A DNA stretch of 44,271 bases from Bacteroidota bacterium (lineage in GTDB: Bacteria > Bacteroidota > Bacteroidia > J057 > JAJTIE01): assembly GCA_019638695.1 (NCBI GenBank), contig JAHBTG010000016.1:1-44271 (forward strand), read 5' to 3'. Positions 1 to 44,271 of the stretch are shown here, piece after piece; position 1 is the stretch's first letter; every line of letters begins with the position of its first letter. A program made the position numbers and the translations under genes. The notes beneath the pieces were generated by a model. The model saw nothing but the letters and a program-made list of their open reading frames with translations. It did no database searches and was not told where the DNA came from.

Positions 1-101
1 GGCAGGGGCTCAGACAGTGTTTTGGGCGATTCGCCTCCGGCCGCTCCCACGGTTTCGCCCTTTTCGCTTAGGCCGGTTGGCAGGGGGGTAGAGGGCACAA
101 A

Positions 102-124
102 GATCTTTCGCTGTGGTCAGGATA
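102..124. repeat. Degenerate half-copy of dispersed repeat
   Basis: This 23-nt stretch reads like the right arm of the inverted repeat at 242-306 (shared core TTCGCTG..GGTCAGGAT or TTCGCTGCGCTCAGGAT, about 19 of 23 positions). It is probably an eroded copy of the same dispersed element. The surrounding 1-240 shows no convincing gene. Confidence 0.4.
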
Positions 125-241
125 CCCCGCCCCTCAAACAGCTTTTGGGGCTTCACGCGAAGCAGCACTCCCTTTCCGGGCGCCTCACCCGCCAAGGCCG
201 ACCGGCAGGGATGGGGTTGTAACACTGCACACGCCCCCCTG

Positions 242-306
242 CGTCATCCCGAACGGAGTGAGGGATCTAACACCGCATGGGATCCTTCGCTGCGCTCAGG
301 ATGACG
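242..306. repeat. Dispersed imperfect inverted repeat
   Basis: Two arms of about 26 nt (242-267 and roughly 281-306) are reverse complements at about 21 of 26 positions, starting CGTCATCC and ending GGATGACG, with about 13 nt between them. The sequence type (CGTCATCCTGAGCG...AGGATC) is a very common intergenic repeat in many bacteria, including Bacteroidota. It lies downstream of the minus-strand mrr gene and may act as a transcript-end hairpin. It has no coding content. Confidence 0.6.
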
Positions 307-399
307 CAGGTAGTTAAAGTAACTTACCTGCATAAACCAGTAAGTGGTATCAATAAGCAAGTCACTATTTAGCACAGTGAGAAATAAGCAGAAAAGAAC

Positions 400-1326
400 C
401 TAAAATGAACCTTCAAAAAAATCAGAGTCTATCTTCTTTACCTCATAGATACGCTCAAGAGACACCCCTAAGTTATTATCTATCATGAGATTTGCAAGCT
501 TTTTACCATCTATCAGAACAATCTTAGTTTCATTCCTCGGCGTGTAATCAGAAGCCTCTTTTGAAAAGCTTGATGTAGTAATAAATATACCCTTCTTAGC
601 ACCTTGACCAGCTAATGCGCCAACAAATTTTTGGATTTCAGGACGCCCTACTACATTTCCTTCTGCCCATCTCTTGGCCTGGATATAAATCACATCTAGA
701 CCTAGCTTATCTTCTTTAATGATTCCATCTATCCCTTCGTCTCCCGATCTTCCTAATGCCTGCCCTGCATCAGCTTCTGAACCACCATAGCCCATTTTTA
801 CAAGGAGTTTAACAACTAATTTCTCAAAGGCAGAAGAAGATAACAATTGGGTCTGAGCTGTCACATCCGAAATCAATGCACGCCTAATATCTTGATAGCC
901 TTTTTCCAGTATCTCTTCTGGCGTATAGTCACTAGAATCTGATTGAGCAGCAGACAACTTAGCTACATGAATAGGCCCTATAGAATAACCATCCCTAAAT
1001 TGATTAAATGTAGAAAATTGAGTCAAGAATGAGGTTGTGATCTTTTCAATCCTCGATTCAAGAATCTGTTTCCCATTTTTCGTTATAACAAGAATAGAGC
1101 GCTTATTATTCTCAAGAAGGCCTGCCTTCTTCAAGTATGTTTTAGCCCATCCTACTCGATTATCAAATACAGGTGCTGTACCACTCGGAAGAAGTTCTTT
1201 CCTATCTAGTTCCGATAGTTGAAAGAAACTAGCAAGCTTTTCTACAACATCTCTAAATCTATGTTCTTTTTCATCAGAGATAACCCTTAACAAAGGGAGC
1301 ATAATAGTCTGAAAATCCGGAACCAT
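400..1326 (-). CDS. mrr: Mrr-type restriction endonuclease
   Basis: The 308-residue protein has the two-part Mrr layout. An N-terminal winged-helix region (about residues 7-92) reads target DNA, and a C-terminal PD-(D/E)xK-like nuclease domain (about 165-285) follows. The nuclease signature is visible: GDEGIDGII with Asp200, then the Q-x-K motif in YIQAKRW (Gln216, Lys218). Mrr proteins are type IV enzymes that cut DNA carrying foreign methylation. The start ATG lies 14 nt after the nrdA stop, so it may be read from the nrd operon. Its DNA is clearly AT-richer than nrdA (one sampled 60-nt line is about 35% GC against about 63% in nrdA), which suggests horizontal acquisition. It appears intact, with no methylase beside it, as expected for type IV. 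Confidence 0.88.
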   Translation of the reverse strand: MVPDFQTIMLPLLRVISDEKEHRFRDVVEKLASFFQLSELDRKELLPSGTAPVFDNRVGWAKTYLKKAGLLENNKRSILVITKNGKQILESRIEKITTSFLTQFSTFNQFRDGYSIGPIHVAKLSAAQSDSSDYTPEEILEKGYQDIRRALISDVTAQTQLLSSSAFEKLVVKLLVKMGYGGSEADAGQALGRSGDEGIDGIIKEDKLGLDVIYIQAKRWAEGNVVGRPEIQKFVGALAGQGAKKGIFITTSSFSKEASDYTPRNETKIVLIDGKKLANLMIDNNLGVSLERIYEVKKIDSDFFEGSF

Positions 1327-1340
1327 CTCTATTATATTCT

Positions 1341-3767
1341 TTACGCGCTACACGCCAGGCAATCCGGGTCATCGAGGGAGCAGGCGGCGCCCAGGGGGAT
1401 GCCGCTGCTGCCCAGCGTAGGCTGGGCGGCCGGGCCGGCGAGAGGGGCGTTGCCACCAGTGGCGGCGCCGCGCAGGGCAGCTTCCTGGGCCTTCTGGGCT
1501 TGCAAGGTGCTGTGGTCCACAGTGAACTTGATGGCCTCGGCCGCACCCTGGCTGCGCAGGTAGTAGGTGCCCGTCTTGAGGCCCTGCTGCCAGGCGTAAA
1601 ACTGCATGCTGCTGAGCTTACTGTAGCTGGGCTCGCGCATATAGATATTGAGGCTCTGGCTCTGGCACACGTAGGGACCGCGCTCGGCAGCCATGTCTAT
1701 GACGGCCTTCTGCTTGATCTCCCATATGGTCTTGTACACCTCCTTGAGGGTATCGGGTATCTCGGCAATGTGCTGCACAGAGCCCCCGGCGGCAATGAGC
1801 TGGTTCTTCATCTGCTCATTCCACAGGCCCAGCTGGGCCAGGTCGTTGACCAGGTATTTGTTGACCACCACAAACTCACCGCTGAGGACGCGGCGGCTGT
1901 AGATATTGCTGGTAATGGGCTCAAAGCACTCGGTGTTGCCCAGGATCTGGCTGGTGCTGGCGGTGGGCATCAGGGCCAGGAGCAGGCTGTTGCGAGTGCC
2001 GTGTTTCATCACGCGCTGGCGCAGGGTCTCCCAGTCATAGCGGTCTGAGGGCGTGATGCCCCAGAGGTCGAACTGGAACTGCCCTTTGCTCATGGGGCTG
2101 CCGGCGAAGGTCTCGTAAGCACCCTGTTCCTCGGCCAGTTCGCAGCTGGCCTCCACGGCCGCGTGGTACATGGTCTCAAAGACGGCCTTGTTGAGCAGGC
2201 GGGCTTCCTCGCTCTCAAAGGGGTAATGCAGCTTCATAAAGGCGTCGGCCAGTCCCTGCACCCCTATGCCGATGGGGCGGTGGCGCAGGTTGCTGTTGCG
2301 CGCCTGGGACACGGGGTAGTAGTTGACGTCTATGATCTTGTTGAGGTTGCGGGTGACCACCTTGGTCACCTGGTGCAGCTTTTCAAAGTCGAACTCGCCG
2401 CGGAAGACGAAGCGGCTGAGGGCAATGGAAGCCAGGTTGCACACAGCAATCTCATCCGGGCTGGTATACTCAATGATCTCTGCGCAGAGGTTGCTGCTGC
2501 GGATGGTGCCCAGGTTCTGCTGGTTGCTCTTGCGGTTGGCGTGGTCCTTATAAAGGATATAAGGGGTGCCGGTCTCTATCTGGGCATCCACCACGTGTTT
2601 CCACAGCTGGCGGGCCTTCACGGTACGGCGGGCAATGCCTTTGCGCTCGTATTCGGTATAGCGTTTCTCAAACTCCTCGCCCCAGCTGTCATACAGTCCG
2701 GGCGCCTCATGGGGACAGAAGAGGCTCCAGTCGGCATCCTGCTCCACGCGCTCCATAAAGAGGTCGGGCACCCACAGGGCATAGAAGAGGTCGCGGGCGC
2801 GCTGCTCTTCCTTGCCGTGGTTCTTGCGCAGCTCCAGGAAGTCGAAGATATCGGCATGCCAGGGCTCCAGATACATGGCAAAAGCGCCTTTGCGCTTACC
2901 GCCACCCTGGTCCACGTAGCGGGCGGTGTTGTTGAAGACCTGTAGCATGGGCACAATGCCGTTGCTCTTGCCGTTGGTGCCTTTGATATAGCTGCCTTTG
3001 GCGCGCACGTTATGGATGCTAAGGCCGATGCCGCCGGCGCTTTTGCTGATCTCGGCGCACTGCTTGAGGGTCTCAAAGATGCCGGGGATGCTGTCATCCT
3101 GCATAGACAGGAGGAAGCAGGAAGAGAGCTGCGGGGTGGGGGTGCCGGCATTGAAGAGCGTGGGGGTGGCGTGGATAAACCACTTGTCGCTCATCAGGTT
3201 ATAGGTCTCAATGGCCGCCTCAATATCATGGAAGTGGATACCCAGGGCCACCCGCATGAACATGTACTGGGGGCGCTCCACGATCTGGTCCTGCACGCGC
3301 AGGAGGTAGCTGCGCTGCAGGGTGCGGAACCCGAAGTAGTCGAAATTGAAGTCGCGCTCATGGGCAATGGCGGCATCCAGCTTGTCGGCATGGGTGGTGA
3401 TGACCTCATAGAGCTCATCGGAGATGAGGCTGGCGCGCTCGCCCGTGATGGGGTGGCGGTATTTGTGGAGGATCTCCGCCGTGATGGAGAAGCGGGCCTC
3501 GGTATTCTTGTGCAGGTTGCTGACGGCAATACGCGCGGCCAGGATGGCATAGTCCGGGTGAATGGTCACCATGGAGGCCGCCGTCTCGGCCGAGAGCTCA
3601 TCCAGCTGCTGGGTAGTCACCCCGTCAAAGAGTCCGGGCACCACGCGCTGGGCCACCGTCACAGGATCCACCTTGCTGTGCAGCCCTTCGGTAAGCGCTC
3701 CTATGCGGTTGACAATTTTATCGAACTGTACGGGCTCTTTTTCGCCCCGGCGATTGACTACGATCAT
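1341..3767 (-). CDS. nrdA: Ribonucleoside-diphosphate reductase alpha subunit, class Ia
   Basis: The 808-residue large subunit reduces ribonucleoside diphosphates to deoxyribonucleotides in the cytoplasm. An ATP-cone regulatory domain occupies about residues 1-95 and is followed by the catalytic barrel. The catalytic residues are visible: Cys217 (QLSSCFLL) and Cys443 (AVCNLAS) form the redox pair, and the loop NLCAEI carries Asn426, thiyl Cys428 and Glu430. MPTASTSQI forms the substrate loop. The C-terminal tail carries the Cys803/Cys806 pair that takes electrons from thioredoxin or glutaredoxin. It follows nrdB on the same strand after a 74-nt gap, so the two genes form an nrdB-nrdA operon. 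Length and motifs are normal, and the start gives a complete ATP-cone. Confidence 0.97.
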
Positions 3768-3841
3768 GACTGTATGAAATTGGAGAGTGGTGGGAGGAGT
3801 TTAGAAAGAATATTGCTGTATAGATGCCGCAGGGGCGGGGA

Positions 3842-4855
3842 TTAGAAATCTTCGTTGAGGTCAAACTGGTTGTTGGCCGGATCTTCTTTGGTAGAGGACA
3901 TCACACCTGCCTTCTGGTATTCGCTCACGCGCTTCTCAAAGAAATTGGTCTTGCCCTGCAGGCTGATCATTTCCATCCAGGGGAAGGGGTTGGCGGTGTG
4001 GTAGGCCTTGGCAAAGCCCAGGGCATTGAGCAGGCGGTCTGCCACAAACTCAATGTACTGGCTCATCAGTTCGGCATTCATACCGATCAGGTTAACGGGC
4101 AGGGCATTGGTGACGAATTCCTGTTCGATGGTCACGGCATCCATGATGATACTGCGCACGGTTTCCTCGCTGGGCGGATTCTGAAGCATGGAGAACAGCA
4201 GGCAGGCAAAATCGCAATGGAGCCCTTCGTCCCGGCTGATCAGTTCGTTGCTAAAGCTGAGGCCGGGCATGAGGCCGCGCTTCTTGAGCCAGAAGATGGA
4301 GCAGAAGCTACCGGAGAAGAAGATACCTTCCACTGCGGCAAAGGCCACCAGCCGCTCGGCAAAGCTCTCGGCATTGTCTATCCAGCGCAGGGCCCACTGG
4401 GCCTTGCTGGAAACCGCGGGTACTGTTTCCAGGGCATTGAACAGGTGGTCCTTCTCCAGGGAGTCTTTGATATACGTATCGATCAGCAGGCTGTAGGTCT
4501 CTGCATGGATATTCTCAATGGCTATCTGGAAACCATAGAAGCAGCGGGCCTCGGGTATGGTAACGTCCTGCATAAAATGCAGCACCAGGTTCTCATTCAC
4601 AATGCCGTCGCTGGCTGCAAAGAAAGCCAGGACATGCTTGATAAAATGGCGCTCGTTATCGGTGAGGTTCTCCCAGTCTACCAGGTCTGCGCTGAGGTCA
4701 ATTTCCTCCGTGGTCCAGAAGCTGGCTTCGGCCTGCTTATACATGCGCCAGATAGCATCATATTTGATGGGGAAAAGGACAAACCGGCCGGGGTTGTCCT
4801 GCAGGATACGCTCTTCGCTATCGGTGTATTTGGGGGTAACACGGGTGTCCAACAT
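3842..4855 (-). CDS. nrdB: Ribonucleoside-diphosphate reductase beta subunit, class Ia
   Basis: The 337-residue small subunit holds the diiron-tyrosyl radical that starts catalysis in NrdA. All ligands of a classic R2 are visible: Asp83, Glu114, His117, Glu176, Glu210 and His213. The radical Tyr121 lies four residues after His117 ([12 protein letters not shown]). The segments around [10 protein letters not shown] and [12 protein letters not shown] closely resemble the R2 of eukaryotes. The C-terminus (FDLNEDF) matches the acidic-aromatic tail that docks on the large subunit. It is the first gene of the operon, with a -33/-7 promoter about 80 nt upstream and DnaA-box-like sites further out. 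The start is the only ATG that precedes the conserved N-terminal helix. Confidence 0.97.
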
Positions 4856-4936
4856 GGGTCTTTTCTTTAGTTAAATTCACTTTTTCACAAAAAGGTGCCC
4901 TGGCGAGGCATCCGGTAAAAGGGCCTGAGGTCTATC

Positions 4937-4968
4937 CAAAGATAAGCCCGGGAGAGAGGCTTGGGCAA
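4937..4968 (-). promoter_or_regulatory. Bacteroidota-type promoter for nrdB-nrdA
   Basis: On the minus strand a TTG (-33 element, 4968-4966) is followed after 21 nt by a perfect TATCTTTG (-7 box TAnnTTTG, 4944-4937). This would start the transcript near 4930 and leave a leader of about 75 nt before nrdB. It is the only promoter in the window where both elements are convincing. Confidence 0.6.
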
Positions 4969-5222
4969 GTTTCTTCCGTACACCTGCCTAACCCATCTAT
5001 CCGCAAACACCGGAGGCAGGCTGTGGGAAACTCGCCTGCTCCTGGTGTAAATGGCCGTTGCAGCGGGTATACCCTTGTTCATAAGGGGTTGCCCACAGGA
5101 GAGTATTTCCCCGGAGCGGGAGGATGTGCACACAGCGAACTGATCCATCCTTTGCCTACCGCAACTGTTTACCATAATGCTGCCAAAGAGCGAAGACAAA
5201 TATGGTCTATGGCAGTTTTTCG

Positions 5223-5253
5223 TTTTCCACCAGTTCTCCACCGCCTGTCCACA
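5223..5253 (+). promoter_or_regulatory. Three DnaA-box-like nonamers at 11-bp spacing
   Basis: The nonamers TTTTCCACC (5223), TTCTCCACC (5234) and CTGTCCACA (5245) follow each other with a constant period of 11 bp, about one helical turn. Each matches the DnaA box TTATCCACA at 7 of 9 positions and shares the core TCCAC. Two further 7/9 matches lie at 5089-5097 and 5347-5355. They sit upstream of nrdB. In E. coli, DnaA boxes upstream of nrdAB regulate that operon. A role here is inference. Confidence 0.35.
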
Positions 5254-5534
5254 ACACTCCAGGGATAAGTAGCAACTAACTGTAAATCAGGCCCTAACCT
5301 TAGGTTAACGCCAGCATGATGAAATATACACATGAGGCGGAGGGGAAAATCCACAAATGCCCATGACACCTGCCTGTCCTCTTGCGTTTAAACGAAATGA
5401 GGCCTATTAAGGTTTTGGAAATTTGGCAAAACCCCTTCCTGTGGCCCCGGGGCGGGCCGCCTGTCGCTTACCTACCATGATAGAGATAGAGTGGGCAGAA
5501 CCGCATCAAAGATGCGCAGGAAAGCCATTTATGC
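5254..5534. other. Intergenic DNA between nrdB and the fibrinogen-like genes
   Basis: This is the rest of the long divergent gap (4856-5596 in total). Between 5254 and 5534 I see no gene and no RNA family I can name. Open frames run through it towards the downstream gene, but they lack any recognisable protein sequence and precede the signal peptide of that gene. Confidence 0.5.
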
Positions 5535-5542
5535 TATCTTTG
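5535..5542 (+). promoter_or_regulatory. -7 box upstream of the fibrinogen-like gene pair
   Basis: TATCTTTG is a perfect TAnnTTTG box. It lies about 55 nt upstream of the ATG at 5597 and has no clear TTG at the -33 distance. It also argues that the start codons further upstream in the same frame are not used. Confidence 0.4.
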
Positions 5543-5596
5543 CTTACTACCTATATGCTGGATTTCTTACGCATACACACATCCTTTGCTAACAAT

Positions 5597-6763
5597 ATGA
5601 AAAGACTATTACTACTTGTACTATGCTGGCTGGCCATCACCTCCTCCCGGGGGCAGAATGTGGGCATAGGCACCAGCAGCCCGCACCCCAAAGCGTTACT
5701 GGATATCGAAAGCACGGACAAAGGCGTGCTCATCCCCCGCCTCACCCAGGCGCAGATCCAGGCGCTGGGCACCCCGCCTGCCGGCCTCATGCTGTTCAAC
5801 ACGGATAGCGGGTGTTTCCAGTATTACAATGGCGCCCAGTGGATACGCCTGTGCAATGACGCGCCCGGCTGCGATACCCCGGCTACACCCACTGCCGGCA
5901 GCAACAGCCCGGTATGCGCGGGCGAGCCCCTGAGCCTCACGGCATCCGCCGTAGAAAGCGCCAACTACGCCTGGACCGGCCCCAACGGGTTCCAGAGCTT
6001 TGACCAGAACCCCGGTATCGCCTCGGCTACGCTGACCATGTCTGGCAACTATATCGTGCGGGCCTGGCGCATGGGCTGCTTCAGCGAGCCCGATACCGTC
6101 ACGGTAACCGTCACGCCCCCACCCTATTTCCGCACTTGTGCCGAGATCCTGGCAGACAATCCTTCTGCCCCCAGCGGCACTTACACTATAGACCCGGACG
6201 GCTGTGCAGGCCCCATAGCTCCCTTCTCCTGTGACTGCGACATGACCACCGACGGCGGCGGCTGGACCCTGGTACTCAACTACCTGCACCAGGGGAACAC
6301 CAACCCCGCCACGCAGGCACGCACCACCGACCTGCCCCTGCTGGGCAGCACGGTACTGGGCACCAATGAAGGGGCCACCGCCTTCTGGGGCCACGCCGCA
6401 CCGGCGCTGATGAGCACTCTCCCGCACACAGAGCTCCGCTTCTGGGCACGCACCGGCGCCCATGCCCGCGTCATCCACTTCAAGACCACCCACGCCGCCA
6501 CCCTGGCCTACTTCCGCACCGGCACAGGCAACACCATTGGCATCAACGGCAGCTTCACGGCACTGACCGGCCACACGGCATTCCTGCCCAACGCCGCCAA
6601 CAACGGCTTTACCACCCAAGGGAATATTGCCATGACGGAATTTCCCATATACCTGGGGGGCACCTACCACTGGGGCATCCGCGGCAGCGGCGGCCGCTGG
6701 GAGGTGGATGACTACCCCAACAATGCCACTCAAAATACTCATCACCAAATCTGGTGCCGCTAA
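5597..6763 (+). CDS. Secreted protein with PKD/Ig-like and fibrinogen-like domains (copy 1)
   Basis: Starting at the ATG at 5597, the protein has 388 residues and opens with a signal peptide (MKRLLLLVLCW...SSRGQ). Longer in-frame starts would bury this signal. Next comes a segment typical of Bacteroidota surface and tail-fibre-like proteins (NVGIGTSSP..LLDIES..KGVLIPRLT..QI, then FNTDSGCFQYYNGAQW). A PKD/Ig-like domain follows (about residues 95-175, SPVCAGEPLSLTA...WTGPNGF...GCFSEPDTVTVTV). The C-terminal half starts like an animal fibrinogen-related domain: SGTYTIDPDG, then a CDCDMTTDGGGWTLVL core. It probably acts as a surface lectin or adhesin, which is inference. No T9SS sorting domain is visible. 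A close paralogue follows 35 nt downstream. Confidence 0.8.
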   Translation: MKRLLLLVLCWLAITSSRGQNVGIGTSSPHPKALLDIESTDKGVLIPRLTQAQIQALGTPPAGLMLFNTDSGCFQYYNGAQWIRLCNDAPGCDTPATPTAGSNSPVCAGEPLSLTASAVESANYAWTGPNGFQSFDQNPGIASATLTMSGNYIVRAWRMGCFSEPDTVTVTVTPPPYFRTCAEILADNPSAPSGTYTIDPDGCAGPIAPFSCDCDMTTDGGGWTLVLNYLHQGNTNPATQARTTDLPLLGSTVLGTNEGATAFWGHAAPALMSTLPHTELRFWARTGAHARVIHFKTTHAATLAYFRTGTGNTIGINGSFTALTGHTAFLPNAANNGFTTQGNIAMTEFPIYLGGTYHWGIRGSGGRWEVDDYPNNATQNTHHQIWCR

Positions 6764-6798
6764 TGACCCGCGCCCTTCTCTCCTCCACATATGGCCCC

Positions 6799-7977
6799 AT
6801 GAAAAGGGCACTCCCGGCCCTGCTCCTGTGCATGGGGCTGCTCATGCCTGGCCATGCCACGGCGCAGCAGGTGGGTATAGGCGCCCCGGATCCGCACCCT
6901 GCGGCCATCCTGGAACTACGGAGCGATTCGCTGGGCATCCGCATCCCGCGCCTCACCCAGCTGCAAATAGATGCCCTAAATCCTGCCCCCGTGGGTTTGC
7001 TGGTATATAATGCCGACAGCAACTGCTTCCAGTTCTGCAAAAGCACCGGGTGGGCCTCTTTGTGCGACAGCACAGGGACAAACGACTGCTTTGCGCAGCC
7101 GGAAGCCATCGCACAAGGCAACACTGTTATGTGCAACGGGCAAACGCTTTACCTGGAAGCCGTGCCACAGGAAAACGCCACTTACGAATGGACGGGGCCG
7201 GGCGGCTTTCGCAGATATGTGCGCAACCCTACCCGTGCGGGCATGACGGCGGCAGAAGCCGGCAATTATGTGCTGCGCACCTACCGCTACGGATGCTTCA
7301 GTGAGCCCGATACTCTGGCGGTAAGCATAGGCACCACCGCCCCCTATGCCAGTTGCCTGCAGATACTGACCGCCCACCCCGGCAGTCCCAGCGGTATATA
7401 TACCATAGACCCGGACGGCGGCGGCGCGTTGTGCCCCATGCCCTGTTACTGCGATATGACCACCGACGGCGGGGGCTGGACCCTGGTGCTCAACTACCTG
7501 CACCAGGGCGGCACCAACCCCGCCACACAGCCGCGCACCACCGACCTCCCCCTGCCGGGCAACGATGTGCTGGGCACCAGCGAGGCCGCTACCGCCTACT
7601 GGGGCCATGCGGCACCCGCGCTCCTGAATGCACTGCCACACACAGAGCTCCGCTTCTGGGCACGCACCAACGTCCATGCCCGGGTCATCCACTTCAAGAC
7701 CTCTCACGCTGCTACACTGGCTTACTTCCGCACGGGCACCGGCAGCATGAGCGGCATCCAGAGCAGCTTCACGGCGCTGGCCGGGCACTCAGCCAATATC
7801 CCCGCCGCCGCGAACAACTGGCACATCAACCAGGGAAATAATGCCATGACAGAGTTCCCTTTCTTCCAGAACGGGACCTACCACTGGGGCATCCGCGGAC
7901 TGGGCAACCGCTGGGAAGCAGATGACTATCCCAATAATGCTACGCAAGACACTCATCACCGGGTCTGGGTGCGTTAG
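6799..7977 (+). CDS. Secreted protein with PKD/Ig-like and fibrinogen-like domains (copy 2)
   Basis: The protein has 392 residues from the ATG at 6799, which is followed by a clean signal peptide (MKRALPALLLCMGLL...TAQQ). The architecture equals that of the upstream gene: the VGIGAPDPHPAAILELRSDS / IRIPRLTQLQIDAL segment, a PKD/Ig-like domain with paired Cys, then SGIYTIDPDGGG, CDMTTDGGGWTLVLNYLHQG and the ending WGIRGLGNRWEADDYPNNATQ. The DNA of the C-terminal halves is very alike in the two genes, which indicates a fairly recent tandem duplication. The N-terminal and Ig-like parts have diverged more. It is probably co-transcribed with copy 1. It ends 12 nt before the convergent era gene. 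Confidence 0.8.
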   Translation: MKRALPALLLCMGLLMPGHATAQQVGIGAPDPHPAAILELRSDSLGIRIPRLTQLQIDALNPAPVGLLVYNADSNCFQFCKSTGWASLCDSTGTNDCFAQPEAIAQGNTVMCNGQTLYLEAVPQENATYEWTGPGGFRRYVRNPTRAGMTAAEAGNYVLRTYRYGCFSEPDTLAVSIGTTAPYASCLQILTAHPGSPSGIYTIDPDGGGALCPMPCYCDMTTDGGGWTLVLNYLHQGGTNPATQPRTTDLPLPGNDVLGTSEAATAYWGHAAPALLNALPHTELRFWARTNVHARVIHFKTSHAATLAYFRTGTGSMSGIQSSFTALAGHSANIPAAANNWHINQGNNAMTEFPFFQNGTYHWGIRGLGNRWEADDYPNNATQDTHHRVWVR

Positions 7978-7989
7978 CCGCAGCCTCTC

Positions 7990-8907
7990 TTACTCGTAGC
8001 CAAAGCGACGCAACCACTCGGGGCGGTCCTTCCAGTCTTCGGCCACACGCACATAGAGCTCCAGGCGCACCGGCTGGCCCAGCATATGGGCAATCTCTTT
8101 GCGGGCGGCCGTCCCTATCTTTTTGATCATGGCCCCTTGCTTGCCAATGACCATAGCCTTTTGTGTCTGGCGGGCTACATGGATCTCGGCTTCTATATGC
8201 ACAGGGTCATCCCCCTCGGCATCCTTGTAGAAGAGAATGGTCACTTCCGTGTGGTAAGGGATCTCCTGGCGCAGGAAGAGGAACACTTTCTCCCGGATGG
8301 TCTCTGCGGCAAAGAACCGCATGGGGCGGTCGGTCAGCTGGTCCTTATCATAAAACGGCGGACTCTCGGGGAGGATGGCCACCAGGGTATCCAGGAGTTC
8401 AGATAACCCTATCTGCCTGAGGGCGCTGATCACACAAGTGGCGCGGGGCTTCACCCATTGCAGCTCTTCGATACGCGCCTGCACCTTGTCTGCGGGGTAA
8501 GCATCGCACTTGTTAATGACCAGTATGCGGGGAATATCCGGGTGCAGTGCCAGCAATTCGCGCACCGGGGTTTCATCAAAGATCTCTTCAGGATGCGCCA
8601 TGAGTACCAGGGCATCTGCATCCTGCAAGGCGCTACCGGCAGACTGCATCATGCTCTTGTGCAGCTCATAGCGCGGCGCAATGAGACCCGGCGTATCGGA
8701 AAAGATGATCTGCCAGTCATCCGTGCTGACAATACCCAGGATGCGGTGGCGCGTGGTCTGCGCCTTGGGTGTTACAATAGCCAGTTTCTCCCCTGCCAGT
8801 GCGTTTAACAGGGTACTTTTGCCCACATTGGGCTTGCCCAGCAGGGCGACAAAACCGGCACGATGAGGAACTTGGGACAAGAGCTCTGGAGAAAAGGACC
8901 GGCACAA
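7990..8907 (-). CDS. era: GTPase Era, 16S rRNA maturation
   Basis: Era binds the 3' end of 16S rRNA and helps 30S assembly. The GTPase domain shows the P-loop GKPNVGKST, the switch region KAQTTRHRI, DTPG and the specificity motif NKCD. The C-terminal KH domain follows (VIGKQGAMIKKIG, then LELYVRV). The start is uncertain. No in-frame ATG precedes the P-loop; TTG codons at 8907 and 8880 are the candidates. A perfect -7 box (TATCTTTG, 8912-8905) overlaps the first TTG. Together with the usual short Era N-terminus (HRAGFVALLG), this favours TTG 8880. The outer limit is given here. It stands alone between two surface-protein gene groups. Confidence 0.95.
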   Translation of the reverse strand: MCRSFSPELLSQVPHRAGFVALLGKPNVGKSTLLNALAGEKLAIVTPKAQTTRHRILGIVSTDDWQIIFSDTPGLIAPRYELHKSMMQSAGSALQDADALVLMAHPEEIFDETPVRELLALHPDIPRILVINKCDAYPADKVQARIEELQWVKPRATCVISALRQIGLSELLDTLVAILPESPPFYDKDQLTDRPMRFFAAETIREKVFLFLRQEIPYHTEVTILFYKDAEGDDPVHIEAEIHVARQTQKAMVIGKQGAMIKKIGTAARKEIAHMLGQPVRLELYVRVAEDWKDRPEWLRRFGYE

Positions 8908-8964
8908 AGATAGGCAAGGGCAGGCTATGCCGCACCTTACCGGGTCATGATAGGAGTATTGTAC

Positions 8965-9693
8965 CTAGAACCGGATGCCATGATTGCCGTTACCACTGGC
9001 ATCGCACACATCTCCGCCGGGCAGGCAGGTACCGGCAGTCCCTTCATCCAGGCGATAGTAAGCCGCCAGGCCAGGCTCGGAGCCCTGCAGGGTCTGACAC
9101 ATCTGCCGGCGGATCTCCGTGAGCGAGAGGGCGCGGCTCCAGACCCTGGCTTCGTCTATACTCCCGGCAAAAGGTCTGAAGAGACCGGTCACCTGGGCGC
9201 CCAGGTTCAAAGGCACCGGGCTGGGCGGCGTGGGGTTGAGGCCATTGCCTGCCTGGGTAAACGTGGCCTCCAGCCGGCCGTTGACATATAAGCGGCAGGT
9301 ACGGTCCGGCGTCCATACCCCGGCAATATGCGTCCACACATAGGGTTGTAACGAAGTGGCAGAAACGCCTCCGCCTTCGCTGGTAACGCCGTCGGCCACG
9401 GCAAAGCCCGCCCTGTCTCCACTCAGGAACAGCACATACTGATCATTGGAAACATGGTAGGCCCATTTGGAAACTACACATTGTACGCCGGCCAGGCGGG
9501 TGGGATATACCCAGGCCTCCAGCGTGAGCCCGCTCCAGCTTCCGTTCAGCGTAGCGCCATTTCCACAGTGCACATAGTTATTTATACCATCAAAGCTCAG
9601 GGCATATTGGCTGCCCTGCGCCTGCAAACCGGGCAGGAGAGTTCCTGACAGGCCTAACAGGAGGAGGAATAATGATTTCATATGATAATTCAT
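8965..9693 (-). CDS. Exported single-domain LamG protein, array copy 8
   Basis: This is the last of eight tandem paralogues. The frame opens with ATG 9693, which overlaps the upstream stop as TGATG. The signal peptide proper begins at a second ATG at 9681 (MKSLFLLLLGLSGTLLPGLQAQ), so either may be used. The mature protein is one LamG/concanavalin-like jelly roll: YALSFDGINNYVHCG at its start, TLEAWVYP, WTHIAGVW, LYVNG, then the family signature SIDEARVWSRALSLTEIRRQM. It ends with the array-specific tail GTCLPGGDVCDASGNGNHG plus two or three residues. LamG folds usually bind glycans or peptides, but no ligand is known. No sorting domain or lipobox is visible. Confidence 0.82.
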   Translation of the reverse strand: MNYHMKSLFLLLLGLSGTLLPGLQAQGSQYALSFDGINNYVHCGNGATLNGSWSGLTLEAWVYPTRLAGVQCVVSKWAYHVSNDQYVLFLSGDRAGFAVADGVTSEGGGVSATSLQPYVWTHIAGVWTPDRTCRLYVNGRLEATFTQAGNGLNPTPPSPVPLNLGAQVTGLFRPFAGSIDEARVWSRALSLTEIRRQMCQTLQGSEPGLAAYYRLDEGTAGTCLPGGDVCDASGNGNHGIRF

Positions 9694-10427
9694 CAGTATC
9701 GGGTTCCATGATTGCCATTACCGCTGGTATCGCATACATCTCCACCGGGGATGCAGGTGCCCGGGGCGCCTTCATTCATAGGATAACAGGCGGCCAGGCC
9801 AGGCTCGGAGCCTGCCAGCTTCTGGCACATATTGCGGCGGATCTCATCTGCCGTAAGCGCACGGTTCCAGAGGCGTACCTCATCTACCATGCCATTGATA
9901 TAACCGGTCTGCGCGCCGGCAGCATTGATATAAGCCTCTTTCCCCACATAGATATAGTCAATATTGACCGCATACTGGCCATTCTGGTTATGCGTAAGGG
10001 TGCTTACCTGCAGTCCGTCCAGGTATAACCGCAGCTGCGAAGCGGTGCATACGCCCGTGACGTGATGCCAGGCATCATCCATAGGATAATCTGCCTGCAC
10101 CACCTGTGCACAGCGATTGGTACCGCGCACACCCATCGCCAGCTTGTTGCCTTCCGTAATGTAGAAGTTGATGGCCGAGAGGTTGCAGCCGGTGGAAGCA
10201 TTATCCCGCTGGACAAAAATAGCATTGTACTTAAGCGTTCCCCCGCCCGTGCCCAGCAGGCGCACCCAGGCTTCTATAGTAAACTCAGAAGCGGTGATGG
10301 TGGCATGCTGCAAGGCAATATGGCTGGCAAGTCCATCAAAATGCAGGGCCTTGCCCGCGCCCTGCCCATAGACAACGCAGCAACAGCAACAACCGATGAC
10401 CAGTGCCGCAAGTCTCTTCTTGTACAT
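9693..10427 (-). CDS. Exported single-domain LamG protein, array copy 7
   Basis: The protein has 244 residues from ATG 10427, chosen because it begins the signal peptide (MYKKRLAALVIG...VVYGQ). The longer frame upstream only shadows the end of copy 6. A run of five Cys sits in the signal peptide, an oddity that would be removed on export. The LamG domain follows the array pattern (GAGKALHFDG, FTIEAWVRL, WHHVTGVC, LYLDG, DEVRLWNRALTADEIRRNM). The C-terminus is the shared tail TC.PGGDVCD.SGNGNHG. The usual YYRMDEG is CYPMNEG here. The start lies 4 nt after the stop of copy 6, and its own stop overlaps the start of copy 8. Confidence 0.82.
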   Translation of the reverse strand: MYKKRLAALVIGCCCCCVVYGQGAGKALHFDGLASHIALQHATITASEFTIEAWVRLLGTGGGTLKYNAIFVQRDNASTGCNLSAINFYITEGNKLAMGVRGTNRCAQVVQADYPMDDAWHHVTGVCTASQLRLYLDGLQVSTLTHNQNGQYAVNIDYIYVGKEAYINAAGAQTGYINGMVDEVRLWNRALTADEIRRNMCQKLAGSEPGLAACYPMNEGAPGTCIPGGDVCDTSGNGNHGTRY

Positions 10428-10431
10428 ATGG

Positions 10432-11112
10432 TTAGAATTTGATGCCATGATGGTCATTGCCGCTGGCATCGCACACATCTCCGCCGGGAGAGCAGGTGCC
10501 GTCCGCGCCTTCGTCCATGCGGTAATAGGCGGCCAGACCGGGCTCTGCGCCCGTAAGCTTCTGGCACATATTGCGGCGGATCTCATCTGTCGCAAGCGCA
10601 CGGTTCCAGAGGCGCACTTCGTCTAAGGTAACGGGGAAGAACCCATTGAGCCCGTCATTGGATGCCAGGTAGAGCGGCACGGTGTTGCTAATGTCTGCCG
10701 GATTGGCAGCAACGGAAACGCTGGCCTCCAATATCCCATCTATATATACTTGCTGCTGGCCGCCTGCCTGCACCACCCAGGTTACATGATGCCAGTTGCC
10801 GTCATGTATGGCAGACGTGCTTTGCACGGGAATGGCACTGGTACCCACATGCTCAAAGACCACGCGCCCGCTACTAAGATAGGCCAGCGCGCCCCTGGTA
10901 TTGAGGTATTTATCCATTACCCTGCCGCTGGCAGCAGAGGTCTTCACCCACATCTCCATACTGAAGCTCTGCGTGAGGCCAATACCGGCACTATGCGGAA
11001 TCGCTACGTAGGCAGAGATCCCGTCAAATGCCAATGCCTTGCCGGCACCCTGCGCCCGCACCGCGGTGATACTGATACCGGCTGCTACCAGGAAAAGAAT
11101 GCAGTATTTCAT
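10432..11112 (-). CDS. Exported single-domain LamG protein, array copy 6
   Basis: The protein has 226 residues, the shortest of the array. Its signal peptide (MKYCILFLVAAGISITAVRAQ) begins with the same MKYC as copy 5, so these two may be the closest pair at the N-terminus. The LamG domain reads GAGKALAFDGISAYVAIPHS, SMEMWVKT, WHHVTWVV, VYIDG and LDEVRLWNRALATDEIRRNM. It ends YYRMDEG, then the Cys-pair tail TCSPGGDVCD and SGNDHHGIKF. The gap to copy 5 is 13 nt. It is exported, with no visible anchor. The ligand is unknown. Confidence 0.82.
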   Translation of the reverse strand: MKYCILFLVAAGISITAVRAQGAGKALAFDGISAYVAIPHSAGIGLTQSFSMEMWVKTSAASGRVMDKYLNTRGALAYLSSGRVVFEHVGTSAIPVQSTSAIHDGNWHHVTWVVQAGGQQQVYIDGILEASVSVAANPADISNTVPLYLASNDGLNGFFPVTLDEVRLWNRALATDEIRRNMCQKLTGAEPGLAAYYRMDEGADGTCSPGGDVCDASGNDHHGIKF

Positions 11113-11125
11113 ATGAGGTTCTCAA

Positions 11126-11818
11126 TTAATGCAGGGTCCCGTGGTTGCCGTTGCCGCTGACGTCACACACATCGCCGGAGGGTGAGCAGGTATTACCTGC
11201 CGCTTCATCCATACGGTAATAGGCCACCAGACCGGTCTCCGTACCCGTAAGTCTCTGGCACATATTGCGGCGGATCTCTTCCGGGGTGAGGGCACGGCTC
11301 CAGATACGTACTTCGTCTATTTCGTTCATCCAGTATTGGCTGTCAAACCAGTACCGGCCTATCTCCAGGTTGGCGCTATTCGCCAGGTTGGTACTGGTAT
11401 AGCCCGTGCTGCCGCTGGCCGCCAGGACGCCGTCCACATAGATAAACATCTGGTTATTGGCCCATATGCCTGCTACATGGTGCCACTGGTTATCGGCATA
11501 GTTCACCCCAACAGGGGTGCCCACACTTTTATAGCTGCCCGAGCCGTCTCTGCCCGCCAGGCCGAATACGCCGTTCGTGCTCATGTATAAATGATAGCCG
11601 CGGTCTGCAGAAGCATTGTATTTGCCGCATATCCACCGATAGTTGGGTTGATTGGTGCGCACCCAAGCTTCTATACAGACGGTATGGGTAATACCCATAT
11701 TGTTTGCGCTCATGCGCACATAGTTATTCGTCCCGTTAAAGCGCAACGCCTGGCTGCTGCCCTGTGCGTGTACCCCCCCGGCAGTGCATACCCAAAGGAT
11801 AAATAAGCAGTATTTCAT
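11126..11818 (-). CDS. Exported single-domain LamG protein, array copy 5
   Basis: The protein has 230 residues from ATG 11818, the start of the signal peptide (MKYCLFILWVCTAGGVHAQ). The frame is open further upstream, but there it only overlaps the tail of copy 4. The LamG domain contains SSQALRFNGTNNYVRMS, VCIEAWVRT, WHHVAGIW, IYVDG and IDEVRIWSRALTPEEIRRNM. The tail is YYRMDEAAGNTCSPSGDVCDVSG, ending NHGTLH. The C-terminal signature is nearly the same as in copy 4 (RIWSRALTPEEIR), which points to duplication of neighbouring units. The gap to copy 4 is 13 nt. Confidence 0.82.
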   Translation of the reverse strand: MKYCLFILWVCTAGGVHAQGSSQALRFNGTNNYVRMSANNMGITHTVCIEAWVRTNQPNYRWICGKYNASADRGYHLYMSTNGVFGLAGRDGSGSYKSVGTPVGVNYADNQWHHVAGIWANNQMFIYVDGVLAASGSTGYTSTNLANSANLEIGRYWFDSQYWMNEIDEVRIWSRALTPEEIRRNMCQRLTGTETGLVAYYRMDEAAGNTCSPSGDVCDVSGNGNHGTLH

Positions 11819-11831
11819 CTGGCCAATAAGA

Positions 11832-12590
11832 TTAATGTAAGGATCCATGATTATGATTGCCGCTGGCGTCACACACATCTCCACTGGGCAGGCAGGTACC
11901 GGCAACGCTCTCATCCATACGATAATAAGCAGCCAGGCCGGGCTCTGCTCCTGTAAGTTTCCGGCACATGTTATGACGGATCTCTTCCGGGGTGAGGGCA
12001 CGGCTCCAGATACGTACTTCGTCTATGTTGCCGGTAAAAGGCGCATAATAACCTGTGCCCGGTCCGGACGTTTCATAGTCGCTGCGCTGAGCTATCCGGA
12101 TATAATCTGTGCTGGCAGGAGTGCTATAGCTGACCGTAAAAGTACCTTGCTTGATGAGTACCCCGTTGAGGTAATACTTCCAGTTCCTGGAGGCATCTAC
12201 GCTAAAGGCAATATGCGACCAGGTCTGGGCTTGCGGTATCTCAGCAGTTGCCAGCGTGATGTTATTGGCCGTATAGGCCCCGTCAGAGAACAAGTAGGTG
12301 CTACCGGCAACATTCAGCAGCATGAGCTGAAAGCCATTGCCACCGTTGACATATGCCCGCCCATAGCCCACTATATTGCCGCCCGGAGTATAGGCAAGGG
12401 GGTACACCCAGGATTCCAGGGTGCGGGCAGCTGTGCCTGTAGGGAGGTTGACCGGCGCAGTCACTTCTATATAGTTGTTACTGGTGCCTGCAAATTGCAG
12501 GGCCTGGTGGCTCCCCTGCGCCCACCCACCTAACGGGAGGAATACCAGCCCAACAAGTATCCGTATGTTCATACAACAAGGAAAAGTCAT
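11832..12590 (-). CDS. Exported single-domain LamG protein, array copy 4
   Basis: The protein has 252 residues from ATG 12590, which touches the stop of copy 3 (TAAATG). The signal peptide may begin at the second ATG at 12572 (MNIRILVGLVFLPLGGWAQ). The LamG core reads SHQALQFAGTSNNYIEVT, RTLESWVYPL, WSHIAFSV, YYLNG and IDEVRIWSRALTPEEIRHNM. The tail is YYRMDESVAGTCLPSGDVCDASG, ending NHGSLH. The central region between the first strands and the DEVRIW motif differs strongly from the sister copies, while the last 60 residues are conserved. This is as expected if the copies present different binding loops on a shared frame. Confidence 0.82.
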   Translation of the reverse strand: MTFPCCMNIRILVGLVFLPLGGWAQGSHQALQFAGTSNNYIEVTAPVNLPTGTAARTLESWVYPLAYTPGGNIVGYGRAYVNGGNGFQLMLLNVAGSTYLFSDGAYTANNITLATAEIPQAQTWSHIAFSVDASRNWKYYLNGVLIKQGTFTVSYSTPASTDYIRIAQRSDYETSGPGTGYYAPFTGNIDEVRIWSRALTPEEIRHNMCRKLTGAEPGLAAYYRMDESVAGTCLPSGDVCDASGNHNHGSLH

Positions 12591-13274
12591 TTAATACAAC
12601 ACCCCATGGTTTCCATGGCCGCTGGTATCACACACGTCGCCTGCGGGCAGGCAACTGGCAGGAGCGCCCTCGTCCATGCGATAATAGGCAATGAGCCCGG
12701 GTTCTGTTCCGGCCAGCTTGGCACACATCTCCCGGCGAATTTCGGCCGGCGTCAGTGCACGGTTCCAGAGGCGCATTTCATCGGCAATGCCATCCAGGTG
12801 GCGGGTGCCCAGGGTAATACTGCGCCCTATATTCATATTCCCCAGCAAGGCGCCCGGGGCAGAGAGTTCTGTGCTCTGGGCAATGACCTCGCCATTCCTG
12901 TACAGGGTATTCTGGTTAGTGGCATCATCGAACACATAGGCCAGGTGTACCCATTCCTGGGGAGGAATGGAACCTGCGGGGGCCAGCACATTGCAACTGG
13001 TGGAGATATACCCGCACAGCTCTCCGGTAGCAAATACCTGCAACCCAAAACGCTGGTTGACATTTGTGCCCTTTTCTACCAGGACGGGATAGTTGCCTGC
13101 TGTGCGGAGATAGACCCAGCATTCTACGGTGAAGCTACTGGTAATGCCCAGCGAGGCCGAGTTGTCTACCGATATGTACTGGCTACCGTTCAGGCTGATG
13201 GCCTGGCCGGCGCCCTGACCATAGGCAGCAAGGAAGAAACACGGGAATAGTAGTGTGAGGAAGTGCTTTTTCAT
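12591..13274 (-). CDS. Exported single-domain LamG protein, array copy 3
   Basis: The protein has 227 residues with the signal peptide MKKHFLTLLFPCFFLAAYGQ. The LamG domain contains GAGQAISLNGSQYISVDNS, FTVECWVYLR, WVHLAYVFDD, LYRNG and ADEMRLWNRALTPAEIRREM. The tail reads YYRMDEGAPASCLPAGDVCDTSGHGNHG and ends VLY. It starts 7 nt after the stop of copy 2 and touches copy 4 directly, so translation along the operon is probably coupled. There is no lipobox, transmembrane anchor or T9SS domain. Confidence 0.82.
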   Translation of the reverse strand: MKKHFLTLLFPCFFLAAYGQGAGQAISLNGSQYISVDNSASLGITSSFTVECWVYLRTAGNYPVLVEKGTNVNQRFGLQVFATGELCGYISTSCNVLAPAGSIPPQEWVHLAYVFDDATNQNTLYRNGEVIAQSTELSAPGALLGNMNIGRSITLGTRHLDGIADEMRLWNRALTPAEIRREMCAKLAGTEPGLIAYYRMDEGAPASCLPAGDVCDTSGHGNHGVLY

Positions 13275-13281
13275 GGTCTGG

Positions 13282-14028
13282 CTAGAATTTTACGCCATGA
13301 TTACCCTTGCCGCTGGCATCGCACACGTCCTGCCCGCCGGGACAGGTATCGTCGGTCCCTTCATCCATGCGCCAGTACGCTTGCAGGCTGGACTGCCCGG
13401 CAGGCTGACGTTCACACATCTTGTGGCGGATCTCCTCCTGTGTCAGGGCACGGTTCCAGAGCTGCATCTCGTCCAGTATGCCGGTATAATAGGCGCCAAA
13501 GGCGGTGGGCGGGCGGCCCATATAGAGTTCACGGGTGTTATACTCTATACTGAAGTTGCTGGGATACCCACCGGGCGAAGGGTCAAAGGTGGTGGCCATG
13601 GGTATGCCATTGGCATAGATAATGCCGTCGGTACTGTTGAAAGCATTACGCCGATAGACAAAGGCAATATGGTGCCACTGGCCTGCGGCCAGCCCGGCAG
13701 TAGTGGTCCAGCCAGGATAAGAACCCAGGGTCTGGTTCTGCACATTGCAGGCCAGTGCATTACCCGGATTCCGGTAAATGGTGTAACTGCCCCACCCACC
13801 GTCGCTGGATATCCACTTGCGCAGGATGACCTGCCCTGTGCCGGAGGCAACATCGGGAAAATAGACCCAGCAGCTGATGGTGAGCTCATTGCCCAGTTGG
13901 ATGGTGGCGCTGTTGTTCACCCGCACATAGTCGTTCCCGTCAAAGCGCAACGCCTTACCCGCGCCCTGTCCATAGGCCAGTTGTAACAGCACGCCTGTAA
14001 AGAATAAGGTAACCAGTTGCTTTTTCAT
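13282..14028 (-). CDS. Exported single-domain LamG protein, array copy 2
   Basis: The protein has 248 residues with the signal peptide MKKQLVTLFFTGVLLQLAYGQ. The LamG domain reads GAGKALRFDGNDYVRVNNS, LTISCWVYFPD, WHHIAFVYRR, IYANG and LDEMQLWNRALTQEEIRHKM. The tail is the most divergent of the array. The usual GTEPGLAAYY is GQSSLQAYW, and the Cys pair is spaced TCPGGQDVCD instead of TCLPGGDVCD. Both cysteines and the ending SGKGNHGVKF are kept. It lies 6 nt after copy 1. Confidence 0.82.
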   Translation of the reverse strand: MKKQLVTLFFTGVLLQLAYGQGAGKALRFDGNDYVRVNNSATIQLGNELTISCWVYFPDVASGTGQVILRKWISSDGGWGSYTIYRNPGNALACNVQNQTLGSYPGWTTTAGLAAGQWHHIAFVYRRNAFNSTDGIIYANGIPMATTFDPSPGGYPSNFSIEYNTRELYMGRPPTAFGAYYTGILDEMQLWNRALTQEEIRHKMCERQPAGQSSLQAYWRMDEGTDDTCPGGQDVCDASGKGNHGVKF

Positions 14029-14034
14029 ACCTGG

Positions 14035-14772
14035 CTAGAATTTGATTCCGTGATATCCGTTGCCGCTGGTATCGCACACATCGCCGGAGGGCAGACAGGT
14101 ACCATTGACCCCTTCGTCCATGCGATAATAGGCCGCCAGGCCCGGCTCCGTACCAGCCAGTTTCTCGCACATCTTATGCCTGAGGTGCTGAACGGAATGG
14201 ACCTGCTGCCACACCCGCACTTCGTCTATATATCCCTGCATGTTGCAACAGGGCTCGGAGTAACCGGTGGTGAAGCTGGCCGGTACGTCATAGGTAGCGG
14301 CAGCCATAGCAGCAGTGCCCACAGCCTCTCCGTTGACATAGAAGGTATAGTTATCGCCCTGTTTGGTGAGGGCATAATGGTACCAGCGTCCCAGGCTGAG
14401 CGGAAAGGCATTGGAATAGACCCAGTAGCCATTGCCGTAGCCCGGACCGTTGATATGATAGGCCAGCCTGCCGTTCTGCAACCCCCAGAACCACTTGTGC
14501 TGGTTATTGCCGGGGCCCAGGTCCTTGCCCAGTATGGTGAAGCAGGTACCTCCCAGCGCGGCAGGCGGCGTATCATCTACCCGCACCCAGGCTTCCAGGG
14601 TAACATCCCCCACCAGCTCAAAGACATTGGTAGCGGGGTCTCCCATATTCACGCCATTGGAACCGTTGAACCGCAAGGCATAGCCGCTCTGCGCCCGGGC
14701 ACCCGGACCCGCCAGAGCAAGACAGCCCAGGAATGCCGCTAACATACTTTTTATACACAGTCTCTTCATCAT
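14035..14772 (-). CDS. Exported single-domain LamG protein, array copy 1
   Basis: The protein has 245 residues. Its ATG overlaps the stop of the preceding T9SS gene (ATGA overlap at 14769-14772). The signal peptide is MMKRLCIKSMLAAFLGCLALAGPGARAQ. This is the most diverged member: SGYALRFNGSNGVNMGDP, VTLEAWVRVDD, WYHYALTKQGDNYTFYVNG, and YIDEVRVWQQVHSVQHLRHKM in place of the usual WNRALT.EEIR. It has extra Cys (TCFTIL, CCNMQG). The shared tail YYRMDEGVNGTCLPSGDVCD with SGNGYHGIKF is intact. Its position directly behind the sorted protein suggests a structural partner role, which is speculative. Confidence 0.82.
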   Translation of the reverse strand: MMKRLCIKSMLAAFLGCLALAGPGARAQSGYALRFNGSNGVNMGDPATNVFELVGDVTLEAWVRVDDTPPAALGGTCFTILGKDLGPGNNQHKWFWGLQNGRLAYHINGPGYGNGYWVYSNAFPLSLGRWYHYALTKQGDNYTFYVNGEAVGTAAMAAATYDVPASFTTGYSEPCCNMQGYIDEVRVWQQVHSVQHLRHKMCEKLAGTEPGLAAYYRMDEGVNGTCLPSGDVCDTSGNGYHGIKF

Positions 14773-15833
14773 TGGTCAAGCTTAACTACCTGCCGGGTAT
14801 AGGGGGGTACCTGCGGGCTACCGATACGCAAATGATAGATCCCGGCCCGCAATCCTTCGGTATTGAGTTGAAACACTTCCCCGGGTGCCAGGGTAGCTTC
14901 CCTGCGGAGCACCTCTCGCCCCAAAGCATCGATAAGAGCTATCTGCACGACAGTTTCCTCCTGCAATGCCACGCTGACGAGCAGCCTGTCCGTAAGGGGG
15001 CTGGGAAACACCTGCACCTGAGCGGCAGGTGCGTGCAGCACGGTGGCCAGGTTGCTATACGCAGCCGTGCCGTCCAGGTCTACCTGGCGCAGACGGTAGT
15101 AGAGACGGCCGGTGGTCTCAACGGCATCCGTATAGGCATAGGTATTCGGCCGGGTACTGTAACCGGCTGCCGCCAGTTGATGCACAGGATCAAACACCCG
15201 CCCGTCCGTGCTCCGCTGCAGCTCAAAGTAGGCCGAATGGGTTTCGGTCTCCGTTCGCCATTGCAGGGCTACCCGGGCATCGGGCAATAAGCGGGCGCTC
15301 AGGCGCAGACGCTCTACCGGCAGGATCACCACGGAATCCAGGATAAACTCCTGGCGGCCTGTGTGGCTGAACGTAATGTTGTCATTGGTCTCATCCCGGG
15401 TGCTACCCAGCTCATCCCAGGCCGTAATATCATTACGTTCGCGTCCGTAGACCGTGATCGTGGGTTCATTCAAAAGCGTGAGGTTGCTGTTAGTGCCGTA
15501 GTGAATGCTGACATCATACCCGGCAGCCACATTCCCTACCGGGAAAACCCCCCAGTAGACATTATTGCGGATGGAGCCGCCCATCAGTCCGGTAGTGTAG
15601 TTAGGAGCGGACTGCACCCGGTACAGGTGAAATCCCGCAAGTCCGGCCCCGCTGAAGTTGCTCACCCGTGCGGTATCCTCGCTGTTCAGGTTAATACTCA
15701 GGCTTTGCCCGGCCCAGCTGACCGGGTATACGTATACACTGGTATCCCCAATGGGTGCGCCGGAGTCTACCCATGTGGGCTGGGCGCACAAACTGCCCCA
15801 TCCCCCCAGCAACATGATGATTAAATATCTCAT
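14769..15833 (-). CDS. T9SS type A sorting domain surface protein, first gene of LamG operon
   Basis: The protein has 354 residues. A signal peptide (MRYLIIMLLGGWGSLCAQ) is followed by an unassigned beta-rich region of about 170 residues. Then comes the fibronectin-like motif common in T9SS cargo (ALQWRTETETHSAYFELQRSTDGRVF, about residues 189-270). A C-terminal type A sorting domain (about 275-354: VFPSPLTDRLLV, LIDALGREV, LNTEGLRAGIYHLRI, VVKLD) closes the protein. The sorting domain would take it through the outer membrane by type IX secretion. It is the promoter-proximal gene of the array and the only one of the nine with a visible surface-sorting signal. A degenerate -7 box (TACTTTCG, 15868-15861) lies upstream. 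Confidence 0.82.
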   Translation of the reverse strand: MRYLIIMLLGGWGSLCAQPTWVDSGAPIGDTSVYVYPVSWAGQSLSINLNSEDTARVSNFSGAGLAGFHLYRVQSAPNYTTGLMGGSIRNNVYWGVFPVGNVAAGYDVSIHYGTNSNLTLLNEPTITVYGRERNDITAWDELGSTRDETNDNITFSHTGRQEFILDSVVILPVERLRLSARLLPDARVALQWRTETETHSAYFELQRSTDGRVFDPVHQLAAAGYSTRPNTYAYTDAVETTGRLYYRLRQVDLDGTAAYSNLATVLHAPAAQVQVFPSPLTDRLLVSVALQEETVVQIALIDALGREVLRREATLAPGEVFQLNTEGLRAGIYHLRIGSPQVPPYTRQVVKLDQ

Positions 15834-16199
15834 ACAAACAGCTCTATGCAGTGGTAACTACGAAAGTACATTTTATTATTCATTCCGGGGGATCAAACCC
15901 AGAGGCCAGGCACTCCTCATGAGTAGCCTTTGGATCACGGAACACCCTGATATGACATTTGCCGAACAGGAATACCGGTATATCATATTAACATCCATAC
16001 ACATAAAGAAAGCATTATTCAATATGTAAAAAATCAGATAGTTTATTGCCAAATGTAGTAAAAAATCGCAAAAGAGGACAGAAAACCATCTAAGCAATAC
16101 GATATAGTCATATCAGCCCACGTGACGAAGCAATATTTGCGGCTCGAGCAGGTCGCCGGTGTTCACACAATCCCCTGCCCCACAGGCCATATATCTTGC
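15834..16199. other. AT-rich intergenic region
   Basis: This is a gap between the divergent LamG operon and gatB. It is clearly AT-richer than the flanking genes, especially 15960-16100. I see the weak minus-strand -7 box at 15861-15868 and no gene. The short open frames here have no recognisable sequence. Confidence 0.5.
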
Positions 16200-16207
16200 T
16201 AACTTTG
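16200..16207 (+). promoter_or_regulatory. -7 box 4 nt before gatB start
   Basis: TAACTTTG is a perfect TAnnTTTG box. It ends 4 nt before the gatB ATG (16212), so transcription would start at or next to the start codon. No TTG is seen at the -33 distance. Confidence 0.45.
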
Positions 16208-16211
16208 CGCC

Positions 16212-17669
16212 ATGCAGCATGGTTATGAAACCGTAGTGGGCATCGAGATCCATGCCCAGCTCAATACACGGAGCAAGATATTCTCGCCCGACGCCGTAGA
16301 TTTTGCCGGGGCACCCAATACCCGCATCGCACCCGTAACCCTGGGATTGCCGGGCGTATTGCCTGTGCTGAACCGACAGGCTGTGCGGCTGGCCGCCAAG
16401 ATGGGCATGGCCACTCACTGCCATATAGCCGAACACTGTTACTTCGCCCGCAAGAACTATTTCTACCCCGACCTCCCCAAGGGTTACCAGATTAGCCAGG
16501 ACAAAACGCCCCTGTGCACAGCCGGGCACCTGGAGGTACGCCTGCCCGCAGGGGGCACCAAACGGATAGGGATCACCCGCATCCATATAGAAGAAGATGC
16601 CGGCAAGAGCCTGCATGACCAGGACCCGTTTGACTCCCTGATAGACCTCAACCGTGCCGGAGTAGGGCTCATAGAGATCGTTTCCGAGCCGGATATCCGC
16701 ACACCGGAAGAAGCGGCGGCCTATGTGACGGAGATCCGTAAACTGGTGCGCTACCTGGGGGTGTGTGACGGGAATATGGAAGAGGGAAACCTCCGTTGCG
16801 ATGTCAATATCTCTGTACGCAAAGTGGGTACAGAGCGCTTTGGCACCCGCAATGAGGTGAAGAACGTGAACTCCATCTCCAATGTAGCGCGTGCCATAGT
16901 ATATGAGACCGAGCGGCAGATCGCGCTGCTGGAGAGCGGGGGCACCGTGGTGCAGGAGACCCGCACCTGGGATGCCGTGAACAACCGCACGGTGATCCTG
17001 CGCGAGAAAGAAACAGCAGACGATTACCGTTATTTCCCGGAGCCGGACCTGCAACCCCTGCACCTGGACGCGGCCCTGCTGGCCGAACTGCGGGCCGAAC
17101 TGCCGGAACTCCCGGAAGCGCTGTACCAGAAATACACGCAGGAATATGGCCTCAACGACTTTGACGCCGGGCTGCTGACCGAGCAGCGCGAGTTCAGCGA
17201 TTTCTACGCAGCAGTATTACTGCATGCACCCTATCACAAGGCAGCGGCCAACTGGCTGAACGGCCCGGTGCGCAGCTGGCTGAACGAACAGGCGCGCGAC
17301 ATCACAGAATTCCCCCTGCAGGCCCAGCACATTGCCGGCATCCTGCAACTGGTGGAAAGCGGCAAGGTGAGCCACAGCATGGCCAAGGAAAAGCTCTTCC
17401 CGGCCCTGGTCTCTTCTCCCCACCTGCCTGCCGAGGAAGTGGCCACACAACTCAACCTGTTGCTGGAGACGGATACTGCTGCGCTGGCCGCTACCATTGC
17501 AGAGATCCTGGCCGCCAACCCGGACAAGGTGGAAACCTACCGTGCCGGCAAGGCAGGGCTGCTGGGTTTCTTCGTGGGCCAGGTGATGAAAGCCACCCAG
17601 GGCAAAGCAGACCCCAAAGCCATCAATGAGCTACTGATGGCCCAGCTGGGAGAACCCGCAGCTTCCTAG
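16212..17669 (+). CDS. gatB: Asp-tRNA(Asn)/Glu-tRNA(Gln) amidotransferase subunit B
   Basis: GatB is the kinase and tRNA-binding subunit of GatCAB. It activates Glu or Asp on misacylated tRNA before GatA delivers ammonia. The 485-residue protein opens with ETVVGIEIHAQL and carries the conserved catalytic-cradle motifs FYPDLPKGYQISQ, IHIEEDAGK, VGLIEIVSEPD and NEVKNVNS, then DDYRYFPEPDL. A helical and tail domain (about 290-485) with the YqeY-like C-terminus follows (DFVxx-type GKADPKAINELL). It is monocistronic here, as gatA and gatC are not in the window. The start fits the family N-terminus. Its last 39 nt overlap a small minus-strand frame. Confidence 0.96.
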   Translation: MQHGYETVVGIEIHAQLNTRSKIFSPDAVDFAGAPNTRIAPVTLGLPGVLPVLNRQAVRLAAKMGMATHCHIAEHCYFARKNYFYPDLPKGYQISQDKTPLCTAGHLEVRLPAGGTKRIGITRIHIEEDAGKSLHDQDPFDSLIDLNRAGVGLIEIVSEPDIRTPEEAAAYVTEIRKLVRYLGVCDGNMEEGNLRCDVNISVRKVGTERFGTRNEVKNVNSISNVARAIVYETERQIALLESGGTVVQETRTWDAVNNRTVILREKETADDYRYFPEPDLQPLHLDAALLAELRAELPELPEALYQKYTQEYGLNDFDAGLLTEQREFSDFYAAVLLHAPYHKAAANWLNGPVRSWLNEQARDITEFPLQAQHIAGILQLVESGKVSHSMAKEKLFPALVSSPHLPAEEVATQLNLLLETDTAALAATIAEILAANPDKVETYRAGKAGLLGFFVGQVMKATQGKADPKAINELLMAQLGEPAAS

Positions 17670-17843
17670 GACGTAAACTCCCAGGTCTCCTTGATTTACA
17701 TCTACGGCATTGACGATATACGCCTTGCCGCTGATGACCAGCGTGACGGCAAAGCTGCTCTGCACACCCGGGAAAGGGCTGCTAAGGCTTAGCTGCGCCA
17801 GGTGCCGCCGGCGCCCGCAGCCGAGCAAGCATAATAGCTTCAT
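17631..17843 (-). pseudogene. Possible truncated Kelch-type exported protein
   Basis: This is a 70-residue frame whose 3' end runs into gatB. It begins like a short signal or lipoprotein leader (MKLLCLLGCG). The next part (SSPFPGVQSSFAVTLVISGKAYIVNAVD) resembles the first blade of Bacteroidota Kelch-repeat proteins (FPG..R..AVAF.I..KAYIG.G.D), and then the similarity stops. A near -7 box (TATCTTTTG, 17877-17869 on the minus strand) lies 26 nt upstream of the ATG. I read it as the 5' remnant of a Kelch lipoprotein gene, possibly still transcribed. The similarity is short, and chance coding potential is a real alternative. Confidence 0.33.
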
Positions 17844-18019
17844 GGGGTTAATTTAACAGATTCCGCCTCAAAAGATAAAAGATGCCCAAACCTGACAAAA
17901 GTCATTGGTTTCATTTGCAGAGAAACCCTTTTTTGCAGTAGTTTTCTGTCAAAACAGGATATCTTCTCCTGTCCGTCTATCAAGATTGTTTTTTAGTTAC
18001 GCTCTTATCGCATAATCCC

Positions 18020-19177
18020 ATGCCCTTCTATCAGCAACGCGGCCAGGTTCCCCGCAAACGTCATACGGTCTTTCGCCAGCCCAACGGCCAGCTTTACCAG
18101 GAAGAACTGGTGAGCACGGAGGGGTTCAGCTGCCTCTATTCGCTCGTATACCATGTATATCCCCCCACTATGGTGAAGCAGATGGGCGCTCCTGCAGACT
18201 GCGCTCCCCGCGTTGTGGAACGGAACAATATGCAGCACCGCAGCTACAAGGGGTTTGCCGTGGCCCCCGAGGCAGACTACCTGCGCAGTCGCAAGATTGT
18301 ATTGGCGAATGCAGATGTGCAGCTGATCCTGGCGGCGCCTACGGGGGGCACAGAGGGCTATTTCTATAAAAATGCCAGTGCCGACGAACTCATCTTTGTG
18401 CACGAGGGGAGCGGCACCTTGTTCACGGCCTTTGGCGAACTGCGCTTTGAATATGGTGACTATATCCATATTCCCCGCGGGGTCATTCACCAGATCAGCT
18501 TCGATACGCCCCAGAACCGGCTGCTGATCACCGAGAGCTTCAGCCCCATTCATTTCCCCAAACGCTACCTCAATAAATACGGCCAGTTGCTGGAGCACAG
18601 TCCTTTCTATGAGCGCGACCTGCGTACCCCGCAAAACCTGCGCACTTTTGACGAAAAGGGAGACTTCCTGGTGCAGATCAAGAAGAACCACCAGCTGTAT
18701 CCCTATATCTATGCCACGCATCCGTTTGACTACATAGGCTGGGATGGCTGTTTCTACCCCTATATCTTCTCTATCCACGATTTTGAGCCCATTACCGGGC
18801 GCGTGCACCAGCCGCCGCCGGTGCACCAGACCTTCGAGGCGCACAACTTTGTGGTGTGCAGCTTTGTGCCCCGGCTGTTCGACTACCACCCCCAGGCGGT
18901 GCCGGCGCCTTACAATCACAGCAATGTGGACAGCGACGAGGTGCTCTACTACGTGGACGGCGACTTTATGAGCCGCAACAACATAGGCCGCGGGCAGATC
19001 ACCCTGCATCCTATGGGTATTCCACACGGACCGCACCCCGGGGCCATGGAACGTTCGCTGGGTGTCAAAGAAACCCTGGAGCTGGCCGTGATGGTAGACA
19101 CCTTCCGCCCGCTATGGCTGACGGCCGACGGGGCAGGGGTGGAAGACCCGGATTACTGGAAGAGCTGGTTGTACTAG
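18020..19177 (+). CDS. hmgA: Homogentisate 1,2-dioxygenase
   Basis: The 385-residue enzyme opens the homogentisate ring to maleylacetoacetate in tyrosine and phenylalanine breakdown. The N-terminal cupin shows HEGSGTLFTAFGELRFEYGDYIHIPRG. The C-terminal cupin holds the probable Fe(II) ligands: His300 (YNHSN), Glu307 (DSDEVLYY) and His336 (GIPHGPHPG). PPPVHQTFEAHNFVVCSFVPR precedes them. The length is that of the shorter bacterial form. No other tyrosine catabolic gene is adjacent, so it is probably monocistronic. A strong bidirectional terminator follows at 19192. Confidence 0.95.
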   Translation: MPFYQQRGQVPRKRHTVFRQPNGQLYQEELVSTEGFSCLYSLVYHVYPPTMVKQMGAPADCAPRVVERNNMQHRSYKGFAVAPEADYLRSRKIVLANADVQLILAAPTGGTEGYFYKNASADELIFVHEGSGTLFTAFGELRFEYGDYIHIPRGVIHQISFDTPQNRLLITESFSPIHFPKRYLNKYGQLLEHSPFYERDLRTPQNLRTFDEKGDFLVQIKKNHQLYPYIYATHPFDYIGWDGCFYPYIFSIHDFEPITGRVHQPPPVHQTFEAHNFVVCSFVPRLFDYHPQAVPAPYNHSNVDSDEVLYYVDGDFMSRNNIGRGQITLHPMGIPHGPHPGAMERSLGVKETLELAVMVDTFRPLWLTADGAGVEDPDYWKSWLY

Positions 19178-19191
19178 ACCGTGCTGAAATA

Positions 19192-19217
19192 AAAAGGGAG
19201 CCTTGGAGCTCCCTTTT
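19192..19217. terminator. Bidirectional Rho-independent terminator
   Basis: A perfect 10-bp stem AAAAGGGAGC / GCTCCCTTTT encloses a 6-nt loop (CTTGGA). A-rich and T-rich flanks let it work for both convergent genes, hmgA and the hydroxylase. Confidence 0.85.
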
Positions 19218-19248
19218 CTATGCTTTCAGGCTTTAGTATATAATAAAC

Positions 19249-20433
19249 CTAGGCCATCGCCGGCTGCGTACCCTGGGATTGTTTCGCCAGCTCGGGATGA
19301 TAGGTCCTGAAATGGTCGTGCAGGGTCTCCGGCAGGTCTTCCAGCTTCAGGGTCTTGTCTGCCAGGGCTTTCTGTAATTGCTTGGCGGTCATGGTGCTGC
19401 CGTCATGGCTCCAGCCGGGAGGGCCGAATATATACATGAGTTTGGCCTTGAAAGTGGGGCCCCTCTTCACATCCTTCCAGATATCGCGAAACTCATGGCT
19501 GAAGATATCAAAGGGGTTATTGGTCACCGGGGGTTTGGTCACGCCAAACTCCGGTTCCATACCTTTTTCGTGCTGCTTGAAGGTGCCGAAAATACGGTCA
19601 AAGAAGAGAAAGATGCCGCTATGGTTTTTGTCCATGTATTCGACATTGCAGGCATGGTGCACCTGGTGTACCCAAGGGGTATTGAAAATATACTCCAGCG
19701 GACCAAAGGAAGGCAGCCACTTGATATGCAGAAAATACTGGTAAATAGCATTGATGCTCAGCGCGGTGGCAATAGCCACCGGGTGGAATCCCACAATAGG
19801 CATCCACATCCAGAAGAGTCCTTTGTAGAAGAGTGTCCACCAGCCATTGCGGATAGCGGTGGAACCCAGGTTAAAGTGTTTGCTGCTATGATGCACCACA
19901 TGGCCTGCCCACAGGATACGCACGGTATGGCTCCACCGGTGGTGCCAGTAGAAATTGAAGTCATCTGCCACAATCACGATCACCCACACCCACCATACCT
20001 GCACCCAGCTAAAAGCCGTCTCCGAAAAGAAATTGGACATCTGAGAAATGTTCAGCGTTTCAAACCACCGCTCCGGCAACCAGCTGGCCGGCATGAAACC
20101 CTGTCCGCCTCCAATGGTGGCATAGCCAAACCAATCCAGGCGCAAGGGCTCAAAGGCCAGGAACACATAACACGTGATCAATGCAAACAACGTCTTGGTA
20201 AAAGGGGCAATAACCACAGCCCCAAAACCCATACCCACACTGCCCCAAAGGTCTTTCCAGTTGTAGAGATTGCGGCCCTTGCGAGGGTTATGCACAAGCA
20301 GTGCCTCAGCAGCTATGAACAGAATGAAAAGAGGAACCCCAAAGATGAGGGGATTGGGTACTGGTTTCTCAAATTCCCGGGAGTAGATATCTACAATGGG
20401 GTCTATGACAGAAGACAGAAATAACAGACTCAT
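19249..20433 (-). CDS. Fatty acid hydroxylase / sterol desaturase family membrane protein
   Basis: The 394-residue integral membrane protein contains the three His clusters of the membrane diiron hydroxylases: WHHRWSH, HVVHHSSKHF and HQVHHACN. Hydrophobic segments lie at about residues 30-47, 70-95 and 130-160, and around the second His cluster. Bacterial relatives hydroxylate lipids, carotenoids or sterol-like molecules; the substrate cannot be told from sequence. The cytosolic C-terminal tail (about 290-394) is longer than in the shortest members. A -7 box (TAACTTTG, 20493-20486) lies about 50 nt upstream. It is divergent from kup. Confidence 0.88.
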   Translation of the reverse strand: MSLLFLSSVIDPIVDIYSREFEKPVPNPLIFGVPLFILFIAAEALLVHNPRKGRNLYNWKDLWGSVGMGFGAVVIAPFTKTLFALITCYVFLAFEPLRLDWFGYATIGGGQGFMPASWLPERWFETLNISQMSNFFSETAFSWVQVWWVWVIVIVADDFNFYWHHRWSHTVRILWAGHVVHHSSKHFNLGSTAIRNGWWTLFYKGLFWMWMPIVGFHPVAIATALSINAIYQYFLHIKWLPSFGPLEYIFNTPWVHQVHHACNVEYMDKNHSGIFLFFDRIFGTFKQHEKGMEPEFGVTKPPVTNNPFDIFSHEFRDIWKDVKRGPTFKAKLMYIFGPPGWSHDGSTMTAKQLQKALADKTLKLEDLPETLHDHFRTYHPELAKQSQGTQPAMA

Positions 20434-20485
20434 AAGAGGAAGATGCTTTTGAGTAAGAGAAAAGCTGCTTTGACAGGTAATGAAG

Positions 20486-20493
20486 CAAAGTTA
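20486..20493 (-). promoter_or_regulatory. -7 box of the hydroxylase gene
   Basis: TAACTTTG on the minus strand is a perfect TAnnTTTG box, about 50 nt upstream of the start at 20433. No convincing -33 TTG accompanies it. Confidence 0.35.
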
Positions 20494-20589
20494 AGGCAAA
20501 AAGCGATTTCGTATTTTCTTTTGGCCGGCAAAACACCAGTTCCGTCATATGGCAAATCCTGTTTACCTTGCCTTGGAAAAACCAGGTCT

Positions 20590-22548
20590 ATGGCGAAAGA
20601 ACACGGTGCGCACAGCAAAGTAAGCATGGCGGGCTTGCTCATAGCCATTGGTATTATTTACGGAGATATCGGCACCAGCCCGCTGTATGTCATGAAGGCT
20701 ATAGTGGGCCACCAGGTGATCACCCCGGAGCTGGCGCTGGGAGGGTTCAGCTGTATTATCTGGACGCTTACGCTTATTACCACCTTTAAGTACCTGGCTA
20801 TTGTCCTGAGGGCAGACAACAAGGGAGAAGGCGGGGTGTTCTCGCTCTATGCCCTCATTCGCCGCAAAGGCAAGTGGCTCATCTTCCCGGCCATGATAGG
20901 GGGAGGCACCTTGCTGGCCGACGGCATCATTACCCCAAGCATATCCGTAAGTTCTGCTATTGAAGGATTGGAGCTATTAAACCCAGGTATCAATACCATC
21001 CCCATTGTGATGGTCATTATCAGCGCGCTGTTTTTTGTGCAGCAGTTTGGCACGGCGGCGCTGGGCAAAGGATTTGGCCCCATCATGCTCACCTGGTTTG
21101 GCACCCTACTTACACTGGGAGTCTTTTCCATGGTGCACAACCCGGAGGTACTGGCGGCAGTGAATCCTATGTATGCCATCCGCCTGCTCAGCAACCACCC
21201 CAACGGGTACCTGCTGCTGGGAGCCGTGTTCCTGTGTATCACCGGTGCAGAAGCCATGTACAGCGACCTGGGGCATTGCGGCCGGAGCAATATCCGCGTA
21301 GGCTGGGGGTTCGTTAAAATAGCGCTGCTGCTGAATTATGCCGGCCAATGTGGCTGGCTGCTACGCCACAGCGGCGAGACCCTGAATGACCGCAATCCCT
21401 TTTTCATGCTGATGCCCGAATGGTTCGTCATGCCCGGCATTATCCTGGCCACAGCGGCAGCCGTGGTAGCCAGCCAGGCCATGATCACCGGCAGCTTTAC
21501 CCTCATCAGCGAAGCCACCCAACTGCAACTATGGCCCAAGGGGCGCATAGAATACCCCACAGACCAGAAAGGCCAGCTTTATGTGCCGGGCATCAACCTG
21601 CTGCTATGGCTGGGCTGCATGGCGGTCATCCTGTACTTTCAGCGTTCGGAACGCATGGAAGCGGCATATGGCCTGGCCATTACCATCACCATGCTGATGA
21701 CCTCTGTGCTGCTTATGGTCTATCTGCATATGAAGCGGTGGCCAATGCCGGTCATCATCCTGCTGGGGCTGTTGTTCTTTGGCACAGAGCTGGCATTCTT
21801 CGGTGCAAACCTGCATAAGCTTACGGAAGGCGGCTGGGTATCTATCCTGATCGCGGGCATTGTCTTTGCCGTGATGCTGGTGTGGCGCAGGGGGCGCCGG
21901 ATAAAGTCTCATTACACCCAGCTGGTGGATCTGCACACTTATGTACCGGCCATCCATGAACTGAGCGAGGACGCAAGCGTATCCAAATACGCCACGCACC
22001 TGGTCTATCTCACTTCGGCCAATGCACCTCACCAGGTGGAGTGGAAAGTGATCTACAGCATCTTCCGCAAGCAACCCAAACGCGCCGATACCTATTGGTT
22101 CCTGCACGTGGAGGTTTGTGACGAACCCCATACCAAAGAGTTCCGGGTAACCACTCTGGAGCCGGGCAAGATCTTCCGGGTAGACTTCAAGCTGGGCTTC
22201 CGGGTACAGCCGCGCGTGAGCCTGCTCTTCCGCAAGGTCATAGAAGATATGGTGGCCCAGGGAGAAGTGGATATCCTGTCCCGCTACGAGTCATTGCGCA
22301 AGCAAGGGCAGGTAGGAGACTTCCGCTTTGTGGTCATAGACCGGTTCCTCAGCTATGAGAATGAGCTGCCCTTCTTTGAGCGTATAGGCATGAAAACTTA
22401 TTTCCTGCTCAAAAAATTCACCCTGAGCGACGAAGAGAGCTTTGGATTGGATACCAGTTCCGTAGCTGTGGAAAAAGTACCTTTTATCATCGCCCCGGTT
22501 AAGGATTTCACCCTTACCCGCAAGGACGAGGTATCTGCAGCCACTTGA
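20590..22548 (+). CDS. kup: Kup-type potassium uptake transporter
   Basis: Low-affinity proton-coupled K+ importer of the inner membrane (KUP/HAK/KT family), 652 residues from ATG 20590. The signature GIIYGDIGTSPLYV is at about residues 16-32. About twelve membrane segments run to about residue 435, including ADGIITPSISVSSAIEG and the ITGAEAMYSDLGHCG loop. A cytosolic C-terminal domain of about 200 residues follows. The frame is open upstream to 20443, but those 49 residues are not family-like and would cross the promoter region (degenerate box TACCTTG at 20564), so MAKEHGAHSK is the better start. Confidence 0.95.
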   Translation: MAKEHGAHSKVSMAGLLIAIGIIYGDIGTSPLYVMKAIVGHQVITPELALGGFSCIIWTLTLITTFKYLAIVLRADNKGEGGVFSLYALIRRKGKWLIFPAMIGGGTLLADGIITPSISVSSAIEGLELLNPGINTIPIVMVIISALFFVQQFGTAALGKGFGPIMLTWFGTLLTLGVFSMVHNPEVLAAVNPMYAIRLLSNHPNGYLLLGAVFLCITGAEAMYSDLGHCGRSNIRVGWGFVKIALLLNYAGQCGWLLRHSGETLNDRNPFFMLMPEWFVMPGIILATAAAVVASQAMITGSFTLISEATQLQLWPKGRIEYPTDQKGQLYVPGINLLLWLGCMAVILYFQRSERMEAAYGLAITITMLMTSVLLMVYLHMKRWPMPVIILLGLLFFGTELAFFGANLHKLTEGGWVSILIAGIVFAVMLVWRRGRRIKSHYTQLVDLHTYVPAIHELSEDASVSKYATHLVYLTSANAPHQVEWKVIYSIFRKQPKRADTYWFLHVEVCDEPHTKEFRVTTLEPGKIFRVDFKLGFRVQPRVSLLFRKVIEDMVAQGEVDILSRYESLRKQGQVGDFRFVVIDRFLSYENELPFFERIGMKTYFLLKKFTLSDEESFGLDTSSVAVEKVPFIIAPVKDFTLTRKDEVSAAT

Positions 22549-22579
22549 TTTGTATAAAAACCGTTGTAATTTAGGGGCC

Positions 22580-23032
22580 ATGGCGGCCACTCCCTCCCAC
22601 GTCCAGCTTACTCCTGCAGAAGCCTATTTTGTGCTAAGCCGCATCCTCTCCTGGGCAGACGGCGAACAGCAGGAAGCCGAGAAGGATGCCCTGACGACCT
22701 TGCGGCTAACCGAACGGCTGGACCTGGACATCTATGATAAACTGGACCACCTGGGAGAAGACGAAGAGTCGCTTTTTGCACTGGCCACCGATGCACTGAA
22801 AGATGCGCCCATTGAAAGCCGGGCCCGGGCCTGCGCCTGGATGCTCATGACCGCTATGGTAGCCTCTGTAGGAGCCGTTACTACCGGCGAGATCGGCTGG
22901 GGCACCACCCTGGCCAACGTATCCCCGGAAGAACAGGTGTGGATAACCCGCGCCCAGAGATCGCTGCGGGTCGTGGAGTCTGACCTGGAGGTGGCTTTTC
23001 GCCGCATCCCCCGCATCCGCAGGATAGACTAA
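22580..23032 (+). CDS. Hypothetical acidic alpha-helical protein
   Basis: A 150-residue soluble protein from ATG 22580 that I do not recognise. It is acidic in its first half (SWADGEQQEAEKDAL, LGEDEESLF) and appears mostly helical. The general look, a helical bundle with LSWADGEQQEAEKDALTTL near the N-terminus, loosely recalls TerB-like proteins, which also start with an acidic ADG.....E motif. This is only a hint. A -7-like box (TAATTTAG, 22567-22574) ends 5 nt before the ATG, which argues for this start over one at 22550 and for its own promoter. It is convergent with the next gene. Confidence 0.7.
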   Translation: MAATPSHVQLTPAEAYFVLSRILSWADGEQQEAEKDALTTLRLTERLDLDIYDKLDHLGEDEESLFALATDALKDAPIESRARACAWMLMTAMVASVGAVTTGEIGWGTTLANVSPEEQVWITRAQRSLRVVESDLEVAFRRIPRIRRID

Positions 23033-23058
23033 GGCTGCCCGGGAGCCATCATTCCCTC

Positions 23059-23589
23059 TTAAAGCTTGCGCAATATTTCATCCAGGGTATTGAGCACCCC
23101 GTTCACATGGTTATCCGTCAGGACAAATACTTTGCCCATAACCTGGCGGAAGAAGTGCGTGAAACGTCCTTTATAGAAATAGATGTCCTCAAAGTGGTGC
23201 CCGTCCATACGAAAGTCATACACCTGCAGGCGATAATAGTCAAACCCGAACTCCATACGCACCCGGTAGGTCACCCGCACCTTCACCTCATCCAGTGTGG
23301 GCAGCAGGAATCCCCGGGCATAGATCAGGGTAGAATCGGTCACCACCCGGTCAAACACCAGGATATCCTTCAGCGCTTTGTTCTTACCCACGAATTTGGC
23401 CGCGCGGAAAAAGAACTCCATGCGGTGGTGGTTGTCCTGCTGCTGCACCCGCTCATACCTAAAAAGCTGGGTCTCAGGATCCAGCGGTATTACCAGGCTA
23501 TCCGGCTGCTGCGCAGCCAGAGGCACAGCCGGCAGGCACAGGAGCCCGCCCAGCAACCGGCAGAGTATCAGCAGGTGTATCCGCAACAT
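23059..23589 (-). CDS. Hypothetical exported protein
   Basis: The protein has 176 residues from ATG 23589, the start of a signal peptide (MLRIHLLILCRLLGGLLCLPAVPLAAQ). The longer frame to 23640 adds no family-like sequence. The mature part is beta-rich and aromatic (LFRYERVQQ, RMEFFFRAAKFVGKNKAL, VRVTYRVRMEFGFDYYRLQVYDFRM, FEDIYFYKGRFTHFF). No family is recognised. A periplasmic location is likely, with no lipobox. A near -7 box (CATCTTTG, 23602-23595) ends 5 nt before the ATG. It is divergent from upp. Confidence 0.7.
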   Translation of the reverse strand: MLRIHLLILCRLLGGLLCLPAVPLAAQQPDSLVIPLDPETQLFRYERVQQQDNHHRMEFFFRAAKFVGKNKALKDILVFDRVVTDSTLIYARGFLLPTLDEVKVRVTYRVRMEFGFDYYRLQVYDFRMDGHHFEDIYFYKGRFTHFFRQVMGKVFVLTDNHVNGVLNTLDEILRKL

Positions 23590-23656
23590 CAGCACAAAGA
23601 TGCACAAGGCACCGCAGCTACCGATACCCCGTTTCTGCACATTGCGTCTTTATGAG

Positions 23657-23664
23657 TAGTTTTG
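23657..23664 (+). promoter_or_regulatory. -7 box 4 nt before upp start
   Basis: TAGTTTTG is a perfect TAnnTTTG box. It ends exactly 4 nt before the upp ATG at 23669, which implies a leaderless or nearly leaderless transcript. Confidence 0.45.
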
Positions 23665-23668
23665 GTAC

Positions 23669-24319
23669 ATGGGAAAGCTGATTAACCTGGGAGAAGCCCC
23701 TTCTCTGCTGCAAACTTGTGTGCAGGAGATGCGTGATGAGCAGATCCAGCAAGACCGGCTGCGGTTCCGCACCAACATGCAGCGCCTGGGAGGGCTCATG
23801 GCCTATGAGCTTAGCAAAGACCTGCCCTACCGCACCCAAGAAGTGGTGACCCCACTAGGCGAACTGCAAATGCCCGTACTGGAAGCGCAGCCGGTGCTGG
23901 CTACCATACTGCGGGCAGGGCTGCCGTTTCACGACGGCTTCCTGCAAATGTTCGACCGCGCAGACAATGCCTTTATCTCTGCCTACCGCAAGCCCTCCTC
24001 CGGCAAAAAATTCAAGATAGAGATCGAGTATGTGAGCAGCCCCACACTGGACGGCCGGGTGCTTATTCTTACCGATCCCATGATAGCTACCGGCAAAAGC
24101 ATTGTGCGCAGCATAGAAGCGTTGCGCAGGAACGGAGAACCCGGCCGCATTCTCATAGCAGGCATCATTGCAGCAGAAGAGGGCATAGAGTATATCCAGC
24201 GCCACCTGCCGCAGGCAGACATCTGGGTGGCCGCCCTGGATAGCGAGCTCACTGCCAAAAGTTACATTGTACCCGGGCTGGGAGATGCCGGAGACCTGGC
24301 CTACGGCAGCAAACGATAG
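23669..24319 (+). CDS. upp: Uracil phosphoribosyltransferase
   Basis: This pyrimidine salvage enzyme converts uracil plus PRPP to UMP. The 216-residue protein carries the PRPP loop VLILTDPMIATGKS (about residues 131-144) and the N-terminal helix RLRFRTNMQRLGGLMAYELSK. It also has ATILRAGLPFHDGF and the uracil-binding C-terminus YIVPGLGDAGDLAYG. Length and motifs are normal. It starts 4 nt after a -7 box. A small membrane protein gene follows after 6 nt and is probably co-transcribed. Confidence 0.96.
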   Translation: MGKLINLGEAPSLLQTCVQEMRDEQIQQDRLRFRTNMQRLGGLMAYELSKDLPYRTQEVVTPLGELQMPVLEAQPVLATILRAGLPFHDGFLQMFDRADNAFISAYRKPSSGKKFKIEIEYVSSPTLDGRVLILTDPMIATGKSIVRSIEALRRNGEPGRILIAGIIAAEEGIEYIQRHLPQADIWVAALDSELTAKSYIVPGLGDAGDLAYGSKR

Positions 24320-24325
24320 CCCGGT

Positions 24326-24808
24326 ATGGAATGGGCGCTTTGGGGTGAATACATAAGTGTCGCTTTGCTAAGCGGCTTCAAGTTCCTGCCCGGCGTAGCC
24401 CTCAGCCTGGGCCTGGGCCTTAATCTATGGGAGCGCATACTAAGCACCGGGCTGGGCGGCGTGCTGGGCGTAGTGGTCTTCACCTATTTTGGCGAGGCTA
24501 TCCGGGGCTTATTCCAGAAATACCGCAGGCGTCAGAAACTGCAGCGCCAGGAGCCCGGCGCAGCTCCACCCCGCCCCACCTTGCCCCAGCGTCTTTGGGC
24601 ACGTTTTGGACTGGCCGGCGTGAGTGTGCTGGTGCCTTTTCTGATGCCTGCCGTGGCCACAGCCATTGCCCTTAGTTTCGGCACTCCGCGGGCGCAGGTC
24701 CTGAGGTGGATGATTCCTTCCATACTGGTATGGGCGCTGCTCTTTGGTATAGCCGGAAATACGCTCCTGGACGCATGGGAGGCTATTGGCTTGTCCATGT
24801 CAAAATAA
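24326..24808 (+). CDS. Small integral membrane protein
   Basis: A 160-residue protein with four probable membrane segments: about residues 10-30, 36-56, 93-115 and 128-148. A basic, proline-rich cytosolic loop in the middle (YRRRQKLQRQ, then PPRPTLPQR) separates them. The two-plus-two topology is similar in outline to small putative export proteins (COG2426 type), but I cannot confirm that family. It starts 6 nt behind upp, so it is likely co-expressed with it. The shared function is unknown. Confidence 0.72.
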   Translation: MEWALWGEYISVALLSGFKFLPGVALSLGLGLNLWERILSTGLGGVLGVVVFTYFGEAIRGLFQKYRRRQKLQRQEPGAAPPRPTLPQRLWARFGLAGVSVLVPFLMPAVATAIALSFGTPRAQVLRWMIPSILVWALLFGIAGNTLLDAWEAIGLSMSK

Positions 24809-24863
24809 CGCTGGGCACAAAAAGGTATTTTTCAAAAAAGTGAACGGCATTCAACTTTTCGTG

Positions 24864-24871
24864 TATTTTTG
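24864..24871 (+). promoter_or_regulatory. -7 box of the repeat-linker protein gene
   Basis: TATTTTTG (TAnnTTTG) lies 24 nt before the ATG at 24896, within an AT-rich stretch (24820-24895). Confidence 0.45.
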
Positions 24872-24895
24872 CACAAACCCCTGTTTTAGCTAAGC

Positions 24896-26263
24896 ATGAA
24901 ATCGGTCATCATCGCACTCACCTGTCTATTTACCTACACCGCACAGGCTCAGGTAGTGGACATCCTCAACGTTACGGCAGACAAAGGCACCCGGATGTTC
25001 AGCGACGGGCAAAATACCGTACCCATGTACGTGAACTACGTCCTGGAAAAGCAATCCAACTGCTGCGGCCGTGACGACCTGTTCCTGTCCATCACCACTG
25101 ATGAAAACGGATGGGTCACCCAGATCCGTGTCATTGCCGGCAATAACCCTTGTTTCAAAAAGTCTGCAGAAGACATTCTCCGCTATATCAAATGGCAGAA
25201 CGACAGCAGCTACCCTGCCGGCAAGGCATTCTTCTTCCCTGTAAAAGTGAATGTAGACTGCGCCGATAACAAGGACAACCAGTATGCCGCCATTCTGCCG
25301 CCTGCAGGCTGGCAGGGCCCCGCCACCATGGCTACCGGCACCACTGGCACCACCACTACTACCAATAACACCGGCAGTAATAACACTACCGGCACCACTG
25401 GTACCAACAACAACAATACCACCGGATCCACCACAGGCACAACTACGACTACCGGTACAACAGGTACGACAGGCACCATTGCAGAGAACAATACCACAGG
25501 CAATACCGGTACCACCGACAATACTACAGGTACCAACAACACTAATACCACTGAATCCACTGGCACCACTACCGGCACAACAGGTACTACAAGCACCATT
25601 GCAGAGAACAATACCACAGGCAATACCGGTACCACTGAATCCACCACAGGCACCACTACGACTACCGGTACGACAGGTACCACTACGACTACCGGCACTA
25701 CTACTGCGACTGCCACTACCCCCAAAGACCTGCCTCCCGGGGTAACCGATGATGCCGGGCGCTTCAAAGTGCCTGTTGTGACCCTGCCGGAACCCAAGTA
25801 TGACAACTCTGTGGGCGATCTGAAACCAGATCCTTCACATATCAAAACGTTTGCAAACCTGCCCGGTCCTACCCTGATGCCGCCTTCTTACAAGAACGGC
25901 CGCCGCGCACTGGCTATTTATGTGCGCCAGGCTCTGCGCAAGAAAGAAATATGCGGGCTAGCCCACGTACTAGCAGAACTGACCATCAAGCCCGACGGCA
26001 CAGTGGGCGACTATCGCATCTTCGCCGCCAATAACGAGCAGGTGTACAAAGCGTTGCCCGAGATCGTAAAAGGACTGCAGTTCAACAGTACCGGCAGCAA
26101 AATAGATCAGCATTTCATGCTGGAATTCAAAACAGACATCGAATGCGGAGACAAGCCTCCGGTAGTTGATCTGAACAAGATCCCCAACTACATCGTCACC
26201 GACGAAAAACGCAGTGTCAAAGAAATGGATGCCCGCAATGTGCAGCGTCCCACAGATAAGTAA
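24896..26263 (+). CDS. Secreted protein with two TonB-C-like domains and a Thr/Gly/Asn repeat linker
   Basis: The protein has 455 residues. A signal peptide (MKSVIIALTCLFTYTAQA) is followed by a domain of about 110 residues with four Cys (SNCCGRD, NNPCF, NVDC). A low-complexity linker of about 130 residues follows (about 145-275), made almost only of Thr, Gly and Asn. The C-terminal domain (about 300-435) resembles the first: LAELTIKPDGTVGDYRIFA against LSITTDENGWVTQIRVIA, each followed by a basic helix and a second Cys. Both recall the TonB C-terminal/energy-transducer fold common in Bacteroidota proteins, without a membrane anchor. The role is unknown. It is probably periplasmic or surface-exposed. 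A terminator follows. Confidence 0.75.
   Translation: MKSVIIALTCLFTYTAQAQVVDILNVTADKGTRMFSDGQNTVPMYVNYVLEKQSNCCGRDDLFLSITTDENGWVTQIRVIAGNNPCFKKSAEDILRYIKWQNDSSYPAGKAFFFPVKVNVDCADNKDNQYAAILPPAGWQGPATMATGTTGTTTTTNNTGSNNTTGTTGTNNNNTTGSTTGTTTTTGTTGTTGTIAENNTTGNTGTTDNTTGTNNTNTTESTGTTTGTTGTTSTIAENNTTGNTGTTESTTGTTTTTGTTGTTTTTGTTTATATTPKDLPPGVTDDAGRFKVPVVTLPEPKYDNSVGDLKPDPSHIKTFANLPGPTLMPPSYKNGRRALAIYVRQALRKKEICGLAHVLAELTIKPDGTVGDYRIFAANNEQVYKALPEIVKGLQFNSTGSKIDQHFMLEFKTDIECGDKPPVVDLNKIPNYIVTDEKRSVKEMDARNVQRPTDK
25441..25636 (+). repeat. 120-bp in-frame tandem repeat inside the linker
   Basis: Positions 25441-25516 recur at 25561-25636 with a constant shift of 120 bp (40 codons) and only a few substitutions. 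The segment coding TIAENNTTGNTGTT is nearly identical in both. The whole of 25331-25720 is built from shorter ACC/GGC/ACT-type units. Confidence 0.75.
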
Positions 26264-26283
26264 TAGCTAAAAGACCTACAGGA

Positions 26284-26310
26284 GAAGCGGGCAATGCCCG
26301 CTTCTTTTTT
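26284..26310 (+). terminator. Rho-independent terminator
   Basis: A 9-bp stem GAAGCGGGC / GCCCGCTTC with a 3-nt loop (AAT) is followed by six T. It lies 20 nt after the stop of the repeat-linker protein gene. Confidence 0.88.
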
Positions 26311-26323
26311 GCCCCTTTTTTAC

Positions 26324-26331
26324 TAATTTTG
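26324..26331 (+). promoter_or_regulatory. -7 box 4 nt before nrnA start
   Basis: TAATTTTG is a perfect TAnnTTTG box ending 4 nt before the ATG at 26336. It follows directly on the upstream terminator, so a new transcript must begin here. Confidence 0.5.
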
Positions 26332-26335
26332 GCCG

Positions 26336-27364
26336 ATGCCGCTGGAAATTTCTCCTAATCTGGATGCCCTCTTTGTGCGGCTGGCTCACCCGGCCCGCAT
26401 CATCATCACCACACACCAAAAGCCTGATGGCGATGCAATGGGCAGCAGCCTGGCACTTTGGCATTACCTGAACAAAATAGGCCAGCGGCCGGTATTTATC
26501 AGCCCCACAACCTATGCAGATTTCCTGCGGTGGCTACCGGGTACCGATCAGGCTTTGATCTACACAGACCACAAGGAACGATGCGATGAGCTTATCGATA
26601 AAGCGGATGTTATCTTTTGCCTGGACTTTGGCGAGCTGCACAGGGCCGCCGATGTGGGGCACCGCATAGCCAGGAGCGCTGCTATCAAGGTGAATATAGA
26701 CCACCATATCCTGCCGCCGGAAAAAGCTTTTGCAGACTATTGGTACCGGGATGAGAAGGCCAGCTCTACCTGTGAGCTGATTTATGACTTCATCTATCAC
26801 CATAACCCGGACAATCTGCTGGATACCGACACCGCCACCTGCCTGTATACAGGACTGGTAACCGATACCGGCGCGTTTCGATACAGTGTAAATCCCCGGG
26901 TGCATGAAGTAGCTGCACAGTTGCTGGCCGCGGGAGTGGATATAGACCGTGTCAGCTTCCACCTTTTCAGCAACTTCTCCGAGAACCGCACCCGTTTTAT
27001 GGGGTATGCCCTCTATGAATGCCTGCATGTACTCCCGCAATACCATACCGCTTATTTCCGGCTGCCGCTGGAAGCGCAGGAACGTTTTCAGCTACGCGAG
27101 GGAGACACCGAAGGGTTGGTGAACTTTGCCCTGGGTATAGAGGGTGTGAACTTTGCCATACTGCTGAATGAGCAACCGGACATGGTGAAGATAAGCTTCC
27201 GCAGCCTGGGTAAGTTTGCCACCAATCTTTTTGCCGCACATTTCAAAGGGGGCGGGCACCATAATGCGAGTGGCGGGAAAAGTACAGAGAGCCTGGCGCA
27301 AACCGAACAACGTTTATTAGCTTTGCTTGAAGAATATAAAACCCAACTGGATTATGAACTATAA
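26336..27364 (+). CDS. nrnA: DHH-family oligoribonuclease / pAp phosphatase NrnA
   Basis: The 342-residue protein degrades short oligoribonucleotides and dephosphorylates pAp in characterised relatives. The DHH domain carries the Mn2+ motifs ITTHQKPDGDAMGSSLAL (His27, Asp31, Asp33), CLDFGE and VNIDHHI. The C-terminal DHHA1 domain ends with GGGHHNASGG. The length is typical. Its last codons overlap the start of an FKBP lipoprotein gene by 11 nt. The assignment between NrnA and other small DHH phosphoesterases rests on motif order only. Confidence 0.92.
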   Translation: MPLEISPNLDALFVRLAHPARIIITTHQKPDGDAMGSSLALWHYLNKIGQRPVFISPTTYADFLRWLPGTDQALIYTDHKERCDELIDKADVIFCLDFGELHRAADVGHRIARSAAIKVNIDHHILPPEKAFADYWYRDEKASSTCELIYDFIYHHNPDNLLDTDTATCLYTGLVTDTGAFRYSVNPRVHEVAAQLLAAGVDIDRVSFHLFSNFSENRTRFMGYALYECLHVLPQYHTAYFRLPLEAQERFQLREGDTEGLVNFALGIEGVNFAILLNEQPDMVKISFRSLGKFATNLFAAHFKGGGHHNASGGKSTESLAQTEQRLLALLEEYKTQLDYEL

Positions 27365-27857
27365 ACTTTTGGCAATGGGCCTGCTTCTGCTGGCAGCCTG
27401 TGCCGACAAAAAGCCGGGTACGGAGACCGCTAAAGAACCGGCGCCTGCCACCACGCCGCAGGTTACGGCAGAAACCGGCACTCCTCCGCCCTATACCATT
27501 GCGGATAGCAGCCAGATCAAAAAAACAGCCAGCGGCCTGCAATATTATATTGTGGAAGAAGGCAAGGGCAACCTGCCCAAGGCCGGCCAGAATGTGCTGG
27601 CGCATTATCACGGCATGTTGCCCAATGGGGAAATATTTGACAGCAGTTTTGACCGCAATACGCCCTTCACCTTTGCCGTGGGCCAGGGCCAGGTGATTGC
27701 CGGCTGGGACGAAGCATTTCAACTGCTGCCTGTAGGCACCAAAGCCATTCTCATTATCCCGGGAGACCTGGCTTATGGCAGCCACGGCAGCCCGCCCAAG
27801 ATCGGGCCTAACCAGACACTGCATTTCCATGTGCAGGTACTAGGCGCCAGCAAGTAA
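27354..27857 (+). CDS. FKBP-type peptidyl-prolyl isomerase lipoprotein
   Basis: The protein has 167 residues from ATG 27354, the codon that starts the lipoprotein signal (MNYKLLAMGLLLLAAC, Cys16 after LAA). After a linker of about 40 residues rich in Thr, Pro and Ala comes one FKBP domain (about 62-165): ASGLQYYIVEEGKG, YHGMLPNGEIFDSSFDR, FAVGQGQVIAGWDEA, IPGDLAYGSHG and LHFHVQV. It should catalyse proline isomerisation in the periplasm or on the outer membrane. Its start overlaps the end of nrnA, so the two are translationally coupled. Confidence 0.92.
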   Translation: MNYKLLAMGLLLLAACADKKPGTETAKEPAPATTPQVTAETGTPPPYTIADSSQIKKTASGLQYYIVEEGKGNLPKAGQNVLAHYHGMLPNGEIFDSSFDRNTPFTFAVGQGQVIAGWDEAFQLLPVGTKAILIIPGDLAYGSHGSPPKIGPNQTLHFHVQVLGASK

Positions 27858-27873
27858 CCCGCACATCTTATCT

Positions 27874-27911
27874 CAAGGGAAGTATTCAACAGTACTTCCC
27901 TTGATGCTTTT
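27874..27911 (+). terminator. Hairpin terminator
   Basis: An 11-bp perfect stem CAAGGGAAGTA / TACTTCCCTTG with an 8-nt loop is followed by a short T-rich stretch. It lies 16 nt after the FKBP stop. The T tract is weak. Confidence 0.6.
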
Positions 27912-28018
27912 AAAGGCAGGCTCACTCAGGTGCCTCCCGGGCATAACTCCCTTAAAACACCGCTGAGGCTCTGAGTATTTTATATTTATCGTTCTATTTC
28001 TCCAAAGCACGTTCCCTC

Positions 28019-29620
28019 ATGTCTACGCGAATCCATACCGACTGCCTGGTGATAGGCACCGGCGTTGCAGGACTGTCTTTTGCACTCAAAGCCGCCGTCG
28101 CCGGCCGGCAGGTGCTGGTCATTACCAAAAAACGCCGCGAACAGAGCAATACCTGGTGGGCGCAGGGCGGCATAGCCGGGGTATTTGGCAATAATGACAG
28201 CATTGAGAAACATGTGCAGGACACGCTGACCGCCGGGGACGGCCTGTGCAAGGAAGAGGTGGTGCGCATGGTGGTCAGCCAGGGACCCGAACGCATCCGC
28301 GAGCTGATGGACCTGGGAACGCAGTTTGACCGCGACGCCCAGGGGAACCTGATGCTGGGGCGGGAAGGAGGCCATAGCGAGCACCGTATCCTCCATAACA
28401 GGGATGCCACGGGCGCGGAGATTGCCCGTGCTTTGCTGCAAGCCGCCAGCCAGCAACCGAATATCCGTATTACAGAAGACTATTTTGCCATAGACCTGCT
28501 CACACAGCACCACCTGGGCCGCTATGTAAACCGCGGCCACACAGATATCACCTGTTACGGCGTCTATGCCCTGGATGTGAACAGCCAGGAAGTGGTTACC
28601 ATTCTCAGCCGGGTGACCGTGCTGGCCAGCGGAGGCGCCGGCAATGTCTATGCAGCCACCACAAATCCCCCTGTAGCTACCGGAGACGGTATTGCCATGG
28701 CCTTGCGGGCCAAAGCACGCATTGCCAATATGGAGTTCTACCAGTTCCACCCCACGGCACTCTACGACCCCGGCACCCGCCCTGCCTTCCTCATTACAGA
28801 AGCGTTGCGGGGCAAAGGCGCCTACCTGCGCTCTCCGCACAGCAAGAAACGGTTCATGGACAAATACGATGCCCGCCTGGAACTGGCTCCCCGGGACATT
28901 GTGGCGCGCGCCATAGACAGCGAGATGAAACAAAGCGGCCTCCCTTATGTGTGGCTGGATGCCACCCACCTAACCCCGGCAGAGCTGCAGGCCGAGTTTC
29001 CCACCATCCTGGAGACCTGCCGCAGCAAAGGCATAGACCTCACCCAGGATTACATCCCGGTGCGGCCCGCAGCACATTATCTCTGCGGGGGTATAGATGT
29101 AGACACGCACGGGCACAGCTCTATCCACCAGCTGTTTGCGATTGGAGAGTGCAGCCACACCGGCCTGCACGGCGCCAATCGCCTGGCCAGCAACAGCCTG
29201 CTCGAAGCGCTTGTCTATGCCCACACCGCCTGGGAGGCGTGCCGGCAGAACATCCATACTTTGCCCCTGCAGGAGGACATCCCCGACTGGCAGGCCCGCG
29301 GCACCAGCCGGCCGGAGGAATGGGTGCTTATCTCGCACAATATTGATGAGGTGCAGAACATCATGAGCAATTATGTGGGCATTGTGCGCACCCAACTGCG
29401 CCTGGAACGCGCCGCACGCCGCATAGAACTTATCTACCAGGAGACGGAAGCTTTCTACCAGCGCACCTCTGTGAGCCCGGAGCTCTGTGAACTGCGCAAC
29501 CTCATAGCCATTGCCTACATTATCATTAAAAGCGCCATGCTGCGCCATGAATCCCGCGGCCTGCACTATACGCTGGACTACCCGGAGAAAATGGCCCGCA
29601 GCTACGACACTGTATTGTAG
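28019..29620 (+). CDS. nadB: L-aspartate oxidase
   Basis: This FAD enzyme oxidises L-aspartate to iminoaspartate, the first step of de novo NAD synthesis. The 533-residue protein opens with the dinucleotide-binding motif VIGTGVAGLSFALKAA. It carries the active-site segments SNTWWAQGGIAGVF, GGHSEHRILHNRD, ASGGAGNVYAATTNP, MEFYQFHPTAL, CGGIDVDTHG and GLHGANRLASNSLLEALVY. The helical C-terminal domain has RRIELIYQETE. Aspartate oxidase is preferred over succinate dehydrogenase because of length and isolated context: no sdhB/C is present. nadA and nadC are not in the window. Confidence 0.94.
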   Translation: MSTRIHTDCLVIGTGVAGLSFALKAAVAGRQVLVITKKRREQSNTWWAQGGIAGVFGNNDSIEKHVQDTLTAGDGLCKEEVVRMVVSQGPERIRELMDLGTQFDRDAQGNLMLGREGGHSEHRILHNRDATGAEIARALLQAASQQPNIRITEDYFAIDLLTQHHLGRYVNRGHTDITCYGVYALDVNSQEVVTILSRVTVLASGGAGNVYAATTNPPVATGDGIAMALRAKARIANMEFYQFHPTALYDPGTRPAFLITEALRGKGAYLRSPHSKKRFMDKYDARLELAPRDIVARAIDSEMKQSGLPYVWLDATHLTPAELQAEFPTILETCRSKGIDLTQDYIPVRPAAHYLCGGIDVDTHGHSSIHQLFAIGECSHTGLHGANRLASNSLLEALVYAHTAWEACRQNIHTLPLQEDIPDWQARGTSRPEEWVLISHNIDEVQNIMSNYVGIVRTQLRLERAARRIELIYQETEAFYQRTSVSPELCELRNLIAIAYIIIKSAMLRHESRGLHYTLDYPEKMARSYDTVL

Positions 29621-29731
29621 CAACTGTATAGAGAACGAGGCGCTCCTCTATCCGGATAAGCTCTCAATACCGGGTTTTCCCTGGACTTCCGATATCAGTC
29701 AACCCAGGCGATTAGCAGATCATCAGCCAGG

Positions 29732-30082
29732 CTATGGTAGCTGGTCCAGCACTTCTGATAATACTGTGGCCTGATTGAAATGCGGGTCTTTTGCCGCATA
29801 CAGCAGGGTAAGATGCTGGCGCTGCCCAATAGATCTTATTCGCCTCAATTCATCAGTTTTTGTACTTAACTCCACTTTGTAGCGATCAGCAAACGCTTGA
29901 AACAGTTCAGGCTTATGTCCAAACCATTTTCTTAATTCCGTAGAGGGCGCTATGTCTTTATTCCATTCATCAATCCCGGCTTCCTGCTTAGAGACCCCGC
30001 GGGGCCAGAGCCTGTCCACCAGCATACGGTAGCCATCCTCGGGTTCCGGCACTTCATAGATACGTTTGATCTTTATCATCAT
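29732..30082 (-). CDS. DUF488 family protein
   Basis: A 116-residue cytosolic protein with the family pattern IKIKRIYEVPEPEDGYRMLVDRLWPRGVSK, then WNKDIAPSTELRKWFGH and LTLLYAAKDP. It belongs to the short YeaO-like branch of DUF488, whose biochemical role is unknown. Two consecutive ATG codons (30082 and 30079) could start it. It lies downstream of a uracil-glycosylase-like gene on the same strand with a gap of 35 nt. The DNA of this pair is AT-richer than that of the neighbours. Confidence 0.88.
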   Translation of the reverse strand: MMIKIKRIYEVPEPEDGYRMLVDRLWPRGVSKQEAGIDEWNKDIAPSTELRKWFGHKPELFQAFADRYKVELSTKTDELRRIRSIGQRQHLTLLYAAKDPHFNQATVLSEVLDQLP

Positions 30083-30117
30083 GATGATGCAGAACTATTT
30101 GCAATGGAGTAATATAC

Positions 30118-30807
30118 TTATTTTTTGAAGGCCAGCAGGTATTTATCAATGTATAGCTGCTTGTCTTTTGATTTGTATTGCTGGATATAACGGGGATGTT
30201 CCAAAACCGTCAGCTTATCAAACAGCTTTTCCTGCCTGTTGATCCTATGGATATAATCTGCATTTTTCTTTCCCAGGACAAAAACCTGCGAAGTGTCCAG
30301 CCCTAGGCTGATATGTTTTTTCAAGGATGCTATCATAAAGTCCTTTACCATCTCAAATAGCACGGGATCGTCATAATAATTGGCATTAAGCCATTTGCCA
30401 TCCTTTGTCTGACGAATGATCGCCAGAGGGAAAGGAGAGTTGATATAGAAATCCTTATAAAAAGGCATCGCCCCGCCATAGGCTTCTATCATTTCGTACA
30501 TAAAAACCGAAGAAATCTCATGTGTGTATGCCGATCGCATTTGAATACCGCAAACGCTTTCCAGCCGCTTGGTATCCGTAAACGGCACGCCTGTTACCCC
30601 GGCTCCGTTCCGGCTGGGATTGATGCCAATAATGAATCTCCTTCGTGCGGAATCGTTGTAATATTTATGATAGAATGCCTCCATTACCTTCATCGTTTCA
30701 GGATTATCCAGGTAAGGGTTCATCACCTGGAAACCTTCCGGCAATGCTCCGGAATAACGCAGGTCACAGTTGAATTCAATGACTTTATCTGCAAATACTT
30801 TTATCAT
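30118..30807 (-). CDS. SMUG2-like uracil-DNA glycosylase family protein (DUF4918)
   Basis: The 229-residue protein has the uracil-glycosylase fold signatures. RRFIIGINPSRNGAGVTGVPFTD corresponds to the SMUG motif GMNPG....TGVPFG, and the late motif VLEHPRYIQQY corresponds to the HPS loop that inserts into DNA. It should remove uracil or oxidised pyrimidines from DNA; the specificity is not predictable. The gene is AT-richer (one sampled line is about 42% GC) than the housekeeping genes around it, and it pairs with a DUF488 gene, which suggests an acquired module. The start ATG 30807 gives a complete N-terminus. Confidence 0.82.
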   Translation of the reverse strand: MIKVFADKVIEFNCDLRYSGALPEGFQVMNPYLDNPETMKVMEAFYHKYYNDSARRRFIIGINPSRNGAGVTGVPFTDTKRLESVCGIQMRSAYTHEISSVFMYEMIEAYGGAMPFYKDFYINSPFPLAIIRQTKDGKWLNANYYDDPVLFEMVKDFMIASLKKHISLGLDTSQVFVLGKKNADYIHRINRQEKLFDKLTVLEHPRYIQQYKSKDKQLYIDKYLLAFKK

Positions 30808-31329
30808 AATTGAGCTGATTCATGTTTGGCTCCACCCCAGAAATCCAATAGCATCAGGCTTCATGAGCAAAGGAGTAACTACTGTAACGAATATCTATCA
30901 AACAAGTGACTTGGGCCTTTGAGGCATCAATACCAGTTATTTTTTAAAAAGCTGAAAGACTTCTCTCAAAAATATCTAACCAGGGTCTCTTGTGCAAATT
31001 GCCGCTGACCCGGCAACTACTCATATCCAGCTTGGGCACAGCGGAACAACCATCTAGCCCCGTATGAATTTTGAGGCCAGGGAACACTCCCGGGGATTTA
31101 CCACAGCCCGCCTGCCGTCTGCCTCCGCTGGCAGGGCAGCACGCCAACAGGTAGAACAATATCTGCCACATATAGGCTAGAAAGGACACATGCGGCAAAC
31201 GAAATGAACCGGGCAGGCATGACCCTCACCCGGCCAGCGCACCTGTTTATCCCGAAGGGGGAAAGCCAGGCCCTTATTTCTTTGCACAAACTGAAACCTT
31301 AAGAATAATGCTTACGTACCAGAGTAGCT
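30808..31329. other. Intergenic region with no recognised gene
   Basis: There are more than 500 nt without a supported gene. Minus-strand frames of 84 and 63 codons exist (30944-31198, 31098-31289), but neither has a recognisable protein sequence. It may be decayed DNA. No tRNA, repeat or insertion sequence end is seen. Confidence 0.5.
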
Positions 31330-31376
31330 ATATTTATTATTATGTTTGCACGTGCATCTGCACATATAATAAATAT
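31330..31376 (+). promoter_or_regulatory. AT-rich inverted repeat overlapping a -7 box
   Basis: Arms 31330-31345 and 31362-31376 are reverse complements apart from one extra base (ATATTTATTA..ATGT / ACAT..TAATAAATAT). The left arm overlaps a perfect -7 box TATGTTTG at 31341-31348. This puts a candidate operator over the promoter of the large T9SS protein, with a leader of about 85 nt. Regulator unknown. Confidence 0.4.
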
Positions 31377-31436
31377 GTCATAAATAGGCATATTGATAGG
31401 CGTCATTTTTGAGAAACCAGGTTTTAGACTACTTTA

Positions 31437-34400
31437 ATGAAGGTTATTTTGTCGTTACTGCTTGTACTTATGCTAGGCATAAGTGTGCGGGCTCAACTCA
31501 CTATTCTTGACCAGCCCTTTACCACCGGGCCTTTTGTGTCTGGCACGCCCGCACAGCATCAGTTTAATGCTATAGCGGTTACCGGCAGCACTACTGTGGC
31601 CACCGGTGCCGGTGCGGCTGTATTTACCCAGGCTGCCTCTGCAGGCACAGGCTATATAGCCCGCACTACAGATCTGACGACCACGCCTACCCTGGCATCC
31701 ATCTCCTTTAGCTATCGGCAGAACGTAAACTCGGCACAGACCAGCAAACTGCGATTTTATTGTGGCAGCGGGCTGGCAGCCAGTAATGCAGATGAAAACT
31801 GCTATGCACGATTTGATATAGACACGCGCACCACAAGCGGTGGCACGCAACGTCTTGCGCTGAGAAGGCGGGATGGCACCGCTGCTACCAGCAACCAGAA
31901 TAATACTGCCGCAACAACCATTACCTGGATACTGAACAATACCGGCAGCACACAAAACTATACAGGCCCGGATGGTGCTACCTACTCTATAGCCAATGAC
32001 GTAGCAGACCTCTGGTATGGCAATACACGGGTATTTAATGGAATGGCGACCAATCAGCCGGCGCAATCCATCACCGATTTCAAGATAGTGGTAACTAGTA
32101 CCGGCAACGTAGCCGGCACGTATACCTTTGACGATATACTGATACGCGACCTGGGCCAGCTGAACACGACGACAGCCAGTTATGGCCCCTATTGTGCAGG
32201 CGCCACAGGCATCAGCGTGCCTTTTACCAGCGCCAACGCCACCTTTAATGTAACCAACGTATTTACAGCCCAACTCTCCGACGCCAGTGGCAGCTTTGCC
32301 GCCCCTACGGCAATAGGCACATTTGTTTCTATGTCTGTCAGTGGCAATGTGAGCTGTACTATACCTGCAGGCACGGCCGCCGGCACAGGGTACCGCATTC
32401 GTATAGTAAGTAGCGACAATGCCTTTGCTGGCACCGACAACGGCAGTGATATTACGATCAATGCGGCTTCTGTTTCTACCAATACTGCCGCTTATGGACC
32501 CGTCTGCGTAAGTGACCTGGACAGTTCGTCCAGTTTCAATGTAGGCTATGGCAGTGTATGCTCTGCGGCTTTCAATGCGGGCAATGTGTTTTCTGTGCAG
32601 CTATCCAACGCCAGTGGCAGCTTTGCTTCACCCATTACCATTGGTACACTCGCCGGCACAACCGGCTCCGGCAGTATCCCCAGCCGCATCCCTCCCGGCA
32701 CAGCCGCCGGCACGGGCTACCGCATCCGTGTGGTAAGCAGCAGCCCCGCACTTGTCTCAACCACGAACAACGGCAGCAATATCACGCTGACAAAACCCTC
32801 TGTGACTATTCCCACCTTTCCTTTCCAGGCATTTGGTTCGGGCGGTGGCGGCGCTGCCGTTACAGCCACGCTGGCAAACGGCGCCAGCAATTATCAGTGG
32901 GGGTACCGCCTGTTTAGCGGGGGCACTATCTACAACCTCGCCGGCCGTACCAGCGCCAGCTATACACCCCTTGGGGCAGATTTTCCCGGCCGCGGCACTT
33001 ACTACCTGGTATGCACCAGCATAGGCTGCGGAGGTGTTTACAATGCAGTGAGCGAAGAACTATTATTGGAGATCGACTGCCCCACCTCTACCAACCTGGT
33101 GATCAATGGCGACTTTAGTCTGGGCGACACGGGCTTTACTTCAGAATATACCGTATACACTCCTGGCTCAGGAGGCTGTGCCGCTGGCTGTATTGACAAT
33201 ACTGCACCTTATGCCGGCAGCTGCTATTGTTTCCAGAAGTATGTAGTAGACCAGATACCCGCCAAGTATAACCGATACTTTTGCGGTGGCACACAGAACG
33301 GCATAGGCCCTATGCCTGCCTCTCCACCTGCCGGAGTAGGAGGTAATTTTCTGATAGGTGACGGTTCCGATACTTTTGCTGCAGACTTGTGGCAGCAAAC
33401 GGTCACTGTTACGCCTTATACGGACTATGTGTTTACCTTCTGGGCATTGAGCCTGACAGGCGCGGCCGGTTCCGTACAGGAGGGGAAGTTCAACTTTGGC
33501 ACCTTTGCAGATTGCACGCAGATAGGCAGCAACCTGGATTTTCCGGCAGGCACAGGCTATTCCTGCACATGGTACAAGTACTCTGCCCACTGGAACAGTG
33601 CCAACAGAACAAGTGTACAGCTGGCTATACGCAACATGAGCTTCTCTGGCGACGGCAATGATATAGCGGTTGATGGCATCCAGTTCTACGCCTGTACCGA
33701 TGGCCTTTCTTTCTATCCGCCTTCAGTAAAATACACCTGGCGTGGAAGCGTAAACAGTGACTGGACCAACCCTGACAACTGGGGTACCTGCACCGAACTG
33801 CCCACCTGCGGCGACAGTGTGGTAGTACCTGCCGGCTGCCCTAACTATCCTGTGCTTACCAACGGACAGACAGCCAACACCCAGCGCCTGAGGATCAAGC
33901 CCGGCGCCAGCATGACACTCAATACCGGCGCTATCCTGAATGTTTGCGGCAGTCTCTATCAAAACGGCACGCTGACAGCGGCTACAGGTTCTACCATCAA
34001 CTTTACCACTACCGGCCCAGACAGCCTGGTGGGTAGTCTGAACGGCAGCAATAGTATGGGTAATCTAACCGTAAATAACGGGGCCGGTACCCTTACATTG
34101 TATACCCATGCCGCCGCCGCAGGCAACCTTACCCTGACCACTGGCACCCTAAACCTGAACGGATATACGATGCAGGTGGGTGGCAACCTTACACACAATG
34201 CGCCATTGGCGGCCAGCAACGGTACCGTAGAGTTCCATACCGCCGCCAATGGCAACTACACCCGTGGGGCAGGAGGCACAGGTAACTTCTATAACCTGAC
34301 CATGAACAAAACATCGGCTACTGCCACGGTTACGGTAGGCGCCAACAGTAACATGATGGTGGGCAATACACTCGTGCTTTCCAGAGGTATCATAGTGGCG

Positions 34401-35525
34401 CCTAATGGTAGCACACAAAACGTGACTGTACTGAACCGTGCTGAGAATGCGATTACGAACCATTCTGCAAACAGCTATATACGCGGCTACCTGCGGCGCT
34501 ATATCAACAGCCTGGGCAGTTACGATTTCCCGGTGGGCCACGCCACCAAGCTGTACCAGCTGGCCAACATCAACTTCTACAGTGCCACCACTATAGACAA
34601 CCTGCTGGCCAGCTTTGCCACCTATGGCACCCTGCCTGCCAATCCGCTGAACGGTATCACCCAATGTGCCGCCATCTATGACCAGCCGGCACTGGACAAT
34701 GGCAAATGGACTATTAGCGCCTATAATGCCGGCCTCGGCCAGATAAGTGGTGACGGCCAGTATCTGGCAACGCTTTACAATACCAATTACACCAATGATA
34801 TTGGTATGGTAGCCTGGAGGGTAATGAAAAGCGAGAACAGCGGCACTACCTGGAGCAGCCCTTCCGGCTGTGTAGGGGATATCAGCTCGCCCGGCAACCC
34901 TTCTATGCTTTTCACCGGGTTTTCCGACTTCGGCACGGGTCAGGCAGCCACTTCCGTACTGCCCCTGGAAAGCCTGAACTTTGAAGCAACGCCTGTAAAC
35001 AATGACGTTCGCCTCAACTGGCGCAGCAAGAATGAGATCAACACCTCCTACTATGTGCTGGAGCGCAGCGCCACAGGAGAAGACTTTGCATCTATTGCCT
35101 CTGAGCCTGCAACAGGCTCACCTACCACCACCACCAGCTATGTCTATACCGACCGCCCCGGCCCCTACTCCATTCTGTATTATCGCCTGCGTGTTGTAGA
35201 TGCAGACGGCAGCATGGCCCACTCCAACATTGCAGTGGTACAGGCCGGAAGCAACGGGCTTAGCCTGAAGTGTGTGCCCAACCCCGTAACAGGCGGCAAT
35301 ACCCTGCAACTGCATTTACAGATGAACGAAACACAACTTGTGAAGCTGCAGGTAGTAGACATTACCGGTCGCGAAATATGGTCCTCAAATCAGGTGAGGG
35401 CCGCCGGATCTCAAACCATCAGCATACCCACACAGGGATGGAGCCAGGGCACTTACTGTGTAATAGCCAACACCAGTAAGCAGAATGTGGCGAAGCGGAT
35501 CGTAATCACATCCGGTCACAACTAG
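31437..35525 (+). CDS. Large T9SS type A sorting domain surface protein
   Basis: The protein has 1362 residues. A signal peptide (MKVILSLLLVLMLGISVRAQ) precedes a beta-rich N-terminal domain (about 22-240). Two homologous Ig-like repeats follow (about 243-343 and 345-451), sharing NASGSF.(S/A)P..IGT and PGTAAGTGYRIR(I/V)VSS. Next is a Cys-rich jelly-roll-like region starting NLVINGDFSLGDTGFTSEY (about 551-760), then a long beta-solenoid-like stretch beginning WRGSVNSDWTNPDNWG (about 765-1050). A fibronectin-like motif (NFEATPVNNDVRLNWRSKNE) leads to the C-terminal type A sorting domain (about 1263-1362, VVDITGREIW, QGTYCVI, KRIVI). It is exported by type IX secretion and displayed or released. 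It may be an adhesin. Confidence 0.85.
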   Translation: MKVILSLLLVLMLGISVRAQLTILDQPFTTGPFVSGTPAQHQFNAIAVTGSTTVATGAGAAVFTQAASAGTGYIARTTDLTTTPTLASISFSYRQNVNSAQTSKLRFYCGSGLAASNADENCYARFDIDTRTTSGGTQRLALRRRDGTAATSNQNNTAATTITWILNNTGSTQNYTGPDGATYSIANDVADLWYGNTRVFNGMATNQPAQSITDFKIVVTSTGNVAGTYTFDDILIRDLGQLNTTTASYGPYCAGATGISVPFTSANATFNVTNVFTAQLSDASGSFAAPTAIGTFVSMSVSGNVSCTIPAGTAAGTGYRIRIVSSDNAFAGTDNGSDITINAASVSTNTAAYGPVCVSDLDSSSSFNVGYGSVCSAAFNAGNVFSVQLSNASGSFASPITIGTLAGTTGSGSIPSRIPPGTAAGTGYRIRVVSSSPALVSTTNNGSNITLTKPSVTIPTFPFQAFGSGGGGAAVTATLANGASNYQWGYRLFSGGTIYNLAGRTSASYTPLGADFPGRGTYYLVCTSIGCGGVYNAVSEELLLEIDCPTSTNLVINGDFSLGDTGFTSEYTVYTPGSGGCAAGCIDNTAPYAGSCYCFQKYVVDQIPAKYNRYFCGGTQNGIGPMPASPPAGVGGNFLIGDGSDTFAADLWQQTVTVTPYTDYVFTFWALSLTGAAGSVQEGKFNFGTFADCTQIGSNLDFPAGTGYSCTWYKYSAHWNSANRTSVQLAIRNMSFSGDGNDIAVDGIQFYACTDGLSFYPPSVKYTWRGSVNSDWTNPDNWGTCTELPTCGDSVVVPAGCPNYPVLTNGQTANTQRLRIKPGASMTLNTGAILNVCGSLYQNGTLTAATGSTINFTTTGPDSLVGSLNGSNSMGNLTVNNGAGTLTLYTHAAAAGNLTLTTGTLNLNGYTMQVGGNLTHNAPLAASNGTVEFHTAANGNYTRGAGGTGNFYNLTMNKTSATATVTVGANSNMMVGNTLVLSRGIIVAPNGSTQNVTVLNRAENAITNHSANSYIRGYLRRYINSLGSYDFPVGHATKLYQLANINFYSATTIDNLLASFATYGTLPANPLNGITQCAAIYDQPALDNGKWTISAYNAGLGQISGDGQYLATLYNTNYTNDIGMVAWRVMKSENSGTTWSSPSGCVGDISSPGNPSMLFTGFSDFGTGQAATSVLPLESLNFEATPVNNDVRLNWRSKNEINTSYYVLERSATGEDFASIASEPATGSPTTTTSYVYTDRPGPYSILYYRLRVVDADGSMAHSNIAVVQAGSNGLSLKCVPNPVTGGNTLQLHLQMNETQLVKLQVVDITGREIWSSNQVRAAGSQTISIPTQGWSQGTYCVIANTSKQNVAKRIVITSGHN

Positions 35526-35614
35526 CTCTCTATACGGCTGTGTATCCGTTGGTCCTTGATTCGCGATCGTTAGGCTTGCTATCAAACCGCAGCACATGCC
35601 ATCCCGGGCTTTAT

Positions 35615-35637
35615 CTTGAAAGGGAGAACCCTTCAAG
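35615..35637. other. Hairpin downstream of the large surface protein gene
   Basis: CTTGAA(A)GGG / CCCTTCAAG forms a 9-bp stem with one bulged A and a loop of AGAA, 90 nt after the stop. No T tract follows on either strand, so it is at best a weak or Rho-dependent transcript end. The remaining intergenic DNA (35526-35791) shows nothing else apart from the -7 box at 35769-35776. Confidence 0.3.
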
Positions 35638-35791
35638 CGCAGTTAGTTGCTTACATCTCTATACTATGGTGTAGAGGAATATTAGGACTGACACAAAAGC
35701 AAGCTGATGCCCCAAAGGCACAGCAGCAATACTCCTGCATACGGGAACCAGATGCCCCTATTTCTGCTTATGTTTGTGTATTGATAGTGCC

Positions 35792-36148
35792 ATGCAGATG
35801 CAGGGAAGACGCATATTTCACTGGTTAGCCAGCCTAACCCTCATCTGTATGATGGCGGGGCATCAGGTGGTGCACCATGAAGATGTGCCCAATCTTGCTA
35901 CGCGGGTCATGCACACTGACCCTGGTCTGCACCACGTGGACGGTGGCAACACCGCTTTTGCCGCCTCGCAGGCCAACTACAAGCTGTGCTGCGTGCAGCA
36001 AGCACTGGCACCGGACCAGGAACGGGTCATGCCAGCTGCCATACGCGCATGCAACGGTACTCCGCAGGGTTATAGCTATTTGCAGCTACCCCCCAAAACA
36101 AGCGGACAGGCCGCGCCACTGGCAGGACGAGCACCCCCACAGGTATAG
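35792..36148 (+). CDS. Small His-rich exported protein ahead of the metal efflux operon
   Basis: The protein has 118 residues from ATG 35792 (a second ATG at 35798 is possible). The N-terminus is signal-like: basic MQMQGRR, then hydrophobic WLASLTLICMMAG. Right after it comes a His-rich stretch (HQVVHHEDV, MHTDPGLHHVDGG) and a CC pair, which are typical metal-binding features. No named family is recognised. A perfect -7 box (TATGTTTG, 35769-35776) ends 15 nt before the start. The CzcA-like pump begins 81 nt downstream on the same strand. I infer a periplasmic metal-binding accessory, comparable in position to small periplasmic proteins of cus systems. Confidence 0.6.
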   Translation: MQMQGRRIFHWLASLTLICMMAGHQVVHHEDVPNLATRVMHTDPGLHHVDGGNTAFAASQANYKLCCVQQALAPDQERVMPAAIRACNGTPQGYSYLQLPPKTSGQAAPLAGRAPPQV

Positions 36149-36229
36149 TAAACAACAGCCCCACGGGGTTGCGCGGGATGCACACTTGTGCCATCCCCAC
36201 ATTCTGTTTTACTATACCCTTCCACCCTT

Positions 36230-39200
36230 ATGATAGATTCTATTATCGGATTCTCTGTCCGTAATCGGCTGGTGGTGCTGTTTGGCGTACTGCTGCTTAC
36301 CGCCTTCGGGCTATACGGCTTTAGCAAGCTGCCACTAGATGCCGTACCAGACATTACCACTAATCAGGTGCAGGTCATTACGGTGTCGCCGAACCTAAGC
36401 CCTGAAGAGATGGAGCAGTTCGTTACCACCCCGCTGGAACTGGAACTGCAAAACCTGCAATACGTTGTTAATATCCGCAGCACCAGCCGCCTGGGGCTTT
36501 CGGTCGTTACCATCGTCTTTGAAGACGACTTTGACCTGTACCATGCCCGCCAGCTGGTGCAGGAATGCCTGAACCGCGCAGATGAGGATATCCCGGATAT
36601 ATATGGCCGCCCGGCCATGCTACCCATTACCACGGGCCTGGGCGAAGTGTACCAGTACACCTTGCAGGTGGCTTCCAGCCATACCGGGCAGTACTCCCTG
36701 CAAGACCTGCGTATGCTGCAAGACTGGGTGGTGCGGCGCCAGCTGGCGGGCATACCCGGCATCGTAGAAATCAGCAGCTTTGGCGGCCAGCTCAAGCGCT
36801 GGGAGATAGCTGTGAACCCGGTACTGCTCCAGCAGCACGACTTGTCATTACAGGCCGTGATGGATGCGGTGGCCCGCCAGAATGAAAGTTCTGGTGCCAG
36901 TTATATCCAGCAGGATGACAAGGCCCTTTTTATTCGCGGCAGCGGCCTGTTCCAGAAGCAGGAGGACATAGAGGCCGTGGTGGTAGCCCTGCGCAATGGC
37001 AACCCGGTGCGTGTGGCAGATATTGCCACCGTGGCATGGGGCACCACACCCCGCATGGGCGCATTAACCCGAAATGGTGAGGGCGAAGTGGTGGGCGGCA
37101 TTGCCCTGATGCAAAAGGGTGGTGATGCCTATGCCATAACCCGTCGTGTGGAGGAGCGCATGGCACAGATACAAAGCCGGCTGCCGGCAGGGGTGCAGAT
37201 AGTGCCCTATCTGGAGCGTAGCGACCTCATTGGCCGCGCCATGAGTACCGTGCGCAAGAACCTGCTGGAAGGCGGACTGATTGTGGTGGGCGTGCTGGTA
37301 CTGCTACTGGGCAACCTGCGTGCGGGTCTCATTGTGGCCTCCGCCATTCCGCTGGCGCTCCTCTTTGCGCTGGGTTGCATGCACCTTATGGGCGTATCTG
37401 CCAACCTCATGAGTTTGGGTGCCATTGACTTTGGGCTGATTGTAGATGGGGCCGTTATCGTCATAGAGGGGATTCTCTTCCGCCTGCATGGCAAGCACGC
37501 GGGGCAGCGACTCAGCCCGGCACAGATGCAGCTGGCGGTTACGAGCGCAGCAAAGCAGGTGCGGCAAAGCGCCTCCTTTGGGGAGATTATTATCCTCATT
37601 GTCTATTTGCCTATACTGGCCCTGCAAAGCATAGAGGGCAAGATGTTTAAGCCTATGGCACTCACCGTGAGTTTTGCCATCATTGGCGGCCTCATATTGA
37701 GCATGACCTATATACCCATGATGGCGGGGTGGGTGCTGAGCCGCAAGGTGTCTGCCCGTGCCACTTTTGCAGACAAGCTGGTGGCGCGGCTGCAACGCGC
37801 CTATCTGCCATTATTAAAAATGGCCCTGCGCTACAAGGGCAAGGTGCTGGGACTGGCCATAGGCTTGCTAGCCGCCAGTTTGTACCTGTTTATGCAAATG
37901 GGTGCCAACTTCATCCCCAAGCTGGAGGAGGGCGACATTGCCATACAGGCCAGCATGGCGCCGGGCACATCGCTGGAGCGCATGGTACAGACTACCACCC
38001 GGCTGGAGCAGCAGCTGCGCACGTCGTTCCCTGAGGTGCGGGGCGTGGTGTCCAAGATAGGTACCAGCGAAGTGCCCACAGATCCCATGGGCCCCTATGA
38101 GGCCGACATCATGGTGCTGCTGCACCCCAAAGACCAGTGGCGTTTTACCCACATACAAGAGGAACTGGCAGACAGTATGAAGGCAGCCTTGCGCGTGCCG
38201 GGGGTGTCGCTGGAATTCCAGCAGCCCATATCCTTGCGTTTTAATGAGCTTATCACGGGTGCCAAAGCAGATATAGCCGTAATGATTTATGGCGAAAATC
38301 TGACAGAGTTGGCACGGCTGGGCAAGGAAGCCGCCACGTACATACGCAAGGTGCCGGGCGCGGCAGATGTCAAGGTCGAGTCCGTAGAGGGATTGTCGCA
38401 GCTGCGTATACACTACAATCGCCCCGCAATGGCAGCCCTGGGGCTGAACATCCATGACCTGAATGTGCAGGTACGGGCCGCTTTTGCGGGTGAATCGGTA
38501 GGCACCTTTTATGAAGGAGAACGCCGCATGGACATTGTAGTACGCTTGCAGGCCGATTATAGGTTACAAGTGCAAGACCTGCGGAATATGCCCATAGCAT
38601 TGCCCGCCGGGGGTTATGTGCCACTGGCACAGGTGGCAGCTGTAAGCATAGCAGACGGCCCGGCGCTCATAGCCCGTGAAAACACGCGCCGCAGGCTCAT
38701 AATAGGGATTAACGTGCGCGACCGGGACATGGAACGTGTGGTGCTGGACATCCAGGCCCAACTCAATCAGCATTTGCGCCTGCCCGTGGGCTACTCCATT
38801 AGCTATGGCGGGGAATTTGCCAACCTGCAAGCTGCACGCACGCGGCTGGGCATTGCCGTCCCTGCAGCCCTGCTACTCATACTCATTTTGCTGTATTTTA
38901 CTTTGCAGAATATGCGGCTGGCATTGCTGGTGTTTACGGCCATCCCCCTCTCTGCCATTGGGGGTATTCTGGCCCTGTGGCTGCGCGGCATGCCCTTTAG
39001 CATATCTGCCGCCGTGGGCTTCATCGCTCTGTTTGGCGTGAGTGTGCTCAACGGCATTGTCCTCATCAGCTACTTGCAGCGCATGCAGGCGGCGGGTATG
39101 CGGCAGGTAAACAGGCGCATACTGTATGGTGCGCTGGAACGCCTGCGCCCAGTACTCATGACGGCCTCTGTGGCCGCACTGGGCTTCTTGCCCATGGCCC

Positions 39201-40546
39201 TGAGTACAGATGCCGGGGCAGAGGTACAAAAGCCACTGGCCACTGTCGTCATTGGCGGACTGGTAAGCAGTACCCTGCTTACACTCATTGTGCTACCCGT
39301 ACTGTACGGTATGCCGCGCCTGCGTTTCTATACCAGGTCGCCTGCTGCTATATGCGTATTGCTGCTGGGGACTGTGAGTGCAAGCGCTGTTCAGGCACAA
39401 AGTCTGCAACCTGGCCCGGTAATACAGGTTGAGGAAGCCTTGCAGCGAGCGTTGACCCTACACCCCACCATGCAGGCGGCGCAGGCACGGGAGCGCAGTG
39501 CAGCAGCAGCCACAGGCAGCGCACCATTTATGCAACCCCTGCAGCTTGGTTATAGCTATGGGCAGCTAGACGGGCATGACAAAGACCATAATATCAACGT
39601 CATGATGCCGCTGCCTGCCTGGGCCAGCTGGCGGGCACAAGTGGCGGTGTTGGAAGCGCAGGCAGGGCAGGCCCGTGCCCATGCGGAGCAGACATACAGG
39701 CAGGTGCGGCTGGCAGTACACATGCACTATCATACCGCCGTCTATGCACGGGCGCTCAGCCAGTTGCGTGCGCAGCAGACGCAGCAGTTAACGCAACTAC
39801 TGGCCATTGCCCGCCTACGGGTACACACCGGAGATGCTAACCCGCTGGATACCCTGCACCTGACTACGCGCCTCATGCAGGCACAGTGGCAGCAGCAACA
39901 GGCGCAACAGGCACTCATGGATGCCCGGCTACAACTGCAACAATGGGTAGGCACAGATGCGCCGCCCATGCCCGCAGACAGCCTGTGGCTGCAGTTGCCC
40001 GCCTTGCCAGATAGCCTGTATGCCGCAGATGATCCCACCTCACACCCGGATTATGCTGTGGCGGCCGCACGCCTGCACCAAGTACAGGCAGAGCAAAGGC
40101 ACATACGTGCACAATTGAGGCCACAGCTGGCACTGGGCTACTTTTACCAGACGCTGGCCCGTGTGCCTAACTTTCAGGGCATACAGTTAGCCCTGACCTT
40201 GCCCACCAGCATGCGGGCACAGCGCCACCAGGTGCAGGCACAGCAACACCAGATTGATGCGGCCACGCAAGACGTGGAAGCGGTGCAGCGCAAGTTGCAA
40301 TCCACATACCAGCGCTTGTACAGCCAGGCCGCCTATTTACAGCAGCAAGTCCTACAGTTACAGCAATACAGTCTGCCGCAAGCTCAGCAACTGGTTGCCG
40401 CCAGCATGCTAAACCTCCAAGTCGGAGAACTCAGCATGACAGAATGCCTGCTGATGCAGGAAAAAGCCCTGAGCCAGCACTTGCAAGTGCTGGATGTGCA
40501 GTGGCAATATCTCCAGACCCTTTTCCAGATTGATTATCTCAAATAA
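36230..40546 (+). CDS. CusA/CzcA-type heavy-metal RND pump fused to a TolC-like channel domain
   Basis: The protein has 1438 residues from ATG 36230 (MIDSIIGFSVRNRLVVL, the family N-terminus). Residues 1 to about 1040 are a complete HME-RND transporter. TM1, a porter loop with VPDITTNQVQV, the TM4 proton-relay motif GAIDFGLIVDGAVIVIE, and a second half ending in TM12 are all visible. At about 1038-1055 a signal-like hydrophobic segment (AICVLLLGTVSASAVQAQ) leads into an outer-membrane efflux (TolC/CusC-like) domain of about 380 residues rich in Gln and Ala helices. Pump and channel are thus made as one chain; this fusion occurs in other Bacteroidota. The substrate is a metal ion, probably Cu(I)/Ag(I) or Zn/Co/Cd. 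The adaptor gene follows after 1 nt. Confidence 0.93.
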   Translation: MIDSIIGFSVRNRLVVLFGVLLLTAFGLYGFSKLPLDAVPDITTNQVQVITVSPNLSPEEMEQFVTTPLELELQNLQYVVNIRSTSRLGLSVVTIVFEDDFDLYHARQLVQECLNRADEDIPDIYGRPAMLPITTGLGEVYQYTLQVASSHTGQYSLQDLRMLQDWVVRRQLAGIPGIVEISSFGGQLKRWEIAVNPVLLQQHDLSLQAVMDAVARQNESSGASYIQQDDKALFIRGSGLFQKQEDIEAVVVALRNGNPVRVADIATVAWGTTPRMGALTRNGEGEVVGGIALMQKGGDAYAITRRVEERMAQIQSRLPAGVQIVPYLERSDLIGRAMSTVRKNLLEGGLIVVGVLVLLLGNLRAGLIVASAIPLALLFALGCMHLMGVSANLMSLGAIDFGLIVDGAVIVIEGILFRLHGKHAGQRLSPAQMQLAVTSAAKQVRQSASFGEIIILIVYLPILALQSIEGKMFKPMALTVSFAIIGGLILSMTYIPMMAGWVLSRKVSARATFADKLVARLQRAYLPLLKMALRYKGKVLGLAIGLLAASLYLFMQMGANFIPKLEEGDIAIQASMAPGTSLERMVQTTTRLEQQLRTSFPEVRGVVSKIGTSEVPTDPMGPYEADIMVLLHPKDQWRFTHIQEELADSMKAALRVPGVSLEFQQPISLRFNELITGAKADIAVMIYGENLTELARLGKEAATYIRKVPGAADVKVESVEGLSQLRIHYNRPAMAALGLNIHDLNVQVRAAFAGESVGTFYEGERRMDIVVRLQADYRLQVQDLRNMPIALPAGGYVPLAQVAAVSIADGPALIARENTRRRLIIGINVRDRDMERVVLDIQAQLNQHLRLPVGYSISYGGEFANLQAARTRLGIAVPAALLLILILLYFTLQNMRLALLVFTAIPLSAIGGILALWLRGMPFSISAAVGFIALFGVSVLNGIVLISYLQRMQAAGMRQVNRRILYGALERLRPVLMTASVAALGFLPMALSTDAGAEVQKPLATVVIGGLVSSTLLTLIVLPVLYGMPRLRFYTRSPAAICVLLLGTVSASAVQAQSLQPGPVIQVEEALQRALTLHPTMQAAQARERSAAAATGSAPFMQPLQLGYSYGQLDGHDKDHNINVMMPLPAWASWRAQVAVLEAQAGQARAHAEQTYRQVRLAVHMHYHTAVYARALSQLRAQQTQQLTQLLAIARLRVHTGDANPLDTLHLTTRLMQAQWQQQQAQQALMDARLQLQQWVGTDAPPMPADSLWLQLPALPDSLYAADDPTSHPDYAVAAARLHQVQAEQRHIRAQLRPQLALGYFYQTLARVPNFQGIQLALTLPTSMRAQRHQVQAQQHQIDAATQDVEAVQRKLQSTYQRLYSQAAYLQQQVLQLQQYSLPQAQQLVAASMLNLQVGELSMTECLLMQEKALSQHLQVLDVQWQYLQTLFQIDYLK

Positions 40547-40547
40547 T

Positions 40548-41717
40548 ATGAAAAAGATAGTTCCGGGCTTACTATGTAGCCTGATAGTCATGAGCCTGCT
40601 CTACACCGCATGTCAGCAGGCTGCAACGGTACCTGACGCTAAGGCCACCCCCACAGCCGTAAACCCACAAACACGCCTGCATCTGCAAGCCCATGAGCTG
40701 GAGCTGGCGGGCATCCGGCTGGGAAGCACTACCCCCCGCCCCATGGAAGAAGTGCTGCGCGTAAACGGGCGTGTCAAGTTGCCCCCCAGTCAGCATGCCC
40801 AGCTTTCCAGCCCCATTGGCGGCACTCTGCATGCACTCTATGTGCAAGAGGGGCAGTATGTGGGCAAAGGTGCCGTGCTGGCCCATATACAAAGTATGGA
40901 GTTTATACAGATGCAGGAAGATTACCTCAGTGTGCAGCAGCAGCGCCTGCTGGCCGGGCAAGAGCTGGAACGCCAGCAAATGCTGGCAGAAGCCAGTGCC
41001 ACGGCGGGCAAAACGCTGCAACAGGCGCAAACCGAATATGACCGCCTGGGTGTGCGCTATGAAGCCTTACGCACCCGTTTACAGGTACTGGGCATACAAC
41101 CAGAGCGGCTGCGTGCCGATAATTTACTGCCCTACTTACCGCTATTTGCCCCTCAGGCAGGTGTGGTGCAGCAACTGCAAGGCAAAATCGGCGCATATAT
41201 CCAGCCAGAAGTACCCCTGATGCAGCTTATGGGACGCAGTCAGCTCCAGATAGACCTGCAAATCTTTCCGCAATACATCCCTCGTGTGCGCAGTGGCCAG
41301 CAGGTGCGTATATACTTCCCCGGCCAGACGCAGGTAGTATGGCAGGGCCAGCTGGGCACCCTTGATGCCGCCATTACAGAGCAAGCGCCTTATCTGCTGG
41401 CCCATATTCAGGTGCCCGCACATCAAACGGCACTGGCAGGCGGCATGCTGGTGTACGCCGACGTTGTGCTCCAGACCCATGCCATGTTACCCACACTGCC
41501 CGATGCGGCATTTATAGATGTGGGAGATAGCACATACCTCTATGCCGCAGACAGCCTTGCGGATGGTGTCTACTTGCAACGGCTGGCCGTAGAGCGCGGT
41601 GCGGCCTCACAGGGATATACCGCACTCATGGACACAATCCCCCTGCACAAGCGTACTCGCTTTGTGGTGAGCGGTGCCCGTATGCTCATGGATATGAACT
41701 CATCACAGGAGGAGTAA
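40548..41717 (+). CDS. Efflux RND periplasmic adaptor lipoprotein, CusB/CzcB type
   Basis: The protein has 389 residues from ATG 40548. A lipoprotein-like signal places Cys22 after LLYTA, a slightly unusual lipobox. The membrane-fusion layout follows: the first beta-barrel/lipoyl half (EEVLRVNGRVKLPPSQHAQLSSPIGGTLHALYVQEGQYVGKGAVLAHI), a helical hairpin rich in Gln (about 118-185), the second lipoyl half (LFAPQAGVVQQLQGKIGAYI), then beta-barrel and membrane-proximal domains. It links the inner-membrane pump to the channel in a tripartite complex. The upstream stop and this ATG are separated by 1 nt, so translation is coupled. The N-terminus lacks the His-rich metal-binding extension of some CzcB proteins. 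Confidence 0.92.
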   Translation: MKKIVPGLLCSLIVMSLLYTACQQAATVPDAKATPTAVNPQTRLHLQAHELELAGIRLGSTTPRPMEEVLRVNGRVKLPPSQHAQLSSPIGGTLHALYVQEGQYVGKGAVLAHIQSMEFIQMQEDYLSVQQQRLLAGQELERQQMLAEASATAGKTLQQAQTEYDRLGVRYEALRTRLQVLGIQPERLRADNLLPYLPLFAPQAGVVQQLQGKIGAYIQPEVPLMQLMGRSQLQIDLQIFPQYIPRVRSGQQVRIYFPGQTQVVWQGQLGTLDAAITEQAPYLLAHIQVPAHQTALAGGMLVYADVVLQTHAMLPTLPDAAFIDVGDSTYLYAADSLADGVYLQRLAVERGAASQGYTALMDTIPLHKRTRFVVSGARMLMDMNSSQEE

Positions 41718-41741
41718 TGGGGGTGTAGGGTATAAGGCAGG

Positions 41742-41830
41742 CTTAAGGTTATTATATCTGCGGCCCATGTGCCAGTTCACCAGGCATACCTCCGCATTCA
41801 CTGTGGCAGCCAGTTGGTGGCGGAATGCCA
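41742..41830 (-). pseudogene. Fragment resembling DUF1016 (YhcG-type) N-terminal domain
   Basis: One minus-strand frame reads FRHQLAATVNAEVCLVNWHMGRRYNNL. This fits the opening helix pattern of DUF1016/YhcG proteins (R...A..VN.EL..LYWHIG..I). On both sides the similarity ends, and a neighbouring frame takes over, so only a decayed piece would remain. YhcG-like nucleases often accompany type I restriction loci, which agrees with the hsdM remnant 140 nt away. The match is short and made by eye. Confidence 0.38.
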
Positions 41831-41971
41831 CTGTCTGAGGTGGCGCAATGGGCTGAGTGATAGGGCCCCTGATACCTATAGCCGGACTTGACGCTACCAT
41901 AGGGAGTGTGGCTAGTTTTGCTTTTCAGTGCCGCGTATGGTAACTTAACCACCCCAATTAATCAAGCGAGA

Positions 41972-42122
41972 ATGAAGAGCGTAAAGGAAGTCGCAAACTT
42001 TATATGGTTGGTCCATTGCAGAGCTGCTGCGGGGCAACTATAGAGCAGAGCGACTATGGCAAGGTAATACTGCCCCTCACGGTGCTGCGCAGGCTAGACT
42101 GTGTGCTGGCAGACACCAAGCC
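41972..42122 (+). pseudogene. hsdM: Frameshifted 5' remnant of hsdM (type I methyltransferase subunit)
   Basis: Three frames together give the start of a type I modification subunit. MKSVKEVANFIW begins at 41972. WSIAELLRGNY follows in the next frame from 42009, then EQSDYGKVILPLTVLRRLDCVLADTKP in a third frame. The first shift falls on a 4-bp tandem duplication (TGGTTGGT, about 42005-42012). The second is a 1-nt gain just after RGNY (about 42033-42037). After about 50 codons the similarity ends abruptly at ADTKP, and the sequence continues into an unrelated coiled-coil protein frame. No catalytic methylase motif remains, so it cannot be functional. Confidence 0.75.
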
Positions 42123-42278
42123 CACCGGCACCGCAAGGCTGGCTCCGGTGCCCCCAGTTCCCCGCGTCCGGACTTTGTTGACCTCTCCTTCCTGGCGGGC
42201 CTGCTCGACGAAAACCCCCACTGGCAGTTCGACCTGGGCGTCAGCCCCACCCCCGGCCCTGTCCACCGGCGGGAATGG

Positions 42279-43091
42279 GTGCGTTGCGGCTATCCCGCCA
42301 GCGAATTCATCCCCGTGCTCAACCAGCTGCTCCAGAAGTTTCGGCCTGCCAGCGTATTTGTGCGCATCCTGCCCGAAGCCGGCGAACCCGCCGAATACCA
42401 GCTCAGCCCCCGCCTGGCCGGGGGCCAGGGATTGGGTAATCCGGCCTATCCGCTGATGGCCCCCGGCCTCCGGGAAACCCCTGAATCTGCCGAACTCAAG
42501 GTTGCCCTGCGCGAAAAAGAAGTCCGCCTGGAACACCTGGACAAGGAGCTGAAGGAAACTCAAGGGAAGCTGTCAGCCCTGCATGAAACGCACCAGCGGC
42601 TGCGCAAGGCATACCGCAAGTGCAAAGAACAAGTAGAAGACCTGGACTATGACAAAGAAACCCTCGGTTATGAAAAGAAAGTCCTACAACAGGAGCTGGA
42701 AGAGCTGAAAGACAAACTCGCCCAGTTTCAACGCAAGAACGGGGAACTGATGAGCCCGGTTATGATGAATGAATTTAAGGGCCTGCTGGGCGACGTCCTG
42801 AAAGATACCGGCATGAGCCTCCTGGGCCACGTGTTGAATAAGGGAGGCAACGGGTTGGGGCAGCCCGCGCCCGCCTTTAAGGCCCCTGTACAGGCCATTG
42901 CCCGGCACCTGCAACACTGGACGGACGAGCAATTGCACTACCTGCACCATGTACTGGCCAGCGTCTCCGCACAACCGGAGCTATGGGCGGCCCTGCGCCA
43001 GCTTATCCCGCCGCCGGAAGTGAACACCGGCAGCCAGGAACAGCCCGTCCACAGGCGCAAACCCAAGGTCAGCTTTGAGGCGATGAAATAA
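42279..43091 (+). CDS. Coiled-coil protein of unknown function, probably 5'-truncated
   Basis: The family is not recognised. From GTG 42279 there are 270 residues, but the protein-like frame clearly extends upstream to about 42123 (PDFVDLSFLAGLLDENPHW, QFDLGVSPTPGPVHRREW). It has no ATG there and stays open back to 41985, through the hsdM remnant. The original start is therefore probably lost in the junction with hsdM. The visible parts are an N-terminal globular region (to about residue 60), a charged coiled coil (about 70-155, EKEVRLEHLDKELKETQGKL, LQQELEELKDKLAQFQRK) and a C-terminal helical region. It ends in the basic tail RRKPKVSFEAMK. A second copy of this tail lies at 43756. Confidence 0.55.
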   Translation: MRCGYPASEFIPVLNQLLQKFRPASVFVRILPEAGEPAEYQLSPRLAGGQGLGNPAYPLMAPGLRETPESAELKVALREKEVRLEHLDKELKETQGKLSALHETHQRLRKAYRKCKEQVEDLDYDKETLGYEKKVLQQELEELKDKLAQFQRKNGELMSPVMMNEFKGLLGDVLKDTGMSLLGHVLNKGGNGLGQPAPAFKAPVQAIARHLQHWTDEQLHYLHHVLASVSAQPELWAALRQLIPPPEVNTGSQEQPVHRRKPKVSFEAMK

Positions 43092-43108
43092 CTTCACCCT
43101 TGTGTATT

Positions 43109-43130
43109 CCCCCAAAAAGAAAACGGGGCT
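43109..43130. repeat. Direct repeat, left copy (22 nt)
   Basis: It follows the stop of the coiled-coil gene and recurs at 43856-43877 with 21 of 22 positions equal (CCCCC, an A-rich centre, then CGGGGCT). The C and G runs could pair as a weak hairpin. The two copies bracket the LRAT-like gene. Confidence 0.65.
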
Positions 43131-43192
43131 GCTATAGGTAGGGTTGAAATTGCCAGGAGCGGGGAGTGATGGGGGTAATATATTCTTAAATA

Positions 43193-43660
43193 CTACCTCG
43201 ATTTACCGGCTCGCGCAATTAAAGTAAGAGTAAGCGCAACACCAGCAACAATGCCTGTAGCCTTTAAAAGGTTAGACGCTTGGTCTACTTGATAACTTCT
43301 AGGAACACCATATTGTGCCTCAGACGAAAAGTGCTGACAATTATAATCCCAAAGGTGATAGGTTCTGTTGCCAACCAGGTTTGCCGCACGACCTAATGAA
43401 ACCTGTCGTTGATATTCATCGCCCTGAAATCTTAGGATTGCGGCAGGGTGATAACGGCCAATCAGTTGTAGAATACGATGTTCTGGTACCCAAACAACTC
43501 CTTCATTCCTAAAATTTCCGATGCAAAAATGCTGGTTCTGATATACGCCCCAATAATAGATATGATGGTCTAGAACGGCAATGCCCTTGTTGCGGGCTAT
43601 AATTACATCTCCAGGTCTAACCTGATTCAGGTTTAGATAATTACTTATTATGGGGTTCAT
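43193..43660 (-). CDS. LRAT-domain (NlpC/P60-like) membrane-anchored protein
   Basis: The protein has 155 residues. The fold signature of the LRAT/H-REV107 group is visible: VRPGDVIIARNKG, then AVLDHHIYYWGVY with the active-site His, and late HLWDYNCQHFSSEAQYG with the candidate catalytic Cys followed by HF. A single hydrophobic segment near the C-terminus (ATGIVAGVALTLTLIA) and the basic end RAGKSR look like a tail anchor, as in eukaryotic family members. Relatives are acyltransferases or phospholipases; the substrate here is unknown. The DNA is AT-rich (about 40% GC in one sampled line), and the gene is bracketed by direct repeats, which suggests insertion as a unit. Confidence 0.78.
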   Translation of the reverse strand: MNPIISNYLNLNQVRPGDVIIARNKGIAVLDHHIYYWGVYQNQHFCIGNFRNEGVVWVPEHRILQLIGRYHPAAILRFQGDEYQRQVSLGRAANLVGNRTYHLWDYNCQHFSSEAQYGVPRSYQVDQASNLLKATGIVAGVALTLTLIARAGKSR

Positions 43661-43755
43661 AGAATAGTTTAGAGTTTACAATAACACTTAATACCTACGC
43701 TAAGAGCCAATAAATAGTTTCAGATTCATTCCGGAAATTCTGGGCAAGCAGGTAA

Positions 43756-43887
43756 AGACCGGGCAACGCAGCCAACCCCATCAGCGAAAGGGGAGCCAGT
43801 GACAGTCCTCGCAAGCCTAAACCAAAATCCAGCTTTGAAGTAAAGGAATTGAAATCCCCCCAAAAGAAAACGGGGCTACCTTGTTAA
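43756..43887 (+). pseudogene. Second 3' tail of the coiled-coil protein family
   Basis: The open frame after the TAA at 43753 contains SPRKPKPKSSFEVKELKSP, closely matching the end RRKPKVSFEAMK of the gene at 42279. The 22-nt direct repeat follows in both places. No start or upstream domain is recognisable, so only the 3' end of a second family member is left. Its frame runs on through the repeat to TAA 43885. Confidence 0.55.
43856..43877. repeat. Direct repeat, right copy (22 nt)
   Basis: It is the partner of the copy at 43109-43130 with one difference (six C and nine-base A-rich centre instead of five and ten). It lies within the tail remnant and overlaps the left arm of the hairpin at 43869. 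Confidence 0.65.
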
Positions 43888-43900
43888 GAGGCGCCCCGTT
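43869..43900. terminator. GC-rich hairpin, possible terminator
   Basis: An 8-bp perfect stem AACGGGGC / GCCCCGTT encloses a 16-nt loop (43877-43892). No strong T tract follows. It may end minus-strand transcripts coming from the tRNA pair or plus-strand transcripts. Confidence 0.4.
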
Positions 43901-43991
43901 AGGTGTACATTTGGGCTAAACTATCGCCCGGAATTTCTGGACCTATCTATTGACCAAAAGCCTGTAACTCATTGATAGTCAATAGGGTAAG

Positions 43992-44065
43992 TGGAGGATA
44001 ACGGAGTCGAACCGATGACCTCCTGCTTGCAAGGCAGGCGCTCTAGCCAGCTGAGCTAATCCCCC
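43992..44065 (-). tRNA. tRNA-Ala (anticodon TGC)
   Basis: A full cloverleaf is visible on the minus strand. The acceptor stem is GGGGGAT / ATCCTCC with one G-T pair. The D arm is GCTCAGCTGGCTAGAGC, the anticodon stem is CCTGC / GCAGG around the loop CTTGCAA, and the T arm contains TTCGACT. The discriminator base is A. CCA is not encoded. It lies 49 nt downstream of tRNA-Ile in the same direction. Confidence 0.96.
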
Positions 44066-44114
44066 ATAAAGAACGAAACACAAGAAGTATTCTCCTTGTG
44101 TACTGTATGGTGAG

Positions 44115-44188
44115 TGGGCTTACCAGGACTCGAACCTGGGACCTCAACATTATCAGTGTTGCGCTCTAACCACCTGAGCTATAAGCCC
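44115..44188 (-). tRNA. tRNA-Ile (anticodon GAT)
   Basis: A full cloverleaf is visible on the minus strand. The acceptor stem is GGGCTTA / TAAGCCC, the D arm is GCTCAGGTGGTTAGAGC, the anticodon stem is CAACA / TGTTG around the loop CTGATAA, and the T arm contains TTCGAGT. CCA is not encoded. The Ile(GAT)-Ala(TGC) order is that of the bacterial 16S-23S spacer, but no 23S gene follows in the 300 nt beyond tRNA-Ala. Confidence 0.96.
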
Positions 44189-44271
44189 GGTAAAAATGCA
44201 GGAAAGGGAAAGCTTAAAATATGAAGAGGAGAAAACTAGCACTTATCCTTGCTTGATCTCGAAGTGAGATT

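Follow-up and report, generated by a model that had tools for sequence, protein, structure and literature searches.

Relation to known LamG and T9SS-sorted proteins

RemA of Flavobacterium johnsoniae is a lectin adhesin of the type IX secretion system (T9SS) that carries a signal peptide, a binding domain and a type A sorting domain (PMC12618676). The same elements recur across a nine-gene system in the window, the whole 44,271-nucleotide stretch of Bacteroidota DNA analysed here (contig JAHBTG010000016.1), but the binding domain and the sorting domain lie on different chains: a T9SS-sorted lead gene is followed by eight genes that each encode a single LamG domain, referred to below as heads.

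A LamG fold with a similar C-terminal tail is also found in the DUF1735-LamG3 proteins of polysaccharide utilisation loci, such as BT3986 and BACOVA_03559 (PDB 4DQA; PMC11216935). These proteins are lipoproteins anchored by DUF1735, whereas the heads of the window appear to be of the signal peptidase I type; neither DUF1735 nor the lipoprotein signal of SusE/SusF- or DUF1735-type glycan-binding proteins occurs in the array proteins.

The closest relatives are T9SS proteins in which LamG is fused to a domain termed here APIGD, for example L123 (593 aa, genome G012), which shares with the present system the LamG subfamily and its tail, the APIGD domain, the FnIII-like region, the type A sorting domain and the order of all these parts. 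Such fused proteins place one head on one chain, whereas here a single putative holder, encoded first, accompanies eight heads. Adjoining free-standing single-LamG genes (approximately 256-262 aa) are likewise present in a Candidatus Poribacteria metagenome-assembled genome (MAG), L094, but no lead was seen near them and their N- and C-terminal motifs differ. A search of the literature, largely confined to papers available without subscription, retrieved no description of LamG arrays or of a LamG/APIGD split.

The nine-gene operon

All nine genes lie on the minus strand with intact reading frames. The lead (14769..15833, minus strand) encodes a protein of 354 aa, the proposed holder or socket, in which a signal peptide is followed by the APIGD domain (15285..15785, minus strand, starting AQPTWVDSGAPIGDTS), an FnIII-like region and a T9SS type A C-terminal sorting domain (14817..15011, minus strand; Por_Secre_tail/TIGR04183). 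The sorting domain barely exceeds the curated cut-offs (PF18962, 27.5 bits against 27; TIGR04183, 27.2 against 23). The genome encodes the corresponding machinery, including a PorU-type sortase match of 1,094 bits, and contains 74 sorting-domain matches. A sequence-only reading of this locus had placed a T9SS-sorted gene at the head of the set, as is confirmed here. No Por_Secre_tail sorting domain was found in any of the eight heads, which leaves the lead as the sole T9SS-sorted protein of the nine.

The heads follow on the same strand, with coordinates and lengths given for the most likely starts and with the tail defined as the last 63 or so residues: c1 (14035..14769, 244 aa, tail 14035-14226, PF13385 E-value 5e-19), the most divergent copy; c2 (13282..14028, 248 aa, tail 13282-13473, 8e-27); c3 (12591..13274, 227 aa, tail 12591-12782, 2e-25); c4 (11832..12572, 246 aa, tail 11832-12023, 6e-24), with an alternative start at 12590; c5 (11126..11818, 230 aa, tail 11126-11317, 3e-28); c6 (10432..11112, 226 aa, tail 10432-10623, 2e-24); c7 (9693..10427, 244 aa, tail 9693-9884, 4e-26); and c8 (8965..9681, 238 aa, tail 8965-9156, 4e-25), with an alternative start at 9693. 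Laminin_G_3 (PF13385, curated cut-off 27.6 bits) matches each of the eight proteins exactly once, at 69-99 bits and E-values of 5e-19 to 3e-28, in agreement with the earlier description of eight consecutive genes that each combine a signal peptide with one LamG domain. That description gave lengths of 226-252 residues, of which the lower end stands and the upper becomes 248. The tight spacing it noted is likewise borne out, with gaps of 4-18 nt, but the several stop/start overlaps it listed appear only with less likely starts; the best starts leave a single overlap, of 1 nt, between the lead and c1. Sites resembling promoters or terminators occur at the operon no more often than in shuffled sequence.

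In all nine proteins, including the lead, the signal peptide ends at an A/G site and the mature protein begins with Gln. This pattern is the Q-rule of Bacteroidetes (PMC5837995), and because Gln follows the cleavage site the operon products look like substrates of signal peptidase I, not lipoproteins.

LamG and APIGD as a single chain in relatives

The APIGD domain, which spans approximately 145 aa and forms the first part of the mature lead, bears no Pfam or NCBIfam name. Of the 395 genomes of the class that were searched, 40 contain it, and the window's genome has one match, compared with the eight LamG proteins of the array. In 20 of 20 Bacteroidia genomes read locus by locus (a reading that excluded split loci and loci cut by contig ends, and outside which about 15 of the 40 APIGD genomes fall), APIGD immediately follows a LamG domain of the subfamily seen in the array, on the same chain. 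The spacing is short, with 3-19 residues between the two profiles across 24 distinct junctions and a median of 8 over the 30 rows listed. In many Bacteroidia additional domains follow on the fused chain, several examples having FnIII and a T9SS sorting domain, and in L125 the LamG-APIGD pair is repeated three times within one protein.

Unlike this fused family, the window's proteins carry LamG and APIGD on separate chains, and the division falls at the linker. The heads finish with ...SGNGNHGIKF and the mature lead opens with QPTWVDSGAPIGD, while the junctions of fused proteins read ...NNGSLRNTPTWSTSGAPIG (L101) and ...LTGSFLNGPSWVTSGAALGD (L012); the split parts align to these without loss, and the profiles span LamG with its tail and APIGD at full length in the split and fused forms alike. 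Judged from these alignments, the lead and the LamG genes correspond to the two halves of a protein that is fused in many relatives, a relationship that the sequence-only reading had missed. Domains found on one chain in some genomes and on separate chains in others frequently act together, and false positives of this kind of reasoning are known for common domains such as LamG. Association of the two parts is predicted here because they are fused elsewhere and split in this operon.

Fission of a fused ancestor would be the simpler direction of change, since fused proteins occur widely and the split arrangement only here and there. In the APIGD tree the split leads occupy two places, one comprising this genome and G001 (twice) with support of 100/100 and the other comprising G189 and L022 with 97/82; the tree is therefore compatible with one or two fissions and leaves the direction of change unsettled.

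Split arrays in other genomes

Tandem arrays of variable copy number, which the sequence-only reading had proposed to look for in related strains, are indeed present. Split systems of a lead and LamG genes occur in four genomes, all array-bearing genomes being drafts or metagenome bins, with 8 heads here, 20 in G001, 4+1 in L022/G335 and 1 in G189, and in each of the other three a lead homologue is the first gene. L022 (Bacteroidetes MAG S141_50), which apparently represents the same contig as G335, has the order lead, four LamG genes, a Kelch gene and one LamG gene, while in G189 the lead is followed by one LamG gene. The flanking genes are unrelated among the systems: GatB and Era here, RecF and a sigma factor in G001, aspartate carbamoyltransferase in L022, and BT2802-like and histidine-kinase-like genes in G189. 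Around G189 and G335, no further split systems appear among the loci listed.

G001, the only other genome in the family of this one, carries its 20 LamG genes over two contigs, the ends of which share an exact overlap of 141 bp in the right orientation. Because of this overlap the genes likely form a single 20-gene run behind one lead that passes an assembly break inside repeats. One of its LamG copies has an internal TAG, and an additional orphan lead with a broken frame has no heads adjoining it. L018 (Flammeovirgaceae MAG 42896_E20) is 99.97% identical to part of the G001 array. In the LamG tree, orthologues between G000 and G001 are not resolved. Finally, in L019 a glycosidase-like gene stands directly upstream of three or more tandem LamG genes and no lead is visible, on a contig that ends within the array; a neighbouring lead is therefore not obligatory.

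Variable bodies and constant tails

The strong conservation of the protein ends beside variable middle parts, already apparent from the window, is reflected in identities of 64% for the tails and 22% for the bodies. In G001 and L022 the corresponding within-array values are 80% and 71% for tails and 23% and 26% for bodies. Body identity is 22% between genomes and 25% between fused proteins; LamG bodies thus differ as much inside one array as across genomes. The tails of fused proteins share 45% identity; as a standard feature at the C-terminus of this Bacteroidota LamG subfamily, the tail is not peculiar to the array genes.

At four-fold synonymous sites, tails resemble each other more than expected by chance (0.50 and 0.56 against approximately 0.32, and 0.36 against 0.30 in L022), although codon preferences specific to each amino acid are not part of the expectation and likeness between G000 and G001 is also raised (0.45). 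In G001, the recent duplicates b7/b8 have a body dS of 0.40 and a tail dS of 1.30, and the older pair a2/b4 has a body dS of 3.4 and a tail dS of 1.24. Tails therefore appear to be exchanged between copies, those of the older G001 pairs being younger than the bodies. Among the G001 pairs, dN/dS is 0.03-0.09 for tails and 0.11-0.27 for measurable bodies, low values that indicate purifying selection on both. The most recent G001 duplicates (dN/dS 0.19 and 0.27) give no sign of positive selection on bodies. Diversification by a diversity-generating retroelement was considered and rejected, the genome (96% complete) containing no RVT_1 match.

An AlphaFold2 model of c6, built on a 37-row alignment, has the LamG jelly roll (pLDDT 84.7, pTM 0.82), to which the tail contributes strands. 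Its best match in the PDB is 4dqa, that is, BACOVA_03559, which is annotated as a putative carbohydrate-binding protein and whose sequence also has the tail; on the basis of the LamG fold, sugars are the suggested ligands of the heads. Since the tail is built into the LamG fold, the need for a stable protein could by itself account for its conservation. The tail was rejected as first choice for a new T9SS sorting signal, being internal in the fused proteins and part of the LamG fold. The AlphaFold2 model of the lead, from a two-row alignment, reached a pLDDT of 48 and was set aside. As read from the translation, the mature lead has no cysteine, which rules out a disulfide link between head and holder.

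A proposed split lectin and alternative explanations

We propose, with a probability of about 0.5, that this is the operon of a split surface lectin, with one T9SS-exported holder serving exchangeable heads that dock via their constant tail. Cutting of a LamG-APIGD fused protein at the linker would have produced separate holder and head genes. The lead would then make the common holder (APIGD, FnIII and sorting domain), which T9SS would export and anchor, while the eight genes would make alternative LamG heads, each reaching the periplasm by its own signal peptide. There, the tail of a head, perhaps along with the lead's free N-terminus (QPTWVxSG), may dock onto APIGD without a covalent bond, one head per holder at a time, and the pair would reach the surface via the sorting signal of the holder. 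Variable bodies on one constant plug could thereby confer differing ligand specificities. Docking of the heads on the lead is suggested by the fused/split relationship, the shared operon, the single APIGD match in the genome and the constant tail.

Under the T9SS rule, a cargo protein bears its own sorting domain; the heads, lacking one, would therefore stay periplasmic unless the lead carries them, so that joint export with the holder is predicted. In T9SS export tests in F. johnsoniae, mCherry with only a signal peptide served as the control without a sorting domain (PMC10994853). The literature searched offered no precedent for a T9SS cargo carried by a partner, and we hold only tentatively the fuller claim that an anchored holder can present any one of 8 to 20 heads encoded with it, docked non-covalently, and that these heads cross the outer membrane on the holder's signal. 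The earlier suggestion of a co-produced repertoire of lectin-like subunits behind a T9SS gene holds in outline, as arrays of different sizes recur behind lead homologues.

If heads and holder are indeed separate, surface binding could be changed by gene duplication and expression, not by altering one long adhesin, giving Bacteroidota a novel means of varying it. The system would also test the rule that T9SS export needs a sorting domain of the cargo's own, provide the first partner-borne T9SS cargo as far as the literature searched shows, offer a natural set of heads with one common docking tail, and assign a function to the unnamed APIGD domain. The split LamG/T9SS arrangement adds to the known fused LamG-APIGD proteins; its parts and architecture are computed, and docking and joint export are put forward as hypotheses.

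In an alternative explanation, the LamG proteins act as unattached sugar binders, periplasmic or secreted, which do not bind each other or the lead and share its operon because both serve the same substrate. All eight possess the full LamG fold and a signal peptide but no sorting domain, and both the L019 array without an adjoining lead and the tandem single-LamG genes of the Poribacteria MAG fit such a role. We nevertheless regard it as rather unlikely, since it leaves unexplained the cut exactly at the linker of the fused protein, the lead's place at the start of the gene set in four unrelated contexts, and the constancy of tails beside diverging bodies. A fixed assembly, in which all heads join one heteromeric complex with the lead as its base, would agree with the tight operon and with the open frames and low dN/dS of the G001 copies; it is improbable given that the number of heads ranges from 1 to 20 depending on the genome, that one G001 copy has an internal TAG and that the lead contains a single copy of APIGD, and the varying head number and the internal TAG fit a repertoire better.

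The tails of G001, which diverge independently of the bodies (b7/b8 and a2/b4), and the homogenisation of tails within a genome could also be accommodated by a cassette reservoir, in which the LamG gene next to the lead is the sole one in use and those further downstream supply bodies by recombining through the conserved tails. Silent cassettes generally have no 5' ends, whereas all copies here, spaced 4-18 nt apart, retain a start, a signal peptide and a stop of their own, and c1 is no recent copy of any other head, which makes such a reservoir highly improbable. A last explanation is that frameshifts, as the sequence-only reading had itself considered, or decay split a single long multi-LamG gene into pieces. 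Multi-LamG proteins are known in relatives and in this genome, where 8 of the 14 LamG domains matched belong to the array and five others reside in two proteins of approximately 1,060-1,090 aa, but the multi-LamG proteins of this genome lack the array tail motif. The broken-gene explanation is refuted by nine separate signal peptides, start codons and stops, by purifying selection on related copies in G001 (dN/dS 0.03-0.27), and by the presence of unbroken single-LamG genes after the same lead in three other genomes.

C-terminal residues of the LamG proteins

The single-LamG proteins encoded behind the lead gene (the split heads) mostly terminate in an aromatic residue, as in HGxKF and HGTLY, a feature observed in the window, in the array locus L016 of G001, the only other genome of the same family, in L017, and in the array of the Bacteroidetes MAG S141_50 (L022). 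Among the window heads, the last residue is F or Y in six of eight and H in the remaining two, and in the fused proteins, which carry LamG and APIGD in one chain, the equivalent position is not kept aromatic. The aromatic C-terminus of the split heads could possibly serve as a docking or stability signal.

Related loci in other genomes

G001 additionally contains an orphan homologue of the window lead (L117 1672-3844, contig 2), whose APIGD domain is 65% identical to that of the window lead and which features Ig-like repeats together with a type B T9SS sorting domain. Its frame is broken in the assembly, and no LamG genes adjoin it. In the L016 array (contig 12), one LamG copy (845-1567) contains an in-frame TAG, and the lead (7834-8907) has ATG AAA TAG directly before its signal peptide, with an in-frame ATG start absent. 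These TAG codons may stem from errors in the assembly or from decay, or translation may begin at a codon other than ATG. Furthermore, four single-LamG genes (256-262 aa) with different motifs lie side by side in a Candidatus Poribacteria MAG (L094 9800-13800).

Other window proteins

Just past Era, two tandem plus-strand genes (5423-6763 and 6754-7977) encode products with a common N-terminal region, 'QxVGIG...PHPxA.L.L.S...G..IPR.T', and fibrinogen-like C-termini; the same N-terminal region is combined with Kelch repeats in a gene (10329-11501) located inside the LamG array of L022. In its last ~250 residues, a 1,362-aa T9SS type A protein (31437-35525, plus strand) shows similarity to the lead's FnIII-like region and sorting domain.

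In a single 1,452-aa frame (36188-40546, plus strand), a CusA/CzcA-type RND permease (1,100 bits) is continuous with an OEP (outer membrane efflux protein) domain at residues 1082-1255, and the predicted product is apparently an inner-membrane pump fused to its outer-membrane channel.
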